A stretch of 64,000 nt of DNA, from contig NZ_JARFTP010000022.1 of NCBI RefSeq assembly GCF_029167375.1, positions 1-64,000 on the forward strand, written 5' to 3'. Below the pieces are notes generated by a model. That model made no database searches, was not told the DNA's origin, and worked only from the letters and a program-made list of their open reading frames with translations. This stretch comes from Tsukamurella sp. 8F. Lineage in GTDB: Bacteria; Actinomycetota; Actinomycetes; Mycobacteriales; Mycobacteriaceae. A program made the position numbers and the translations under genes. This document shows, piece after piece, positions 1-64,000 of this stretch. How positions within the stretch are numbered: the stretch's first letter is position 1; each line of letters opens with the position of its first letter.

Positions 1-32
1 CCCCCCCCCCCGAACTCCGCGATGCCGACGAT

Positions 33-1019
33 TTACTTACCGAACCAACCGGTCCGCTGCATCTGCCAGACCTGATCCTGCCAGTAGCCCCACGTGTGGG
101 TGCCCGCCGGCGGGAAGTCGTAGTGGACGTTGCTCAGACCCGCCTTCTGTGCGGCGCTCTGGAAAGCGCGCGCCTGCGACAGCGCGAGCACCTCGAGCGG
201 CACACCCTGGACGACGTCGGCCGCGGTCGGGTGCGGCGTGTACTTGCCGAACACGCCGTTACCGGCCGAGATCCACAGCGGGATGCCCTTGAAGCGGTTC
301 ACCTGCACCGTCGGGTCGTTGAGCGCCCAACGGGAGTCGAAGGGGCCGCCCCACATATCGAGGCCGGCGTTGTACCCGCCCGAGTCGAGCGACGCGATGC
401 CGACCGCGACCGGCATCCCCGGCGCCGACAGGTTGTCCATGCCGGACAGGGACGCGGCGCGCTTGTAGAAGCCGCCCGAGTTGAGCGCATTGATCATGGC
501 CGCGCTACCCGACATCGAGAGACCGACCAGCGAGACGTTGCTCGAATTGAGCCCGATGCTCTTGATGTACGCCGGGAGGCTGTTCTTCAGGAAGGTGCCC
601 CAGGTGTAGCGGTACTGCTGGTTGTTGGTGCTCGACTTGTTCTGCCAGTCGGTGAACCAGCTCGAGGTGCCGCCGACCGGCATCACGACGTTGATGCCCT
701 TCTGCGACAGGAACGCGACGTTGGAATCGCGCTCCCAGCCGGAGACGTCCCAGGTGGCGCGCAAGCCGTCCAGGAAGACCACCGTCGGCGCCTTGCTCGG
801 CGCAGTGGTCGTCGAAGGCCAGGTGCGAACCTTGACGTTGGGCATACCGGCGCCGTTCACGAACGCCTGCTTGAAGCCCTTCGGCGGTTTCTTGTCACCA
901 CCGGGTCCCCACGCGTTGGCGGCGCCGATCTGACCGGTGACGCCCGCGAGCGACGGAATCGCGGCGATAGCCACCGCGGCGGCAGCCGCGCGCTTGGCCC
1001 ATCCCTTACGCAAACGCAT
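33..1019 (-). CDS. antigen 85-type mycolyltransferase (secreted esterase)
   Basis: Predicted secreted mycolyltransferase of the antigen 85 family (328 aa), which moves mycolic acids from trehalose monomycolate to trehalose or arabinogalactan in the cell envelope. The N-terminus is a typical signal peptide (basic MRLRKGWAKR, then an Ala-rich core ending near AANA, residue 36). The alpha/beta-hydrolase triad can be placed by family pattern: Ser168 in GLSMSG, Glu276 in PLEVL and His308 in GTHTWGYW; the last matches the family's HSWxYW motif. I chose the ATG at 1019 rather than an earlier in-frame codon because an AGGAGGAG ribosome site lies just upstream and because it puts the signal peptide at the N-terminus. 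The protein has no LGFP repeats, unlike the paralogue at 15884-17557. It stands alone, with its own promoter at 1175-1203. The family call is firm; the acceptor substrate is not known. Confidence 0.9.
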   Translation of the reverse strand: MRLRKGWAKRAAAAAVAIAAIPSLAGVTGQIGAANAWGPGGDKKPPKGFKQAFVNGAGMPNVKVRTWPSTTTAPSKAPTVVFLDGLRATWDVSGWERDSNVAFLSQKGINVVMPVGGTSSWFTDWQNKSSTNNQQYRYTWGTFLKNSLPAYIKSIGLNSSNVSLVGLSMSGSAAMINALNSGGFYKRAASLSGMDNLSAPGMPVAVGIASLDSGGYNAGLDMWGGPFDSRWALNDPTVQVNRFKGIPLWISAGNGVFGKYTPHPTAADVVQGVPLEVLALSQARAFQSAAQKAGLSNVHYDFPPAGTHTWGYWQDQVWQMQRTGWFGK

Positions 1020-1174
1020 TCCTGCTTCTCCTCCTGTCGAGTGCGCCCGGGTCGGGCGACTCACGCTGCCATCCCTCGTCAGTCGCACCGGTCCAGAGAG
1101 TCGCCGACGGGCGTCCACCGCGTGCTCGACGTGATGGATCCAGACCGGAAACCGGCCGCAGGGTGTCGCTGAGC

Positions 1175-1203
1175 ACTCTATGCGACTGACCGGAACCTGA
1201 CAA
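1175..1203 (-). promoter_or_regulatory. promoter of the mycolyltransferase gene
   Basis: On the minus strand TTGTCA (1198-1203) and TAGAGT (1175-1180) are separated by 17 nt, a good sigma-70/SigA-type promoter. It would start transcription near 1168 and give a leader of about 150 nt before the ATG at 1019. This is sequence evidence only. Confidence 0.5.
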
Positions 1204-1446
1204 ACCCCGAAGCGAATCCGATGCGGACCGCGGTTTCAGTGAACGCCCGCGTACACGCTGTCAACGCAGGTGGGGGAGGTGTTCCGCGAGCCCACCAGGT
1301 GGACTGACCACCGCGGCGTCGATCGTTACCTCAGTTGTGTTTCAGGCTTCTCTCAGTAAACCGCGATGCAGGCGGCACAGACTGACACCGGCCTCTCAGG
1401 TTCACGCGGCGCCTGAACCTGTCGCCCCGGCGGACGGGTCGCTAGC
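1204..1446. other. intergenic region without a gene
   Basis: This is the remainder of the 427-base divergent gap between the mycolyltransferase and the GAF-domain gene. Besides the promoter at 1175-1203 I see no convincing ORF, RNA or repeat. The promoter of the rightward gene must lie here, but no clear -35/-10 pair stood out. Confidence 0.4.
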
Positions 1447-1986
1447 GTGGCCCGGGTGTCCTTCGCACTCCCCGAACTCAGCGGTTCCACCGCCGAACGT
1501 TACGCCGACCTGGCCGCAGCCGCGGCCGCGCTGACCGACGGCGAACTCGACCCCATAGCGAACGCCGCCAACCTGTCTGCCCTGGTCAAGGCCGCGGTGC
1601 CCGATCTGAACTGGGTCGGTTTCTATTTCTACGACGGCACCGAGCTGGTCGTCGGACCGTTCCAGGGACTCCCCGCGTGCATCCGCATCCCGCTGACTCG
1701 TGGGGTCTGCGGTGCGGCCGCCCGCACCCGCACCACGCAGCGGATCGACGACGTGCACGCCGTCGCCGACCACATCGCCTGCGACGCGGCGACCAACTCC
1801 GAGCTCGTGGTACCGCTCGTGGGGTCCGGTGACGAGTTGCTCGGCGTCTTCGACCTCGACAGCGAGCGGCGCAGCCGCTTCACCGATGACGACCAGGCCG
1901 GCCTCGAGGCGATCGCCCGGGTGTACGTCGAGTCGCTGCAGCCTGGACGGGTGGAGTCGCTGCGGCCACAGCGCGCGCGGCCCTAG
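1447..1986 (+). CDS. msrC: free methionine-(R)-sulfoxide reductase, GAF domain (MsrC/fRMsr type)
   Basis: Single GAF-domain protein of 179 aa that matches the free methionine-(R)-sulfoxide reductase family, a cytosolic antioxidant enzyme that reduces free Met-R-sulfoxide. The family signature is clear: NWVGFYFYDG, then VVGPFQG, and three conserved cysteines, Cys78 (ACIRIP), Cys88 (RGVCG) and Cys112 (HIACDA), followed by NSELVVPLV. In this family the Cys pair and the resolving Cys carry out catalysis by disulfide exchange. The start is GTG at 1447; a second in-frame GTG at 1456 would remove three residues and cannot be excluded. The gene converges on the FAD oxidase, and their stop codons overlap in one CTAG (1983-1986). 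Confidence in the family is high. Confidence 0.9.
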   Translation: MARVSFALPELSGSTAERYADLAAAAAALTDGELDPIANAANLSALVKAAVPDLNWVGFYFYDGTELVVGPFQGLPACIRIPLTRGVCGAAARTRTTQRIDDVHAVADHIACDAATNSELVVPLVGSGDELLGVFDLDSERRSRFTDDDQAGLEAIARVYVESLQPGRVESLRPQRARP

Positions 1987-3335
1987 AACGCCCGGCCGGG
2001 GTTCAGCAGGTTCTTCGGATCGAACACGGCCTTGATCCCCCGGTGCAGCCCGAGTACGTCCTCCCCCAGTTCCTGGCCGGTCCAGCGCGCCTTGAGCACC
2101 CCGACTCCGTGTTCGCCGGTCAGCGTTCCACCCAGCTCGAGCGCGGCCGTGAACACCTCGTCGGCGGCGTCCCAGATCGCCTGCGGCACCTCGGCCACGT
2201 CGTGCGGATAGATCAGCGTCGGATGCAGGTTGCCGTCGCCCGCGTGTGCGCATGTGGGGATGTCGACCCCGTACTTCGCGGCGATCGCCTCGATCCGCGC
2301 GAACATCTCGGGCAGCTTGGATCGCGGGACGCCCACGTCCTCGGAGAAGATGTTGCCCGCGTTCTCGTAGGCGTGGAATGCCGCTCGGCGCACCGCGAGC
2401 AGCTCGTCGGTCTCGGCCTGGTCGTCGGATACCACCACGTAGTGCGCTCCAGCCGCCTCGAACTTGCGCTCCAGCACCGCGGCATCCTCGGGTGTCGACG
2501 CCTGCCCGATCAACATCGCGATGGTCGAGTCCTCGAGCCCGAAGGGGCGCAGGTCCTGCACGACTTCGAGCGTGCGCCGGTCCATCAGCTCCATCAGGGC
2601 CGGAGTGACACCCGAGGCGACGACTGCCGCAACGGCACTCGCCGCGCAGACGACGTCCGGGAAGGAGGCGGCGATCGTGGTCGGCCGGTGTGCCGGGGCG
2701 GGCTTGAGCTTGACCGTCACCGTCGTCACGATGCCGAGCGTGCCCTCGCTCCCGCACAGCAGCTGCGTGATGTCGTAGCCGGTGACGCCCTTGACGGTGC
2801 GGCGGCCGGTCTCGAGCACACGGCCGTCGGGCAGCACGACCTCGAGCCCCAGCACGTATTCCCTTGTCACGCCGTACTTCACGCAGCGCAGACCGCCCGC
2901 ATTGGTGGCGACGTTGCCACCGATCGTGCACATCATCAGCGAGGAGGGATCCGGCGGGTACATCAGCCCGTGCTCGCGCGCGGCGGCATCGAGATCGGCG
3001 TTGATGACGCCCGCTTCGGCGACGGCGTACTGGTCCGGGGCGCTGATCTCGCGGATCGCGTTCATCTTGGCGAGCGAGATGATCACGCAGCCGTCGAGTG
3101 CGCTCGCGCCGCCCGCCAGACCGCTGCCCCCGCCGCGCGGGATCATCACCACGTCGTTCGCGTAACACCAACGGGCTGTGCGCGACACGTCGTCGGTGCA
3201 TTCCGCGACTACGACGGCGAGCGGGACGCCCCCACGCACGGGCGAACAGTGGTCGTTGCTGTACGCCGCGGTGACGTCGGGGTCCGTGAGGACCGAGCCG
3301 CGCAGCGTGGGGAAGTCGCCGGGCAGGGCCGTCAC
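1983..3335 (-). CDS. FAD-linked oxidase, GlcD/glycolate oxidase-like
   Basis: FAD-dependent 2-hydroxy-acid dehydrogenase of the vanillyl-alcohol oxidase/PCMH superfamily (450 aa, the usual GlcD size). It shows the N-terminal FAD-binding fold (IPRGGGSGLAGGA, then TIGGNVATNAGG and VKGVTGYDI/GSEGTLGI) and the C-terminal FAD-linked oxidase domain with HAGDGNLHP and GEHGVGVLK near the end. The family oxidises glycolate, D-lactate or similar 2-hydroxy acids; the exact substrate cannot be read from sequence. The start is GTG at 3335, two bases after the accD4 stop, so the gene is the distal member of the fadD32-pks13-accD4 transcription unit. An open frame continues upstream inside accD4 but is antisense-like and not coding. 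Whether it has a role in mycolate metabolism is open. Confidence 0.88.
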   Translation of the reverse strand: MTALPGDFPTLRGSVLTDPDVTAAYSNDHCSPVRGGVPLAVVVAECTDDVSRTARWCYANDVVMIPRGGGSGLAGGASALDGCVIISLAKMNAIREISAPDQYAVAEAGVINADLDAAAREHGLMYPPDPSSLMMCTIGGNVATNAGGLRCVKYGVTREYVLGLEVVLPDGRVLETGRRTVKGVTGYDITQLLCGSEGTLGIVTTVTVKLKPAPAHRPTTIAASFPDVVCAASAVAAVVASGVTPALMELMDRRTLEVVQDLRPFGLEDSTIAMLIGQASTPEDAAVLERKFEAAGAHYVVVSDDQAETDELLAVRRAAFHAYENAGNIFSEDVGVPRSKLPEMFARIEAIAAKYGVDIPTCAHAGDGNLHPTLIYPHDVAEVPQAIWDAADEVFTAALELGGTLTGEHGVGVLKARWTGQELGEDVLGLHRGIKAVFDPKNLLNPGRAF

Positions 3336-3337
3336 GG

Positions 3338-4921
3338 CTAGATCGGCATCAGGTACGAGCGGCGCGGCGCACGCTGAAGCTCCTTGTCCTGCAACTGCGA
3401 CAGGCACTTCCGGATCAACAGGCGTGTGTCCTTGGGTTCGATGACGCCGTCGATGTAGCCGCGCTCGGCCGACAACCACGGGGTCGCCATGAACTGGTTG
3501 TAGAAGTCGATGAACGCCTGACGGATCGCGGGACCGTTCTCGCCGGCCTCCTCGATCTCGCGCCGCTTGATGATTGCGGCGGCACTCTCCGCGCCCATGA
3601 CGGCGAGACGCGCAGTGGGCCACGCGAACGAGAAGTCCGCGCCCAACTGCTTCGATCCCATCACGGCCCATGCACCCCCGTACGCCTTGCGGAGCACGAT
3701 GGTCACCTTGGGCACGGCCGCCTCGACATAGGCGTAGATGAACTTGCCCGACCGGCGGATGGTGCCGATCCGCTCCTCCTCGAGGCCCGGGAGGATGCCC
3801 GGCACATCGACGAGGAACACGAGCGGGATGTTGAAGCCGTTGCACAGCCGGACGAACCGCGCGGCCTTCTCCGAGGCCTGCGTGTCCAGAGTGCCGGCCA
3901 TGAACATCGGCTGGTTCGCGACGACACCGACGGGTGAGCCGTCGACGCGGGCGAAACCGCACACCAGGTTCTGCGCCCACAGCTCGGCATACTCGAGGAA
4001 GTCACCGTCGTCGAACACCCGGAGGATTACGTCGTGGATGTCGTACCCGGCGTTGTCGCTGTCGGGGATGATCGTCTCGAGCTCGAGGTCCGACGGCGTC
4101 AGCTCGGGCTCGAGGCCCGGGTTCACGACGGGAGGGCGCTGGTGGCTCGTGGTCGGCATGAAGGACAGGTAGCGCTTGACCCAGTCGAATGCCGCCTTCT
4201 CGTCCTTCGCGACGTGGTGCAGGTTGCCCCACGTCGCCTGGCGGACCGCGCCGCCCAGATCCTCGGCGCTCGTGGTCTCGCCCGTGACCGGGCGCAGCAC
4301 CTCGGGGCCGGTGACGAACATGTAGGCCTGATCCTCGACACCGACGAGCACGTCCGTGTTGGCGGGGGCGTAGACGGCGCCGCCGACGCACTTTCCGAGG
4401 ATCATCGAGATCTGCGGGACCATGCCGCACAGGCCGTCCTGGTGGCGGCCGAGTTCGGCGTACCACGCCAGCGACGTCGCGGCGTCCTGGATGCGTGCAC
4501 CACCCGAGTCGTTGATGCCGACGACGGGCATGCCGGCGGTGGCGGCGAAGTCGTAGAGCTTGACGACCTTGCGGCCGAACATCTCCCCGACGGTGCCGCC
4601 CGCGACGGTCTGATCGTGGCTGAACGCCGCGACGGGACGACCGTCGACCTTGCCGTAGCCGATGACGACCCCGTCGCCGATCGGGTTCTTGGGGTCGCCC
4701 GGCGTCTTGGCGAGCTGATCCATCTCGACGAAGGTGCCCTCGTCGAACAGCATGTGCATGCGCTGGCGGGCACTCGGGAGCCCCCGCTCGGCACGCCGCG
4801 CCTTGGCCCGCTCGCTACCCGGATCCTGAGCCTGGTCGAGCCTGCGATGCAGGTCCGCCAGCTTGCCCGCGGTGGTGTGCAGGTCCAGGGCGGCGCCTGA
4901 GTTCGCGGATAGATCAGTCAC
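3338..4921 (-). CDS. accD4: acyl-CoA carboxylase beta subunit AccD4
   Basis: Carboxyltransferase (beta) subunit of the long-chain acyl-CoA carboxylase that, with AccA3, AccD5 and AccE in related species, carboxylates a C22-C26 acyl-CoA. The product is the extender that Pks13 condenses with the meromycolate. The protein is 527 aa with the two-domain crotonase fold: the N-terminal oxyanion motif GINDSGGARIQ around residues 135-145 and the C-terminal RKAYGGAWAVMGSKQLGAD around 410-430. It lies directly downstream of pks13 (10-nt gap), as in all mycolate producers, which fixes the paralogue as AccD4 rather than AccD5. The start is GTG, and a TAGGGT box seven bases upstream (4929-4934) may give an additional leaderless transcript. 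Confidence 0.95.
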   Translation of the reverse strand: MTDLSANSGAALDLHTTAGKLADLHRRLDQAQDPGSERAKARRAERGLPSARQRMHMLFDEGTFVEMDQLAKTPGDPKNPIGDGVVIGYGKVDGRPVAAFSHDQTVAGGTVGEMFGRKVVKLYDFAATAGMPVVGINDSGGARIQDAATSLAWYAELGRHQDGLCGMVPQISMILGKCVGGAVYAPANTDVLVGVEDQAYMFVTGPEVLRPVTGETTSAEDLGGAVRQATWGNLHHVAKDEKAAFDWVKRYLSFMPTTSHQRPPVVNPGLEPELTPSDLELETIIPDSDNAGYDIHDVILRVFDDGDFLEYAELWAQNLVCGFARVDGSPVGVVANQPMFMAGTLDTQASEKAARFVRLCNGFNIPLVFLVDVPGILPGLEEERIGTIRRSGKFIYAYVEAAVPKVTIVLRKAYGGAWAVMGSKQLGADFSFAWPTARLAVMGAESAAAIIKRREIEEAGENGPAIRQAFIDFYNQFMATPWLSAERGYIDGVIEPKDTRLLIRKCLSQLQDKELQRAPRRSYLMPI

Positions 4922-4928
4922 GTGCTCG

Positions 4929-4934
4929 ACCCTA
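4929..4934 (-). promoter_or_regulatory. candidate leaderless -10 box for accD4
   Basis: TAGGGT on the minus strand ends exactly 7 nt before the GTG start of accD4, the spacing expected of leaderless actinobacterial transcripts (TANNNT). Its first three bases are the pks13 stop codon. The identical box and spacing occur before serS (62186-62191). Confidence 0.4.
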
Positions 4935-7900
4935 ACGCTTGTCGGTGCGGGCGCGGTCCAGCGCCTCGCTCATGTGGGTGGCCACCTTGCCGATGTACGG
5001 CTCGTCGATGATCTGCAGGTGGTCGCCGCCGACCTTGACCAGATCGAGCTTCTCCGCGACCTCGCCCCAGCCGCCGTCGGGTGCGACCTCCGCGAACGCG
5101 GGCTCCAACTCGATGGCCCCGTCATGCATACGGTCGGCGCGGTACAGCGTGACGGTGCCCTCGAACCGGCCGTAGTCGGCAGGGTTCAGCTTGAGTAGCG
5201 CACGGTTGTCGATGAACGACGTGCGCTGATGCTCGACCATGGCGCCCGAGATCTTCTTATCCGACAACTGTGCCAGCTCCATGAGGATCCGGATCTGGCC
5301 CTCGTCGTCGGCTTCGAGCAGGCGATCCATCGGCAGCTCGATATCTGCGGGGATGTCGTAGTTCTTGCGCGCGAAGGCCTCCCAGCGCTCCAGCCGGGCA
5401 CGCTTCTCGTCGGGCTCGTCGGTGAGCGGAACCGTCGGACCCACCACGTCGAGCAGTCCGAGGTAGGCGATTTCCGCGCCCTCGGACTGCAGCAGCCGCG
5501 CTGTGCCGTAGGCGAGCGCGCCGCCGAGGCTCCAGCCGGCCATGTAGTACGGGCCCTCGGGCTGGAGTTCCTTGATCCTGGGTAGGTACTGGCGACACCG
5601 CTCCTCGATCGAGCCCTCGACGCGCTCGAGGCCGTAGATCGGCAGGTCCTCGGGGAGCTTCCGTAGCAGCGCCTCGTAGGCCATCGTATTGCCACCCGCG
5701 GGGTGGAAGAGGAAGAGCGGCTTACGATCCGACGATTCGGGTTTGCGCAGGGTGCGCACGAAGCCCTCGACCGGCGTCGCGTCGTCCATCTGCTCGCGCA
5801 CGTAGCCGGACATCTCCTCGATGTTCTTCGAGTCGATGATGTCCTCGATGTCGATCTCGCCGCCGCCCGCGCGCTCCGTGAGACGCGCGGTCAACTTCTG
5901 GGCGACCTCCTCCGCGAGGACCGGAAGCTCGTTGAACACGCCACCGGGCGATGCACCGACGACGATGGCATATGTCGCGAACGTCAGGCGCTCGGCCGCA
6001 TCACGCGGCGGTACGCCCACATCGGCTGCGTCCGCGACGGCTGCCTGGTCCATGACGTCCACATCGGCCGAATCCACTTTTGTAGCAGAGACTTCCGAGT
6101 CGGCGGCGGGCTCCGGCGCGGCGGCTGAAGGCTCGACGGACTCCGGCTCGGCGGCGGGTGCGTCCTTCTTCGCCGCGGCCTCTGCCTTGGCAGCCTTCAT
6201 CAGCTCGGCGAGCTGGGCCGCGTCGGCGACCTCGCCGTCCTTGCCGGCCTGGTGCTCAGCCAGCGCATCCACCTGATCCCGGTGCGTCACAGCGTATTCC
6301 ACGAACTCGACGACGTCGTTGAAGGACGCCTCACGCACGGCCTGGATCTGGATCGGCGGGATGTCGAACTCGTACTCGGTGCGGTTCTTGATGCGCATCG
6401 CGATCAGGGAATCCATACCCAGGTCGATCAGCGGGATCTCCTTGGGCAGATCCTCCAGCTCGAAGCCCATCGTCTCCGAGATGATCGTGCCGAGGCGGTG
6501 CTCCACCGACTCTCCCGACGCGGAATCCCAACGCTCCGAGGCGCCTTCGACGGGCGCCGGGGCCTCCTCCGAGACCGTGATCTCCGGCTCGTCGCCGGCG
6601 ACGGCCACTCCGGCCGCGGCGACCGGCGGCGCAGCCTTCGTGATCTTCGGTTCCGCGATACTGCCTGCGCCCTCGCCGCCCACGACGACCGCGTCCAGCA
6701 GCAGCCGGAAGACGGCCGTTGCGGCATTCGATCCGTTCGCGGCGCCGAGGTTCTCGTGCACCTGGATCGACGCACCGCCCGGATGCGGAGTCAGGGTCGT
6801 CGTGAGGGTCTCACCCGACTGGGGCGAGCCGTGCTCCACCGCCGCGGTGACCGCGGCGCCGTCGAGCACCTGGCCCGCGGCGATGCGGGCGAGGTCGACA
6901 AGGGACACCTCGGTCCGGTCGCCCAGGGTGAGAGCGGCGGCTTCGAGCTGCCACACGTGCCGGCCGTCGGGCAGGGCCACATGACTGCCCGGAACGCTGC
7001 CGGAGCCGCCCTCGGGCAGCTTGGTATCGATCCAGATCGGCTTGCGCTGGAAGCGGGTTCGCGGGATCGGGGCATAGCGGCCGGGGCCGAACAGCGATGC
7101 GACGTCGAGGTCGTGGCCGCGCGAGTACACCGTTGCGAGCGCGGTGAGGATCGTGCCGGGCTCGTCCTCCTTGCGCTTCAGCGTCTGCACCAGCGCGGCG
7201 TCCTGGATCCCGTTGCCGAACGTGACCGCGGCGACCGAGATCAGCGTGATGGGGTTCGGCGAGAACTCGACGAACGTGCGGTACCCGTCCTCGACGGCCT
7301 TCTCGACGGCCTGTGTGAACCACACGCTGTGCCGCAGGCCCTTGATCCAGTAGTCCACGTCGTGCACGGGCGGATGCCCGGCGCGATAGAACTGATCCTT
7401 GTTGACCGTCGAGTACATCGGGTACTTCAGCGGATGCGGCTCGACGCCCATCAGCTCCGCCTGCAGCTCACCCAGCAGCGGGTCCATCTGCGATGTATGC
7501 GACGCGCCTCTCGTGACCAGCTTGCGGGCCATCAGACCCTTGGCCTCGGTCTCGGCGACGATCTGGTCGATCACCTTGCCCGGCCCGCCGATGACGGTGT
7601 GCGTGGGCGCCGCGTACACACAGATCTCGAGGCCGTCGTACTCACCGAGCACGGTGTCGATGTCGGCGGCGCTGTACTCGACCAGCGCCATGAAACGCTC
7701 CATCTCCTCGGGGAGCATGGCCTCGCCCTCGCCCATCAGGCGCGAACGGTTGCAGATCACGCGTACCGCATCCTCGAGGGACAGGCCACCCGTGAGCCAG
7801 GCGGCCGTCGCCTCGCCCATGGAGTGCGGGAGTACGACACCCGGTTCGATGCCGTGGTGGCGGAACAGGCCCACGAGCGCGACCTGGATCGCGAAGATGC

Positions 7901-10097
7901 CGACCTGCCCGGTCTCGATGTGGTACGTCACCGAGTCGTCGACCAGCATCTCGGCGTAGTCGTCGCCCGCTTCGTCGATGATCAGCTCGTTGACCTGGTC
8001 GAAGTAGTACTTGAAGATCGGATTCTCTAGATACAGCTGCTTCGCCATCTTGCGGTGGTGGCTGCCGAAGCCGGAGAAGATGAACGCCGGACCCGCGGTG
8101 TCGGGCTCGTTGGCCGAGATCACCAGCGGGCTGTTGCGGCCGTCGGCGATCGCCCGGAAGCCCTTGATCGCGTCGTCGTGTGTCTTGGCCATGACCACGG
8201 ATCTGACGCGGTTGTGACTGCGGTGCGCCAGGCTCCGGCCGATCTCGGCGAGGCTGTACCCGCGCGCCTCGTCGGTCTCGAGCCAGTCGGCGAGGTCCCC
8301 TGCCGCTGCGCGGCGGCGGGACGGCACGTAACCGGACAGCACCAGCGGGACCGTCGCACCCTCGGCCGCCGCGGCGTAGAACTCCGGAACCGCTGCCGCT
8401 GGTGTCCCGTCCGCGGAGGCCTCGGAGCCCTCAGTCGCCGGAACCTCCTCCGAGACGGGCCCCGTGTACTCGCGCAGCACGACGTGCGCGTTGGTGCCAC
8501 CGAAGCCGTTGCCCGTGACGCCCGCGACCTTGTGGCCGGAGTACTGCGGCCACGCCACGTTGCGGCCGGCCACCAGCATCCGGTTCGCCTCGAACTGGAT
8601 GTACGGGTTGGGGCCCGCGTAATTGAGCGACGCGGGGATCTCGCCGTTCTTCATGGCGAGCAGCACCTTCGCCACGCCGGCCACGCCGGCCGCGGCCTCC
8701 ATGTGCCCGAAGTTCGTCTTGACCGAGCCCATGAGCAGGGGCTTCTCGGCGTCGCGGCCGCGGCCGAGTACGCGGCCCACGGCATCGGCCTCGAGTGGAT
8801 CTCCCAGCAGCGTGCCGGTGCCGTGCGCCTCCAGGTAGTCGACGGTGCGCGGGTCGATCCCGGCGTCGACGTACGCATCGCGCAGGTTGGTCACCTGCGC
8901 CTCGGGGTTGGGCGCGAACAGTCCGTTGGACTTGCCGTCGGAGGTGACGGCCGAGCCCGAGATGACCCCGAGCACCTCGTCGCCGTCGCGCTCGGCATCC
9001 GCCAGCCGCTTGAGCAGCACGACGCCGCCGCCCTCCGCCCGGATCATGCCGTCGGCGTCCGAGCTGAATGCCTTGATCTTGCCGTTCGCGGCCTGTGCGC
9101 CGACGCTGTCGAAGCCCAACGTCGCCGCTGGGACGATCAGCATGTTGACGCCACCGGCGACGGCCATGTCGGTCTCGCCGTCACGCAGCGAGCGCAACGC
9201 CTGGTGGATCGCGACGAGGGAGGAACTGCACGCGGTGTCGATCGTGACCGACGGACCGTGGAAATCGTAGAAGTACGAGACGCGGTTCGCCACGATCGAG
9301 GTCGACGTACCGGTCAGCGCGTATGCGTTGGACTTCGAGGGATCTGCGACCGTCAGCATCTGGTAGTCGTTGGCCGAGCTGCCCATCCAGACGCCGGTGC
9401 GGGTGCCCTTCACCGAGCTGGCCGGGATGTGTGCCTGCTCCAGGGCCTCCCAGGTGAGCTCTAGGGCGAGCCGCTGCTGCGGGTCGACCATCTCGACCTC
9501 GCGCGGCGTCATCAGGAAGAACTCGGCGTCGAAGCTCGCGACGTCGTCCAGGTAGCCGCCCTGCGTGTTCGCGTCGTCGAGCACGGCCTTCAGACGCGGG
9601 TCCTGCTTGAACTCGACCCACCTGTCCTCAGGCAGCTCCGAGGTGCCGTCGCCGCCCCCGATGAGGAACTCCCACGTCGACTCCGGGGTCTCGCCCGCAT
9701 GCGGGAAACGCGTCGCTAGCCCGACCACGGCCACGTCGTGGGTGCCGCGTGCGGCCTCGAACTCCTCACCACGGTCGTAGCGCGCCGCCTCGGCGGCGAG
9801 GTCGTCGTCGGAGACCTCGGGCTCGCCGTCGACGATGCGCTGCGCGAGCAGGGCGATGGTCGGATGCTGGAACGCCATCGTGGCGGTCACCGTGACACCG
9901 GTGAAGTCCTCGATGTCGGACGCCATCGACACGGCGTCGCGCGAGCCCAGACCGAACTCGTCGAGCGACTTGTCATCGGTGATGTTCTCGACCGGCTGTT
10001 TGGTCGCCTCGGCGATCCAGTTCCGCATCCAGGCGCGGAGTTCCTCGACTGTGAGGTCCTCGTTGGACTTCGGGATGGAGTTGTCGTTCTCGGCCAT
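4932..10097 (-). CDS. pks13: polyketide synthase Pks13, mycolic acid condensase
   Basis: Type I PKS of 1721 aa that performs the final Claisen condensation of mycolic acid synthesis between meromycoloyl (loaded by FadD32) and a carboxylated alpha-chain. Domain order matches Pks13: N-terminal carrier (Ser52 in GLGSRD), KS (Cys290 in DTACSSS; His425 in EAHGTGT; His465 in NFGHMEAAAG), AT (Ser759 in LPHSMGEA), an Ala/Glu/Pro-rich linker, C-terminal carrier (Ser1230 in GMDSLIAM) and thioesterase (Ser1523 in GWSLGGA). All catalytic residues are present. The length is close to the mycobacterial enzyme. The gene lies between fadD32 (32-nt gap) and accD4 (10-nt gap) in one unit. The start ATG at 10097 begins MAENDNS. 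There is no reductive domain; in mycolate producers the ketone is reduced elsewhere by a CmrA-type enzyme not seen here. Confidence 0.97.
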   Translation of the reverse strand: MAENDNSIPKSNEDLTVEELRAWMRNWIAEATKQPVENITDDKSLDEFGLGSRDAVSMASDIEDFTGVTVTATMAFQHPTIALLAQRIVDGEPEVSDDDLAAEAARYDRGEEFEAARGTHDVAVVGLATRFPHAGETPESTWEFLIGGGDGTSELPEDRWVEFKQDPRLKAVLDDANTQGGYLDDVASFDAEFFLMTPREVEMVDPQQRLALELTWEALEQAHIPASSVKGTRTGVWMGSSANDYQMLTVADPSKSNAYALTGTSTSIVANRVSYFYDFHGPSVTIDTACSSSLVAIHQALRSLRDGETDMAVAGGVNMLIVPAATLGFDSVGAQAANGKIKAFSSDADGMIRAEGGGVVLLKRLADAERDGDEVLGVISGSAVTSDGKSNGLFAPNPEAQVTNLRDAYVDAGIDPRTVDYLEAHGTGTLLGDPLEADAVGRVLGRGRDAEKPLLMGSVKTNFGHMEAAAGVAGVAKVLLAMKNGEIPASLNYAGPNPYIQFEANRMLVAGRNVAWPQYSGHKVAGVTGNGFGGTNAHVVLREYTGPVSEEVPATEGSEASADGTPAAAVPEFYAAAAEGATVPLVLSGYVPSRRRAAAGDLADWLETDEARGYSLAEIGRSLAHRSHNRVRSVVMAKTHDDAIKGFRAIADGRNSPLVISANEPDTAGPAFIFSGFGSHHRKMAKQLYLENPIFKYYFDQVNELIIDEAGDDYAEMLVDDSVTYHIETGQVGIFAIQVALVGLFRHHGIEPGVVLPHSMGEATAAWLTGGLSLEDAVRVICNRSRLMGEGEAMLPEEMERFMALVEYSAADIDTVLGEYDGLEICVYAAPTHTVIGGPGKVIDQIVAETEAKGLMARKLVTRGASHTSQMDPLLGELQAELMGVEPHPLKYPMYSTVNKDQFYRAGHPPVHDVDYWIKGLRHSVWFTQAVEKAVEDGYRTFVEFSPNPITLISVAAVTFGNGIQDAALVQTLKRKEDEPGTILTALATVYSRGHDLDVASLFGPGRYAPIPRTRFQRKPIWIDTKLPEGGSGSVPGSHVALPDGRHVWQLEAAALTLGDRTEVSLVDLARIAAGQVLDGAAVTAAVEHGSPQSGETLTTTLTPHPGGASIQVHENLGAANGSNAATAVFRLLLDAVVVGGEGAGSIAEPKITKAAPPVAAAGVAVAGDEPEITVSEEAPAPVEGASERWDSASGESVEHRLGTIISETMGFELEDLPKEIPLIDLGMDSLIAMRIKNRTEYEFDIPPIQIQAVREASFNDVVEFVEYAVTHRDQVDALAEHQAGKDGEVADAAQLAELMKAAKAEAAAKKDAPAAEPESVEPSAAAPEPAADSEVSATKVDSADVDVMDQAAVADAADVGVPPRDAAERLTFATYAIVVGASPGGVFNELPVLAEEVAQKLTARLTERAGGGEIDIEDIIDSKNIEEMSGYVREQMDDATPVEGFVRTLRKPESSDRKPLFLFHPAGGNTMAYEALLRKLPEDLPIYGLERVEGSIEERCRQYLPRIKELQPEGPYYMAGWSLGGALAYGTARLLQSEGAEIAYLGLLDVVGPTVPLTDEPDEKRARLERWEAFARKNYDIPADIELPMDRLLEADDEGQIRILMELAQLSDKKISGAMVEHQRTSFIDNRALLKLNPADYGRFEGTVTLYRADRMHDGAIELEPAFAEVAPDGGWGEVAEKLDLVKVGGDHLQIIDEPYIGKVATHMSEALDRARTDKR

Positions 10098-10129
10098 AGG
10101 CTTTCTTAAGAATCCTCGCCTCGGGGGTG

Positions 10130-12037
10130 CTAGTTCACGTCGTTCGCGGCGTCGGGGAACGCGGTCTGCGTGTATCCGCCGCGGAGCGTGCCGTCGATGT
10201 ATGCGGCCCGGCAGGCGCGGTGCGCGATCTTGCCGGACGACGTGCGCGGGATCGATCCGGCGGGCACCAGCAGCACGTCGCGAACCATGACGCCGTGCGC
10301 GGCCGCGACCGCGGTGCGGACCTCGTCGGCGATGGGCTGGGGGTCCGCCTTGTGCGCGCCCGCGGCCCGCTCGGCGACGATGACGAGTTGCTCGCTCTGG
10401 TCGTCGGGGTCGTAGGTCAGGCCGGAGTGCGCGTTCTCGAAGACCTCGCGCGGGAGTTCGTTGGCCGGGACCGAGAACGCCGCGACATACCCCACGCGCA
10501 GATTCTTATTGGACTCCTGTGCCGTGAACTCGAGGTCCTGCGGGTAGTGGTTGCGGCCGTCCACGATGACCAGGTCCTTGACTCGGCCGGTGATGTACAG
10601 CTCGCCCTCGTGGTACACGCCGAAGTCGCCGGTACGCAGCCACTTCGCCTTCTCCAGGTTCTTCACGCCCTCGCTGTGGCTGCCCTCGGTCAGTGGGGTG
10701 ACGTGGTTCTGGAAGGTCTCGCGGGACTCGTCGGCGCGGCCCCAGTAGCCCGATCCGATATTCATGCCGTGCAGCCAGATCTCGCCGACGCGGCCGTCCT
10801 CGAGCTCCTGCCCGGTCTCGGGATCGACGATGCACGCCCACTGCGAGAGCGCGACGTCGCCGCACGATACCTGCGGTACAGCGCCCTCGGCGTGCTCATC
10901 GGCGGGCACGAACTGCCCGGCGCCCAGCTTCTCGCGGTCGACATAGACCACCCGGGCCTCGTTCTCGCGCGCGGTCGACGACACGAACAGCGTCGCCTCC
11001 GCCATGCCGTAGCAGGGCTTGATCGCGGTCTTGGGCAGACCGAACGGCGCGAACGCCTCGTTGAACTTCTTCATCGACGAGACCGTGACCGGCTCCGAGC
11101 CGTTGATGAGTCCGACGACATTCGACAGGTCGAGCTCCTCACCCTCCTTGGGCAGGCCGCGCCCGGCGGCGTGCTCGAACGCGAAGTTCGGTGCGGCTGC
11201 GAAGGTCTCCGCGTTGTCGTCCATAGCGGCCAGCTCGTGGATCCATCGGCCCGGCCGACGAACGAACGCCGCCGGGCTCATGATCGTGATGTACTTGCCG
11301 CCGATCGCGGGCAGGATCACCGTCAAGAGGCCCATGTCGTGGAACATCGGCAGCCACGTCACGCCGCGCGAATTCTCGTTCAGATCCAATGCGTTGATCA
11401 TCTGCAGCACGTTGGTCCCGACGGCCTCGTACGTGATCTGTACGCCGGCCGGGTTGCGCGTGGAGCCCGACGTGTACTGCAGGTACGCGATGGTCTCGCG
11501 GTAGATCGGCACGGGCTTCAGCGTCGCGCCGACGGAGTCGGGGATCGCATCGACGGCGATGATGCGCGGACGCTCCTTGGCCGGCAGGTGCCGGAAGAAG
11601 TTGCGGCACGCCTCGGCCGAACCGGTCGACGTGAGGATCGCGGTCGGCTTGCAGTCCTCGATGACGAGACGCAGGCGGTCGGTGTGGCCCGGCTCGTCGG
11701 GACTGAACAGCGGGACGGCGATGTTGCCCGCGTACAGCGAGCCGAAGAACGCGGTCACGTAGTCGAGGCCCTGCGGCGCCAGGATGGCGACGCGGTCCTC
11801 TCTCTTGGTGATGTGCTGCAGGCGCGCGCCGATCGCGCGCAGCCGCGCACCGAACTGCGACCAGGTCAGATCGACCTTCTCGCCGTCACGCTCGCGGCTG
11901 TAGTCGATGTATCGGTACGCGAGCTGGTCGCCGCGCTCGGCGACGTTCCGCTCGACGTGGTCGACCAGATTCATCCCCGGCTTGAAGAAGAGGTTGCCGT
12001 CTTCGTCCAGGAACTGGTCGAACTCGAGTTTCTGCAT
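10130..12037 (-). CDS. fadD32: long-chain fatty-acyl-AMP ligase FadD32
   Basis: Fatty-acyl-AMP ligase (FAAL; 635 aa) that adenylates the meromycolic acid and transfers it to the N-terminal carrier of Pks13. The P-loop-like motif [13 protein letters not shown] (about residues 187-199), the FAAL motif [10 protein letters not shown], the adenine motif YGMAEATL and the hinge region [21 protein letters not shown] are all present, ending with a conserved C-terminal [12 protein letters not shown] chose ATG 12037 over GTG 12043 because AGGAG lies five bases before the ATG, whereas the GTG would overlap that ribosome site. It is upstream of pks13 and accD4, the order found in all mycolate-producing bacteria. 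A perfect hairpin sits in its leader (12063-12078). Confidence 0.96.
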
Positions 12038-12062
12038 CCGCACTCCTGAAGCTCTACGGGCC

Positions 12063-12078
12063 CACCGGCGTGCCGGTG
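12063..12078 (-). promoter_or_regulatory. hairpin in the fadD32 leader
   Basis: Perfect 7-bp inverted repeat CACCGGC/GCCGGTG with a 2-nt loop, 26 bases upstream of the fadD32 ATG. No T-run follows on either strand, so an intrinsic terminator is doubtful. A leader stem that affects mRNA stability or fadD32-pks13-accD4 expression is possible. Confidence 0.35.
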
Positions 12079-12207
12079 TGGCTGCTACACGGGTATAGCG
12101 CCATCGCCCTCATCCATCGTCTCGGGCCGGTCGGTTGGGTGTCCGGCAAACCCGACCATGGTAGCGCGCGGCGCCATAAGTGACGAAAAGCCACTTCAGT
12201 GCCGTCG

Positions 12208-13191
12208 TCACTCGCCCCTGAGCTGCTCCAGGACGGGTGCGAACGCCTCCATCTGCGTGGGCACCACGCCCACATACGACATGGACGTCTCGGCGCGGGT
12301 GTGCCGGACCTGCTCGGCGATCTCGTCGAACGTACCGATCGCCAGGTACGGCGAGCCGAGCACGTCGTCGATCGTGATCTCCTTATCGACCTCGATGCTC
12401 GGGGAGAGCCCGCGCTCGATCGCCTTGAGCGCGTACTCGCCGACCTGCTCGCGGTCGTCCGTCACAACGATCATCGCGATCGTCCACGACAACTCGATGT
12501 CCGCGAAGCGGTCGCCGGCGGCCTTCGCGACCGCCTCGACCTTGCTCTTGGTGGACTCCATCGACATCTCGGAGATCCGCATCTTGCCCTCGGCGTTCGA
12601 GCGTGGATTGATCGACACGACGTCGGCACGACGCGCAGCCAGCTCGAGCATGCGGGGACCGCCGGCGCCGATCGCGATCTTGGGACGAGGGCCCTGCCGC
12701 GGGCGCGGATAACCCTTGATGCCCTTGACCTGGAACACCTCACCCTCGAACTCGGCCTCCTCGCCGCGCAGCAGCTTGTCGAGCACCGTCAGGCTCTCGT
12801 CGAAGCGCGCGATGCGCTCGGCCGGGCTGTCGAACGGGATCCCCGCCTTGTCGAAGTCCTCGCGGAACGCGCCGACGCCGAGGCCGACCTCGAGTCGGCC
12901 CTTCGACAGCACGTCGATGGTCGTCAGCTCCTTCGCCAGCACCGCGGGGTGGCGGAACGGCGTCGAGAGCATCGAGGTCGCGAGCCGGATCTTGTCGGTG
13001 GACACGGCCAGCGCGCCGAGCGCGGCCAGCGGCCCCACCTGCTCGTCCAGCCGGTCGGGGACGGCGAAGGTGTCGAAGCCGAGTTCCTCGGCCTCCTGCG
13101 CCAGCTTCACGAACTTGCGGGCGCCGCCCTCGTCGGAGTTGCCCGCGCCGCCCGCGGCGAAACGGAACTTGCGGGGCTCGGGAGTCGTCAC
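12208..13191 (-). CDS. LLM class F420-dependent oxidoreductase
   Basis: Luciferase-like monooxygenase fold protein of 327 aa, of the F420-dependent subgroup common in Mycobacteriales (resembling the MSMEG_2516-type family). The TIM-barrel pattern shows in FAAGGAGNSDEGGARKFVKLAQEAE, RLDEQVGPLAALGALAV, LGVGAFREDFDKAGIPF and IAIGAGGPRMLELAARRADVVSI. The cofactor and substrate cannot be proven from sequence, but this group often reduces or oxidises small organic substrates using F420. The start is GTG at 13191 with AGGAG nine bases upstream. It lies between fadD32 and the cutinases, where M. tuberculosis has no such gene, so it is an insertion into the mycolate locus. No functional link to mycolates is evident. 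Confidence 0.82.
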   Translation of the reverse strand: MTTPEPRKFRFAAGGAGNSDEGGARKFVKLAQEAEELGFDTFAVPDRLDEQVGPLAALGALAVSTDKIRLATSMLSTPFRHPAVLAKELTTIDVLSKGRLEVGLGVGAFREDFDKAGIPFDSPAERIARFDESLTVLDKLLRGEEAEFEGEVFQVKGIKGYPRPRQGPRPKIAIGAGGPRMLELAARRADVVSINPRSNAEGKMRISEMSMESTKSKVEAVAKAAGDRFADIELSWTIAMIVVTDDREQVGEYALKAIERGLSPSIEVDKEITIDDVLGSPYLAIGTFDEIAEQVRHTRAETSMSYVGVVPTQMEAFAPVLEQLRGE

Positions 13192-13296
13192 GGTGATGGG
13201 CTCCTATGTTGGTGCGGCCCCGTCGCGGTTGGGCGACAGGGTGCGGCCCCGGTCGCGGTGGGACGCAGGGTGCGGACTCCGGTCTACGGTAGCGGT

Positions 13297-14262
13297 TCAG
13301 TTGTGCTTGGGAGTCGGCGCCGCGTCGATCAGCCCGCGCGCCCAGCCGAGCAGCCACCGCGGCGCGGTCTGCCCGCCCAACTGCCAATCCGATGTCGTGC
13401 CGTACAGGGCGTGGGAGTTCATGGTGAGCACACTCGCGAGCTGGGTGACGTTTCCGACGATGTTCAGCGGGTTCAGCGGCCGATCCGGCTCGTTGCAGAT
13501 CGGGTCACGCGAGCCGCAGATGGAGACGGTACGCGCCGCCAGGGTCCCGAACGCACCATCGCGCTTGCCCTGCAGGTCCACGCCCATCAACGACAGACCT
13601 CCGAACAGGATCTCCACGCCCTGTCCCTCGGGATCCGGCCCGATGGCCTTGGCTTCGCCCTGCACGCGGCGGCTGTCGGAGACGAGGCCGACACCGAGGA
13701 CGTTCTCCGCGGGGATCGGCCCGCGCGCGTTGCCGATGTCGCTCGCGATGTTGCCCGCGATGGTCGCGCCCTGCGAGAAGCCCATGAGCACGAAACCCGT
13801 CAGCGGGCAGTGCTTGTACACACGCGTGATCTCGGCGACCGCGCGGTCCGTACCCTGCTTGCGCGACGCCGCGTAGGTGACCTGCCCGTCCGGCGGGACC
13901 GCTACCGGATTGTGGAACTGCGCGACGTACGGGACCGTGTACACCGTCGCACGACCGGTCTTGTACTGCCGCTGCAGCGGACCCGACACCTGCAGCATCA
14001 GCGAACGGCGGTTGGCGTGCGGTGCCGTCGGGCTGTCGGTCGCCGACGACTCCCACGTCCCGGGGATCGAGATCACCTGTACGTCGGGGCAGTCCGCGGG
14101 CTGCGCCGTCGGTCGGCCGGGCAGCGTCGGACCCGGGCCCCCGGTGCCCCCGCCCCGCAGCAGTGACGCGATCAGGATCACCACCACCACGAGGGCGATC
14201 AGAGCCGCGAGCACCACGCCGAGCCCCATGACGGTCAGGGCCCGTCTTCCACGCTCGGCCAC
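13297..14262 (-). CDS. membrane-anchored cutinase-like lipase (Culp6/Rv3802c type), copy 2
   Basis: Cutinase-family serine esterase of 321 aa with an N-terminal membrane anchor (residues 12-35) and a short Gly/Pro linker. Triad positions by family pattern are Ser163 (GFSQGA), Asp253 (SRDPICN) and His284 (MNSHALYG), with the usual Cys pairs (PADCPD and KHCPL; ICGSRDPIC). It resembles Rv3802c/Culp6, a phospholipase/thioesterase next to fadD32 that is required for mycolate envelope homeostasis. The start is GTG at 14262, one base after the stop of the upstream paralogue (14264-15259), so translation is probably coupled; ATG 14229 is an alternative start. Two adjacent Culp6-like genes are unusual, because M. 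tuberculosis has one at this place. Confidence 0.88.
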   Translation of the reverse strand: MAERGRRALTVMGLGVVLAALIALVVVVILIASLLRGGGTGGPGPTLPGRPTAQPADCPDVQVISIPGTWESSATDSPTAPHANRRSLMLQVSGPLQRQYKTGRATVYTVPYVAQFHNPVAVPPDGQVTYAASRKQGTDRAVAEITRVYKHCPLTGFVLMGFSQGATIAGNIASDIGNARGPIPAENVLGVGLVSDSRRVQGEAKAIGPDPEGQGVEILFGGLSLMGVDLQGKRDGAFGTLAARTVSICGSRDPICNEPDRPLNPLNIVGNVTQLASVLTMNSHALYGTTSDWQLGGQTAPRWLLGWARGLIDAAPTPKHN

Positions 14263-14263
14263 G

Positions 14264-15259
14264 TCAGGAGTGCTTCGGCTTGGGGGCCTTCGAGACCAGT
14301 CCGTCCGCCCAGCCGTTCATCCACTGAACAGCCGACTCGCCCTCGTAGATCCAGTCCTTGGTAGTCGCATACAGGGCGTGCGAGTTCGCGGTCAACACGG
14401 CCTGGACCTTCGGCAGCGTCTGCGAGATCGCGTTCGCGTCGAAGATGTCCTTGGGCTCGTTGCAGATCGGGTCGTGCTGCCCGCACAGCGAGTACGTCTT
14501 GTCCCCGAGGTCGCCGAAACCTCCTGCACGTGGGCCGCGCAGCTCGAGGCCGCCGATGGCGAGCCCCTTGAATGCGACCTCGGCGCCCACACCGGGCGGG
14601 TTCGGACCGACGCTCTTCGCCTCGCCCGGCACCCTCCGACCGTCCGAGATGAGGCCGACGCCGAGAACGTTCTCGGACGGGATCGGGCCGCGGCCGTTGC
14701 CGATGTCGCTCGCGATGTCGCCCGCGATGACCGCGCCCTGCGAGAAGCCCATGAGCAGGAAGCTGGTCAGCTTGCACTTCGCGTAGACCTTCTCGATCTG
14801 CGCGCGCGTCTTCTTATCGCCTTCGGTGCGGGATACCTGGTAGGTCGCCTGCCCATCCGGCGGGATCGCGACGGGATTCGACAGCTGTGCCACGTACGGG
14901 GTGGTCCACACCTCCGCCCGCGGTGACGGGTACGCCTTCTGAAGCGGACCGCTCACCTTGAGGATCAACGAGTTCGGGTTCGCCGTGGGATGCAGCGGGT
15001 CGTCGGTCGACTTCGACTCCCACGTGCCCGGCACCGCGATGACCTCGACATCCGGACAGCTGGCCGGCTGGGACTCCGGCCGCGCAGGCGCCGACGACGA
15101 CGGCGGCGCGCTGGAGCTGCTCGGGCCGGGAACGACCGGCGGCGTGGGGCCGGGCTTCAGCCATTCGATCAGTAGCACGATCACGAGGACGATCGCGATG
15201 ATCGCCGCGATGCCGACGCCGATTGCGAGCGCGGAGACGCGCCTCTGCTTTCCGGGCAT
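14264..15259 (-). CDS. membrane-anchored cutinase-like lipase (Culp6/Rv3802c type), copy 1
   Basis: Paralogue of the following gene (331 aa): an N-terminal transmembrane anchor (residues 8-32), a Pro/Ser-rich stalk (36-66) and a cutinase domain with Ser173 (GFSQGA), Asp263 (QHDPICN) and His294 (ANSHALYA). The longer Ser-rich stalk suggests that the domain reaches further into the periplasm or outer membrane space. It is probably the ancestral Culp6 orthologue or a recent tandem duplicate; which copy is orthologous to Rv3802c cannot be decided by eye. It starts with ATG at 15259, four bases after the stop of the DUF732-like lipoprotein gene, so the three genes form one transcription unit. Confidence 0.88.
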   Translation of the reverse strand: MPGKQRRVSALAIGVGIAAIIAIVLVIVLLIEWLKPGPTPPVVPGPSSSSAPPSSSAPARPESQPASCPDVEVIAVPGTWESKSTDDPLHPTANPNSLILKVSGPLQKAYPSPRAEVWTTPYVAQLSNPVAIPPDGQATYQVSRTEGDKKTRAQIEKVYAKCKLTSFLLMGFSQGAVIAGDIASDIGNGRGPIPSENVLGVGLISDGRRVPGEAKSVGPNPPGVGAEVAFKGLAIGGLELRGPRAGGFGDLGDKTYSLCGQHDPICNEPKDIFDANAISQTLPKVQAVLTANSHALYATTKDWIYEGESAVQWMNGWADGLVSKAPKPKHS

Positions 15260-15263
15260 GACG

Positions 15264-15761
15264 CTACTTGTCGCAGTAGCTGGTCTTGGCTGTCGCGATG
15301 AACTTGTTCGCGACTGCCTTGGCCTGCGCGTCGTCGGTGGTGCCGCCCGCGCTGAGCAGCGCGGTCACGAACGTCTGCAGGTTCTGCGACTTCGGGTTCG
15401 CCTTGACGGTGTCGCACACGTATCCGACGGTCGAGATGATGACGTCGTCCGGCGCGGTCACGCCCTGCTTACGCACCTGCTCGATGAAGCCCTTGTCCTT
15501 GCTGGACACCTGCGGCGCCACGGACGCACCCGGGAAACCGGACGGCGCCGTCGAGCTGTCCGGGCCTGTCGCGGGAAGGGTGCTCGGGCCCGACGACGGC
15601 GCCTCGTCCTCGGTGCCGGAGATCGCAGGGGCCGTCGGTGCGGACACCGTCGAGCTGCCGCCACACGCGGTCGCGCCCAGCAGGACCGCACCGATCAGGG
15701 TCGTCGCGGCGAACAGCCGCCGCGTGGACTGGACTCGAACCATCGTCGGTGTGCTTCCCAT
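15264..15761 (-). CDS. DUF732-like secreted lipoprotein
   Basis: Predicted lipoprotein of 165 aa: the signal sequence RRLFAATTLIGAVLLG leads to a lipobox with Cys33 (LGATAC, then GG). An Ala/Ser/Pro-rich linker (35-80) is followed by a small C-terminal domain of the DUF732 type, with the pattern GFIEQVRKQGV, VGYVCDTVK and a final TSYC, i.e. two conserved cysteines likely joined in a disulfide. DUF732 proteins are small secreted actinobacterial proteins without a clear function. The first ATG (15761) has GGAGAG upstream; a second ATG at 15743 is possible. It heads the operon with the two cutinases. The family assignment is moderate. Confidence 0.7.
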   Translation of the reverse strand: MGSTPTMVRVQSTRRLFAATTLIGAVLLGATACGGSSTVSAPTAPAISGTEDEAPSSGPSTLPATGPDSSTAPSGFPGASVAPQVSSKDKGFIEQVRKQGVTAPDDVIISTVGYVCDTVKANPKSQNLQTFVTALLSAGGTTDDAQAKAVANKFIATAKTSYCDK

Positions 15762-15883
15762 CCTTGCTCTCCACCGACGTCGCCGTCGGTGCCCGGGCCC
15801 GGGCTGGGTCCCGAATCGCTGCCAGGCTACCGGTCGAGCCTGAGGGACGGCCTCAGGCAGCGCCCTGCCGCGACCGGCGCGCG

Positions 15884-17557
15884 TTACTGAACCGACGTCT
15901 TCCCGTTGACCGAACTGATCGTCCCGTGCTGGAAGCGCATCAGGACGCCACCGGGAACGGGAAGCGGGTCCAGCACGGGGTAGCCCAGCCTGCCGCCCTC
16001 GTACCCCGCCTTACCCCAGGCATCGAAGACCGGGCCGTTCGGAACCACCGTCGCCGCGGTCTTGGGCGACCAGTAGATCGACCCGCCCGTGAACCGCGTG
16101 AACGCGCCGCCGCCGGCCAGCTTGGTCTCGCTCGTCACGGGGTAGCCGAGCTTGCCGCGCTCGTAGCCCTGCGATCCCCACTTGGCGAAGATCGCGCCGC
16201 CCACCGAATGCGCGCCGGTCGCGGCCGTCCAGTAGACGGTGCCGCCCTGGAACTTCTGGTAGCGGCCCTTCTTGTCGGGGCTGGCGAGCTCGTCCGACGT
16301 CGGGTAGCCGAGCGTTCCGGCGGGCCCGCCCTGCCGTGCATACTCGCCGGCTATCGCACCGCCCACGATGTGCGCACCGGTCGCCTGCGACCAGAACACC
16401 TGGCCGCCGCGGAAGTCCTGCGCACGCCCACCCTTGACGGCGTACTCGGGCGTGATGCAGGCGCCGAGGGACTTGCTCTGCAGTGCGGCGACGCCGATCG
16501 CGCCACCGGGTTTGCACGCGGCCGGGTTCCCGACGCCGAGCGCGGCCTGCGCCTGCGGCCACGCCTGGGCGTCCTCGAACTGCCAGTAGGGCCAGGAGTG
16601 GATTCCCGACGGGCGGTAGATGGCCTGTGCCGGGATGCCCAGCTTGTTCAGTTGCACGGCGAACGCCTGATTGGAGGCGCGGGAGAGGATCTCGAGCGCG
16701 GTGCCGGAGAGGTCGGGCTGTGCATTCGTCGGGGACTCGCCGTTGCCCGAGCTGAAGTACAGGGATGTCCCGCGCAACTTGTCGGCCAGCTTGAGGGGGT
16801 CGTGCGCAGCCCACTCCGGACTGGACTCGGGCCCGAACATCTTGTTCGCGTCGTAGTTCCCCGCGTCGCGCATGGCCGTCGCGATAGCCGTGGGCATGCC
16901 CGTCGAGCTCATCGAGAGGATTCCCGAGTAGGAGCCCGCGAACCGGTAGAAGCGAGGGTGACGGCCGGCGAGCATGTACGCGGCACTCCCGCCCATCGAG
17001 ACGCCGGCGACGCCGCGCACTGTCGTCGCTCGCCAGTCGCGCTGCAGCACAGGCGGGAGCTCGGACGTCAGGAACGTCTCCCACTGGTAGTTCTTGCCGT
17101 TGTCCGGCTGCTTCCAGTTCGTGTACCAGCTGGACTGCCCGCCCACCGGGAGCACGACCGTGACGTTCTTGTCGCGATAGAAGTCCGCAACGTTGGTGTT
17201 GATCAGCCAGCCGTTGCGGTCATCGCGCGCGCGGAGGCCGTCGAGCAGGTACAGCGTGGGGAATGCGGCCTTGGGCCTGGCGTACCAGTCCCGCGCGAGC
17301 AGGAGTTGCACCTTGACGTCGGCGTTCATAACGGCCGAGTGGACCGTCACATCGACCTGGCGGTCCGACTGCCACTGCGCGCCGACGATGCGGACGCCGC
17401 TGGGCACCTGGGGCCCCGGTGCCTGTGGCGCGGCCTTGGCAGATGCCGTGAGCTGCGGAGATATCACGGGCGCGGCGGTACCCGCCGCGGCCAGGACCAC
17501 GGCGGCCATCGCCGCCCCAGCCAACCCCGTCACTCTGCGCGATGCGCGCTCGACCAT
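15884..17557 (-). CDS. mycolyltransferase with C-terminal LGFP cell-wall-binding repeats
   Basis: Secreted antigen 85-type mycolyltransferase of 557 aa. It has a signal peptide (about 1-43) and an esterase domain (50-345) with Ser187 (GVSMGG), Glu289 (ALEIL) and His320 (GIHSWPYW). The C-terminal half is built of about four LGFP-type repeats (about 355-545), recognised by LGYPTSDE, LGYPVTSE and LGYPVLD, each followed by a G-G-x-V/I-Y/F-W strand. Corynebacterial PS1/Cmt1-like proteins have the same layout, where the repeats tether the enzyme to the arabinogalactan-peptidoglycan. It occupies the place of fbpA/fbpD in M. tuberculosis. I chose ATG 17557 because GGAGG lies ten bases upstream and the signal peptide starts there; the upstream open frame is non-coding. 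Confidence 0.92.
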   Translation of the reverse strand: MVERASRRVTGLAGAAMAAVVLAAAGTAAPVISPQLTASAKAAPQAPGPQVPSGVRIVGAQWQSDRQVDVTVHSAVMNADVKVQLLLARDWYARPKAAFPTLYLLDGLRARDDRNGWLINTNVADFYRDKNVTVVLPVGGQSSWYTNWKQPDNGKNYQWETFLTSELPPVLQRDWRATTVRGVAGVSMGGSAAYMLAGRHPRFYRFAGSYSGILSMSSTGMPTAIATAMRDAGNYDANKMFGPESSPEWAAHDPLKLADKLRGTSLYFSSGNGESPTNAQPDLSGTALEILSRASNQAFAVQLNKLGIPAQAIYRPSGIHSWPYWQFEDAQAWPQAQAALGVGNPAACKPGGAIGVAALQSKSLGACITPEYAVKGGRAQDFRGGQVFWSQATGAHIVGGAIAGEYARQGGPAGTLGYPTSDELASPDKKGRYQKFQGGTVYWTAATGAHSVGGAIFAKWGSQGYERGKLGYPVTSETKLAGGGAFTRFTGGSIYWSPKTAATVVPNGPVFDAWGKAGYEGGRLGYPVLDPLPVPGGVLMRFQHGTISSVNGKTSVQ

Positions 17558-17699
17558 CCTCGCGAAACCTCCGCTGCAACCGACAACCTCTGGATTCAGT
17601 CTTACACGGATGTTATTCACCGGTCGGGAGCGCCGCGCGTGCGTCGATCGCTTGCGTCGAGTCACGAGACGGGTCCGGAGGGCGGCTATCCCGATATAT

Positions 17700-17714
17700 A
17701 GCGGCATAGCCGCT
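17700..17714. repeat. inverted repeat between a TetR gene and a mycolyltransferase
   Basis: AGCGGC-ATA-GCCGCT is a perfect 6-bp-arm hairpin. It overlaps a wider inverted repeat GCGGCTAT (17682-17689)/ATAGCCGC (17706-17713) with an AT-rich core. It lies 31 bases past the TetR stop and about 145 bases upstream of the mycolyltransferase ATG. It could be the TetR terminator or an operator for the mycolyltransferase promoter; the sequence does not decide. Confidence 0.4.
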
Positions 17715-17744
17715 CTCAGGACCCGGTTCGTGATCGCCCGCCGA

Positions 17745-18398
17745 TCAGGTGGGCAGGCGGTCCCGAAGGCCGGCGACCAGGACCTGCAGGCCGAGGTCGA
17801 ATGCCGCGTCTGCGCGCGAGGACCGTTGCGCTGCTTCGCGTTCCGCACGCACCACGCGGGTGAATACCGGGAACCGCGCAGCGAGGGCACCGGTGTCGAA
17901 CAGGTCGTCGGGGGCGGTCGCGTCCATCGCGGCGCCCAGGACGAACGATTCGACGGTGACTATCGCATGCACGGCCTCGTCCTCGGACCAGCCACCGCGG
18001 AGCAGTCCATCCGACACCGCCTCATACATCGCGAGCACGATCGCGGACTCGGTCACCGGCATGACGGCGTACAGCGGGATGAGCTGAGGATGCCGCGCGA
18101 AGACCTCGCGCATCGATCTCGCCCACGAGACGACGGCCTCGTCCCAGGGCGCCTCGGCGAACGCGGCGTAGTCGATCTCGGCGATGAGGTGGTCCTGGAC
18201 CAGGAGCAGCAGCTCGCGCTTGCCGCTCACGTGGTTGTAGAGCGCCGACGGTGCCACGCCGAGTTCCCGGGCCAGCGCCGCTATGGTCAGCGCGGATTCT
18301 CCGCCACGCTCGACCAGCGCGATCGCGGCGGCGACGATCCGGTCCGGGCTCAGAACCCGGACCGTCGGGCGGCCGCGGCCGCGGGTCGACTCCGTCAT
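17745..18398 (-). CDS. TetR family transcriptional regulator
   Basis: TetR-type repressor of 217 aa with the N-terminal helix-turn-helix at about residues 37-64 (LTIAALARELGVAPSALYNHV). A helical ligand-binding domain follows, of the subgroup with a long C-terminal helix pair. It is divergent from the amine oxidase gene at 18480, and the 81-bp gap holds a perfect inverted repeat (18446-18462). The simplest reading is that it represses itself and the oxidase, with an amine or related metabolite as inducer. The ATG at 18398 gives MTESTRGRGRP, a normal basic N-terminal arm. The ligand is unknown. Confidence 0.87.
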   Translation of the reverse strand: MTESTRGRGRPTVRVLSPDRIVAAAIALVERGGESALTIAALARELGVAPSALYNHVSGKRELLLLVQDHLIAEIDYAAFAEAPWDEAVVSWARSMREVFARHPQLIPLYAVMPVTESAIVLAMYEAVSDGLLRGGWSEDEAVHAIVTVESFVLGAAMDATAPDDLFDTGALAARFPVFTRVVRAEREAAQRSSRADAAFDLGLQVLVAGLRDRLPT

Positions 18399-18445
18399 TG
18401 CCGCATCATCCCCTACCCCCGCTCTGTGATGTGCGCTACCCTATT

Positions 18446-18462
18446 AATGAATTTGTTTCATT
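18446..18462. promoter_or_regulatory. candidate TetR operator
   Basis: Perfect inverted repeat AATGAA-TTTGT-TTCATT in the intergenic region between the TetR gene and the amine oxidase gene, 17 bases before the oxidase ATG. It is markedly AT-rich against the GC-rich surroundings. It is the likely binding site of the adjacent TetR; no binding data. Confidence 0.55.
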
Positions 18463-18479
18463 TCATGAGGAGTCACACG

Positions 18480-19862
18480 ATGCAGGAGCTCACCCGTGAC
18501 GTCGCGATCGTCGGCGCAGGCGCGACCGGCCTGTCCGCCGCCCGCGCGCTCACCCGCGCGGGGCACACCGTCGCCGTCCTGGAGGCGCGGGACCGCGTCG
18601 GCGGGCGGACGTGGACCGACACCGTCGAAGGCGCCCGGCTCGAGATCGGCGGCCAGTGGGTGTCGCCCGATCAGACCGCGCTCATAGCGCTGATCGACGA
18701 GCTCGGGCTGGAGCTGTTCTCCCGATACCGCGACGGCGACACGGTCTACGTGTCGCCCGACGGCGGCACCACTCGCCTCACGGGCGACGAGACCCCCGCC
18801 GCGCCGGCCACCGCGACCGAGACCGAGCGCCTGGTGGCACTCCTCGACGATCTCGCGGCCGAGGTCGATCCCGCCGCGCCATGGGCGCACCCGCGCGCCG
18901 CCGAGCTGGACTCGGTCTCGTTCTCACAGTGGCTGATCCAGCAGTCCGAGGACCCCGACGCCCGTGACGCCGTGGCACTGTGGATCGCGGGCGGCATGCT
19001 GACGAAGCCCGCCCACTCGTTCTCGGCCCTGCAGGCAGCGCTCATGGCTGCGTCGACGGGGGCTTTCCGCCACATCGTCGACGAGGACTTCCTTCTCGAT
19101 CGGCGCATCATCACAGGAATGCAGTCGGTGTCGGAGGCGATGGCCGCGGAGCTACCCGAAGACGTGGTCCTGAGCTGTCCGGTGCGTGAGATCCACTGGG
19201 ATGAAAGCGGAGTCACCGTGGTCGGCCAGGAGGCGACCGTCCGCGCCCGCCGCGTGATCGTGGCGGTGCCGCCGAACCTGTACAGCCGCATCGGCTACAT
19301 CCCGCCGCTCCCCCGCCGCAAACACCAGGCGCACCAACACCAGTCGATGGGCCTGGTGATCAAGGTTCACGCCGTGTACGACACCCCGTTCTGGCGCGCC
19401 GAAGGCCTGTCCGGCACGTGCTTCAATCCCGCCGGTCTGGTGCAGGAGGTGTACGACAACACGAATCACGGCGACGAGCGCGGCACCCTCGTGGGATTCG
19501 TACCCGATGAGAAGGCCGACACCCTGTTCGCCTTGGGCGCCGACGAGCGCCGCTCCAAGATTCTCGCGTCCATCGCGGACGCCCTCGGACCCGCCGCGCT
19601 GAATCCGACCGTGTACTACGAATCTGATTGGGGCAGTGAGGAATGGACGCGAGGTGCGTACGCCGCGTCGTACGACCTGGGCGGCCTGCACCGGTACGGC
19701 CCAGACCAGAACGAGCCCGTCGGGCCGCTGTACTTCGCGTCCTCCGACATAGCGGGGCCGGGCTACCAGCACGTCGACGGTGCCGTCCGTATCGGCACCG
19801 CCACGGCTGAGCGGATCGCCGCCTCGCTCGCGGAGGAACCGGCCGCGGGCCGCATCCGCTAG
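18480..19862 (+). CDS. flavin-containing amine oxidase (monoamine/putrescine oxidase-like)
   Basis: FAD-dependent amine oxidase of 460 aa. The N-terminal Rossmann motif is VAIVGAGATGLSAARAL (residues 8-24), followed by LEARDRVGGRTWT and the C-terminal FAD motif GYQHVDGAVRIGTATAERIA. This is the monoamine/putrescine oxidase fold, which oxidises primary amines to aldehydes with release of H2O2 and ammonia. The region before the final motif reads FASSDIAGP, without the cysteine that carries covalent FAD in mammalian MAO, so FAD is probably non-covalent. The start ATG 18480 has GAGGAG ten bases upstream; the longer open frame to the left is non-coding. The gene is inserted between mycolate and arabinogalactan genes and shares its stop with aftB in a CTAG overlap. 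The substrate is uncertain. Confidence 0.85.
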   Translation: MQELTRDVAIVGAGATGLSAARALTRAGHTVAVLEARDRVGGRTWTDTVEGARLEIGGQWVSPDQTALIALIDELGLELFSRYRDGDTVYVSPDGGTTRLTGDETPAAPATATETERLVALLDDLAAEVDPAAPWAHPRAAELDSVSFSQWLIQQSEDPDARDAVALWIAGGMLTKPAHSFSALQAALMAASTGAFRHIVDEDFLLDRRIITGMQSVSEAMAAELPEDVVLSCPVREIHWDESGVTVVGQEATVRARRVIVAVPPNLYSRIGYIPPLPRRKHQAHQHQSMGLVIKVHAVYDTPFWRAEGLSGTCFNPAGLVQEVYDNTNHGDERGTLVGFVPDEKADTLFALGADERRSKILASIADALGPAALNPTVYYESDWGSEEWTRGAYAASYDLGGLHRYGPDQNEPVGPLYFASSDIAGPGYQHVDGAVRIGTATAERIAASLAEEPAAGRIR

Positions 19863-21979
19863 CGCTTGATGACCGTCTTGTCGTAGGGCAGGGGCGGCGG
19901 AACCTTCTGGCCGCACATCTGGAGCGTGTACTCGGGGGTGCGGTCGATGCGGAACCTCATGGTCGCGAACGACAGTTTGATGTTGCGCTTGAACAGGTCC
20001 CACGTGAGCGGCGCTGCGTAGGACTGATGCAGTTGCTTCATCGCCGGGCACTGCAGGGCCACGCGAGCCTGGTTCACCCAGTCCGGATCGATGAAGTACG
20101 GCAGCAGTGGGTGCTTGGCCATCGCCCTCGTCTCGGCGATCGCCCAGTCCGGGTACTGGTCCTTGTCGTGACCGATCCGGCCGTCGGTCAGCCGGGACGT
20201 GTGCGTGGCGGTGGGCCACGCCAGGCCCACCTGATCCCAGATGCGCACAGAGAGATCCGTGTTCATGGACGTCATACCCAGATTGAGGAAGAACACCGTC
20301 TGGCGCTGTTGAACGTCCGCGGGCTTGGGGTACGGCAGCGGGTCGTAGTACCACCAGTCGTAGTCGTACGACGGCAGGTACACGCCGCCGCGCGGCGTCG
20401 CCTGAAGCCACTGCTGCAGGGACCGCATGCGCGGATAGTCCAGGTAGTCCTGTGCCGTGACGGGGTGCGAGTGGCCGGTCTGCATGGAGTAGAAGGAGCG
20501 CTCGTCCACGATGCCGCTCCGGCCGATGTAGGTGCCGTCCGGCTGCCCGCGGAAGGTGGAAGCATAGAGCGCCCACCCGATCACGAGAACCCACAGCACG
20601 GCGGCGACCGCCGCACCAGCGGAGCCCCCGAGCACGCGTGCCGCAGTGGTCAGCCGGCCGCGCAGGTGCTCGGACGCCGCTGGCGCGCGGCTCGGGATGC
20701 GCAGGGGCAGCACCATGACCGGCAACAGCAGGATGAACAACGGCGCGAGCAGCACGCGACCAGACATGAAGTCGCCGCCCTGCCGCAGCCAGTACGTGCC
20801 CTCGGCCAGTCCGCCGAGCAGGAAGAGGATCACGACCACAGTCGGGCTGCGCAGTGCGGCCCGCACCCGCGCGATGCGCGAGCCTGTGCGGACCGGGCGC
20901 GGGTCCCGCCGCAGGCCGACGACGGTCAGCAGGACCAGCGGGGCGCCGATCACCAGTGCCAGTACGGGCAGCCACAGCGAGTACGGGTCGACGAGGTTCC
21001 ACAGGTAGTCGAAGCCCTGTGTCCACTTGGAGCCGTTGGCGTCCTTCGCGATGGCCGTGTTGGGTACGGGCAGGCCGTAGTAGCCCATCCGGAATACCTG
21101 GTACGCGACGGGAAGCAGGCCGCCCGCGAGGACTATGCCGATGCGCCGCCCGGCACCGATCGGCGACACGAACATGAGTGCCAGCACCATGGCGCCGATG
21201 AGCGCCATGTCGGGCCGTACCAACCAGGACAGTCCGGCGACGAAGGCGAGGCCGTAGGTGACCGCCTTGTCGCCTCGGTCCCGTGCGTCCGGGTCGCGCT
21301 GTGCCCACACGAGGGTCAGCCACCACATGCCCGCGATCCAGAAGATCGTCAACGACGACTCCAGGCCGCTGGTTGCGAAGTCGCGCGCCGGCGGCAGAGC
21401 CATGTAGACGAAGCCACCGGCCGGGAGCAGCAGCAGACCGCTGCCGTGCAGGCCCGACCACCCGGGTCCGCCCTTGTAGAGCCGGGCCGTGCCGAGCATC
21501 GCGATCGGCAGGGTGAGCACCGTCAGGACCAGCGTGATCGCGAGCACGACGTACTCGATCTGAACATCACTGATCCACGTGAAGAACCAGACGATGTACG
21601 TCCAGGCCGCAGAGGTGTTGACCTCGACGCGTTCCCCCTGGTTGAAAACCGGGCCGTTACCCGCGAGCAGGTTGCGGACGGTGCGGAGGACGATCAGCCC
21701 GTCGTCTGCGATCCAGCGACGCTGCCAGGCTCCATAGCCGAACAGGACGGCCGAGGTGAGCACGCCGAGCCACAGCGTGACGCGCGGGAGCGGGAAGGCG
21801 TCCTTCAGTTCTGCGCGCAGGGTGTCATCGGGATCACGGCGCGAGTGGGCCGAACCGGCTCGGCGCCGCAGCGCGCTTTGCACGGCCTCCGCCGAGAACG
21901 ACGCAGTCGTCGCCTCCGGGTCGTCGGGCGGCCCGAAGCGGCGGGGCTCGGATGGCTCAGCCGACGAAGACCGCGACAA
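19859..21979 (-). CDS. aftB: arabinofuranosyltransferase AftB
   Basis: GT-C fold membrane glycosyltransferase (706 aa) that adds the terminal beta-(1,2)-arabinofuranose from decaprenyl-phospho-arabinose to arabinogalactan, the residues later mycolylated. About ten membrane segments are visible in the first 475 residues, with the acidic pair Asp92-Asp93 (RRWIADDGL) at the position of the catalytic GT-C aspartates, then a soluble C-terminal domain. The order matches Rv3805c next to ubiA. The start is TTG at 21979: AGGAG lies six bases upstream, and this start overlaps the ubiA stop by 23 bases. The protein carries a long soluble N-terminal extension (residues 1-65) before the first membrane helix, which makes it larger than the mycobacterial enzyme. 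Confidence 0.92.
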   Translation of the reverse strand: MSRSSSAEPSEPRRFGPPDDPEATTASFSAEAVQSALRRRAGSAHSRRDPDDTLRAELKDAFPLPRVTLWLGVLTSAVLFGYGAWQRRWIADDGLIVLRTVRNLLAGNGPVFNQGERVEVNTSAAWTYIVWFFTWISDVQIEYVVLAITLVLTVLTLPIAMLGTARLYKGGPGWSGLHGSGLLLLPAGGFVYMALPPARDFATSGLESSLTIFWIAGMWWLTLVWAQRDPDARDRGDKAVTYGLAFVAGLSWLVRPDMALIGAMVLALMFVSPIGAGRRIGIVLAGGLLPVAYQVFRMGYYGLPVPNTAIAKDANGSKWTQGFDYLWNLVDPYSLWLPVLALVIGAPLVLLTVVGLRRDPRPVRTGSRIARVRAALRSPTVVVILFLLGGLAEGTYWLRQGGDFMSGRVLLAPLFILLLPVMVLPLRIPSRAPAASEHLRGRLTTAARVLGGSAGAAVAAVLWVLVIGWALYASTFRGQPDGTYIGRSGIVDERSFYSMQTGHSHPVTAQDYLDYPRMRSLQQWLQATPRGGVYLPSYDYDWWYYDPLPYPKPADVQQRQTVFFLNLGMTSMNTDLSVRIWDQVGLAWPTATHTSRLTDGRIGHDKDQYPDWAIAETRAMAKHPLLPYFIDPDWVNQARVALQCPAMKQLHQSYAAPLTWDLFKRNIKLSFATMRFRIDRTPEYTLQMCGQKVPPPLPYDKTVIKR

Positions 21980-22874
21980 CGACGGCTCCTATCCACGCCA
22001 CCGCCAGCAGCTGGAGGACGCGGTCCCCCAGCGCGATCTCTTCGGGCTCCCCAGCCTCGCCACCGTCGACGTCGACCGCGTACCGAAGGATGGCGATGGT
22101 GAACGGGACCATGGACAGCGCGTACCAGACGTTCTGCGCGTGCACTGTCGAGAACGCCCAGAGCCCGTATGCCAGCACGACGGCCGTGGCCGACAGGGTC
22201 CACACGAACCGTAGGTAGGTGGTCGTGTAGTACTCGAGCGACTTGCGGATCTTGGCGCCGGTGCGCTCGGCGAGCTGCAACTCGGCGTACCGCTTGCCCG
22301 CGGCCATGAACAGCGATCCGAACGCCATGACGAGCAGGAACCACTGCGACAGCCCCTTGGGCAGCTCGGCCGCGACACCGCCGGCGACCGCACGCAGTAG
22401 GAACCCGGAGCTCACGATGCAGATGTCGATGACGGCCTGGTGCTTGAGTCCGAAGCAGTAGCCGAGCTGGATCACCAGGTAGACCGCGATCACGATCACG
22501 AGGTGCCAGTTGGCTATGAACGAGATCGCCAGCGCCCCTGCGGCGAGGATCACGGCGATCACGAACGCGAGGTTGCGGGGCACGACCCCCGCGGCGATGG
22601 GGCGGAAGCGCTTGGTCGGATGCGCACGGTCCGCCTCGACGTCCATGGCGTCGTTGATCAGATAGATGCTCGAGGCGACCATGCAGAACGCGACGAACGC
22701 GACCGCAACGCCCACGAGCCCGTGCCTGGAGACACCGTCCAGACCGGCTGCCAACGGCGCGACCAGGACCAGGGCGTTCTTCACCCACTGCCGGGGGCGC
22801 ACGGCCTTGATCAGCCCGGTGGCGAGGTTCGACGGGGCCTTCAGCTCACCGTGCTCGATCGGCTCCTCGCTCAT
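21957..22874 (-). CDS. ubiA: decaprenyl-phosphate phosphoribosyltransferase UbiA (DPPR synthase)
   Basis: UbiA-superfamily membrane prenyltransferase (305 aa, as Rv3806c). It transfers 5-phosphoribose from PRPP to decaprenyl phosphate, the first step to the arabinose donor DPA. The first acidic motif NDAMDVEAD (74-82), followed by HPTKRFRPIAAG, is diagnostic of the DPPR synthases; about nine membrane helices follow. The start is ATG 22874, in a 4-base ATGA overlap with the stop of the phosphatase gene. An upstream in-frame extension of 16 codons lies within the phosphatase gene and is unlikely to be used. It is coupled to the downstream aftB. Confidence 0.95.
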   Translation of the reverse strand: MSEEPIEHGELKAPSNLATGLIKAVRPRQWVKNALVLVAPLAAGLDGVSRHGLVGVAVAFVAFCMVASSIYLINDAMDVEADRAHPTKRFRPIAAGVVPRNLAFVIAVILAAGALAISFIANWHLVIVIAVYLVIQLGYCFGLKHQAVIDICIVSSGFLLRAVAGGVAAELPKGLSQWFLLVMAFGSLFMAAGKRYAELQLAERTGAKIRKSLEYYTTTYLRFVWTLSATAVVLAYGLWAFSTVHAQNVWYALSMVPFTIAILRYAVDVDGGEAGEPEEIALGDRVLQLLAVAWIGAVVVAVFVG

Positions 22875-23454
22875 GCGGTCCGCTGTCCCTTCGCCATACT
22901 GCTGTTCCTCCGGTGCTGCCACAGTCTCTCACCCTCGATCGCGGCCGCCGCGCTCAGCGTTCCGATCGCCGCACCCGCGGCCACGTCGGTCGGGTAGTGC
23001 ACGCCCAGCACGAGACGCGAGGCGAGCATCGGGGGCACGACGACGGCGGTCGCGAGCAGAGCACCGCCCGGCACGCCAGAGGCGCGGCCGAGCAGGATCG
23101 CAGCCGCCGTCGACGACGTGGCGTGCGACGACGGGAAGCTGAGCCGGCTGGGCGTGCCGACGCCGACGGTGATCTCCGGGTGATCCGGGCGCCGGCGGCG
23201 CACGATCCGCTTGATGACGACGGAAGCAGCGTGGGCGCCGAAGGCCCCGACACCCGCGGTGAGGTACTGCGTACGGCGACCGGGCTGCAGGAGCGCGCCG
23301 AGGCCGGCCAGCGCGAGCCAGCCGATCGAGTGCTCACCGAAGTGGCTCAGGCCGCGCGCCGCGGGAAGCACAGCCGGCTGATCGGCGAGCCGAGCCTGTA
23401 CTGCGACGAGGATGCCCTCCTCGGTGCGCAAGTCGCGCCCGGCTTCGCTCTCCG

Positions 23455-23458
<4 letters not shown>
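22871..23458 (-). CDS. PAP2-family phosphatase (Rv3807c type)
   Basis: Small membrane phosphatase of 195 aa with the three PAP2 signature motifs: KxxxxxxRP (KRIVRRRRP, 83-91), SFPSSHA (107-113) and SRLVLGVHYPTD (about 147-158). At this place in the operon, between ubiA and glfT2, the Rv3807c family is proposed to dephosphorylate decaprenyl-phosphoryl-5-phosphoribose to DPR before epimerisation. The start is GTG in a GTGA overlap with the glfT2 stop. Function is inferred from position and motifs; Rv3807c-type genes have been reported as non-essential, so an alternative phosphatase may exist. Confidence 0.88.
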
Positions 23459-26546
<3,088 letters not shown>

Positions 26547-26602
26547 TCAGGGTATCGGAACCGCGCCGGACGGGGCCTGACCGCCGCGGGCGTGTGACCC
26601 GC

Positions 26603-26629
26603 GATCCGCGGATCCGCCGCTCGTATAGT
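26603..26629 (+). promoter_or_regulatory. promoter with palindrome upstream of a TetR gene
   Basis: TATAGT (26624-26629) is a good -10 hexamer for the rightward TetR gene. A perfect 12-bp palindrome GATCCGCGGATC (26603-26614) lies between it and the expected -35 region. It could bind a regulator of this divergent glf/tetR region. The predicted start point, near 26636, leaves a short leader. Confidence 0.4.
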
Positions 26630-26655
26630 GGCGGCGATCGAGCATGGGAGCAGCA

Positions 26656-27255
26656 GTGGGCACGGAAACCGCTCGGGCCGGGCGGCCACGGGACACCGCG
26701 CGCGAGCGTGCGATCCTCGCCGCCGCGCAACAGCTGATCGCCGAGGTCGGCTACGACCGGATGAGCATCGAAGCGGTCGCGGCGCGCGCGGGCGCGGGAA
26801 AAGCGACCGTCTACCGGCGGTGGGCGACGAAGTCCGATCTCGCGATAGCCGCCCTCATAGCGCTGAACTGGAACGAGCCCGCGCCCGATACCGGCGAACT
26901 GCGCTCGGACCTGCTGCACATCGGCCGCGCCTACCTCGGTCGGCACGACGAGCGCGATGCGGTCTTCGCAGGGGTCGTAGCGGCGCTGCCCCGGGAGCCC
27001 CGACTGCGCGCCGCCCTCGACGAGATCGTCGCAGCTCCACGTAGGCAGGCATTCACCGTCGCAGTGGCCAACGCGCGACGACGCGGTGAGATCGTCGCGG
27101 ACGGGGAATTCGACCTTGTGGCCCGAACCTTCCCCGCCCTCATCTTCCATCGACTATCGGTACGGGATGGTCCGGTCGACGACGCCTACCTGACTCGGAT
27201 CGTCGACGAGATCGCCCTGCCGTTGCTCATCGGTCAGTCCCAGAACAATCGGTAG
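26656..27255 (+). CDS. TetR family transcriptional regulator
   Basis: TetR repressor (199 aa from GTG 26656). Its helix-turn-helix region is YDRMSIEAVAARAGAGKATVYRRWATKSDL, the typical pattern of the subgroup ending in KATVYRRW, followed by a helical effector domain. GTG 26656 has GGGAG five bases upstream; ATG 26644 is in frame but has no ribosome site and lies only about eight bases past the predicted transcription start. The 3' end overlaps, on the opposite strand, a 30-residue membrane miniprotein (27234-27326) whose promoter carries a TetR-like operator. That gene is the likely regulated target. It is divergent from glf but probably unrelated to galactan synthesis. Confidence 0.85.
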   Translation: MGTETARAGRPRDTARERAILAAAQQLIAEVGYDRMSIEAVAARAGAGKATVYRRWATKSDLAIAALIALNWNEPAPDTGELRSDLLHIGRAYLGRHDERDAVFAGVVAALPREPRLRAALDEIVAAPRRQAFTVAVANARRRGEIVADGEFDLVARTFPALIFHRLSVRDGPVDDAYLTRIVDEIALPLLIGQSQNNR

Positions 27256-27326
27256 AGGATGTAGCCGGCAGTCCACACCGTCACCAGCCCGACCAGCACC
27301 AACAGGATCTCGATAGCTACGACCAT
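27234..27326 (-). CDS. 30-residue single-pass membrane miniprotein
   Basis: Short reading frame on the minus strand encoding 30 residues. An acidic and hydrophobic start (MVVAIEI) runs into an uninterrupted hydrophobic helix (LLVLVGLVTVWTAGYILY) and a short RLFWD tail with a TGA stop, a complete single-membrane-span design. It overlaps the 3' end of the convergent TetR gene by 22 bases. There is no ribosome site, but TATCGT (27333-27338) sits six bases upstream of the ATG, the geometry of a leaderless mRNA, and a 19-bp palindrome overlaps that box. Function is unknown. Small membrane proteins of this kind often modulate transporters or membrane enzymes, which here is a guess. It could be a chance frame, though the coupled promoter/operator argues against that. 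Confidence 0.55.
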   Translation of the reverse strand: MVVAIEILLVLVGLVTVWTAGYILYRLFWD

Positions 27327-27332
27327 AGCTAT

Positions 27333-27354
27333 ACGATACGATACCGTCTCGTAT
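27333..27354 (-). promoter_or_regulatory. leaderless -10 box overlapped by a TetR-type operator
   Basis: The near-perfect 19-bp palindrome at 27336-27354 (ATACGATAC C GTCTCGTAT, one mismatched pair) overlaps TATCGT (27333-27338 on the minus strand), the presumed -10 of the miniprotein gene. The half-site pattern ATACGA/TCGTAT is typical of TetR-family operators. It lies 81 bases from the end of the TetR gene at 26656-27255 and 96 bases from the end of the TetR gene at 27450-28070. Either could bind. Confidence 0.55.
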
Positions 27355-27449
27355 TAGTGGCGGCATCCCGTCCGTTCTGGTGCGCGGACTCCAGCGCCGC
27401 CGGAGAGGGCGTCGCGAATCAGGGCCGGCGCGGCCGAAGCGGCGGCGCC

Positions 27450-28070
27450 TCAGCCGAGTTCGCGACGGAACCCGTCCAGGAGGGCCCGCAAGCCGTATTC
27501 GAAACGCTCGTCCGGATCGGCCTCGAATGTCGCGGAAACGGCGGTCCTGATGTAGTCGCTGCCTGCTGCGTCGAGCATGTCCTCGCGTTTGCGACGCCAC
27601 GCCCCCGAGGCGATGAGTCCACGCAGCGCCTGCTCCTCGATGGCGTAGCCCAGCACGTAGTAGTTGAGCGCGAACAGGATCCAGCCGGAACGATCCGGTG
27701 CGAAACCGGCACGCTCCAGCAGCCCCAGCATCGTGTCGGCCGACAGCTGGGTGTTGGGCCCGATGACGTAGGTCCCGGCCACCAGGCGCGCGCCGTCACG
27801 ATGGGCCAACAGTGCGTCGCGGAGCCGAACCGCCAAGACGGCCAGCTGCTCGTCCCATGCACCGTCCGGCAACGAGTGGTCCACCCCCTGGACGATGCGG
27901 TCCGCAATCCCCTCGAGAAGTGCCGTCTTGTTGGGGAAGTGGCGATAGAGGGCAGATCCGTCGACACCCAGGCTCGCGCCCAGCTTCCTCGTGGTCAGCC
28001 CGTCCAGTCCCTCGGCGTCCAGGAGGCGGATCGCCCCGTCCACTACATCCGCACGGCGCAGCAAGGCCAC
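27450..28070 (-). CDS. TetR family regulator with tetracycline-repressor-like C-terminal domain
   Basis: Regulator of 206 aa resembling classical TetR: an HTH in GLTTRKLGASLGVDGSALYRHFPNKTALLEGIAD and a C-terminal domain with the LPDGAWDEQLAVLAVRLRDALLAHRDGARLVAGTYV pattern of the PF02909 type. It is divergent from the DHA2 exporter at 28204, the standard repressor/efflux-pump arrangement, so the exporter's substrate or a related compound is the likely inducer. The GTG at 28070 is preferred because GGAG lies five bases upstream; another GTG at 28076 directly abuts that site. The upstream open frame to 28139 is within the promoter region. Confidence 0.88.
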   Translation of the reverse strand: MALLRRADVVDGAIRLLDAEGLDGLTTRKLGASLGVDGSALYRHFPNKTALLEGIADRIVQGVDHSLPDGAWDEQLAVLAVRLRDALLAHRDGARLVAGTYVIGPNTQLSADTMLGLLERAGFAPDRSGWILFALNYYVLGYAIEEQALRGLIASGAWRRKREDMLDAAGSDYIRTAVSATFEADPDERFEYGLRALLDGFRRELG

Positions 28071-28088
28071 GTCCACTCCTCTCGACCC

Positions 28089-28162
28089 TTGACAGGTTCT
28101 CCATCGTAGCCATAGCGTCATCACTGCTGACGTCATCAACGTTGACGGTCATCGTCGATGAC
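28089..28162 (+). promoter_or_regulatory. exporter promoter with inverted repeats (TetR operators)
   Basis: TTGACA (28089-28094) and TAGCGT (28113-28118) are 18 bases apart and read toward the exporter. Downstream lie the inverted repeat CGTCA-N7-TGACG (28116-28132), which overlaps the -10, and the perfect GTCATC-GTC-GATGAC (28148-28162). Several TGACG/CGTCA half sites recur in this 133-bp gap, which suits binding of two repressor dimers. Confidence 0.5.
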
Positions 28163-28203
28163 TTCCTCAATGACGCCCCGCTCGACAAGGATCGGAGACG
28201 CTC

Positions 28204-29646
28204 ATGGCACGACCCACCCCCACGCGGGAGCCGTCCGTCACGCACGTGGCGCACCCCCACGTCCCCCTGGGCATGGTCCTCGCGATAGCGACCGCCGCCC
28301 AGTTCATGGTCGTGCTGGACACGACGATCGTGAACGTCGCGCTCCCCGCCATGAAGGCCGGCCTCGGGCTGTCGGCAACCGGCCAGCAATGGGTGGTCGA
28401 CGGCTACCTCGTCGCGTTCGGCGGGTTGCTCATGCTGGCGGCCCGCAGCGGAGACCTGCTGGGGCACAAGCGGGTGTTCCAGGCGGGCCTGATCGTGTTC
28501 ACGCTGGCGAGCCTCGTCGGCGGTCTCGCGGGCGACGCCGGCTGGCTGATCGCGGCCCGGATCGTTCAGGGCGCCGGGGCGGCGGCGCTGGCGCCGGCGA
28601 GCCTCAGTCTCATCACCGCGAGCCACCCCGAAGGGCCTGCCCGCAGCCGAGCGCTCGCCATCTGGAGCTCGAGCACGGTGTGCGGAGGGGCCATCGGCCT
28701 CGTCCTCGGCGGGGTCCTCACGTCTGAACTCTCGTGGCGGTGGGTACTGCTGGTCAACCTCCCCATCGGCGCCGCACTCCTGGTCGCGACGGCCGTATGC
28801 CTCGTCGGGCGCCCCGCGGGGCGCACCAACCCACGCATCGACCTGCCCGGGGCGCTGACGGTGACCCTCGGCGTAGGCGCGTTGGTGTACGGAGTGTCCG
28901 CCACTACCGAGACCGGTTGGGGCTCGGCACAGGTCGTGTGTGCACTCGTCGCGGCGGCATTCCTGTCGACGGCCTTCGTCGTCGTCGAGACGCGCCGCCC
29001 GGAGCCACTGGTCCGCCTCGACATCTTCCGCGTTCGCGGCATCGCAGTCGCGAACGGGCTCGCGGCGTGCCTCGGCGTCACGCTCACGACGACGCTTTTC
29101 TTCATCGCGCTCTACCTTCAGCAGGTCAACGGATACAGCGCGCTGCGGACGGGCCTGGCGATGGTGCCGCAGACGGCGGCGATGGTCGTCGGTGTCGCGG
29201 CGGGGAAGAAGGCGGTGGGCCGCTTCAACGCTCGTACCGTCGTCGTGATCGGGTCGGCCGTCGCGACCGCGGGCGTCGCCTGGCTGTCCCTGCTCCCCGT
29301 GCCCTCCGAGTACGTCACGTCCGTTCTCGGGCCCACCGTCGTCCTCGGCGCCGGAGTCGGTTTCATGATGGTGCCGGCAAGCGAGACCGCGACCGCGGGC
29401 GTGGCCGCGGCAGACGCCGGACTCGCATCCGGCCTGTTCAACACCAGCCGCCAACTAGGCGGAGCGATCGGGCTCGCGGTGCTGGTCACCGTCTCCTCGA
29501 CCGCCCTGCGTCACAGCCACCTCGGCGGTCTCGAAGCCGTGGCACACGGCTACCGGATCGCGCTCGTGGTGGCCGCGGCCGTCGGGGTCGCGTCCACCCT
29601 GCTCGCGCTCCTGCTTCCAGGCGGCGACAGGACTACGCGGAGTTGA
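28204..29646 (+). CDS. DHA2-family MFS drug exporter (14 TM)
   Basis: Major facilitator antiporter of 480 aa with the DHA2 (EmrB/QacA) hallmark MVVLDTTIVNVALPAM in the first helix and motif A in ARSGDLLGHKRVFQAGL. The conserved segment WRWVLLVNLPIG follows, and about 14 hydrophobic helices are visible. Such pumps export drugs, dyes or lipid intermediates using the proton gradient. The ATG at 28204 has GGAG ahead of it. It is divergent from a TetR regulator and converges on the polyketide operon, overlapping the ccr gene by 14 bases. It could in principle export the operon product, but the separate regulator makes a stand-alone efflux locus more likely. Confidence 0.9.
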   Translation: MARPTPTREPSVTHVAHPHVPLGMVLAIATAAQFMVVLDTTIVNVALPAMKAGLGLSATGQQWVVDGYLVAFGGLLMLAARSGDLLGHKRVFQAGLIVFTLASLVGGLAGDAGWLIAARIVQGAGAAALAPASLSLITASHPEGPARSRALAIWSSSTVCGGAIGLVLGGVLTSELSWRWVLLVNLPIGAALLVATAVCLVGRPAGRTNPRIDLPGALTVTLGVGALVYGVSATTETGWGSAQVVCALVAAAFLSTAFVVVETRRPEPLVRLDIFRVRGIAVANGLAACLGVTLTTTLFFIALYLQQVNGYSALRTGLAMVPQTAAMVVGVAAGKKAVGRFNARTVVVIGSAVATAGVAWLSLLPVPSEYVTSVLGPTVVLGAGVGFMMVPASETATAGVAAADAGLASGLFNTSRQLGGAIGLAVLVTVSSTALRHSHLGGLEAVAHGYRIALVVAAAVGVASTLLALLLPGGDRTTRS

Positions 29647-30844
29647 CGGTGACTGCGAGGTTCCCCGGGGGTTGGGTGTTATCGGCCAACATCTGGTGGC
29701 CCACGCCGACGTCATCGAGAGTGCCGGTCCAGGACAGGCAGGGATCGATGCGGCCGGCGGCCACGAGAGCCGTGATCGCACGGCACTCCGCGAGATCGGC
29801 GAAGTGCGAGCCCTGCAGCCGCTTCTGCCTCATCCACAGATATCGCAGATCGATATCACCGTTATAGCCTGACGTCCCGCCGCAGATCACCACCATTCCC
29901 GCTGTGTCGCATAGCAACAACGATGTCGGCAGGGTGTCCTCCCCGACGTGCTCGAAGACGATCCGCGGGGCCCGCCGCTCCCCGAGCGCATCGAAGAAGG
30001 CCCGCCCGAATCGCTTGGCCTCGGCAGCCCAGGCGGCGAAGGCCGCGTCCCCGGTGTCGGGCAGCCGCCCCCAGTGGGCGTAGCCGGTGCGGTCGACGGT
30101 CCCTACTGCGCCGAGCGCGCGGCAGTACTCGGCGCGCTCGGGGCTGGAGACGACGGCGCCCCCCCGGCCGCCGAATTCGCGTACCAGCTGGATAGCCATG
30201 GATCCGAGACCTCCGGCACCGCCCCACACGAGCACCGGATCCCCGGGGCGCACGACGTGCGGTTCCCAGCCACGCAACTGCCGGTACGCGGTGGCACCGG
30301 TGAGCAGGTATGCGGCTGCCGCCTCCCACGACAGCGCGGGAGGCTTCGGGTGGCACTGGAAATCGGCGACGACGGTGAACTGGGCGAACGCACCGAAGTT
30401 GTCCTCATAGCCCCAGACCCGTTGCGTCACAGAGGCCATGGGGTCGCCGCCCAGACGGATGTCCTCCGCCGACTCGTCCCAGCGGCAACCAGACAGCACG
30501 ACGTGATCGCCCGGCGCGACGGACCGCACCCCTTCGCCCACCTCCCACACGATCCCCGAGGCCTCCGAGCCCCCTATATGGAACCCTGTTGTATCGCCGC
30601 GCTTCTCACGGGCACCGACGACGTCGAGCGGATAGCCGCGGGCCGCCCACACGTTGTTGTAGTTGATACCGGCGGCCTTCACGTACACGAGGACCTCACC
30701 ACGCTCGGGACGAGGCGTCGGGACGGCCTCCGTTGCGAACGCGTTCTTCGGCTCCCCATAGCGAGCGGGCCGGACGACGGACGCGTACATCTCGTCCGGA
30801 ACCGTACCGACGTCTATCGGCTGGTCGGTCTCGGCGAGCCTCAT
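29633..30844 (-). CDS. ccr: crotonyl-CoA carboxylase/reductase (enoyl-CoA carboxylase/reductase family)
   Basis: Medium-chain dehydrogenase fold enzyme of 403 aa with the ECR signature. It carboxylates and reduces 2-enoyl-CoA with CO2 and NADPH to ethylmalonyl-CoA or longer alkylmalonyl-CoA extender units. Matching landmarks are DEMYASVVR (17-25), GINYNNVWAA (59-68), TGFHIGGSEASGIVW, QRVWGYEDNFGAFAQF, the NADPH loop WGGAGGLGSMA (207-217), RIVFEHVGEDTLP, RYLWMRQKRLQGSHFA and a final PGNLAVTVN. Asn64, Phe153 and His347 align by spacing with CO2-pocket residues described for ECRs. It is slightly short at the N-terminus compared with primary-metabolism Ccr. The start ATG 30844 has GGAGGAG upstream and an ATGA overlap with the hydrolase stop. 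It is the last gene of the polyketide operon and so the probable source of its branched extender. Confidence 0.88.
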   Translation of the reverse strand: MRLAETDQPIDVGTVPDEMYASVVRPARYGEPKNAFATEAVPTPRPERGEVLVYVKAAGINYNNVWAARGYPLDVVGAREKRGDTTGFHIGGSEASGIVWEVGEGVRSVAPGDHVVLSGCRWDESAEDIRLGGDPMASVTQRVWGYEDNFGAFAQFTVVADFQCHPKPPALSWEAAAAYLLTGATAYRQLRGWEPHVVRPGDPVLVWGGAGGLGSMAIQLVREFGGRGGAVVSSPERAEYCRALGAVGTVDRTGYAHWGRLPDTGDAAFAAWAAEAKRFGRAFFDALGERRAPRIVFEHVGEDTLPTSLLLCDTAGMVVICGGTSGYNGDIDLRYLWMRQKRLQGSHFADLAECRAITALVAAGRIDPCLSWTGTLDDVGVGHQMLADNTQPPGNLAVTVNSA

Positions 30845-31884
30845 GTCTCCTCCAGGAATTCCAGAATGTGCCCGAACACGTCGATCGCCGCGCCGCGGCC
30901 CAGGAATGCGTCCAGGTGCCCGTAGCCGGGGATCTCCCTGTAACGGACGTCGAGCGATGAGGCCCGGTGGGCGAGCACATCGGCACACAGCGCGTTGGAG
31001 TCGTACCAGAAGCGATTCTCGCTGCCTGCGAGAAGCATCACGGGACAGTCGATCCTGTCGGCCGACTCGACAGCGGATGCGGGTAGTGCAGCGAAGCGCG
31101 CGTCCCGATCATCGAAACGCACCATGGTGTGGGCCAGTTCGGCACGACGCAGATGCGGCAGCGTCCACGTCGGGATGGGACCGGCGAGATCGGCCAGCCG
31201 CCGGTGCGTCGCCGGATGCAGGTTGTCGTGCAGGAACAGCTCACCGCCGGCACCCCACGCGTTGTGCACGATGCGGCAGGTGGGATCAGGGCAACGGCCG
31301 GCGCCGACGGTGAGTGCCGCGAACAGCGGTGTGCGGCGTGAGAACAGGCCGACCGCACGGAAGTCCGTCGGTATGGGTCCGGCACGCCGCAGGAGTTCCG
31401 CCCCCACACCGAGACGCATCCGTGCCGTCGCCGACATCCGCGGCGTTAGGAAGACGCCGTGGGCGACGACGCCCGCCAGGCCTGGCACGAGCCCTGCTGT
31501 CAGCGACGCACCGAGGGCGAGCGCCCCGATGCAGTGCGCGATCACGTACAGGGGGCGGCCGCCCGTGCGCTCGCGGACGGTGCGCACCGCGGCCGGAATA
31601 TCGAACGCGGCCACGTGGTCGTACGTGAACCGCGGCCCTCGCTCGTTGTACGGCAGTCGGCAGCTACCTCGCCAGTCGAGGGCGTAGGTGTCGATCCCGT
31701 TATCGCGCAACACCTCGGCCAAATTCCGGGTCTCTTCTGTGGCGAACATGTCGGAGGACACGCCGTGACCGTGCAGCAGCAGTGCCACCGGACCCTCGGC
31801 CGAGCCACCGATCACGTGCCGGAGAGCGAGACGTACACCGTCGTCGGCGGTCAGCTCGAGCTCCTCGAACTCGACGGCGCTCAT
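30841..31884 (-). CDS. alpha/beta hydrolase with cysteine nucleophile
   Basis: Alpha/beta-fold hydrolase of 347 aa. The oxyanion loop LLLHGHGVSSDMF (35-47), nucleophile elbow VIAHCIGA (114-121), acid-bearing strand LLAGSENRFWYDSN and GYGHLDAF with His323 define the fold. The nucleophile is Cys118 in A-H-C-I-G instead of the usual Ser, as in dienelactone hydrolase-like enzymes and in hydrolases that accompany GMC/cholesterol-oxidase-like proteins in actinobacteria. In this operon it could act as an acyltransferase or release/editing enzyme for the polyketide. The start ATG 31884 is in an ATGA overlap with the reductase stop. There is no signal peptide, so it is probably cytosolic. The substrate is unknown. 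Confidence 0.78.
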   Translation of the reverse strand: MSAVEFEELELTADDGVRLALRHVIGGSAEGPVALLLHGHGVSSDMFATEETRNLAEVLRDNGIDTYALDWRGSCRLPYNERGPRFTYDHVAAFDIPAAVRTVRERTGGRPLYVIAHCIGALALGASLTAGLVPGLAGVVAHGVFLTPRMSATARMRLGVGAELLRRAGPIPTDFRAVGLFSRRTPLFAALTVGAGRCPDPTCRIVHNAWGAGGELFLHDNLHPATHRRLADLAGPIPTWTLPHLRRAELAHTMVRFDDRDARFAALPASAVESADRIDCPVMLLAGSENRFWYDSNALCADVLAHRASSLDVRYREIPGYGHLDAFLGRGAAIDVFGHILEFLEET

Positions 31885-34022
31885 CGGAGCCCCCTCTGCC
31901 ACTGCCTCGATCCGCCATCGTCGCGCGCGCCCCGGAGGTCCCACAACTCGGCGAACGCCCGCAGCGCCGGCTGGAGGAGTCCACGCCCGACCTGGCCCCC
32001 GAACCACGCGAACCACACCGCCTTCGCCTGCCGGCGCTCTCGTGCGGACAGCGCGGGGTCGATGCGCAGGCCGTCTACACCGTCGCGCAGGTAGTCGCGC
32101 GGGGCGAAGGAGACGGTGCCGCTGTACGCCTCGGCGGCCGACGTGAGTTCCACTGTGGCAGTGCGAGTCTGACTCGCGATATCGCGCCCGAGGCGCGCCG
32201 TCTTGTGCGCGACGACCGTCCAGTCCGTACCCGTTCCGTCGGTACCCGCGAGACGGTACTCCATGAGCGGATGCCGCAGCTCCGCTGCGTCGACCGGGAC
32301 GCCGCCATCCGGCCGGATCACGAGATCGCCCGAAACGGTGAGCGCGCCACCCGGTAGGAGATCGCATTCCACGGTCCCCCGAACGTCGAGGCGGCGTTCG
32401 GTGAGCAACTGATGCATGCCTGCCGCCGAGAGGGTCAGTGCGATCGTGCACGGGCGTGAATCGACGGCACCCGTCAGGGTCTCGTCGAAAGCCACGTGGG
32501 GCGTGCTGTCCCGACCGGGCAGGCGCGCGAGCCCCGTTCGGTCCATCGCCGTCAGGGTCCTGAGCTGCGCAGAGACGTCGAACCCCGGCGCCGGCTCGAT
32601 CCCGTGGCGAACGGCGAGTTCCCGCGCCCTCGCCGTACCCGCCGCGGGGACGGAGAGGGACGCCTGCGCGAGTGCGCACGCGGACGGCGAGCGCAGCATC
32701 GTCGCCAGGAAGGCCAGTTCGGCGACACCGTCGATGCGCTCGAGGATCCCCGACCTCCACTCGTCCCACGGCTGGACCGTGGGCGCCATGCCCGCGAGAG
32801 TGAGCCCGCGCACGAGATCGTCGAGGGTCACCGGTTCGCCGACGAGATGGTAGTTCCCGCCCCATGAGCCGGGATCCAGGACGGCTGCTGCAGTCAGACG
32901 CGCCACCCAGTCCACCGGAGCCGTGTTGAGACAGCGGAATGCGGGGATCGTGCGGTACCGCGTGAGCGCCGCAGTGATCGCACTGCTGAGGTCGTGCGCG
33001 TTGTGAGCGCCGGTCGACCGGTTTCCCCCGATACCGCCGGGCCGCAACAAGGTCACGACGAGACCGTGGTCGCGGGCGCGCTGGAGCGCCACATCGGAAG
33101 CCCACTTGCTCCGGTCGTAGCCCGAGCCGAGCCGATCGACACGGGCCAGCGGGCCGTCCTCGTCCATCGCCTCGATGCCGATCTGGTTGAACGCGCCCAG
33201 AGACGAGACATGGTGCAATGGAACGGGTCCGACGGATGCGAGCTCCGCGAGAGAGAGTGGGCCCGCGACGTTCGCACCCCCGAGTGACCGGTACCCGCGG
33301 ACGAAGTCCACCTCCGCGCCGACGCTCACGACGCCGTCGACCTCCGCGGCCAGCGCCTGCCAGCGCACATCGTCGAGCCCGAGTCGCGGCGCCGCGAGGT
33401 CGCCCGCCACCGCGGTCACCCTGCGGCGGACCTCGGTGTTCCACGGCACTCCGTACTCTTTTGCGGCCGTAGCGATCCGGGCCAGCGCCGCGGCGTCGTC
33501 TGCCGCCCGGGCGAGGCACACCACGTGGGCGTCGCTGCGCCGCAGCAGCTCGGCGAGGACGTGCACACCGACGAAGCCCGTGGCCCCGGTGAGCAGCAGA
33601 CATCGCGGCTCGTCCGTGCGTGGTGGGCCGACGAAGGGCAGCTCGTCGGCCCGCCGGAGATCGGCGCGGACGAGGGCGAGCTCATCACCCGCGCTCTCAC
33701 CGGGCGAGCCCACGGCACGGGCGATCGCCGAAGGTCGCGGATCTGCGAACACCGCCCCGAGATCCAGCTCGGAACCGAGCTCGTGTTCGAGCTCGGCCAC
33801 CAGCTCCACGGCCTGTGCGGACGTGAGACCGGCGTCGAACAGGTCTGTGTCGGAGCCGACCGGCCTAGCCGCCATCCGCCCGGCGGCGCGGATGAGAGCA
33901 GCCTCGATCCCCGCCGGATCCATCCCCACCACCCGCGGAGACCCACTCGGGTCAGCCGGTTCCGGCCGCGTGCCGTCGGCGAGGGCCAGCAGTTCGTCCA
34001 CGGTCATCTCGGGTTCCGTCAT
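31881..34022 (-). CDS. carrier protein-thioester reductase with extra C-terminal domain
   Basis: Protein of 713 aa in three parts. Residues 35-105 are a carrier domain (phosphopantetheine Ser68 in FDAGLTSAQAV). Residues 140-500 are a thioester-reductase/short-chain dehydrogenase domain (NAD(P) loop TGATGFVG at 145-152; Tyr302 and Lys306 in GYDRSKWAS) that releases carrier-bound acids as aldehydes or alcohols. Residues 509-700 form a beta-rich domain (AFDETLTGAV, ECDLLPGG, MEYRLAGTDGTG, HKTAR) resembling the segment found downstream of GMC oxidoreductases in actinobacterial cholesterol-oxidase-like fusions; this last resemblance is from memory and unverified. It is coupled by ATGA overlaps to the PKS (upstream) and the hydrolase (downstream). 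It supplies the fourth carrier of the pathway and probably its reductive off-loading step. Confidence 0.85.
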   Translation of the reverse strand: MTEPEMTVDELLALADGTRPEPADPSGSPRVVGMDPAGIEAALIRAAGRMAARPVGSDTDLFDAGLTSAQAVELVAELEHELGSELDLGAVFADPRPSAIARAVGSPGESAGDELALVRADLRRADELPFVGPPRTDEPRCLLLTGATGFVGVHVLAELLRRSDAHVVCLARAADDAAALARIATAAKEYGVPWNTEVRRRVTAVAGDLAAPRLGLDDVRWQALAAEVDGVVSVGAEVDFVRGYRSLGGANVAGPLSLAELASVGPVPLHHVSSLGAFNQIGIEAMDEDGPLARVDRLGSGYDRSKWASDVALQRARDHGLVVTLLRPGGIGGNRSTGAHNAHDLSSAITAALTRYRTIPAFRCLNTAPVDWVARLTAAAVLDPGSWGGNYHLVGEPVTLDDLVRGLTLAGMAPTVQPWDEWRSGILERIDGVAELAFLATMLRSPSACALAQASLSVPAAGTARARELAVRHGIEPAPGFDVSAQLRTLTAMDRTGLARLPGRDSTPHVAFDETLTGAVDSRPCTIALTLSAAGMHQLLTERRLDVRGTVECDLLPGGALTVSGDLVIRPDGGVPVDAAELRHPLMEYRLAGTDGTGTDWTVVAHKTARLGRDIASQTRTATVELTSAAEAYSGTVSFAPRDYLRDGVDGLRIDPALSARERRQAKAVWFAWFGGQVGRGLLQPALRAFAELWDLRGARDDGGSRQWQRGLR

Positions 34023-37000
34023 TCGGTCCTCCAGGATCGGAAGGTGCGCAGGCGTTCCGGGCTGGTAACGGAATCATCGGGCGGCTCGGCACCCGTGAGC
34101 GCCGCAACGAACCTGCGCGCCGGCTCGTTTCGGTCCGTGGGTTCCAGCGCGAACCGCACCGCCGTACAACGCATCTCGTCGGCTCGGTCCGCGACCCAGG
34201 CGAGCACCTGCTCCTCGGCACCGCGACCGAGGGTACGGCAACTCATGTGCCAGGCTCGGACCACCAGTACGTCCCCGTCCCGACGCAGAGCGAGCAGGCC
34301 TGCCCGGCCGTGGTCGCCGAAACGGTCACGTGCAGTCACCACATACACTTCGCCGTCGGCGACCCATCGCGCGACGTCCGCCGGCCGAGCTCGGCCGAGC
34401 ACGAACTGGGTTGTGCGCGCGACGATCTGCTCGGCGCGATCGCGATCGCTCGCTGTCAGCGGCGCGATGTCCACCTCGAGCCCCAGGCCGGACAGGAACT
34501 CCTCGAACCCCTGCGTCGCCTGCGCCAGTGCGCGACGTTCGTCGGCCCGCCGGTAGCCCGCGCGGCGCCTGTCCTCGTCGGTGGCGGCCGCCGGTCGCAG
34601 GGGCCACAACCCCGCGACGAAGGCCTCGATCCCCTCCTGCGGGAGCCGGACGGCACGCACCTCGGGCAGGGCCTCGGCGACCCGTGCGATCTGCACCGGA
34701 TCGTCGTCCAGGAACACGACCGCATCCATGGCCGCACCGAGGCTGGCGGCGGCCGCGGCAAGACGCTCCGCCTTCGGTCCCCAACCGGCGTCCACGACAG
34801 CGAAATCACCCGGCCCCAGCGGGCTCTCGGTGCGGCTCAGCACGGCCTCCACCGTGTCGGAGTCGTTGTTGCTCACCAACACGAGATGGGTTCCCGCGTC
34901 GCGCCATTGCCGGAGCCGCTCGGCGAGCGCGACGCGGCCGGGTCCGAATCCCACACCGTCCGGCCCTATCTCGCCGGCGACACCGTCCCACAGGGTCCCA
35001 TCACCGTCCACCGCGATCACCTTCGGGCGCGGCGCCAGGGCGGAGCGCAGTGCGCGGGCGATTGCGAGCGCCAGCGTCGCCTGGAAGCGCCGCGTGTACG
35101 GCAGGCCCGCGAGCCGCTCGGTCGCGCCGTCGTGCACATCGTCATCGGTCAGGCGGTCCAGCACTCCGACGCCTGGGAGCGCCCGCACCGCATCGGCCAG
35201 CCGAGCATCGCATCCGGCGGGCGATCCCGGAGGACTCGGCGGAACGACGACGAGCACAGCCGATGTGCGTGCGAGATCGGCAACGCCCGTGGCGAACCCG
35301 TCGGTGTCCGGAGCATCGCTACCTCGGACGAGCAGCACCACCGCCTCCGGGCGTTCGTCACGTAGGCGAGGATTCAGGAGCGTCGCATCCAGGTCCGTGT
35401 GCGGTACCTGGTCCACGCGATGTGCCGGCCCACCCGCTGCCCACGCGATGCGGCACAGCCCGGGTAGGTCGCCGAGGCTGAACGCACCCGCGACCACCGC
35501 GCGCATGACGGGCGTCACGGTTGCGCGAAGAGCGTCGAGGTATCCGGCGGCGAAATCATGCGCGCCGCGGTCGTCGAACACATCCGTCGAGTACGTCAGG
35601 AACACCCTCGCGGAGTCCACGGCCGGGTCGGCGACGACGGTATACATCACATCCAGGTCGACCGCGCCCGAGGGCACCGGTCGCGCCTGCGCCGCGGACG
35701 ACCCCGGCACCGTGAGGTGGCTGAAGTACGCCTGCAGCAGCGGCTGCCCCGCGCGATGCAGACGCTTCGCCAGGACAGGCAGGTCTCCCACCACCCCGCG
35801 ACCGTCGAACAGGTCGCGGAGGGACCGCGCCGCGCGGCGCACGGCGTCGTCGGCCGGTTCGGCGCAGTCGTGGCGTACCGCGACGGGCACGGGAACGGAA
35901 TGGAACCCGACCGCACCCTCCGCACCCCTGTGCAGGCGCGTGTCGACCGGTACCGCCACCGCGAACCTCGTTGTACCACTGACGCGTCCGAGATGAGCGA
36001 TCGCGGCGGCGAAGTACACCGCCGCGGGTGTGACGCCCAGCTCGCGAGCGCGGGCGTCTACCACCGCCGGTGCCGGGATGTCGACGATGACGAGGCCTTC
36101 GCCGTATCGGCGCTCCCCGGCGACCGGGAGAGCGAGGCGCTCCACATCGTCGAACCCGCCACGCGCGGCAACGGGAATCGCGGGCGCGCGGAGCGCCGCG
36201 AGATCCCGCGACGCTGCCTCGCCGGCGTCGCCCAGCTCGGTACCCGTGAGCACCGCATGGATCTCGCCGCCCACCGTGATCAGGGACGGAACGTCCGATA
36301 CGGCGTGGTGCGCGCCGAGCACCACGGCACAGGCCCCGTCCGCACCGGACACCAGGCGCAGCCGCCACAGCGGCCCGCGGTCGATGTCGAAGGGTTCGGC
36401 GAGCAGATCGCGCGCCGCCGCTTCGAGACTCGCGACATCGACGTCCGGCATGCGGGTCGCGTCGGCCGCCGGTGGCTCTCCGCTCAGCGCCACGCGCACG
36501 GTGCCGTCGGCGCCCGTCGGCAGCCCGGCACGCAGGATCGGGTGCCGCCCGGCGACCGTGGCAAGGGCCACGCGCACACCGTCCAGCGTCGTGCCGGCCG
36601 GCGCAGCGACCGCGAGTGCGAGCGCGTGGGTCGCCGGCGGCAGACCACGCCCCGCCCGCAGCAGACGCACGACGTCGCCGCTCGCCGGGATCTCCCCGCC
36701 TCCCGTCGACCGCTCCTGTTCCACGGCGGCGCTCGCGCCGATCAGCCGCGCCAGTCCGGCGACGGTCGGTTCGGCGAACACCTCCGACACCGGGAGGTCC
36801 ACGCCCGTCTCGGCACGCAGCGTGTTCCGCAACTCCACGGTCATCAGCGAGTCGAAGCCGTACTCCGGTAACAACGTGTCGTCGTCCACCGCAGACGGTG
36901 CGCTACCCGCGACCCGTGCCACATGGTCGCGCACGAGCTCCACGAGTTCGTCCTCGGTCCGCGGGCCGCCGGACGTCGTCACGGGCACACCGTCGGCCGC

Positions 37001-40000
37001 CACCGAGTCGGCGCGGAGCCAGGCCAGCATCGGATGCGGTGGCAGCGCATCGGGATTCCACCGTGCGGCGGCGACCGCCGGGTCACCGTCGGCCGCTCGC
37101 CCCACGGCGGCATCGAAGAGCGTCATGGCGACGTCCGCGTCGAGTGGCACGAGGCCCGCCGCCCGCATGCGCGCGGCCGCGTTTCCCGGCGCGCGTTCCG
37201 CCATTCCTGTACCCCAGGCTCCCCACTGCACCGACACCGTCGGGCGACCCGCCGCTGCCCGCTCGCGCGCGAACGCATCGAGTGCGGAGTTCGCCGCGGC
37301 GTAGACGCCCTGCCCCGGCGCTCCGGTGACCCCCGCGAGGGACGAGAAGACGGCGAACAGCGTAGGCGGGTCCGCTGCGGTCACACGGTCGAGCACCGCA
37401 GCACCGTCGATCTTGGGCCGCAACACATCCGATACCTGTTGCCCTCCCACATCGGGGAGTAGCGCATCGTCTACGACGCCCGCAGCATGCACGACGGCCA
37501 CGATGTGCTCTCCCGCGAGCGCCGCGCGGACAGCGGCCTCGTCGGTCACATCGCACGCGCGCGCCGCCGCGTCGGCCCCGAGCTCCGCCAGCTCGGTCAG
37601 CGTCTCGGCGGTGCCCGGAGCGGCCTCGCCACGACGACCGAGCAGCAGGACGCGGCGCGAGCCGTACTCGCGTACCAGGTGGCGGGCCACCACCGCCGCG
37701 ATCGGACTTCCGGCACCCGTCACCACGGTGGTTCCATCCGCCAACACCGGTAGCGCACCGGCTGATCCGGGAGCGACTGCGAGGCGCGGTGTGCGCACAG
37801 TACCGTCGAAGACCGCGGCCTCCGCCAAGTCGGGTGCCGCCCCGGCGTCCGGCTCGGCGTCCGTGTGCAGCAGCCGGATCCGGCCCGGATACTCCCACGC
37901 GGCCGCACGTACCAGGCCGGTGATCGCGGCTCCCGCCGCATCCAGACGGGGCGAGCCGTCCGTCGACGGCGCCGCGGGAACGCACACGAGCACGTCACCG
38001 GGCCCGGAACATGCCCGCGCGAGCCGGGGTGCGAACGCCGTGACCGCCGCAACGGCGTCGCCGCCACGCGGCACGTCGAGGACTGTTGCCGCGTGAGCGA
38101 CTGTGGTGGTGTGGGTCTCGTGCCAGCGTAGGCTGAGCAACGCGGCTTCGACCGCCCCCGACCGCGAGGTGCGGCCGGGCAGTGGCCGCATCGTCAGCGC
38201 GTCGATGTCGAGCACCGGATTGCCGTCGAGGTCGTCGGCGGCGACGGCGAGTGTGTCCGGCCCGATACGGGTGAGCCGCACCCGCAGAGCGGTTGCTCCC
38301 GGCCGGTACAGTCGGATCCCGTTCCATGCGAAGGGCATTCCCATGCGGCCGGGCTCGGCCATCGCGAGCGCGTGTGCGGCCGCGTCCAGCAGGACCGGGT
38401 GCAGCAGGTGAGCACGTGCCCTCGCCACCTCCTCCGGCGGCAGCGCCACCTCCACAGACAGCGTGTCGCCGTTCCGCCACGCGCGCTTCAGTGCACGGTA
38501 GGCGGGCCCGTATTCGAATCCGCCCGCCGCGAGGTTCCCATAGACGCCGGCGCAGTCGATCTCGTCGCCCGCAGGCGGCCAGTCGAGCGCCGCTTCGCGG
38601 CGCGGGCGGGCAGCCTCCGTACGGCCCTCGGCCACCTTCACCCACTCCGTTCCGCAGGCATGCACGGCGACTACCCCGGGCCCGATCTGGACCTGCACCG
38701 GGGTCGTCCCCTCGCCGATCTCGAACGGTGCCGTGAGAACCAACTCCCCGATCTCGAGCCCGGATTTCCGGGCCGCGACCGCAGCGCACTCCATCGTCAC
38801 CGCGCCGGGCAGGATCACACGTCCGCCGATCCGGTGGTCGCCGAGCCACGACCCGGCCGGCGCAGGCAGCGCGCCCAGCACCAGGGTTCGCGATTCCGGT
38901 TGCGGTACGTATTGATTCAGGATCGGATGGCGTAGCGCGTCGACGCCGGGCGGTGTCACGAATACAGCGGGACCTACGCGGGCGTGCAGCCAGTACCGCC
39001 GGCGGTCGAACGCGTAGGTCGGAAGGTCCACGCGATGTCCGCCGGGGTGCAGTGCCGCCCAGTCGATTCGCGTGCCGCGCAGCCAGAGTCCAGCGGCGGC
39101 GTGACGGATACCGTCGAGCCCGGGGCGGGCACGTCCCGCCGTCGCGGTGACGAACTCTGCCGCCAGCTCGTCCAGTGCACCCGCGAGCACGGGGCGCCCG
39201 CCGATCTCCACGAAGTCTGTGTAGCCGTCTGTTATCGCGGCCCGCACGGCATCGTCGAACCGCACCGGGTCGACTGCATTGCGCGCCCAATGGTCTCGGG
39301 GTGCAGGACCGAGCAGGCCGCCCGTCACGGTCGAGTACACGGGAAGGCCGCCGGGCGCGACAGGAACGTCGAGCTTCGCCTCGAACTCGCTGCGATACAG
39401 GGCGATCCGTGGCGAGTGCGCAGGGAATCCGATGTCCACACGCCGGGCACGCAAGCCCTCGTCCGCGCACCACTCCTCGAGTTCCTCGAGCGCGTCCGCG
39501 TCGCCGGTCACAGTGGTCGAGGACGGTGAGTTGACCGCACCGACCGCCAGGCGCCCGGGCCAGCGCTCATCGAGGGTGCGCGCGAGCCGGTCCGCGGCCA
39601 TGCCGACAGACGTCATCCCGCCCGTACCGGCGAAGGGGGCCAAAGCCTCCGCACGCTTCGCGACGAGCGAAGCGGCATCGTCCAGCGTGAGGCGGCCTGC
39701 GGCGTACGCGGCGGCGATCTCGCCCTGGGAGTGACCGATCACCGCGGCCGGCACCACACCGGCCGCCTCCCAGAGCGCGACCTGCCCGGCGGCCACCGCC
39801 AGGATCGCCCCCTGCACGACATCGGGCCGACCGACCGGCGGACCGGCCGGGTCTCCGCGCAACGCGGCGGCGACGGAGCACCCCAGGTGCGGTTCCAGCG
39901 CTGCAGAACACTCGTCGACCGCGTCGGCGAACACGTCGGACTCGGACAGGAGCCGCTCTGCCATCCCAGCCCATTGCGTTCCGTGACCGCCGAACACGAA

Positions 40001-43000
40001 CACCGGGCCCGCGCCCCCGTCGCGTGCTCGTCCCGTCCGCAGGGCGGGATGTGTCGTCCCCACGGCGAGGGCGGCGAGTCCGGCACGGAGCGCGGCACTG
40101 TCGCCCTCCAGGACTGCGCGGTGTCCCAGGGTCGCCCTGCCCCGCGCGAGGGACCATCCGATGTCGGCGTCGGCTTCAGGTGGGAGCCGTTCCGCGAGCC
40201 GGGCGGCCTGGGCACGCAGGGAATCCCAGGTCGCTGCCGACAGGATCCACGCTCCAGCGCCGCCCGGCGATGCCGCGCGCCCGGCGGTCTCGGCGATCTC
40301 GGCGGCTTCGAGGATGACGTGAGCGTTGGTGCCGCTGATGCCGAAGGACGACACCCCGGCGCGGCGCGGGCGGCCACCGGACCGCCAGGGCAGCGCGCGA
40401 TCCAAGACCTCGACAGCACCCGACGACCAGTCGACGTGCCGGGAGGGCGAGCCCGCGTGCAGCGTCCGTGGCATCAGTCCGTGTTCCATCGCGGCCACGG
40501 TCTTGAGGATCCCGCCTACGCCTGACGCCGCCTGTGTGTGACCGATATTCGACTTGAGCGTGCCGATCCGGAGAGGCGCGGCGCGCCCGCCGCCGTACGC
40601 CTGGATCAGGGCGGTGGCCTCGATCGGATCCCCCAACGTCGTACCCGTGCCGTGGGCCTCGACGACGTCGACGTCGTCGGCCGCCAACCCGGCGTCCGCG
40701 AGCGCGGCCGCAACGACCCGCTGTTGGGCGGCGCCGCTCGGCGCGGTCATCCCGTTGCTCGCGCCGTCCTGATTGACCGCCGAACCCGCGATCACCGCGC
40801 GCACCGGGTGGCCGAGACGACGCGCGTCCGACAGCCGTTCCAGCACCAACACTCCCGCGCCCTCGCCGAAGCTCGTGCCGTCGGCGTCGTCGGCGAACGG
40901 CTTGCAGTGCCCGTCGGGCGCAAGACCTCGCTGCCGCGCGAAACTCACGATGGCACCCGGCGTCGCCATGACGGTGACACCGCCCGCGAGCGCGAGCGAG
41001 CATTCGCCGCGTCGGAGCGCACCCACGGCCGAGTGGACCGCGACGAGCGACGACGAACAGGCGGTGTCGACGCTCAGAGCCGGGCCGGTGAGTCCCAGGG
41101 TGTACGCCACGCGTCCCGACACCACGGAGAACGTGCTGCTCTCCGCGAGGAACGGCTCCGCCTCCGGCGGCACGTCGTGAGCCACGCGCGTCGCGTAGTC
41201 GGCGTAGGTCACGCCCGTGAACACGCCCGCGTCGGTGCCGCGCAGTGAATCCGGTGCGATGCCCGCCGTCTCGAGCGCCTCCCAGGAGATCTCCAGCATG
41301 AGGCGCTGCTGCGGATCCATCGCGGTGGCTTCGCGCGGGCTGATGCGGAACACGGTCGGATCGAAGTCACCGGGCGCGTCGAGGAACCCGCCGCGACGCG
41401 TGTAGGTCGTGCCGGGCACCGCGGGATCCTCGGAGTAGAGCGCCTCGAGGTCCCAACCGCGGTCGGTGGGGAACGGCCCGATGACGTCGCGCTCCCCCGC
41501 TACCACGTCCCACAGGTCGTCGAGCGAGGTCACCCCGCCGGGGTATCGACACCCGACACCGACGATCGCGATCGGATCATGTTCCGCAACAGGGGTTTCA
41601 ACCTCCATCGAATCGATCCCGGCGACGTCCCCGAGCTGCTCCGCGACGTACTGCGCCAGAGCTGCGGGTGTGGGGGTGTCGAACGCGATCGTTGCGGGCA
41701 ACGTGACGCCGAGCTCTCGCTGCAGCCGATTCCGGAGCTCCACCCCGCCGAGCGAGTCGAAGCCGAGATCCCGGAACGAGGCATCCGGATCGATCGCCGA
41801 GGCGCCTGCATGTCCCAGGGTCTCGGCGGCCACTCGCCGCACCGTCTCGTGGACCACCCTGACGCGCGCCTGTGCGCTCAGACCCGCGAGCCTCGCCTCC
41901 ACCCCCGACGATGCCTCAGCGGCCCTCCGCCGGGCAACGGCGAACCCCGAGAAGGCGGGTAGGTGTTCGGCGAGCAGGGAGGTGTCGAGGCGTGCAGCCA
42001 GGACGTAGGGCGCCCCGATCGCGCGCGCGGCATCCAGCAGCCGCACCGCTACGTCGGTGCGCATGGGACGGACGGGCATGCGCGCCAAGCGGTCCCGGCT
42101 CGCGGCATCCAGTCCCGAGCCCATACCGCTCGCCCCGGCCCAGAGCCCCCACCCGACGGCGAGACCCGGGAGCCCCAGATGCCGACGGTGCTGGGCCAGG
42201 GCCTCGAGCGCGGCATTCGCGGCGGCATACGCGCCCTGGCCGGGCGAGCCGAGTAGGTTCGCGGCGGACGAGAACAGCACGAACTCCGCGATATCGTGAT
42301 CCGCGGTCAGCCTGTGCAGGTTCCACCCCCCGGTGACCTTGGGGGCACACACGGCACGCACCTGTTCCTCGTCGATCTCGGGCGCGGTGGCGTCATCCAG
42401 AACACCCGCGGCGTGGTAGACGGCCGTGAGCGGCCTCTCGAGTCCGTCGAGCACCGCGGCGAGCGCATCGGGGTCGCCCACGTCGCAGGCTACGACATCG
42501 ACACGCGCCCGGCCCGCAAGCTCCGTCGCCAGGTCGCGAGAGGCTTTCGTCTCGCCGGTTCGGCTCAGCAGCAGGAGGTTCCGCGCCCCCCGCTCGGCGA
42601 GGTGCCGGGTGACGGCCAGCCCGACCAGGCCCGTGCCGCCGCTGATGAGCACCGTGCCGTTCGGATCCGGCGCGCGCGGGACCACGAGGACGTTCTTCCC
42701 GATGTGCCGTGCCCGCGCCATGGCCCGGTACGCGTCCGGCGCGCGTCGGAGGTCCCACGCCGCGACCGGAGGGGCGGTGATGGCGCCCTGCTCGAGGAGC
42801 TCCGCGACCTCGTGCAGGATCGGCGCCACACGGCCGATCGGCATACTCGGCAACTCGATCGCCTGATACGCCACGCCCGGGTGGTCGGCGGATACGACGC
42901 GGGGATCGCGGACGTCAGTCTTACCCAACTCCACGTAGCGACCACGTCGCGCATCCAGGCGTCGCAGCGATGACTCGACCGACGCTCCCGCGAGTGAACC

Positions 43001-46000
43001 CACGACCACGTCTGCGTCCGGCGCATCGGGCGCGGGCACCCGGGAGTCCTCGATCGAGCCGTTCTCGAAACCTCGGCGGCGCAGCACATCCCACTTCTGT
43101 CGGGACGCAGTGACATAGACGTCTGCGCCCCAGTGTCGCCCCAGCTCCGACGCGGCCCATCCGACGCCGCCGGTGGCCGCATGGACCACCACCGTCTCGC
43201 CCGGGGCGAGGCCGGCGACGTCGCGCAGCGCGAGGTAGGCGGTCAGGAACGCGACCGGAACAGCCGCGGCCTGGGCATCCGACCAGCCCGCCGGGATCCG
43301 GCACAGGGCACGGTGATCCACGGCGACGGTTCCCGCAGTCGCCGGCAACAAACCGAAGACCCTGTCGCCCAACGCGATCGAATCGACGTCCGCCGCCGCC
43401 TCGATCACGACACCCGCACCCTCGCCGCCGAGCGCTGCGGGGTCGTCGGGCACCATGCCCATCGCGGTCACCACGTCGTGGAAGTTCACGCCCGCCGCCG
43501 ATAGGCGGACGCGGACCTCGCCGGACCGCAACGACCGCGGATCGTCGGGAGCCAGTCGCAGGGTGGCATCGGAGAGCCCGCCGCCAGGACGGGCCTCCAG
43601 CCTCCAATCCGACGCGGGCGTGCCGATCCCGGCAGCCGCGCGCGTCACCCTCGGGACATAGAGAACACCGAGTCGCGATACCAGTTCGGTGGCACCCAGA
43701 GCCATCGCGGAACTCGCAGCGGCATCGGCACTCTCATCGTCGGCATCGCCGTCGATGTCGACCAGGTGCACCCGGCCCGGGTACTCCGCCTGTACCGAAC
43801 GCATCAGCCCCAGCACCGCGGCGGCCGCCGGGTCGACGACGTCGTCTCCGCCCGACACCGCCACGGCTCCCCGGGTGACCACGGCGATCACGCCGCTCTC
43901 ATGCTCCAGCCAACCGGATACGTCGGCGGCGGTGCGCGCCACCAGCTCAGCGGTCTCGTCCGGCCCCGCTCCGCCGATTCTCAGCACGCGGTCGGGTAGA
44001 CGTCCGGCATCCGGCGTCGAAGCCACGGCCCACTGGAGCTCGTACAGATCGTCCGTCCGAGCCGTCGACAGTGCGCTCAGGTCCACAGCGGCGAGCGTCA
44101 CACGCGCGATCGACGCCACGAGGGCGCCTGTCCGCGTGCGGATCTCGACCGAGATCGCACCATCCGAAAGTCTGCGCAGCCGGACCTGCACGTCGGCCGC
44201 CCCGGTGAGGTGGACGGCGGCACCCGCGAATGCCACGGGCACCAACACGGTGCCCTCAGGCCGAGGCAGGCCGAGCAGGGCCGCGGGATGCAGAGCCGCG
44301 TCCAACAGCGCGGGATGCACCAGATAGCCGGCATCATCGTCGTCGACCTCGGGCGAGAGCACGACGTCTGCGATCGCATCCGCACCGTCGCGCCAGGCCG
44401 ACCGCACGCCCCGGAACGCGGGGCCGTAGACATAGCCCGCCGCAGCGAGTCGCCGGTACAGCTCGTCCCCGTCGAGGGCGTCTACCGGACGGTCTACCAC
44501 CTCACCCGGCACGGGATCGGCGGGCGCACCGAGTGTCCCCTCGGCGTGGCGCACCCAGTCGCCGTCGCCGTGGCTGTGCACGGTGACGCGGTCGCCTGTC
44601 ACCGTCGCCTGAACGTCGATCCCGGCGGCGCTGAGCGGCAGTGGTGTCTCGAGTGCCAACTCCGTGATCCCGCGACCGTCGGCCGCGCAGAGGGCTGCAT
44701 CGAGCAGCAACGCACCCGGCGCCAGCACGGTAGCCCCGATGCTGTGGTCCACGAGCCAGGGCCTGCGCCCGGTGGACACCCTGCCGGTGAAGGCCACCGC
44801 GGAGGCCTCCGGAAGCGCGGTCGCGGTCGGCAGCAGGGGATGCCCGGTCGGCCGCGCGCCCATGTCCTCCGGTGTGCCGCTGCGGGTCTCCACCATGAGG
44901 CGGCGCTCGTCGAACGGGTACGTGGGCAGGTCTGCCCAGTCCGACCCGGGCGCGAGGACGTCCCAGCGCAGATCGGCGCCGGAGACGTACAGCTGCCCGA
45001 GCGCGCGGTCGAGCGCCCCGGGCCCGTCGCTCTCGCGCGTGAGCGACCCGACGGCCGCCACCCGGCGCCCCGCATCCTGCGCGACGGTCTCGACCGCGGT
45101 CCTCAGGGTGGGGTGTGCGCTCAGCTCGACGAATCGGGTGTACCCCTCTGCGACCAGCGCGCCGACGGCCTCGTCGAACCGCACGCGGCGGCGCATGTTC
45201 GCGAACCAGTGCTCGGCGTCGGGCGCGTCGGTCTTGCGTCCGCCGGTCACCGTCGAGTACCAGGCCGCGGTCGGCGCCGATCCCGCTACCCCCGAGAACT
45301 GCTCGATCAGCCTCTCCCGCAACGGTTCCACAGCCGGGCTGTGGCCCGCAGTCCCGGCCGCGAGGCGGCGATGGAAGACCCCGTCGGCGTCGAGGCGTTC
45401 CTCGAGCTGTTCGACACCGGACACGTCACCCGTGACCACCACTGCTCGGCCCGAGTTGGCGACGGCGACCGAGACACCCTCGGGAAGCATTGCTTCCACG
45501 CGTTCGGCCCCGAGCCCGACGACGGTCATGGCCCCCAACCCCACCAGTGAACTCCAGCCTCGACTGCGGTGCACCACGATGCGCGCAGCCGCAGCCAGAT
45601 CCAGGGCTCCGCAGAGGTATGCCGCCGCGACCTCGCCCTGGCTGTGCCCGACCACCGCGTCCGGAACGACGCCGCGTTCCCGCCACAGCGCAGCCAGCGA
45701 GACCATCACCGAGAACAGCAGCGGTTGCAGCACATCCTCCCGGGTGACGTCCGCCGACGTGCGCAGCCGCTCGACGACGGACCAGCCCGTGAGCGGTGCC
45801 AGTGCGGCATCGCAGCGTTCCAACTCCGCACGGAAGGCATTCGATCCGAGCAGATCACGTCCCATTCCGGCCCACTGCCCGCCCTGACCCGCGCACACGA
45901 ACGCGAGCCGGCCGGCCGGTACCGGCTCGCCCGTGACGAGGTGGGGCGAGGCGACCCCCGATGCCAGCGCAGACAACCCGCCGCCCACGTCGGACCCGAT

Positions 46001-49000
46001 CACCGCGGCCCGGAAGCGGTGGTGCGCACGACGGGGACCCAGCGTCCGAAGCATCTGCGCCACCGGCGCTTCGGCCCCGATCAGGTCGCGCGCCCGCCGC
46101 CGTAGCGAGTCCTCGGTGGCGGCAGAGAGTGGCAGTACGTCCGCCACCGGATCGGGCCCGGCGGGCACGGCGGTGTGCGGTGCCTGTTCGAGCTCGGCGG
46201 CCGGTGCCTGTTCGAGCACCACATGGGCGTTGGTGCCGGACACCCCGAACGCGCTCACACCGGCACGCCGGACGCCGTCCGGCCAGGGCGCCCGGCTCAA
46301 GGCGAGCGGAGCCTCGGCCCAGTCGATCTCGCGCGTCGGATGCTCGGAGTCCGGCGTCCCCGGGCGCACGCCGGACCGCAGGGCCTGTACGGCCTCGATG
46401 AGCCCCGCGACCCCTGCCGCCGCCCCGGTGTGCCCGATGGTCGCCTTGAGAGCGCCCAGTACTAGCGGCCGCTCGCGGCCCGCGTGAACGCGGGCCAGGG
46501 CGCGCGCCTCTATCGGGTCGCCCAGTGGCGTCGCGGTCCCATGGGTCTCGACGTAGCCGATGTCGCCCGGCCGCACGCCCGCGGCCCGCAGCGCGGCTCC
46601 GATCACCGCCTCCTGCGCCCGTCCGTTCGGGGCGCTGAGCCCCTGACTCCGGCCGTCCTGGTTGACGGCCGAGCCACGCAGCACGGCCAGCACTCGATCG
46701 CCGTCGGCCTGGGCGGCCGCAAGGGGTTTCACCACCACGACCGCGCACCCCTCGCCCCAGACGGTGCCGTCTGCCGCCGCACCGAACGGGTGGCACCCGC
46801 CGGACGGGGACAGCGCCCCGAGCTTGGAGAACTCGATGTGAGTACGCGCATCCAGCAGCAGGCTCACGCCGCCCACGATCGCGGCCGAGCACTCCCCCGA
46901 CCGCAGCGCCGACATCGCGAGATGCGTGGCGACGAGCGAGCTCGAGCAGGCGGTGTCGACCGTGAGCGCCGGTCCCGTCACGCCCAGGAGATACGAGAGC
47001 CGTCCGGCTGCAACGCTTCCCGCCGAGCCCGTGCCGACGTGCCCGTCGAGCTGGTCGGGCGCGAGGTCCGCTCCGTAGCCGTCGCCGTACATTCCCAGGT
47101 ACACGCCGACGTCGCTACCGGCAAGGCTCGACGGGTCGATCCCCGACCGCTCCAGCGCCTCGTACGCTGTCTGGAGGAACACGCGGTGCTGCGGGTCCAT
47201 GGCCGCGGCCTCACGCGGGCCGATGCCGAACAGCGCTGCGTCGAATCCGTAGACATCGCCCAAGAACCCGCCCGCGACGGTGTAGGCCCGGCCCGGCGCA
47301 GCGCGATCCGGGTCGTACGGGTCGTCGACACGCCACCTCCCGGGCGGGACATCGCGGATCGCAGTTCCCCCGCTCTCCACCAGGTCCCACAGTTGTTCCG
47401 GGGTGTCCGCCCCGGGCAACCGGCAGGCCATACCGATCACCGCGATCGGCTCCGCCGCATCTCGTTCCCCAGGCGTCGCCCGATGAGGCACCGCACCCGG
47501 AGCGGACTCCACGTCGGACGCCCCGCCCAACGCCCCCGCAAGAGCGGCCACCGTCGGATACTCGAACACCAGGCTCGCGGGCACCACGCGCTCCAGTCCG
47601 GTACCGACCCTTACCGCCAACTCCACGAGTTGCCGTGAGCCCAGACCGAACTCGGCGAAAGGGCGATCGTCCACGATCGAGTCCGGATCGACACCCAGCG
47701 CCGACGCCAGCGAGCGCCGCACCACTGCGGCGACGTCCAGCGGACCGGGCTGGGGCACAGCAGGTTCCAGGATCGGAAGGGATTCGGGAGCCGGTGGGGG
47801 TTCCGGGACCGATAGTCTGCCCGCCAGGTAGTCGTCTCGACACGCGCGGCGCTGCAGCTTCCCGCTGCTCGTCTTCGGGATGGTGCGCGGCGGGATCAGA
47901 GCGACGTCCGCGAGCGCCACCCCGCAGTCGCGGGCTACGCGCGCAGTCACCGCGGCACGGACCTCGGCGGATATCGCTCCAGCGCGCACCTCGGCCACCG
48001 CGACGGCCTGCTCGCCCTCCCCGCTGTCCACCGCGAACACGATGACGCAGCCACCGCGCACTGCCGGATGCGCCGATTCGACCGCGAGTTCCAGGTCCTG
48101 CGGATGGTGGTTCACGCCGTCGATGATCACCAGATCCTTCCGGCGGCCCGTCACGTACAGCTCACCGTCGACGAACGCGCCCAGGTCCCCCGTCCGTAGG
48201 AACTCCTCACCGGAACCGGTGCGGAGCCGCGCCCCGAACGTATCGCCCGGCGGATGCCCCAGGTACCCGCGGCACACGCTCGGGCCGCGCACCCAGACCT
48301 CGCCCTCGGTTGATCCGGTTACCTCACAATGGGTTTCGGGATCCACGATGCGGACGTCGTAGCCGTGCAGCGGTCGGCCACACGACACGCGCGGGGCACC
48401 CGCGACTTCGGCTACGCGCGGCGGCTCGGTATTGCGGTTGCCCGTGATCGCGAGGGTCGACTCCGCGAGACCGTATAGGGGGCTCACGATCTCGGGACGG
48501 AACCCCGACGGCTCGAAGACTCGCGCGAACTTCTCCAGCGTCGCCGCGCGCAGGGGCTCCGAGCCGTTGAACGCCACCTGCCACCGGCTCAGATCGACGT
48601 CACCCGCCAGCCCGGCCGACCGGCGCGCAGTGATCTCGTACGCGAAGTTCGGGCCTCCCGAGACCCACGCGCCGAAGTGGTCGATAGCGCGCAGCCAGCG
48701 GGCGGGGTCCTCCAGGAAGTGCAGTGGCGACATGAGTACGCACTCCGCACCCGAGTACACGGTGCCGAGCAGCGGCGCAATGAGGCCCATGTCGTGGAAC
48801 ATCGGCAGCCAGCTGACGTGCAGCACGCCCGGCAGTGAGGCTATGAAGGCCTGATCGTGGCCGCCCTCGCGCGCCAGCGCCTCCTCCTGGGCCATCAGGT
48901 TCCCGTGTCCCACGAGCACGCCCTTGGGCGCGCTCGTCGAACCGGAGGTGTACTGGATGAAGGCGAGATCGTCCGGTCCGGCGGTCGGCGCCGCCCACTC

Positions 49001-49456
49001 GCCGGGATCCAACTCGTCGGTGCACACCCACGGCACGGCCGCGAGCTCGGGGACGGCCGATGTCGCGGCCGCGAGGGCGTCGGCGACGAAACGGGTGGTG
49101 AGGACGGCGCGGACACCCGCATCGGCGGCGATCGCCCGTAGGCGCCGCACGGCGCGGTCCAGCTCATGCGGCCCGGGGATCGGAGCCGGCACGGCGACGG
49201 CAGGCGCGCCGAGTGTGCCGAGGAATCCCGCGACGAAGTCCAGACCCGGCGGATACAGCAGTAGGACCCGGCTCCCCGCTAGGCCGGCGGCGCGCAGGCG
49301 TTCCGTCACCGCACCCGCGTGTGCACCCAGATCGGCGAAGGTGAGCTCGTCGGTCCCCCCTCCGATATCACCCGTCCGCAGGTACCGGAATGCGACGGTG
49401 TCCGGCCGCTCTTCGATCCATCGGTCCGCCGCGTGCAGAATCGATCTGGAATCCAT
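34019..49456 (-). CDS. hybrid megasynthase: FAAL-ACP-[KS-AT-DH-ER-KR-ACP]-[KS-AT-DH-KR-ACP]-C-FkbH
   Basis: Single polypeptide of 5145 aa. Order (rough residues): fatty-acyl-AMP ligase 1-570 (YTSGSTSAPKGV at 169-180); ACP1 (Ser607); KS1 669-1085 (Cys837); AT1 1189-1480 (Ser1272, specificity motif TAGH 1369-1372); DH1 1535-1800 (His1571); ER1 1955-2255; KR1 2265-2485 (Tyr2410, LDD motif); ACP2 (Ser2568); KS2 2625-3055 (Cys2800); AT2 3150-3440 (Ser3243, motif FPAH 3344-3347); DH2 3508-3770 (His3541); KR2 3908-4130 (Tyr4052); ACP3 (Ser4203); condensation domain 4272-4670 (HHAVSD 4383-4388); FkbH-like glyceryl transferase/HAD with N-terminal half 4686-5145 (DGDGTLW at 4817; SCRTLGRG near the end). 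The start ATG 49456 has GGGGAGGA upstream. A fatty acid is activated, extended twice (one fully reduced, one unsaturated unit) and then, I infer, esterified to a glyceryl unit. I know of no named product. Confidence 0.93.
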   Translation of the reverse strand: MDSRSILHAADRWIEERPDTVAFRYLRTGDIGGGTDELTFADLGAHAGAVTERLRAAGLAGSRVLLLYPPGLDFVAGFLGTLGAPAVAVPAPIPGPHELDRAVRRLRAIAADAGVRAVLTTRFVADALAAATSAVPELAAVPWVCTDELDPGEWAAPTAGPDDLAFIQYTSGSTSAPKGVLVGHGNLMAQEEALAREGGHDQAFIASLPGVLHVSWLPMFHDMGLIAPLLGTVYSGAECVLMSPLHFLEDPARWLRAIDHFGAWVSGGPNFAYEITARRSAGLAGDVDLSRWQVAFNGSEPLRAATLEKFARVFEPSGFRPEIVSPLYGLAESTLAITGNRNTEPPRVAEVAGAPRVSCGRPLHGYDVRIVDPETHCEVTGSTEGEVWVRGPSVCRGYLGHPPGDTFGARLRTGSGEEFLRTGDLGAFVDGELYVTGRRKDLVIIDGVNHHPQDLELAVESAHPAVRGGCVIVFAVDSGEGEQAVAVAEVRAGAISAEVRAAVTARVARDCGVALADVALIPPRTIPKTSSGKLQRRACRDDYLAGRLSVPEPPPAPESLPILEPAVPQPGPLDVAAVVRRSLASALGVDPDSIVDDRPFAEFGLGSRQLVELAVRVGTGLERVVPASLVFEYPTVAALAGALGGASDVESAPGAVPHRATPGERDAAEPIAVIGMACRLPGADTPEQLWDLVESGGTAIRDVPPGRWRVDDPYDPDRAAPGRAYTVAGGFLGDVYGFDAALFGIGPREAAAMDPQHRVFLQTAYEALERSGIDPSSLAGSDVGVYLGMYGDGYGADLAPDQLDGHVGTGSAGSVAAGRLSYLLGVTGPALTVDTACSSSLVATHLAMSALRSGECSAAIVGGVSLLLDARTHIEFSKLGALSPSGGCHPFGAAADGTVWGEGCAVVVVKPLAAAQADGDRVLAVLRGSAVNQDGRSQGLSAPNGRAQEAVIGAALRAAGVRPGDIGYVETHGTATPLGDPIEARALARVHAGRERPLVLGALKATIGHTGAAAGVAGLIEAVQALRSGVRPGTPDSEHPTREIDWAEAPLALSRAPWPDGVRRAGVSAFGVSGTNAHVVLEQAPAAELEQAPHTAVPAGPDPVADVLPLSAATEDSLRRRARDLIGAEAPVAQMLRTLGPRRAHHRFRAAVIGSDVGGGLSALASGVASPHLVTGEPVPAGRLAFVCAGQGGQWAGMGRDLLGSNAFRAELERCDAALAPLTGWSVVERLRTSADVTREDVLQPLLFSVMVSLAALWRERGVVPDAVVGHSQGEVAAAYLCGALDLAAAARIVVHRSRGWSSLVGLGAMTVVGLGAERVEAMLPEGVSVAVANSGRAVVVTGDVSGVEQLEERLDADGVFHRRLAAGTAGHSPAVEPLRERLIEQFSGVAGSAPTAAWYSTVTGGRKTDAPDAEHWFANMRRRVRFDEAVGALVAEGYTRFVELSAHPTLRTAVETVAQDAGRRVAAVGSLTRESDGPGALDRALGQLYVSGADLRWDVLAPGSDWADLPTYPFDERRLMVETRSGTPEDMGARPTGHPLLPTATALPEASAVAFTGRVSTGRRPWLVDHSIGATVLAPGALLLDAALCAADGRGITELALETPLPLSAAGIDVQATVTGDRVTVHSHGDGDWVRHAEGTLGAPADPVPGEVVDRPVDALDGDELYRRLAAAGYVYGPAFRGVRSAWRDGADAIADVVLSPEVDDDDAGYLVHPALLDAALHPAALLGLPRPEGTVLVPVAFAGAAVHLTGAADVQVRLRRLSDGAISVEIRTRTGALVASIARVTLAAVDLSALSTARTDDLYELQWAVASTPDAGRLPDRVLRIGGAGPDETAELVARTAADVSGWLEHESGVIAVVTRGAVAVSGGDDVVDPAAAAVLGLMRSVQAEYPGRVHLVDIDGDADDESADAAASSAMALGATELVSRLGVLYVPRVTRAAAGIGTPASDWRLEARPGGGLSDATLRLAPDDPRSLRSGEVRVRLSAAGVNFHDVVTAMGMVPDDPAALGGEGAGVVIEAAADVDSIALGDRVFGLLPATAGTVAVDHRALCRIPAGWSDAQAAAVPVAFLTAYLALRDVAGLAPGETVVVHAATGGVGWAASELGRHWGADVYVTASRQKWDVLRRRGFENGSIEDSRVPAPDAPDADVVVGSLAGASVESSLRRLDARRGRYVELGKTDVRDPRVVSADHPGVAYQAIELPSMPIGRVAPILHEVAELLEQGAITAPPVAAWDLRRAPDAYRAMARARHIGKNVLVVPRAPDPNGTVLISGGTGLVGLAVTRHLAERGARNLLLLSRTGETKASRDLATELAGRARVDVVACDVGDPDALAAVLDGLERPLTAVYHAAGVLDDATAPEIDEEQVRAVCAPKVTGGWNLHRLTADHDIAEFVLFSSAANLLGSPGQGAYAAANAALEALAQHRRHLGLPGLAVGWGLWAGASGMGSGLDAASRDRLARMPVRPMRTDVAVRLLDAARAIGAPYVLAARLDTSLLAEHLPAFSGFAVARRRAAEASSGVEARLAGLSAQARVRVVHETVRRVAAETLGHAGASAIDPDASFRDLGFDSLGGVELRNRLQRELGVTLPATIAFDTPTPAALAQYVAEQLGDVAGIDSMEVETPVAEHDPIAIVGVGCRYPGGVTSLDDLWDVVAGERDVIGPFPTDRGWDLEALYSEDPAVPGTTYTRRGGFLDAPGDFDPTVFRISPREATAMDPQQRLMLEISWEALETAGIAPDSLRGTDAGVFTGVTYADYATRVAHDVPPEAEPFLAESSTFSVVSGRVAYTLGLTGPALSVDTACSSSLVAVHSAVGALRRGECSLALAGGVTVMATPGAIVSFARQRGLAPDGHCKPFADDADGTSFGEGAGVLVLERLSDARRLGHPVRAVIAGSAVNQDGASNGMTAPSGAAQQRVVAAALADAGLAADDVDVVEAHGTGTTLGDPIEATALIQAYGGGRAAPLRIGTLKSNIGHTQAASGVGGILKTVAAMEHGLMPRTLHAGSPSRHVDWSSGAVEVLDRALPWRSGGRPRRAGVSSFGISGTNAHVILEAAEIAETAGRAASPGGAGAWILSAATWDSLRAQAARLAERLPPEADADIGWSLARGRATLGHRAVLEGDSAALRAGLAALAVGTTHPALRTGRARDGGAGPVFVFGGHGTQWAGMAERLLSESDVFADAVDECSAALEPHLGCSVAAALRGDPAGPPVGRPDVVQGAILAVAAGQVALWEAAGVVPAAVIGHSQGEIAAAYAAGRLTLDDAASLVAKRAEALAPFAGTGGMTSVGMAADRLARTLDERWPGRLAVGAVNSPSSTTVTGDADALEELEEWCADEGLRARRVDIGFPAHSPRIALYRSEFEAKLDVPVAPGGLPVYSTVTGGLLGPAPRDHWARNAVDPVRFDDAVRAAITDGYTDFVEIGGRPVLAGALDELAAEFVTATAGRARPGLDGIRHAAAGLWLRGTRIDWAALHPGGHRVDLPTYAFDRRRYWLHARVGPAVFVTPPGVDALRHPILNQYVPQPESRTLVLGALPAPAGSWLGDHRIGGRVILPGAVTMECAAVAARKSGLEIGELVLTAPFEIGEGTTPVQVQIGPGVVAVHACGTEWVKVAEGRTEAARPRREAALDWPPAGDEIDCAGVYGNLAAGGFEYGPAYRALKRAWRNGDTLSVEVALPPEEVARARAHLLHPVLLDAAAHALAMAEPGRMGMPFAWNGIRLYRPGATALRVRLTRIGPDTLAVAADDLDGNPVLDIDALTMRPLPGRTSRSGAVEAALLSLRWHETHTTTVAHAATVLDVPRGGDAVAAVTAFAPRLARACSGPGDVLVCVPAAPSTDGSPRLDAAGAAITGLVRAAAWEYPGRIRLLHTDAEPDAGAAPDLAEAAVFDGTVRTPRLAVAPGSAGALPVLADGTTVVTGAGSPIAAVVARHLVREYGSRRVLLLGRRGEAAPGTAETLTELAELGADAAARACDVTDEAAVRAALAGEHIVAVVHAAGVVDDALLPDVGGQQVSDVLRPKIDGAAVLDRVTAADPPTLFAVFSSLAGVTGAPGQGVYAAANSALDAFARERAAAGRPTVSVQWGAWGTGMAERAPGNAAARMRAAGLVPLDADVAMTLFDAAVGRAADGDPAVAAARWNPDALPPHPMLAWLRADSVAADGVPVTTSGGPRTEDELVELVRDHVARVAGSAPSAVDDDTLLPEYGFDSLMTVELRNTLRAETGVDLPVSEVFAEPTVAGLARLIGASAAVEQERSTGGGEIPASGDVVRLLRAGRGLPPATHALALAVAAPAGTTLDGVRVALATVAGRHPILRAGLPTGADGTVRVALSGEPPAADATRMPDVDVASLEAAARDLLAEPFDIDRGPLWRLRLVSGADGACAVVLGAHHAVSDVPSLITVGGEIHAVLTGTELGDAGEAASRDLAALRAPAIPVAARGGFDDVERLALPVAGERRYGEGLVIVDIPAPAVVDARARELGVTPAAVYFAAAIAHLGRVSGTTRFAVAVPVDTRLHRGAEGAVGFHSVPVPVAVRHDCAEPADDAVRRAARSLRDLFDGRGVVGDLPVLAKRLHRAGQPLLQAYFSHLTVPGSSAAQARPVPSGAVDLDVMYTVVADPAVDSARVFLTYSTDVFDDRGAHDFAAGYLDALRATVTPVMRAVVAGAFSLGDLPGLCRIAWAAGGPAHRVDQVPHTDLDATLLNPRLRDERPEAVVLLVRGSDAPDTDGFATGVADLARTSAVLVVVPPSPPGSPAGCDARLADAVRALPGVGVLDRLTDDDVHDGATERLAGLPYTRRFQATLALAIARALRSALAPRPKVIAVDGDGTLWDGVAGEIGPDGVGFGPGRVALAERLRQWRDAGTHLVLVSNNDSDTVEAVLSRTESPLGPGDFAVVDAGWGPKAERLAAAAASLGAAMDAVVFLDDDPVQIARVAEALPEVRAVRLPQEGIEAFVAGLWPLRPAAATDEDRRRAGYRRADERRALAQATQGFEEFLSGLGLEVDIAPLTASDRDRAEQIVARTTQFVLGRARPADVARWVADGEVYVVTARDRFGDHGRAGLLALRRDGDVLVVRAWHMSCRTLGRGAEEQVLAWVADRADEMRCTAVRFALEPTDRNEPARRFVAALTGAEPPDDSVTSPERLRTFRSWRTE

Positions 49457-49631
49457 CGGTCCTCCCCACCAGAGAAAAAACGCCTTTCCCACCACGGGGC
49501 ATCGCACCTGTTCCACTCTCCCCGGCGCGAATACCGCGGCCCCCGGCGTCGCCCGGTCGAACCCACGCTACTCCCGCAATGGTTATTCGGCACCCGGACC
49601 GATCGTGTTACTCCCCTGTAGCGTCTAACGC
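49457..49631. promoter_or_regulatory. divergent promoter region of the PKS operon and glycosyltransferase
   Basis: This 175-base gap separates the leftward PKS operon from the rightward glycosyltransferase. TAGCGT (49619-49624) ends 7 nt before the glycosyltransferase ATG, as in leaderless genes. For the PKS, a ribosome site GGGGAGGA precedes ATG 49456; no clear -35/-10 was found. A T-run (GTTTTTTC on the minus strand) lies in the PKS leader. Confidence 0.45.
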
Positions 49632-50852
49632 ATGCGGATCGCGGTGTTCACCGATTTCCACCCGGACAGCCTGGGTGGTATCCAGACATCGATCACAGCA
49701 CAGGTCAATGCTTTTCGCCGTCTGGGACACCGGGTTTGCGTGTTCACCGCGCCCCTCGGCAGACGCGATGAGCCTGACTCGGACACCGTCGTGCTCCCGG
49801 AATTGCGAGCAGCGAGCCGCGTTGCGCATATTGCTTCCAAAGTCGATCAATACAGGTTCGTCGCGCCCAGTAATCGCAATATCGAAACGACGACACGGGA
49901 ATTGACTCGGCGCGGCCCATTCGATATAGCACACATCCACAGCAGTTTCGGAGTGGCGGTTATCGGGATCCGCGCGGCCCGTGCGTGCGGCGTGCCCGTG
50001 GTGCAGACGATGCACAGCCGCGACGACGCGTTCTTCGAGCAGACCTCGCCGTTCCCGCTCGTCGGACCGGTCCTCCTCGGCCTCGCGCTCCGGCGGTACC
50101 TCGAATACCCGCCGCGCGTCACCGTCGCCGGCGACTCACGGTCCGCGGCCGTGTCCTGGCATTCGATGGCCGCCCAGGCGCACGCCGCCGACCACGTCGT
50201 CGCGCCCACCGAGCACTTCGCCAGGAGGCTCCGTGCGCACGGCGTGACCCGACCCCTGACCGTGGTCTCCAACGGCGTGGACGACGCGCTCGTCGACGCC
50301 GCACGTGCCGCATCCGAATCGCCACCCGGCATCGGGCTGCGCGCCGTCTACCTGGGGCGGCTGTCCGCGGAGAAGCGCGTGCGTGAGGCCGTCGACGCGG
50401 TGACGCGGGTGCCCGGCGTGACGCTCGACCTGTACGGCGACGGCGACCTGCAGCCTGCGCTCGAGCGGCTGGCCGCCGAGCGCGGCCGGGCCGACGACGT
50501 GCGCTGCCACGGGCGTGTTCCGCATCTGGATGCCCTATGCGCCCTCGCCGCCGCGGACATCGCGCTGGTGAACTCGTTCGACTTCGACACCCAATGCGTC
50601 GTGCTACTCGAGGCGACCGCGGTCGGTACTCCGGTCGTCTACTGCGACCCCGACCTCGCCGAATCCCTCGCGCCCGGCGGCGGCGTGTGCACGGCCGACA
50701 GCTCGACCGGTGCTCTGGCCCACGAGCTGCGGCGCCTGGCGGCGGACCGTCGGGCCGTCACGGCGATGTCCGACGCCCAACGGGCCGCATGGGACGCCCC
50801 GCGCCAGTCCCGTGTCACCGAACGCCTGCTCGACGTGTACCGCTCGCTCTAG
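49632..50852 (+). CDS. GT4-family (group 1) glycosyltransferase
   Basis: GT-B glycosyltransferase of 406 aa with the retaining GT4 pattern: the N-terminal FTDFHPDSLGGIQTSI glycine loop, HIHSSFG, TMHSRDDAF, an acceptor-side domain, SNGVDD, VYLGRLSAEKRVREAVDA in the donor site and LLEATAVGTPVVYCDPDLAE near the C-terminus. In the donor motif the first of the two family Glu residues is replaced (FDFDTQCVVLLEA keeps the second), as in some mannosyl- and phosphatidylinositol-related enzymes. It is divergent from the lipid-polyketide operon and may glycosylate its product. It lacks a ribosome site and is probably leaderless. Donor and acceptor are unknown. It shares its stop with the SpoIID gene in a CTAG overlap (50849-50852). 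Confidence 0.86.
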   Translation: MRIAVFTDFHPDSLGGIQTSITAQVNAFRRLGHRVCVFTAPLGRRDEPDSDTVVLPELRAASRVAHIASKVDQYRFVAPSNRNIETTTRELTRRGPFDIAHIHSSFGVAVIGIRAARACGVPVVQTMHSRDDAFFEQTSPFPLVGPVLLGLALRRYLEYPPRVTVAGDSRSAAVSWHSMAAQAHAADHVVAPTEHFARRLRAHGVTRPLTVVSNGVDDALVDAARAASESPPGIGLRAVYLGRLSAEKRVREAVDAVTRVPGVTLDLYGDGDLQPALERLAAERGRADDVRCHGRVPHLDALCALAAADIALVNSFDFDTQCVVLLEATAVGTPVVYCDPDLAESLAPGGGVCTADSSTGALAHELRRLAADRRAVTAMSDAQRAAWDAPRQSRVTERLLDVYRSL

Positions 50853-52684
50853 CGAGGTGCGGCCGTCGCTACAGCTCCGGACGGCGCCGCAGGCGCCGCC
50901 GGAGTCGCCGGAGTCGTCGGGGCTGCCGGAGCGGTCGTCGCGGTCGCGGGAGCGGTGGGGGCACCCGAGTTCGGCACGCTGGGCGCCGCCGATCCCGCTG
51001 TGGAAGGTGCCGCGGGCGCGCTCGTCGCCGACGTGCCGAGCAGTGACGCGGTGTCCCCTCCCGGCGTGATGCCGAGCAGCGAGCCCCAGCCGGGGATCAG
51101 GTTCAGCATCGGGATGTCGGGCAGCTCCGGCTTTCCACCGGAAGCGAACGCCGCCGCCCAGTTCATCAGCGTCGCCGGTGCGGCCACGCCCGACGGGATC
51201 ACCTGCGCACCGCCTGCGGGCGTCCAGAAGACCGTGCCCTTCTCGTACGACTGGAACATCGCCTGCCCGCCCGGAAGCAGCACCGGCGTGCCGGTGACCT
51301 TCCCGAGCTGGCCGCCCTCGCCTCCGGCGGCCTGGTACGCCTGCGCGATCGCCGCACCCGCCGTAGCGGCGGTCTGCTTGGGATCCGCGGGCGCCTGCTG
51401 GGCCTGGGCCACGGTCGGGACCTGCCCCTGACTCTGTGTCTGGACCTGGCTCTGCCCCTGCGTCGTCCCACCAGCGCTGGGAGCGATCTGCGACGAGTTG
51501 GGCGCCGTAGGCGTCGGGTTGTTCGTGTTCACGGACGGCTGCGCGGCGGCCGTCGGCACCTGCGCCGCAGCCGTCGGGACCGCGCCGGCAGCACTTGGGG
51601 CCTGGGCCGCTGTCGGGGCCTGGGCCGCTGCGGTCGGGGCCTGCGCGCCCGTGGCCGTGCCGGGCACCGTCGGTACCCCCGCCGCGGCCGGCGTGGACGC
51701 CGCGGCGGTGACCGCGCCGGTCGGCGCGGCGGGTGCGGCTGCCGCGACGGTCTCGGCGACCACGGCACCGGGCTGCCCGATCGGTCGCGCGGGTCCGACC
51801 TGCGGATCATCGGCGCGGGAGGCACCGTACTCGGTCTCGTAGACCCGGCCGTTCTGGGACATCACCAGACCTGCCGTGCTCGCGACGGCCCGGTCGGTCC
51901 GCGGGTCCTCCTTGTTCACCCCGCCGTACACCTGCGATCCCTGGGTGTCGTCGAAACCGTCGCCACGCTCGGCCCCCCGCACCAGCGCATACGAGCGCGC
52001 CGCTATCGCCTGCGCCTGCAGTGCGGCCGTACCGCCCTTGTCTGCCCAGTCCGGCGAGTTCTCGACGGAGACGACGCTGCGCACATAGTCCTCGAGGCCG
52101 ACGGTGTTGTACACGCCGCCGTCTTTGGCGGTCAGGCTGCCGCGATACCCGGCGTTGCTGCCGCAGAAGCGCAGCACCTGGTCGGCGGGGAGGGACTGGT
52201 TGTTGCTGAGCGGGCGCACCGTGGCGTCCGGGGCCGGGAACGACGTGACAACGGGCCCGCCGCAGCCGGTGCGCACCGTAGCGGTGGCGCCCTGAATGCT
52301 GACGGCCTGTCCCGGAGCGACCTGCTGCCCGCCGACGACCGCACCCGCCGGGGCGAGCACGTCGAGGTTGCTCTGCTTGGTCAGCTTCACGGTGACGGGG
52401 CTGCCCGTGTTCACGGAACCCATGGTCGTGCCCGGGTAGTAGTGCCCGAGGATCTGCTGCGCGCTCCAGCCCTGCTTCGCGTACTCGAGCGCGCCGAGCT
52501 GACTCATCCCGCGGCCGTGCCCGCCCGCACTGCCGGGGGCGGTGTCGGCCGCCGTCTGCATGCGGGTGCCGTTATCGATGAGTGCGCCGCCGATCACCAA
52601 CACGGGCACGGCGGCGAACACTGCGGCACGCGTGGCCCGCCGGCGTCGCGAACGACGAGGTCCTCCGTCGATCCACACGGGCAT
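50849..52684 (-). CDS. SpoIID/LytB-domain secreted protein with LGFP-like repeat, shortened SpoIID domain
   Basis: Secreted or membrane-anchored protein of 611 aa that begins MPVWIDGGPRRSRRRR, followed by a hydrophobic helix (20-36) and GGHGRGMSQLGA, a motif of SpoIID-type proteins. The SpoIID core (178-288) keeps the presumed catalytic Glu208 (SVENSPDW) and FDDTQGSQVYGG. It then breaks off after YETEYGAS and continues into a Pro/Ala/Gln-rich low-complexity region (300-450), lacking about 70 residues present in the paralogue downstream. A single LGFP-like repeat (about 455-530) and an Ala/Pro tail end the protein. SpoIID enzymes are peptidoglycan lytic transglycosylases; whether this shortened form is active is doubtful. 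The start ATG 52684 has AAGGAG seven bases upstream. Confidence 0.82.
   Translation of the reverse strand: MPVWIDGGPRRSRRRRATRAAVFAAVPVLVIGGALIDNGTRMQTAADTAPGSAGGHGRGMSQLGALEYAKQGWSAQQILGHYYPGTTMGSVNTGSPVTVKLTKQSNLDVLAPAGAVVGGQQVAPGQAVSIQGATATVRTGCGGPVVTSFPAPDATVRPLSNNQSLPADQVLRFCGSNAGYRGSLTAKDGGVYNTVGLEDYVRSVVSVENSPDWADKGGTAALQAQAIAARSYALVRGAERGDGFDDTQGSQVYGGVNKEDPRTDRAVASTAGLVMSQNGRVYETEYGASRADDPQVGPARPIGQPGAVVAETVAAAAPAAPTGAVTAAASTPAAAGVPTVPGTATGAQAPTAAAQAPTAAQAPSAAGAVPTAAAQVPTAAAQPSVNTNNPTPTAPNSSQIAPSAGGTTQGQSQVQTQSQGQVPTVAQAQQAPADPKQTAATAGAAIAQAYQAAGGEGGQLGKVTGTPVLLPGGQAMFQSYEKGTVFWTPAGGAQVIPSGVAAPATLMNWAAAFASGGKPELPDIPMLNLIPGWGSLLGITPGGDTASLLGTSATSAPAAPSTAGSAAPSVPNSGAPTAPATATTAPAAPTTPATPAAPAAPSGAVATAAPR
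51597..51630 (+). repeat. tandem 18-bp period repeat in low-complexity coding DNA
   Basis: The 16-mer GGGGCCTGGGCCGCTG occurs twice, at 51597-51612 and 51615-51630, giving an 18-bp period, with a decayed third unit after it. It encodes repeating QAPTAA units in the Pro/Ala linker of the SpoIID-type protein. This is a slippage-prone coding repeat, not CRISPR. Confidence 0.6.
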
Positions 52685-52766
52685 CTGGTGTCTCCTTCGT
52701 TCGTCGGTCTGGTCCCCACACCGGAGGCATAGGGCGCCATGGACGAGCACCGCACAGTCAGCGCGT

Positions 52767-52780
52767 GTTACTCCTGTGAC
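52767..52780 (-). promoter_or_regulatory. MtrA-like direct repeat upstream of SpoIID-type gene 1
   Basis: On the coding strand of the downstream gene the site reads GTCAC-agga-GTAAC, i.e. GTNAC half-sites at a 9-bp period. It matches the tandem GTCACAgcg-like motif described for the response regulator MtrA in mycobacteria. A longer version precedes the paralogous gene (54947-54969). Confidence 0.45.
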
Positions 52781-52892
52781 TATTGCGCCTCAAGTAAACA
52801 CCAATAACGATCAAAAGTCACACTGGCATCACACGCACCATTAGTTACATCGGCGGGATTCGGCCGCACGGACCGGGCGTGACGTGGGCCGC

Positions 52893-54908
52893 CTACCTCG
52901 GCGCCGCGGTCGCGATCGCCGGCGGGTTCGGTGTGGTCGGCCCAGCGGATACGGCCTGGGCCGACGGTGTGGCCGGCGCGACGCCGGGCGCAGTGGGCGC
53001 GCCCGAGTTCGGCACCGTCGGGGCCACGGAACCCGCATCCGACGACGGGGCCGCCGCCGTTGTCGCAACGGTGCCCAGCAGCGACGCGGTGTCACCGCCC
53101 GGCGTGATGCCGAGCAGCGAGCCCCAGCCGGGGATCAGGTTCAGCAGAGGGATGTTCGGCAGGTCCGGCTTTCCACCCGACGCGAACGCCGCCGCCCAGT
53201 TCATCAGCGTCTGGGGCGCCGCCACGCCGGACGGGATGACCTGCGCGCCCGCCGTCGGAGTCCAGAACACGGTGCCCTTCTCGTACGACTGGAACATCGC
53301 CTGGGCACCGGGCAGCAGCACGGGCGTGCCCGTGACCTTGCCCAGCGAGCCGCCATCGCCGCCCGACGCCTGGTACGCCTGCGCTATCGCCGCGGCAGCT
53401 GTGACCGCCGCCTGCTTCGGATCCGTCACGGTAGGAGCCGCCTGCTGTATCTGCGTCACCACGGGCGCTACCGCAGCGCCGGCGCTGGGCGCGATCTGTG
53501 CTGCGTTGGGTGCCGTGGGGACGGGGTTCAGTGGGTTGACGGACGGGGCCGCTGCCACTGTCGGGACCGCTGCCGCCGTCGGGACCGCGGCGACGCCCGG
53601 GATCGGAGTCACCGCCGGGATGGTCACCCCGACGACCGGATCCGCGACGACCTCACCCGGCGTCGCGGTCTCGGTCTCGGCGACGTTGCGCACCTCCGCG
53701 GGCCCCCGGTCGCCCGACTTCGGGGCGACGGGCTTCGGGGCCTCGATGACGAACACGTCGGATCGGAGACCGAGTCTGCTGCGGATGTCCATGCCGGACA
53801 CCGTCTTCGTGCCCCGCGTTCCGACCACGGTCACCTGCTCGGCACGCGGCACATCGCGGCCCTGAACCTTGGTGACCTTGATGGACTCGAGCCTCCCGAC
53901 GCCGAACTTCGAGCCGATGTCGTTGGCGGATACGGTCTGGGTCCACTTCTTGTACGGCGACGCGGCATCGCCGGCGTCGGGGACCGCGGGGAATGTGCCG
54001 CCTGCGGTGTAGCCGCCGGTCGAGGACGAGAACTCGGTCTGAGCGACGCTGCCGTTCTTGGAGACGACGAGCCCCGCGGTGGTCGCAATCGCCTTGTCGG
54101 TGCGCGGATCCTCCTTGGCGACGCCGCCGTACACCTGGGAGGCCTGGGTGTCGTCGAACTTCAGCCCCCGGGCCTTCGACGCGGACAACGCGTACGAGCG
54201 CGCGGCGACGGCCTGCGCCCGGAGCGCCTGGAAGCCGCCCTCATCGGCCCATTCGGCGGGACTCTCGGCGGGCACGACGCCACGCAGGTAGTCGTCGACG
54301 CCCGCGGTGTTGTAGACCTTGCCGTCCTTAAGGGCGATGCTGCCGCGGTAGGCGGCGTTGCTGCCGCAGAACGTGAGCAGTTCCCTAGCGGGCCGGTTCA
54401 GGCCCACCGCGACGGGATTCACCGTCGCGTTCGGGACCTGGAAGCGTCTCACTACGGGGCCACCGCAACCGCGTCGCACGGTCGCGGTGGTCCCGTCCAG
54501 ACTCACCGCCTGGCCCGGGGCGACAACCTTCCCCGCGACCACTGCGCCGGCGCCCGCGTAGACGTCCACCCGGCGCTGCTTCGTGAGCTGCGTAGTCACC
54601 GGGGTGTTCCCGTCCACCTTTCCCAACGCGGTGCCACCGTAGTAGTGAGCCAAGATCTTTTCAGCGGACCAGCCCGCCTTCGCGTAGCCGAAGGCGCCCC
54701 ACTGGCCCATGCCACGACCGTGCCCGTTGCCCGAGCCCACGAACGTCACCGACGGCGCGGCGGCCGCGGCGTCGGACGGCTCCGACGTCGTGCTGCCACC
54801 GACCATCAGGCCGCCCAGCGCCACGGCGGGAACCGCGGCGAGAGCCGCGTAGCGCAGCACGCTCTGCCGTCGGGAGATGCGGGGGCCTCCGTCGATCCAC
54901 ACGGGCAT
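52893..54908 (-). CDS. SpoIID/LytB-domain secreted protein with LGFP-like repeat, full-length
   Basis: Secreted protein of 671 aa with the same start (MPVWIDGGPR), a hydrophobic helix (19-36) and NGHGRGMGQWGA. The complete SpoIID domain (about 185-360) has Glu215 (PAESPAEW), FDDTQASQVYGG and the conserved SSSTGGYT segment that the paralogue lacks. A Pro/Ala/Val linker, one degenerate LGFP-like repeat (about 490-570) and an Ala/Pro tail follow. The family hydrolyses or transglycosylates peptidoglycan strands; in actinobacteria such proteins are secreted cell-wall remodelling factors. The start ATG 54908 has AAGGAG upstream. The region before it carries three GTCAC/GTAAC half-sites. Its position corresponds roughly to the cell-wall protein gene Rv3811 in M. 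tuberculosis. Confidence 0.86.
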   Translation of the reverse strand: MPVWIDGGPRISRRQSVLRYAALAAVPAVALGGLMVGGSTTSEPSDAAAAAPSVTFVGSGNGHGRGMGQWGAFGYAKAGWSAEKILAHYYGGTALGKVDGNTPVTTQLTKQRRVDVYAGAGAVVAGKVVAPGQAVSLDGTTATVRRGCGGPVVRRFQVPNATVNPVAVGLNRPARELLTFCGSNAAYRGSIALKDGKVYNTAGVDDYLRGVVPAESPAEWADEGGFQALRAQAVAARSYALSASKARGLKFDDTQASQVYGGVAKEDPRTDKAIATTAGLVVSKNGSVAQTEFSSSTGGYTAGGTFPAVPDAGDAASPYKKWTQTVSANDIGSKFGVGRLESIKVTKVQGRDVPRAEQVTVVGTRGTKTVSGMDIRSRLGLRSDVFVIEAPKPVAPKSGDRGPAEVRNVAETETATPGEVVADPVVGVTIPAVTPIPGVAAVPTAAAVPTVAAAPSVNPLNPVPTAPNAAQIAPSAGAAVAPVVTQIQQAAPTVTDPKQAAVTAAAAIAQAYQASGGDGGSLGKVTGTPVLLPGAQAMFQSYEKGTVFWTPTAGAQVIPSGVAAPQTLMNWAAAFASGGKPDLPNIPLLNLIPGWGSLLGITPGGDTASLLGTVATTAAAPSSDAGSVAPTVPNSGAPTAPGVAPATPSAQAVSAGPTTPNPPAIATAAPR

Positions 54909-54946
54909 GGGGTTCTCCTTCGATCACAGACAGGCGCACGAGTGCT

Positions 54947-54969
54947 GTTACTCGTGTGACTGGTGTGAC
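54947..54969 (-). promoter_or_regulatory. triple GTNAC repeat upstream of SpoIID-type gene 2
   Basis: Three half-sites at a 9-bp period: in coding-strand sense GTCAC (54965-54969), GTCAC (54956-54960) and GTAAC (54947-54951), spaced by acca and acga. This is a good match to the tandem 9-mer recognised by MtrA. Both SpoIID promoters also share an AGTAAAC box just upstream, suggesting common regulation by duplication. Confidence 0.5.
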
Positions 54970-55043
54970 TACAGTAAACCCCAGAACTACGTAGATGTCA
55001 CTCTAACAACACGCGTATCGCGAACACGCGACTCCCGACCCGG

Positions 55044-55907
55044 CTACAGCCAGCGCTCCAGGACCGCGGCGACGCCGTCGTCGACGTTCGCGGCGGTCGT
55101 GAGATCCGCGGCGGCGCGGGCAGCGGGATGAGCATTGGCGACAGCGATACCGACGCCCGCCCAGTGCAGCATCTCGGTGTCGTTCGGCATGTCACCGAAC
55201 GCGGCGACGCGTGCCTCCGCCGGCAGCCCGAGATACTTCAGGGCGGCGCGTACGCCCGAGGCCTTGGTGACACCCGGGACGTGGAACTCGAGAAGCCCGT
55301 TGTTGGAGGCGTACGTGACATCCGCGATACCACCGAGGTGCGGCGCCACGCGCGCGTACATCTCGTCGCTGGTCAGCCCGGGCTGCCGTACCAGCAGCTT
55401 TACGGCGGGGCCGTCGATCACGCCCGCGTCGTCCGCCTCGACCGTGTCCGGGTCCAGCCATGCGTGCTGGTAACCCGTCGAAGCTACGAACGACGGAGTC
55501 GCCGCATCGTGCTCACCCGTCACGACGCGCTCGGCGGCGAAGCCGGCGCCGGGCAGGTACTCGTACACGAGCTCTGCGATCTGCGCGAGCTGCTCAGGCG
55601 ACAGCAAGGACGCCGACACGACCCTCCCGGATCCGGTGTCGTACAGCACCGCACCGTTCGCGGCGACGGCGAGCGGCGCGAAGTCCAGCTGTGCCGCGAT
55701 CGGATCGACGGCTCGCGGCGGCCGTCCCGTCGCCAGCACGAACGCCGTGCCCGCGTCCCGGAGGGCCGAGAGGGTCCGTCGGGTCCGGGGGCTGAGCAAC
55801 TCGTCGGGCCCCACCAGGGTTCCGTCGACATCGCTCGCGACGAGCAGCGGGCGCTCACCCAGCGCGGCGCGCGCGGGGACGGCGACCACGGGAGCAGCGT
55901 CAGTCAT
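55044..55907 (-). CDS. Cof-type HAD-IIB phosphatase (Rv3813c type)
   Basis: HAD superfamily phosphatase of 287 aa with the type IIB (Cof) cap. The catalytic Asp26/Asp28 are in VASDVDGTL, ATGRP is motif II, and FGDMPNDTEM (237-246) is the metal-binding motif. Cof-type enzymes dephosphorylate sugar phosphates, flavin nucleotides or similar small molecules; the substrate is unknown here. It matches the gene between the cell-wall and acyltransferase genes at Rv3813c. Its ATG at 55907 overlaps the upstream acyltransferase stop by eight bases, so the two are co-translated. Confidence 0.88.
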   Translation of the reverse strand: MTDAAPVVAVPARAALGERPLLVASDVDGTLVGPDELLSPRTRRTLSALRDAGTAFVLATGRPPRAVDPIAAQLDFAPLAVAANGAVLYDTGSGRVVSASLLSPEQLAQIAELVYEYLPGAGFAAERVVTGEHDAATPSFVASTGYQHAWLDPDTVEADDAGVIDGPAVKLLVRQPGLTSDEMYARVAPHLGGIADVTYASNNGLLEFHVPGVTKASGVRAALKYLGLPAEARVAAFGDMPNDTEMLHWAGVGIAVANAHPAARAAADLTTAANVDDGVAAVLERWL

Positions 55908-56655
55908 CCCGCCCCTCACGCCGCCGACGGCGCTCGTCGAGTTCTGCGGCATCCAGCGCGTCGGCCTCCTCCAGCGTCGGGGCCGAGCCGCCCAGGCGTG
56001 CGGGTACCCACGGCTCACCCTGGGGGTGCGCGCCGTACAGGTGTTGCAGTTGATCCAGCATCGCCTGCATCTCGCGCTTGAGACGTGCCGTGAGCGCATC
56101 CGGCGGACCGACCGGGTCGATCGGGTCGCATACTCCGATCATCACACGGAAGTTGTTGCGGCCCAGGCGCTTCGGCAGCCCCTTGGTCCAGATCTGCTGC
56201 GCCCCCCACACGACGACGGGAACGATCGGCACGTCCGCCTCGATGGCCATGCGGGCGGCTCCGGACTTGAAGGCCTTCAACTCGAAGCTGCGGCTGTGCG
56301 TCGCCTCTGGGTACACGCCGACGAGTTCACCGGATCGGAGCGCGGCGACGGCGGCCTGATACGCCTCGGACCCGGCCTCGCGGTCGACGGGGATGTGGCG
56401 CAGGGCCCGCATGATCGGTCCCGACTTGGGATCGTCGAAGACCTCCTTCTTGGCCATGAACCGCACCTTGCGTCGCCCGGCAGCGAATGCGGGCTTACCG
56501 GCGAAGGGGAAGTCGAGGTAACCGGTGTGATTGATCGCGACGACGGCGCCACCGGCGCGGGGGAACTTGTGGAAGTCGACCTCGGTGAATCTGATGCCCT
56601 GCAGGGCCCACATGGCGCGCGCGACTTCGAGGACGGTGCCGTAGACGGGTTCCAC
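55900..56655 (-). CDS. 1-acylglycerol-3-phosphate acyltransferase-like (PlsC family, Rv3816c type)
   Basis: PlsC-type acyltransferase of 251 aa. The HxxxxD motif is in NHTGYLD (42-48), and the phosphate-binding motif is VYPEATHSRS (115-124), a variant of EGTRS. The FMAKKEVF and RHIPVDRE blocks in between are typical. These enzymes acylate lysophosphatidate or related glycerolipids at the inner membrane. The start is GTG at 56655, giving MEPVYGTVLEVAR as in mycobacterial relatives; TACGCT lies seven bases upstream (56663-56668), fitting a leaderless transcript. It is followed by the overlapping HAD gene. Confidence 0.88.
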   Translation of the reverse strand: MEPVYGTVLEVARAMWALQGIRFTEVDFHKFPRAGGAVVAINHTGYLDFPFAGKPAFAAGRRKVRFMAKKEVFDDPKSGPIMRALRHIPVDREAGSEAYQAAVAALRSGELVGVYPEATHSRSFELKAFKSGAARMAIEADVPIVPVVVWGAQQIWTKGLPKRLGRNNFRVMIGVCDPIDPVGPPDALTARLKREMQAMLDQLQHLYGAHPQGEPWVPARLGGSAPTLEEADALDAAELDERRRRREGRDD

Positions 56656-56662
56656 GGGCGCC

Positions 56663-56668
56663 AGCGTA
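56663..56668 (-). promoter_or_regulatory. candidate leaderless -10 box for the PlsC-like gene
   Basis: TACGCT on the minus strand followed by 7 nt and the GTG start of the acyltransferase gene; no ribosome site is present. Confidence 0.4.
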
Positions 56669-56769
56669 GCCGCAGCGCGCGGCGCGGGTGCAGCTGGCGG
56701 GCGATTACCCTGGTACCCGATTCGGGCTCCGCAGGCCCCGACACCAGCCCCTAACGAAAGGCTTCCACC

Positions 56770-58365
56770 GTGCAGGTCACCAGCGTTGGTCACGCGGGCT
56801 TCCACATCACCACAGCCGCCGGCACCATCCTGTGCGACCCGTGGGTCAACCCCGCGTACTTCGGTTCGTGGTTCCCGTTCCCCGACAACACGCAGCTGGA
56901 CTGGAAGGCGCTCGGCGACGTCGACTACCTGTACGTATCCCACCTGCACCGGGACCACTTCGACGAGAAGAACCTGGTCGAGAACATCAGCAAGGACGCC
57001 ACCGTCCTGCTGCCGGACTACCCCGTACCGGACCTGCGCCGCGAGCTCGAGCGCCTCGGCTTCACCAAGTTCTTCGAGACGCAGGACTCGGTCCGCCACA
57101 CCGTCAGCGGCCCCAAGGGCGACTTGGACGTGATGATCATCGCCCTGCGCGCACCCGCAGACGGGCCGATCGGCGACTCGGGCCTGGTCGTATCCGACGG
57201 CGAGACCACCCTGTTCAACATGAACGACGCCCGGCCCGTCGATATGGACGTCCTCGGTGAGGAGTTCGGGCACATCGACGTGCACCTGCTGCAGTACTCG
57301 GGCGCGATCTGGTACCCGATGGTCTACGACATGCCCCGCGGTTCCAAGCGGCGATTCGCGGAGCAGAAGCGTCAGCGCGGCATGGACCGGGCGCGCAGCT
57401 ACGTCGACCAGGTGGCGGCCAGCTGGGTCGTTCCGTCCGCGGGGCCGCCCGCGTTCCTGGACCCGGAGTTGCGCTACCTGAACGACGAGGGCCGCGTCGA
57501 CGCGGACACGGTCGGCGGCGACCTGTCGAACATCTTCCCCGACCAGATCACCTTCCTCGAGGAGATGAAGAAGGCTGGGAACGGGAGCGAGAAGCCGGGG
57601 CAGGGCCTGCTCTTCATCCCCGGCACCGTCGGTGACTTCCGCGGGACCGAGATGCTGTCGCTGACCCATCCCGTCCCCGAGGAGGAGGTCATGCGGATCT
57701 TCGAGTCCAAGACCGAGTACCTCGACGCGTTCGCCGAGCGCCAGGCCCCCGTACTCGCCGCCGAGAAGGCTTCCTGGGCGGCCGACGACGGTGTGCCCCT
57801 CATCGGGGCGCTGCGCGCCAAGTTCGAGCCGATCATGGCCGCCTCCGACCTGATCTGCGACGGAATCGGCTACCCGGTCGGCCTGGAGATGGGCGACGAG
57901 ACGGTAGTCCTCGACTTCCCCGATCGCGTGGTGCGGGAACCCAAGGACGACGACGGCAAGTACCGCTACGGCTTCCGCATCGCCCCCGAGCTCGTGCGCA
58001 CGGTCCTACGCGACGACGAACCCGATTGGGTCAATACGATCTTCCTGTCCACCCGGTTCACGACGTGGCGCATCGGCGGGTACAACGAGTTCCTCTACAC
58101 GTTCTTCAAATGCCTCACCGACGAGCGGATCGCATACGCCGACGGCTGGTTCTCCGAGGCGCACGACGACACCGCGTCCACCGAGCTGGCCGGCTGGGAG
58201 GTCCAGCGGCGCTGCCCGCACCTGAAGGCCGATCTGTCGAAGTTCGGCGTCGTCGAGGGCGAGAAACTTACCTGCAACCTGCACGGATGGCAGTGGGATC
58301 TGAGTTCTGGGCGGTGTCTCACCTCATCGGGCCACGAGCTGCGGGCCCGCAAGCTGGACGCCTAG
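56770..58365 (+). CDS. MBL-fold and Rieske [2Fe-2S] domain protein (Rv3818 type)
   Basis: Protein of 531 aa that joins an N-terminal metallo-beta-lactamase fold (HxHxDH motif SHLHRDH, His58/His60/Asp62/His63) and a C-terminal Rieske domain with Cys482-x-His484 (RCPHL) and Cys502-x2-His505 (CNLHGW). The pairing suggests an iron-dependent, electron-transferring hydrolase or oxygenase-like enzyme. The family is conserved near the mycolate-arabinogalactan locus in Mycobacteriales, but its reaction is unknown to me. The start GTG at 56770 has AAAGG eight bases upstream. Its neighbours are divergent lipid-acyltransferase genes, so a role in lipid or envelope metabolism is plausible but unproven. 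Confidence 0.87.
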   Translation: MQVTSVGHAGFHITTAAGTILCDPWVNPAYFGSWFPFPDNTQLDWKALGDVDYLYVSHLHRDHFDEKNLVENISKDATVLLPDYPVPDLRRELERLGFTKFFETQDSVRHTVSGPKGDLDVMIIALRAPADGPIGDSGLVVSDGETTLFNMNDARPVDMDVLGEEFGHIDVHLLQYSGAIWYPMVYDMPRGSKRRFAEQKRQRGMDRARSYVDQVAASWVVPSAGPPAFLDPELRYLNDEGRVDADTVGGDLSNIFPDQITFLEEMKKAGNGSEKPGQGLLFIPGTVGDFRGTEMLSLTHPVPEEEVMRIFESKTEYLDAFAERQAPVLAAEKASWAADDGVPLIGALRAKFEPIMAASDLICDGIGYPVGLEMGDETVVLDFPDRVVREPKDDDGKYRYGFRIAPELVRTVLRDDEPDWVNTIFLSTRFTTWRIGGYNEFLYTFFKCLTDERIAYADGWFSEAHDDTASTELAGWEVQRRCPHLKADLSKFGVVEGEKLTCNLHGWQWDLSSGRCLTSSGHELRARKLDA

Positions 58366-58558
58366 CCTCCAGACCGGCGTTGTGGAACCCGGTGCGGCTA
58401 TGGGACCTGGCCCAGCGGCGCAGCCGCCTGCCGCGGCGGTGGAACCTGCGGTGTGGTGGCGCCGCCCGCCCGGATAAGTCCTGACGGGTTGCGTCACGCT
58501 CGTCGTCGCAGCGTGGCTGTGGGAAGAGTCGGCGCCTGACGGCGACCTGTTCCCGGCG

Positions 58559-59002
58559 ATGAGTGTCTTCCTCTGCGCCGCCGCGCTGATCGTGGTCTGG
58601 TCTACGCGAATCATCTTGGCACTGTTCACGTCTAGCCAGTGGGGGTGGCGCCACCTCGTGATCCCGGTCGTCGGCGTCGCCGGACTGTCGGCCTCGACCT
58701 GGGGGCTGCCCGCCGAGCTGCGCTGGTCCGTCGGGCGCCCGTACCTGGAGCGTGCCGCCCAGGCCGCGCTCATCGACCCACGAGCGGAATTCCGCGACGA
58801 CCACGGCCGCAGGGTCGACACCTTCCCGGTCACGGGCACCGCAAAGGAGGACGGCATCGTGCGTTTCACCCTGAGGCCGGGCGGGTCCGTCACCGTATTC
58901 GACTACGCCTACGTGCCGGACGCACGGTCTCGGCCGCCAGCGGGCGGCGGGTACCACCACCGCCACATCGACGGTCCCTGGTGGCTCGAGATCCGAGACT
59001 GA
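58559..59002 (+). CDS. putative small membrane protein, possibly interrupted upstream
   Basis: 147 aa from ATG 58559: a membrane helix (MSVFLCAAALIVVW), a second hydrophobic stretch (HLVIPVVGVAGLSAS) and a soluble, basic/aromatic tail ending HHRHIDGPWWLEIRD. I do not recognise the family. The frame upstream reads like more of the same protein. ATG 58400 opens MGPGPAAQPPAAAVEPAVWWRRPPG, then a TAA (58475-58477), then VLTGCVTLVVAAWLWEE, a typical first membrane helix. So the gene may be a decayed form, contain a sequencing error, or genuinely start at 58559 and lack its first helix. No good ribosome site is seen before 58559. Confidence 0.5.
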   Translation: MSVFLCAAALIVVWSTRIILALFTSSQWGWRHLVIPVVGVAGLSASTWGLPAELRWSVGRPYLERAAQAALIDPRAEFRDDHGRRVDTFPVTGTAKEDGIVRFTLRPGGSVTVFDYAYVPDARSRPPAGGGYHHRHIDGPWWLEIRD

Positions 59003-59103
59003 CGGCACTCGCTCTGAATCAGAACGCTCCGGTTCCTGTTCGACGTCGGCGCACTACGGCATCTGCCCGAGCAGTGCGCACGCACGCCGTTCATGAAGTG
59101 ATC

Positions 59104-59158
59104 TTGACATCCGATAGTGACGTGCATTACATCTCTACATCAGGAACGTACGCGTTCC
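59104..59158 (+). promoter_or_regulatory. lipase promoter with palindromic operator
   Basis: TTGACA (59104-59109), a 17-bp spacer and TTACAT (59127-59132) form a strong consensus promoter for the rightward lipase gene. Just downstream is a perfect inverted repeat GGAACG-TACG-CGTTCC (59143-59158), well placed for repression, probably by the TetR encoded downstream at 60147. The surrounding 185-base gap is otherwise empty. Confidence 0.55.
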
Positions 59159-59187
59159 ACATTTACGGGGCTAGGTCGAGGTGGGAT

Positions 59188-60096
59188 ATGGCGATGACAT
59201 GGGCACGACGGACGGCGTGGGCGATCGTGGCGATCGTCACCGCCGCCTGCATGGGAGCAGCACCAGGCGCCGCCGCGCCGCCGCCCGCAGGCGGCGGCTG
59301 GAACGACTTCCACTGCCGCCCCTCGGCCCGACACCCGCAGCCGGTCGTGTTCGCGCACGGCATGACCGCGAACGGGCTGGAGAACTGGTTCTACCTGTCG
59401 AACATCTTCGCGCGCGCCGGCTATTGCGTGTTCACCCCCACCTACGGCCAGACCGCGTTGGGGCTCGGCTGGGCCGGTGGGCTCGACTCACTGGCCACCG
59501 CGGCGGCTCAGCTCGGATATCACGTCGATCAGGTACGCAAGGCGACCGGCGCGAAGAAGGTGGACATCATCGGCCACTCCGAGGGCACCACGGTGGCCGC
59601 CTATTACATGAAGGCGCTCGGTGGAGCCCGGGTCGTGGACCGCTACGCCGGATTCGGCACCAACTATCGGGGTACCACCCTGTACGGCCTGACCGCTCTC
59701 ATGACGCAGCTGGGTCTGTCGGACGCCATCCGCTCGATCGGCTGCGGTGCCTGCGCCGACTTCGCACCCGGATCCACGTTCCTGCGCAAGCTGAACTCGG
59801 GTGGGACGCCGGCCGTTCCAGGTCCGCACTACCTGAACATCTCCAGCGAGAACGACGAGGTCGTGCTGCCGTACACGAGCGGGCAGATGCCGCCCGCCCC
59901 CAACGTGCGCAACGTGATCCTTCAGCAGGTCTGCCCGACGGACCTGTCGGGGCACCTCGCCATGGCGATCTCACCGAATGTCGCCGCCCTGATCCTCCGG
60001 GACTTCGATCCGGAGTTCACTACGCCGCTCGAATGCTTCGCGGTCGTCGGCGACCAGAAGTCGCCCCCGAGCGTGGGGGTGCCGTTCCCGCTCTGA
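59188..60096 (+). CDS. secreted lipase/esterase (class 2 triacylglycerol lipase-like)
   Basis: Secreted alpha/beta hydrolase of 302 aa. It has a signal peptide (residues 1-30, cut near GAAA), VVFAHGMTANG in the oxyanion region, the nucleophile Ser131 in GHSEGTT, an Asp in NDEVVLP (Asp223) and His256 in LSGHLAMA. Cys43/Cys80 and Cys186/Cys189 may form disulfides. The layout resembles actinobacterial lipases that act on triacylglycerol or short-chain esters outside the cell. ATG 59188 has GAGG six bases upstream; the longer open frame to 58639 is non-coding. It is followed by a TetR gene in the same direction, which may be co-transcribed and autoregulating. Confidence 0.86.
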   Translation: MAMTWARRTAWAIVAIVTAACMGAAPGAAAPPPAGGGWNDFHCRPSARHPQPVVFAHGMTANGLENWFYLSNIFARAGYCVFTPTYGQTALGLGWAGGLDSLATAAAQLGYHVDQVRKATGAKKVDIIGHSEGTTVAAYYMKALGGARVVDRYAGFGTNYRGTTLYGLTALMTQLGLSDAIRSIGCGACADFAPGSTFLRKLNSGGTPAVPGPHYLNISSENDEVVLPYTSGQMPPAPNVRNVILQQVCPTDLSGHLAMAISPNVAALILRDFDPEFTTPLECFAVVGDQKSPPSVGVPFPL

Positions 60097-60132
60097 CTCC
60101 TCCGGAGGCATCTCGGCCCGGCAGCACACGGG

Positions 60133-60138
60133 TAGATT
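60133..60138 (+). promoter_or_regulatory. candidate leaderless -10 box for a TetR gene
   Basis: TAGATT with eight bases to the GTG start at 60147. It gives the regulator a possible promoter of its own and supports that start over ATG 60225. Confidence 0.35.
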
Positions 60139-60146
60139 GAGCGGCC

Positions 60147-60848
60147 GTGACACCATCGACCCGCGGTCGCTCCCAAGGCGAGGGAGGCCGCTCGGCGCCT
60201 GCCACGGGACGCCCGTACGGCGGGATGGACGCGCATACCCGTCATAACGAACGACGAGTCCGGCTCGAGGAGGCCGCCCTGGACCTGTTCGCTACGAAGG
60301 GCTATCGACACACCACGGTGTCCGCGATCTGCGAGTCCGCGCGGGTGTCGAGGCGGCACTTCTACGAGCAGTTCGGCGACCGCGAATCGGTGCTGCGGGA
60401 CCTGTACGACACCGTGCAGGAGCGGACGCGCGACGCAGTGCTCGAAGCGATCGGCACGTACACGCGCGCCCACGCCTCGGCGCCGCTCGATCGGCGCGCG
60501 CTGATCGCGGCCGCACTCACCGCATACGTCGCGGCCCTGGTCGACGATCCGCGCGCGCTACGAGTGGCCTTCGTCGAGGTGGTCGGCGTGAGCACCGAGT
60601 TCGAGGAGCACCGTCTGAGCAGTCGCCGCGAGTGGGCGCAGCTGCTGCAGGGCGCCGCCGCGGCGGCAGGCGCCGCGCCCGCCGCCCCGTGGGTGTACAC
60701 GGGGTTCATCCCGACGGTCAACGAGTTCCTGATGGCCTGGTGGCAGTGGGCAGAGGGCGGCACCGATCCGGGCGACCTGGTCTCGGTTCTGACGTCCGTC
60801 CTGACGGCGATGCTCACGGACGATCGCGGCGACGGGCAGCACGCCTGA
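60147..60848 (+). CDS. TetR family transcriptional regulator
   Basis: TetR-type regulator of 233 aa with an HTH in YRHTTVSAICESARVSRRHFYEQFGDRESVL and a helical effector domain ending in LVSVLTSVLTAMLTDD. It has an unusually long basic N-terminal arm (residues 1-35) if GTG 60147 is used; ATG 60225 would give a more normal 207 aa. I keep the GTG because TAGATT lies eight bases before it and no ribosome site precedes the ATG. It lies directly after the lipase gene, whose promoter carries a perfect palindrome, so it probably controls that gene and itself. The ligand is unknown. Confidence 0.83.
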   Translation: MTPSTRGRSQGEGGRSAPATGRPYGGMDAHTRHNERRVRLEEAALDLFATKGYRHTTVSAICESARVSRRHFYEQFGDRESVLRDLYDTVQERTRDAVLEAIGTYTRAHASAPLDRRALIAAALTAYVAALVDDPRALRVAFVEVVGVSTEFEEHRLSSRREWAQLLQGAAAAAGAAPAAPWVYTGFIPTVNEFLMAWWQWAEGGTDPGDLVSVLTSVLTAMLTDDRGDGQHA

Positions 60849-60921
60849 GCCTGTGCCGCCTGTCGATCCGCCACACGATCGTCGCAGTGCGACGGCCCAC
60901 CGATCGAACGGACCGGGACGC

Positions 60922-62178
60922 CTACTTGGGCGCGATGACGTCCGTGCCGAGGAAGGGCGCGAGCGCAGCGGGTACGCGGATCGAACCGTCGGCCTGCTGG
61001 TGGTTCTCCCAGATCGACACGAGCCAGCGGGTGGTGGCGAGCGTGCCGTTGAGGGTCGCGGCGACCTGCGGGCGACCGTCGGCGTCGCGGTACCGGATGT
61101 TCAGGCGGCGCGCCTGGAACGTTGTGCAATTCGACGTAGACGTGAGTTCACGGTACCGGCCCTGCGACGGGACCCAGCCCTCGCAGTCGTACTTCCGTGC
61201 GGCCGACGATCCCAGGTCGCCGCCCGCGATGTCGATGACACGGTAGGGCACCTCGATCGCCGCGAGCATCTCCTTCTCCCAGGCGAGCAGGCGCTTGTGC
61301 TCGTCCGCGGCCTCCTCGGGGCGGCAATAGACGAACATCTCGATCTTGTCGAACTGGTGCACACGGATGATGCCGCGGGTGTCCTTGCCGTACGACCCGG
61401 CCTCGCGGCGGAAGCAGCTCGACTGCGCGGCGTACCGACGGGGCCCGTCGGCGAGGTCGATGATCTCGTTCATGTGGTAGCCGGCCAGCGGAACCTCCGA
61501 GGTGCCGACCAGGTACAGATCATCCTCTTCGAGATGGTAGATCTCGTCGGCGTGCGCTCCCAGGAAGCCGGTGCCGCCCATGACGTCGGGCCGCACGAGG
61601 ACCGGCGGGATCATCAGCTGGAAGCCGTTGGCTACGGCTTTCTGCACCGCGAGCTGCAGCAGCGCCATCTGGAACAGCGCGCCCTGTCCGGTCAGGAAGT
61701 AGAAGCGCGAGCCCGACACCTTGGCCCCGCGATCCATGTCCAGCAGGCCCAGGGTCTCGCCGAGCTCGAGGTGGTCGCGCGGTCGGGCGATGTCCGGGAT
61801 CTCGCCGACCCGCTCGAGCTCGACGAAGTCGTCCTCGCCGCCGGGGGGGACCCCGTCCTCGATGACGTTCGAGAGCTGCCGTGCCGTCGCGTCGAAGGCG
61901 GCGTCGGCGGCGTTCTGGGCCGCTTCGGCCTCCTTGACGCGGGCGCTGAGCTCCTGCGCAGCCGCGAGCATCGCGGGACGGTCCTCCTCGGCTGCCTGGC
62001 CGATCGACTTCGAAGCCGCCTTCTGCTCGGCGCGCAGTGTGTCCGCGGAGAGCACCGCGGCGCGCCGCTCGGTGTCGGCCGCCAGGACGGCGTCGACGAG
62101 AGCCGGGTCCTCGCCGCGATTGCGCTGCGAGGCGCGCACGCGGTCGGGGTCTTCGCGGAGGAGCTTGACGTCGATCAC
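60922..62178 (-). CDS. serS: seryl-tRNA synthetase
   Basis: Class II aminoacyl-tRNA synthetase of 418 aa that charges tRNA-Ser (and tRNA-Sec where present). The N-terminal tRNA-binding coiled-coil arm (about 30-105) is followed by the catalytic core with motif 2 [14 protein letters not shown] and motif 3 [18 protein letters not shown], the latter a variant of the common GSGLAVGRTLVA form that is normal in actinobacterial SerRS. GTG 62178 is the start ([10 protein letters not shown]); TAGGGT seven bases upstream gives a leaderless promoter. The order before Rv3835/Rv3836-like genes matches M. tuberculosis. Confidence 0.97.
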
Positions 62179-62185
62179 GGCTACA

Positions 62186-62191
62186 ACCCTA
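62186..62191 (-). promoter_or_regulatory. leaderless -10 box for serS
   Basis: TAGGGT on the minus strand, 7 nt before the GTG of serS, identical in sequence and spacing to the box before accD4. No ribosome site is present. Confidence 0.45.
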
Positions 62192-62260
62192 ACGTGGCAG
62201 GTCCACCCGGATTCCCGCCTACCTGGTCGCGACGCGCGCGAACCAGGCATGATGGGGGCG

Positions 62261-63313
62261 ATGCCTGAGTCGACGCCCACACACAAGCGCAGGATCGGCA
62301 GCGGGCACGCCCGCGTACTGCTGGTAGCCGTCATCGTCGGTGCGGTCGTGGTGGCCGTGGTCGCCGCGGTGACCGGGCACCTGTCGGAGCGGTCACCCTT
62401 CCACGAGACCGCCGAGGGGCCGCGCGCGAAGCCCGCCGCCTCGGACTTCGCGGCGTCGAAGGCCGGCGACTGCGTGACCTGGAACGGCACCGACACGGCC
62501 GCTCTGCGACTCGTACCGTGCACGAATCCGCACAAGTTCGAGGTCGCCGGCGATCTACCGCGGGCATTCGGCGCCAAGGATCCCTACCCGACGGACGCGG
62601 TGCTCTCGACCACCCGCACACAGCAGTGCTCGCCTCTGGTCGCGTCGTACCTCGACAAGCGTCTCGATCCCATGGGCCGCTTCCAGGTGGGGCTGCTCGG
62701 GCCGAACGCGGCGGCCTGGGCCGGCGGTGAACGCACCATGCGGTGCGGCGTAGAGATGGTCGACGGGACCGGGACGCCGCAGGAGATGACGGGCAAGGTC
62801 GCCGACCAGGACCAGTCCGTCGCGTGGCCGGTAGGCACGTGCGTCGGGGTCAGCCCGCAGGGGCAGGCGACCGCACCGGTCGACTGCTCCGAACCGCACG
62901 CCTTCGAAGTGACCGGCGATATCGACATGGCGGGCCAGTTCGGCGGTCCGAACGCATCCTGGCCGACACTGCAGACACAGGAGACCTACCTGGCCAAACA
63001 GTGTCCCGCGCTCACCAATACGTGGTTCGGCGCATCCGACGGGCTCCGCAAGTCCAGCCTGCAGCTGCAGTGGACGAAGTTGGCGCAGCCGTCGTGGTCG
63101 GCTGGTTCGCGCAAGGTCATCTGCTTCATCGGCTCCAGCTCCAAGACCACCAGGGGCTTCGCGCCGCTCACCGGCTCCGCGAAGAGCGGCGATCTGCTCA
63201 TCGCCGGCAAGAAGCCGGCTGGTCTGGGCCCGCCCGGACGCCGCCTGCCGACGCCGGTGCCGCTGCCTCCGGGGATGGCACCCAACCCGCAGACCGTTCC
63301 GGCCGGCGGCTGA
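62261..63313 (+). CDS. membrane protein with two septum-formation-like domains (Rv3835 type)
   Basis: Membrane-anchored protein of 350 aa: a single N-terminal transmembrane helix (about 17-41) and an extracytoplasmic part of two related halves, each carrying a C-x-x-P-H-x-F-E-V-(A/T)-G motif ([12 protein letters not shown] and [12 protein letters not shown]). Paired cysteines in each half probably form disulfides. The repeats fit the septum-formation domain of actinobacterial envelope proteins, proposed to act at cell division; the role here is inferred. Starts at 62249, 62252 or 62261 are in frame; I use the last. The stop overlaps the start of the peptidase gene by one base (TGATG), so the two are co-translated. 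Confidence 0.8.
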
Positions 63314-63657
63314 TGTTCCGGGTGAGCGCGACCCAGTTCGAGGACTGGGTCGGCGACGCGCTGGACGACGTGCCCGAGGAACTCCTGAGCGCCATGTCCA
63401 ATGTGGTCATCCTGGTGCGTGATCGCAACGCCGAGGACCCGACACTGCTCGGCCTGTACGAGGGCGTCGACCTCACCCGCCGCACAACCGAGTACAGCGC
63501 CCTACCCGATCGGATCACCATCTACCGTGAGCCGCTCATGGCCCTGGCATCGTCCGAGACTCAGCTACGCGAGGAGATCCGGGTGACCGTGCTACACGAG
63601 GTAGGCCATCACTTCGGCATCGACGACCACCGTCTACACGAGCTGGGCTGGGGCTAG
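63313..63657 (+). CDS. minimal zinc metallopeptidase (Rv3836 type)
   Basis: Small protein of 114 aa, the size of the minimal zincin family. The HExxH zinc motif is HEVGHHFGIDD (His95, Glu96, His99) with Asp104 as probable third ligand. It follows the septum-type protein through a TGATG overlap, as in M. tuberculosis. There is no signal peptide, so it is cytoplasmic; its peptide substrate is unknown. Its stop shares a CTAG (63654-63657) with the convergent gene. Confidence 0.88.
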   Translation: MFRVSATQFEDWVGDALDDVPEELLSAMSNVVILVRDRNAEDPTLLGLYEGVDLTRRTTEYSALPDRITIYREPLMALASSETQLREEIRVTVLHEVGHHFGIDDHRLHELGWG

Positions 63658-64000
63658 TACAGCCACACCACCGCGTTGTCGCCGCCGGTGCACTCGATCA
63701 AGGTGGTCGTCCGATCCGCGTAGTCGCACACCATGTCGTAGGGAGTGCCCGTGGTAGGGCTGAACACCTGGCTCAGCGTGCCGGGATGCCCCATGGCGTT
63801 GTAGGCGGCCCGGACGTTCTCTGCGAACGGGCAACTCGTGACGCTGTTCACGGCGGACTTCTGGAGCGTTCCGGACCCGGCGGTCGAGTCGCAATAGGTG
63901 TCGACCTCACCCGCCGGCGGCGTGCCCGGCGATCGTGTGGTCGGCGAGGCCGAGCCCGTGTCAGTGGCGGGTCCACCCGTTGCGGTCACCGTGGATACCG
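63654..64000 (-). CDS. putative secreted protein, 5' end beyond the window
   Basis: Partial reading frame that stays open to the right edge of the window, so the start is outside. The visible 115 residues have a Thr/Pro/Ser-rich linker (TDTGSASPTTRSPGTPP) followed by a compact domain with three Cys (VDTYCDST, VTSCPFAEN, ECTGG) plus one in DMVCDYAD, suggesting two disulfides. The sequence SCPFAENVRAAYNAM resembles small Cys-rich actinobacterial secreted domains of unknown function. A signal peptide or membrane anchor is expected upstream. I do not recognise the family. Confidence 0.6.
   Translation of the reverse strand, partial: VSTVTATGGPATDTGSASPTTRSPGTPPAGEVDTYCDSTAGSGTLQKSAVNSVTSCPFAENVRAAYNAMGHPGTLSQVFSPTTGTPYDMVCDYADRTTTLIECTGGDNAVVWLY

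Follow-up and report, generated by a model that had tools for sequence, protein, structure and literature searches.

A candidate assembly line for reductively released acyl-glycerate lipids around a FAAL-PKS-condensation-FkbH megasynthase of Tsukamurella sp. 8F

The genome of Tsukamurella sp. 8F encodes a megasynthase that combines a FAAL-type acyl-AMP ligase, two PKS modules, a condensation (C) domain and an FkbH domain, followed by genes for an ACP-bearing thioester reductase, an alpha/beta hydrolase with a cysteine nucleophile (Cys-hydrolase) and a crotonyl-CoA carboxylase/reductase (CCR). The genes lie in a 64-kb stretch of contig NZ_JARFTP010000022.1 (positions 1 to 64,000; the window). 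Their order, the conserved catalytic residues and the recurrence of a cassette of C-FkbH, reductase and hydrolase in other actinomycetes are direct observations, and the system probably represents a reductively terminated acyl-glycerate assembly line whose product is perhaps glycosylated.

The open reading frame of the megasynthase extends on the minus strand from a GTG codon at 49516 to 34019 and comprises 5165 codons without an internal stop. The ATG at 49456, from which a previous sequence-only reading had derived a protein of 5145 residues, is the better start, because GGGGAGG is located just upstream and the match to FAAL starts shortly thereafter. Matches to Pfam and NCBIfam confirmed the domain order proposed in that reading (acyl-AMP ligase, two PKS modules, C domain and C-terminal FkbH) and resolved it as FAAL-ACP / KS-AT-DH-ER-KR-ACP / KS-AT-DH-KR-ACP / condensation / FkbH (Table 1).

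Table 1. Genes and domains of the megasynthase locus and its surroundings (window coordinates).
Feature	Position	Strand	Remarks
pks13-type PKS, separate gene	4932-10097		KS-AT-thioesterase
TetR regulator in insert	26644..27255	+	
TetR regulator in insert	27450..28139	-	
MFS (DHA2) exporter in insert, putative	28204..29646	+	
AntE-like CCR	29633..30844	-	TIGR01751; ATG at 30844
Alpha/beta hydrolase (Cys-hydrolase)	30841..31884	-	Cysteine nucleophile (AHCIG)
ACP - thioester reductase - TRct	31881..34022	-	713 aa; TIGR01746 223.4 bits, cut-off 213.35
TRct, C-terminal domain without assigned function	31884-32522	-	Part of the reductase protein; ~210 residues
FAAL-PKS-C-FkbH megasynthase	34019..49516	-	Likely start ATG at 49456, 5145 aa
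FkbH domain	34091..35026	-	TIGR01686 270.1 bits; HAD phosphatase and acyltransferase parts, the latter with its conserved Cys
N-terminal extension of FkbH	35030..35416	-	Between C domain and TIGR01686 match; by position only
Condensation domain (proposed ester-forming)	35417..36718	-	HHAVSD; DLDVM
ACP3 (proposed donor ACP)	36728..36898	-	
KR2	37211..37735	-	NADPH motif degenerate, catalytic residues intact
DH2	38171..38929	-	HRIGGRVILP and DAAAH intact
AT2	39158..40003	-	Motif FPAHS
KS2	40184..41578	-	
ACP2	41645..41845	-	
KR1	42137..42658	-	
ER1	42686..43525	-	ADH_N and ADH_zinc_N_2
DH1	44081..44842	-	
AT1	44972..45901	-	Motif TAGHS
KS1	46004..47452	-	
ACP1	47528..47725	-	GLGS, serine present
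FAAL domain	47807..49426	-	AMP-binding 200.7 bits
GT4 glycosyltransferase	49632..50852	+	Divergent from megasynthase

In the first domain, FAAL models of NCBIfam outscore those of CoA ligases, and the nearest solved chains in the PDB are 7r7e (“Polyketide synthase”), followed by 3kxw and FAALs of the FadD23/FadD32 type; by these best matches, it is an acyl-AMP ligase and not a CoA ligase. The C domain scores above the cut-off of PF00668 (47.4 versus 30.6 bits), and the C-terminal region is indeed FkbH-like, with a score exceeding the TIGR01686 cut-off of 146.65 bits. Both domains carry their catalytic residues, namely HHAVSD in the C domain and DGDGTLW, SNND, DDD, RTTQF and SCR in the FkbH domain. 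The extension that separates them corresponds by position only to the region named NEX in PMC12304814. The ACP serines, the KS cysteines and AT GHSQG were likewise recovered in a motif search. In DH1, alanine replaces glycine in HxxxGxxxxP, and the pattern search matched DH2 only; the NADPH motif of KR2 is degenerate (TGAGSPIA versus TGxxGxxG), with K/S/Y/N retained. An assignment to the mycolate condensase Pks13 was rejected, as the two halves of the protein reached 669.5 and 680.1 bits with NF040607, short of the cut-off of 2100.

The megasynthase is not the complete line: a further ACP and a reductive release domain are located on the next protein, followed by the Cys-hydrolase. Altogether, three genes on the same strand lie downstream of the megasynthase, each coupled by an ATGA overlap (three junctions). 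The thioester reductase possesses the YxxxK motif (as SGYDRSK); its nearest solved chain is MxaA (4u7w, 168.6 bits) of the myxalamid synthase, which is not known to have an FkbH-loaded unit. At E <= 0.1, TRct of the window has no counterpart in Pfam, nor does a profile of its family match the PDB at E <= 1; similarities of family members to DUF5818 (5 of 21, best E 0.0067) and Pestivirus_E2 (one, E 0.0063) were taken as chance. The Cys-hydrolase is closest to gastric and lysosomal acid lipases among solved chains. In NCBIfam, the divergently transcribed GT4 glycosyltransferase best matches monoglucosyldiacylglycerol synthase (55.9 bits; cut-off 400), followed by glucosaminyl-phosphatidylglycerol synthase (48.8 bits; cut-off 480). 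These names of glycerolipid enzymes serve only as hints because the scores are far below the curated cut-offs.

The fusion of a C domain to a terminal FkbH domain is not unique and was found at 35 other loci. In an order-level search with the C-FkbH region as query, 65 of 397 genomes (including that of Tsukamurella sp. 8F) gave matches at E <= 1e-20, and the C part together with the FkbH part is present in at least four genomes besides its own (G228, G329, G357 and G250), which is a lower bound because two candidates were scored per genome. Matches at E <= 1e-60, some of them to FkbH only, occur in 45 of 150 genomes of the Nocardia-like genus that comprises G228 and in 3 of 396 genomes of a phylum-level sample, again including its own. 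Within flanks of 1.5 kb, the reductase is located beside 34 of the 35 C-FkbH loci, and the single locus without it (L067) starts 586 bases from the end of its contig; by contrast, neither the reductase nor the C domain of the cassette was detected at 25 other FkbH loci with the same flanks. Five loci from Streptomyces and Actinacidiphila, which were obtained in a search of genome contigs with a single protein as query, all had weak C-domain matches (26-29% identity) and were set aside.

Among 31 loci whose neighborhoods were analyzed and which were picked for their spread, C-FkbH, ACP-TR-TRct and the hydrolase follow each other on one strand in all except G505, which encodes an FkbH domain without the C domain of the cassette. 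The short ACP of the reductase protein had a BLAST match in 28 of the 30 cassette loci, and two of the relatives (G493 and G526) share the full domain order of the megasynthase. TRct was detected in all five cassette-bearing genomes that were compared and in neither of two genomes without the cassette. In G250 (L131), a TRct-like domain and a hydrolase of the same type occur in a single open frame, behind a presumable GMC oxidoreductase (as read from its sequence) and not, as in the window, behind a thioester reductase; this suggests that the two may have a general role in the handling of lipid aldehydes or alcohols. A GT4 glycosyltransferase (39-48% identity) is encoded near 19 of the 30 relatives and is absent or only weakly matched near the other 11, two of them with weak partial matches. 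With a match at E <= 1e-30 in just 2 of 15 other genomes of the genus, it was not considered a core gene. The same applies to the MFS exporter and the TetR regulators, which gave only weak matches near 2 of 30 relatives each, and no claim is made for them.

The catalytic residues of the cassette are highly conserved. HHxxxD and DLDxM of the C domain, YxxxK of the thioester reductase and the nucleophilic cysteine of the hydrolase are each present in 31 of 31 aligned sequences, and the ACP serine of the reductase protein in 29 of 29, two loci lacking a BLAST match in this region. The SCR motif of FkbH is found in 31 of 32 sequences (SSR in G505). The first HAD motif reads DGD[DEGH]T, likewise in 31 of 32 (SGDDT in G505), compared with DLDNT in the solved relative 3slr. 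In the FkbH tree, the 30 cassette loci form one clade together with the window and G505 (support 100/100), in which the homolog of the window branches first, albeit with support of just 80/85 for this fork. The situation differs in KR2, where the position of the KR serine, which we take to lie 13 residues before the tyrosine, is occupied by alanine in 12 and by serine in 17 of the 30 relatives; one relative (G673b) has no KR at this place.

A related arrangement occurs on five Rhodococcus plasmids, on which C-FkbH matches extend across 99% of the query with ~36% identity and are followed in all five cases by a thioester reductase, an alpha/beta hydrolase and ccrA; in the case of Y6, the reductase and TRct are separated by an IS3 element. 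On four of the plasmids, the next genes encode two glycosyltransferases and a further alpha/beta hydrolase, whereas the record of the fifth has an IS1380 element in this place and then ends. The glycosyltransferases tested are of the PMT_2 and EryCIII-like types and not GT4. The second hydrolase is a PF00756 esterase (one tested) and shares 27-29% identity with the PF00756 protein of the window in all four cases; PF00756 includes mycolyltransferases. The CCR encoded downstream of the megasynthase belongs to TIGR01751 (535.5 bits; cut-off 378.55) and is closest to AntE (573.5 bits), ahead of 9kva (446 bits), 4gi2 (359 bits) and, far lower, 6na3 and 6owe (220 bits). The Rhodococcus CCR that was compared is instead nearest to the octenoyl-CoA carboxylase/reductase 4a0s (622 bits) and 35-36% identical to that of the window, which indicates that two CCR lineages occupy the same position of the cassette. 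CCRs of either kind are known in connection with long alkylmalonyl-CoA.

The presence of these CCRs, in the window and in Rhodococcus, is the reason to prefer an alkyl branch, and the AntE-like CCR in the operon lends some support to the “branched” product of the sequence-only reading. The DNA analyzed around the other 30 cassettes yielded no CCR; in G506, one is encoded on the contig of the cassette at a distance of ~64 kb. The TAGH motif of AT1 would suggest the use of ethylmalonyl units. The excerpts of PMC6164871 and PMC6090053 do not give this link, and the latter names VASH as an ethylmalonyl motif. A CCR is absent or below the cut-off in 8 of 10 searched genomes with ATs of the xAGH or xGGH type, which argues against CCR-derived units being proven by the TAGH motif of AT1; this line of evidence was dropped.

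The entire block is flanked on the left by a pks13-type gene, a carboxyltransferase gene, glfT2 and glf, and on the right by SpoIID/LGFP genes and one gene each for a HAD hydrolase and an Rv3818-like protein. In all eight genomes of the same genus whose site was examined (of 15 others), glf directly adjoins a SpoIID gene, which identifies the block as an insert between the two. Its G+C content (71.4%) exceeds that of the flanks (68.2% and 69.8%). The C-FkbH query scored no more than 39 bits in any of the 15 other genomes, and a CCR above the cut-off is encoded in only 2 of the 16 genomes of the genus (this one and G004). The megasynthase thus belongs to an insert beside mycolate genes and not to the mycolate locus proper. 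With the block missing at eight of eight sites and a separate pks13-type gene to its left, a role in mycolate synthesis was rejected.

The domain logic has precedents in several characterized systems. The vioprolide and corramycin lines comprise FAAL-ACP-C-FkbH-T (i.e., C-HAD-T), and the C domain of vioprolide synthesis esterifies glycerate (PMC10099666, PMC8949500); as far as described there, they resemble the megasynthase in the FAAL-loaded fatty acyl group, the C domain and an FkbH domain that replaces the A domain. The start with a FAAL and a C domain with catalytic histidine directly before FkbH are shared features. Unlike in these systems, where the chain continues as a peptide, PKS modules are inserted between FAAL and C domain, the acceptor T domain is not in cis, NRPS modules do not follow, and the line ends with an ACP and a reductase on the next protein. 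BurF of malleicyprol synthesis (ACP-C-NEX-T-Red) also employs a C domain, which links the polyketide by an ester bond to a small T-bound acid, and a YxxxK reductase for release; model chains without a beta-keto group gave trappable aldehydes (PMC12304814). The cassette shows the same succession of C domain (putatively ester-forming), T and YxxxK reductase, although spread over two proteins. By its description, to which this comparison is limited, BurF has neither the phosphatase nor the acyltransferase part of FkbH, and its trigonic acid is loaded by BurJ/BurH; in the cassette, FkbH is complete and followed by the Cys-hydrolase and, in the window, the CCR. Myxalamid is released by a four-electron reduction to the alcohol (PMC12304814). 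In tetronate systems, glyceryl-ACP and a FabH-like enzyme join glycerate to the polyketide at chain termination (PMC12304814), whereas the cassette has a C domain and a reductase in place of this enzyme, and no match to FabH-like or KAS III proteins was detected at E <= 0.001 among the genes of the insert that were scanned. The combination of FAAL-ACP, PKS, C domain, complete FkbH and ACP-reductase on the next protein is best read as joining the logics of vioprolide, malleicyprol and myxalamid synthesis; each single step has a precedent, but a report of their combination was not encountered in the open-licence literature searched.

By analogy with these systems, the FAAL would activate a fatty acid and load it onto ACP1, and the two PKS modules would extend the chain, with one of the units probably being a CCR-made alkylmalonyl-CoA that introduces an alkyl branch. 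FkbH would dephosphorylate phosphoglycerate and transfer the glyceryl unit via its cysteine to the N-terminal ACP of the reductase protein, where the C domain would link the acyl chain from ACP3 as an ester to a glyceryl hydroxyl. Such esterification of a glyceryl unit loaded by FkbH, as already proposed in the sequence-only reading, is in agreement with the logic of the family and the precedent of vioprolide and corramycin (PMC10099666, PMC8949500). The reductase would then free an acyl-O-glyceraldehyde or, like MxaA, an acylglycerol; the Cys-hydrolase may process the product or take part in its release, and GT4 may attach a sugar to form a glycolipid. The reactions and the product are inferred from the enzyme families, and the length of the branch, the choice between aldehyde and alcohol, the step of the hydrolase and the sugar are guesses.

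The degenerate cofactor motif of KR2 suggests that the chain could also arrive at the C domain as a beta-ketoacyl group, with the last KR being silent, and cyclize after reduction. As in malleicyprol synthesis, where BurF esterifies by its C domain and cyclizes the product on reductive release (PMC12304814), reduction of the acyl-glyceryl thioester to an aldehyde would trigger an intramolecular ring closure of the Knoevenagel or aldol type, giving a hydroxymethyl butenolide or butyrolactone. The alanine at the KR serine position of 12 relatives would fit such a ring former, but because 17 of the 30 retain the serine and G673b has no KR at this place, a beta-keto group cannot be a general feature of the family. 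With the DH2 motifs and K/S/Y/N of KR2 intact in the megasynthase, and dehydration being blocked if the last unit carries an alkyl branch, this alternative is unlikely.

It is also rather improbable that FkbH loads a different hydroxy acid or that the Cys-hydrolase passes the chain to a further acceptor, so that the product would be neither acylglycerate nor acyl-glyceraldehyde nor acylglycerol. Lactate is reportedly loaded by some FkbH domains, those of the cassette form a clade of their own with a first HAD motif that differs from DLDNT of 3slr, and the invariant cysteine nucleophile of the hydrolase would suit acyl transfer; yet no gene for another acid was recognized among the genes of the insert, and 3-phosphoglycerate is the substrate activated by the FkbH domain of vioprolide synthesis, which is likewise located behind a C domain (PMC10099666). 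A cluster without function in Tsukamurella sp. 8F, whether decayed or silent, would be consistent with the absence of the block from all eight sites of the genus, the degenerate motif of KR2 and the changed residue of DH1, but is very hard to reconcile with 5165 codons without a stop, intact catalytic residues in the C domain, FkbH, reductase and hydrolase, and three ATGA overlaps.

If the reading as an acyl-glycerate assembly line is correct, the cassette would define a conserved family of gene clusters that template acyl-glycerate, acyl-glyceraldehyde or acylglycerol lipids and are frequent in one Nocardia-like genus. It would provide a context for TRct, which has no convincing match in Pfam or PDB, and for a hydrolase whose cysteine nucleophile is invariant, and would make it testable whether C domains can build glycerolipids together with FkbH. 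More tentatively, the cassette may even constitute an assembly-line route to glycerolipids, in which glycerate derived from a phosphoglycerate is loaded on a carrier, acylated with an alkyl-branched polyketide by the C domain, reduced to a chiral acylglycerol and glycosylated. Such a route would replace the acylation of glycerol-3-phosphate in these actinomycetes and would give rise to a class of envelope or signaling glycolipids across the Nocardia-like genus, the Rhodococcus plasmids and other genera.

The insert carrying the megasynthase is bordered in the window by an adjoining pair of SpoIID/LGFP genes, whereas only a single such gene lies beside glf at the eight same-genus sites examined, one of which has it split into two overlapping open frames. 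This difference suggests that one of the copies in the window may have arrived together with the insert. The flavin amine oxidase match in another open frame of the window covers it only from about residue 436 onward, and translation may really begin at a more internal codon. Outside this locus, the genome also has a cluster of five ketosynthase matches at G000:C69:99162-120241.

The FkbH encoded in a long open frame of a relative (L113) belongs to the clade of the cassette FkbH, with SSR replacing the SCR motif of the acyltransferase cysteine and weak FAAL-like stretches close by. This frame may encode an NRPS whose FkbH has been altered.

Among the five Rhodococcus plasmids compared, the genes for the reductase and its C-terminal domain (TRct) are intact on four and split by an IS3 transposase gene on that of Rhodococcus pyridinivorans Y6. 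In a second relative (L131), one frame contains a TRct-like domain and a hydrolase that has the cysteine (motif VVHCFG), both preceded by what looks like a GMC oxidoreductase. Their union in a single frame makes TRct and hydrolase look like a re-used pair.

Coordinates of the features discussed
Feature	Location	Position	Strand
Flavin amine oxidase-matching ORF, 889 aa	window	17193-19862	+
SpoIID/LGFP gene 1	window	50849-52750	
SpoIID/LGFP gene 2	window	52893-54908	
IS3 transposase gene between reductase and C-terminal domain	L163, Rhodococcus pyridinivorans Y6 plasmid	22642-23903	
Open frame with FkbH, listed length 11103 aa	L113, G505:C4		
Open frame with TRct-like domain and hydrolase, 1428 aa	L131, G250:C28	near 159118-160095
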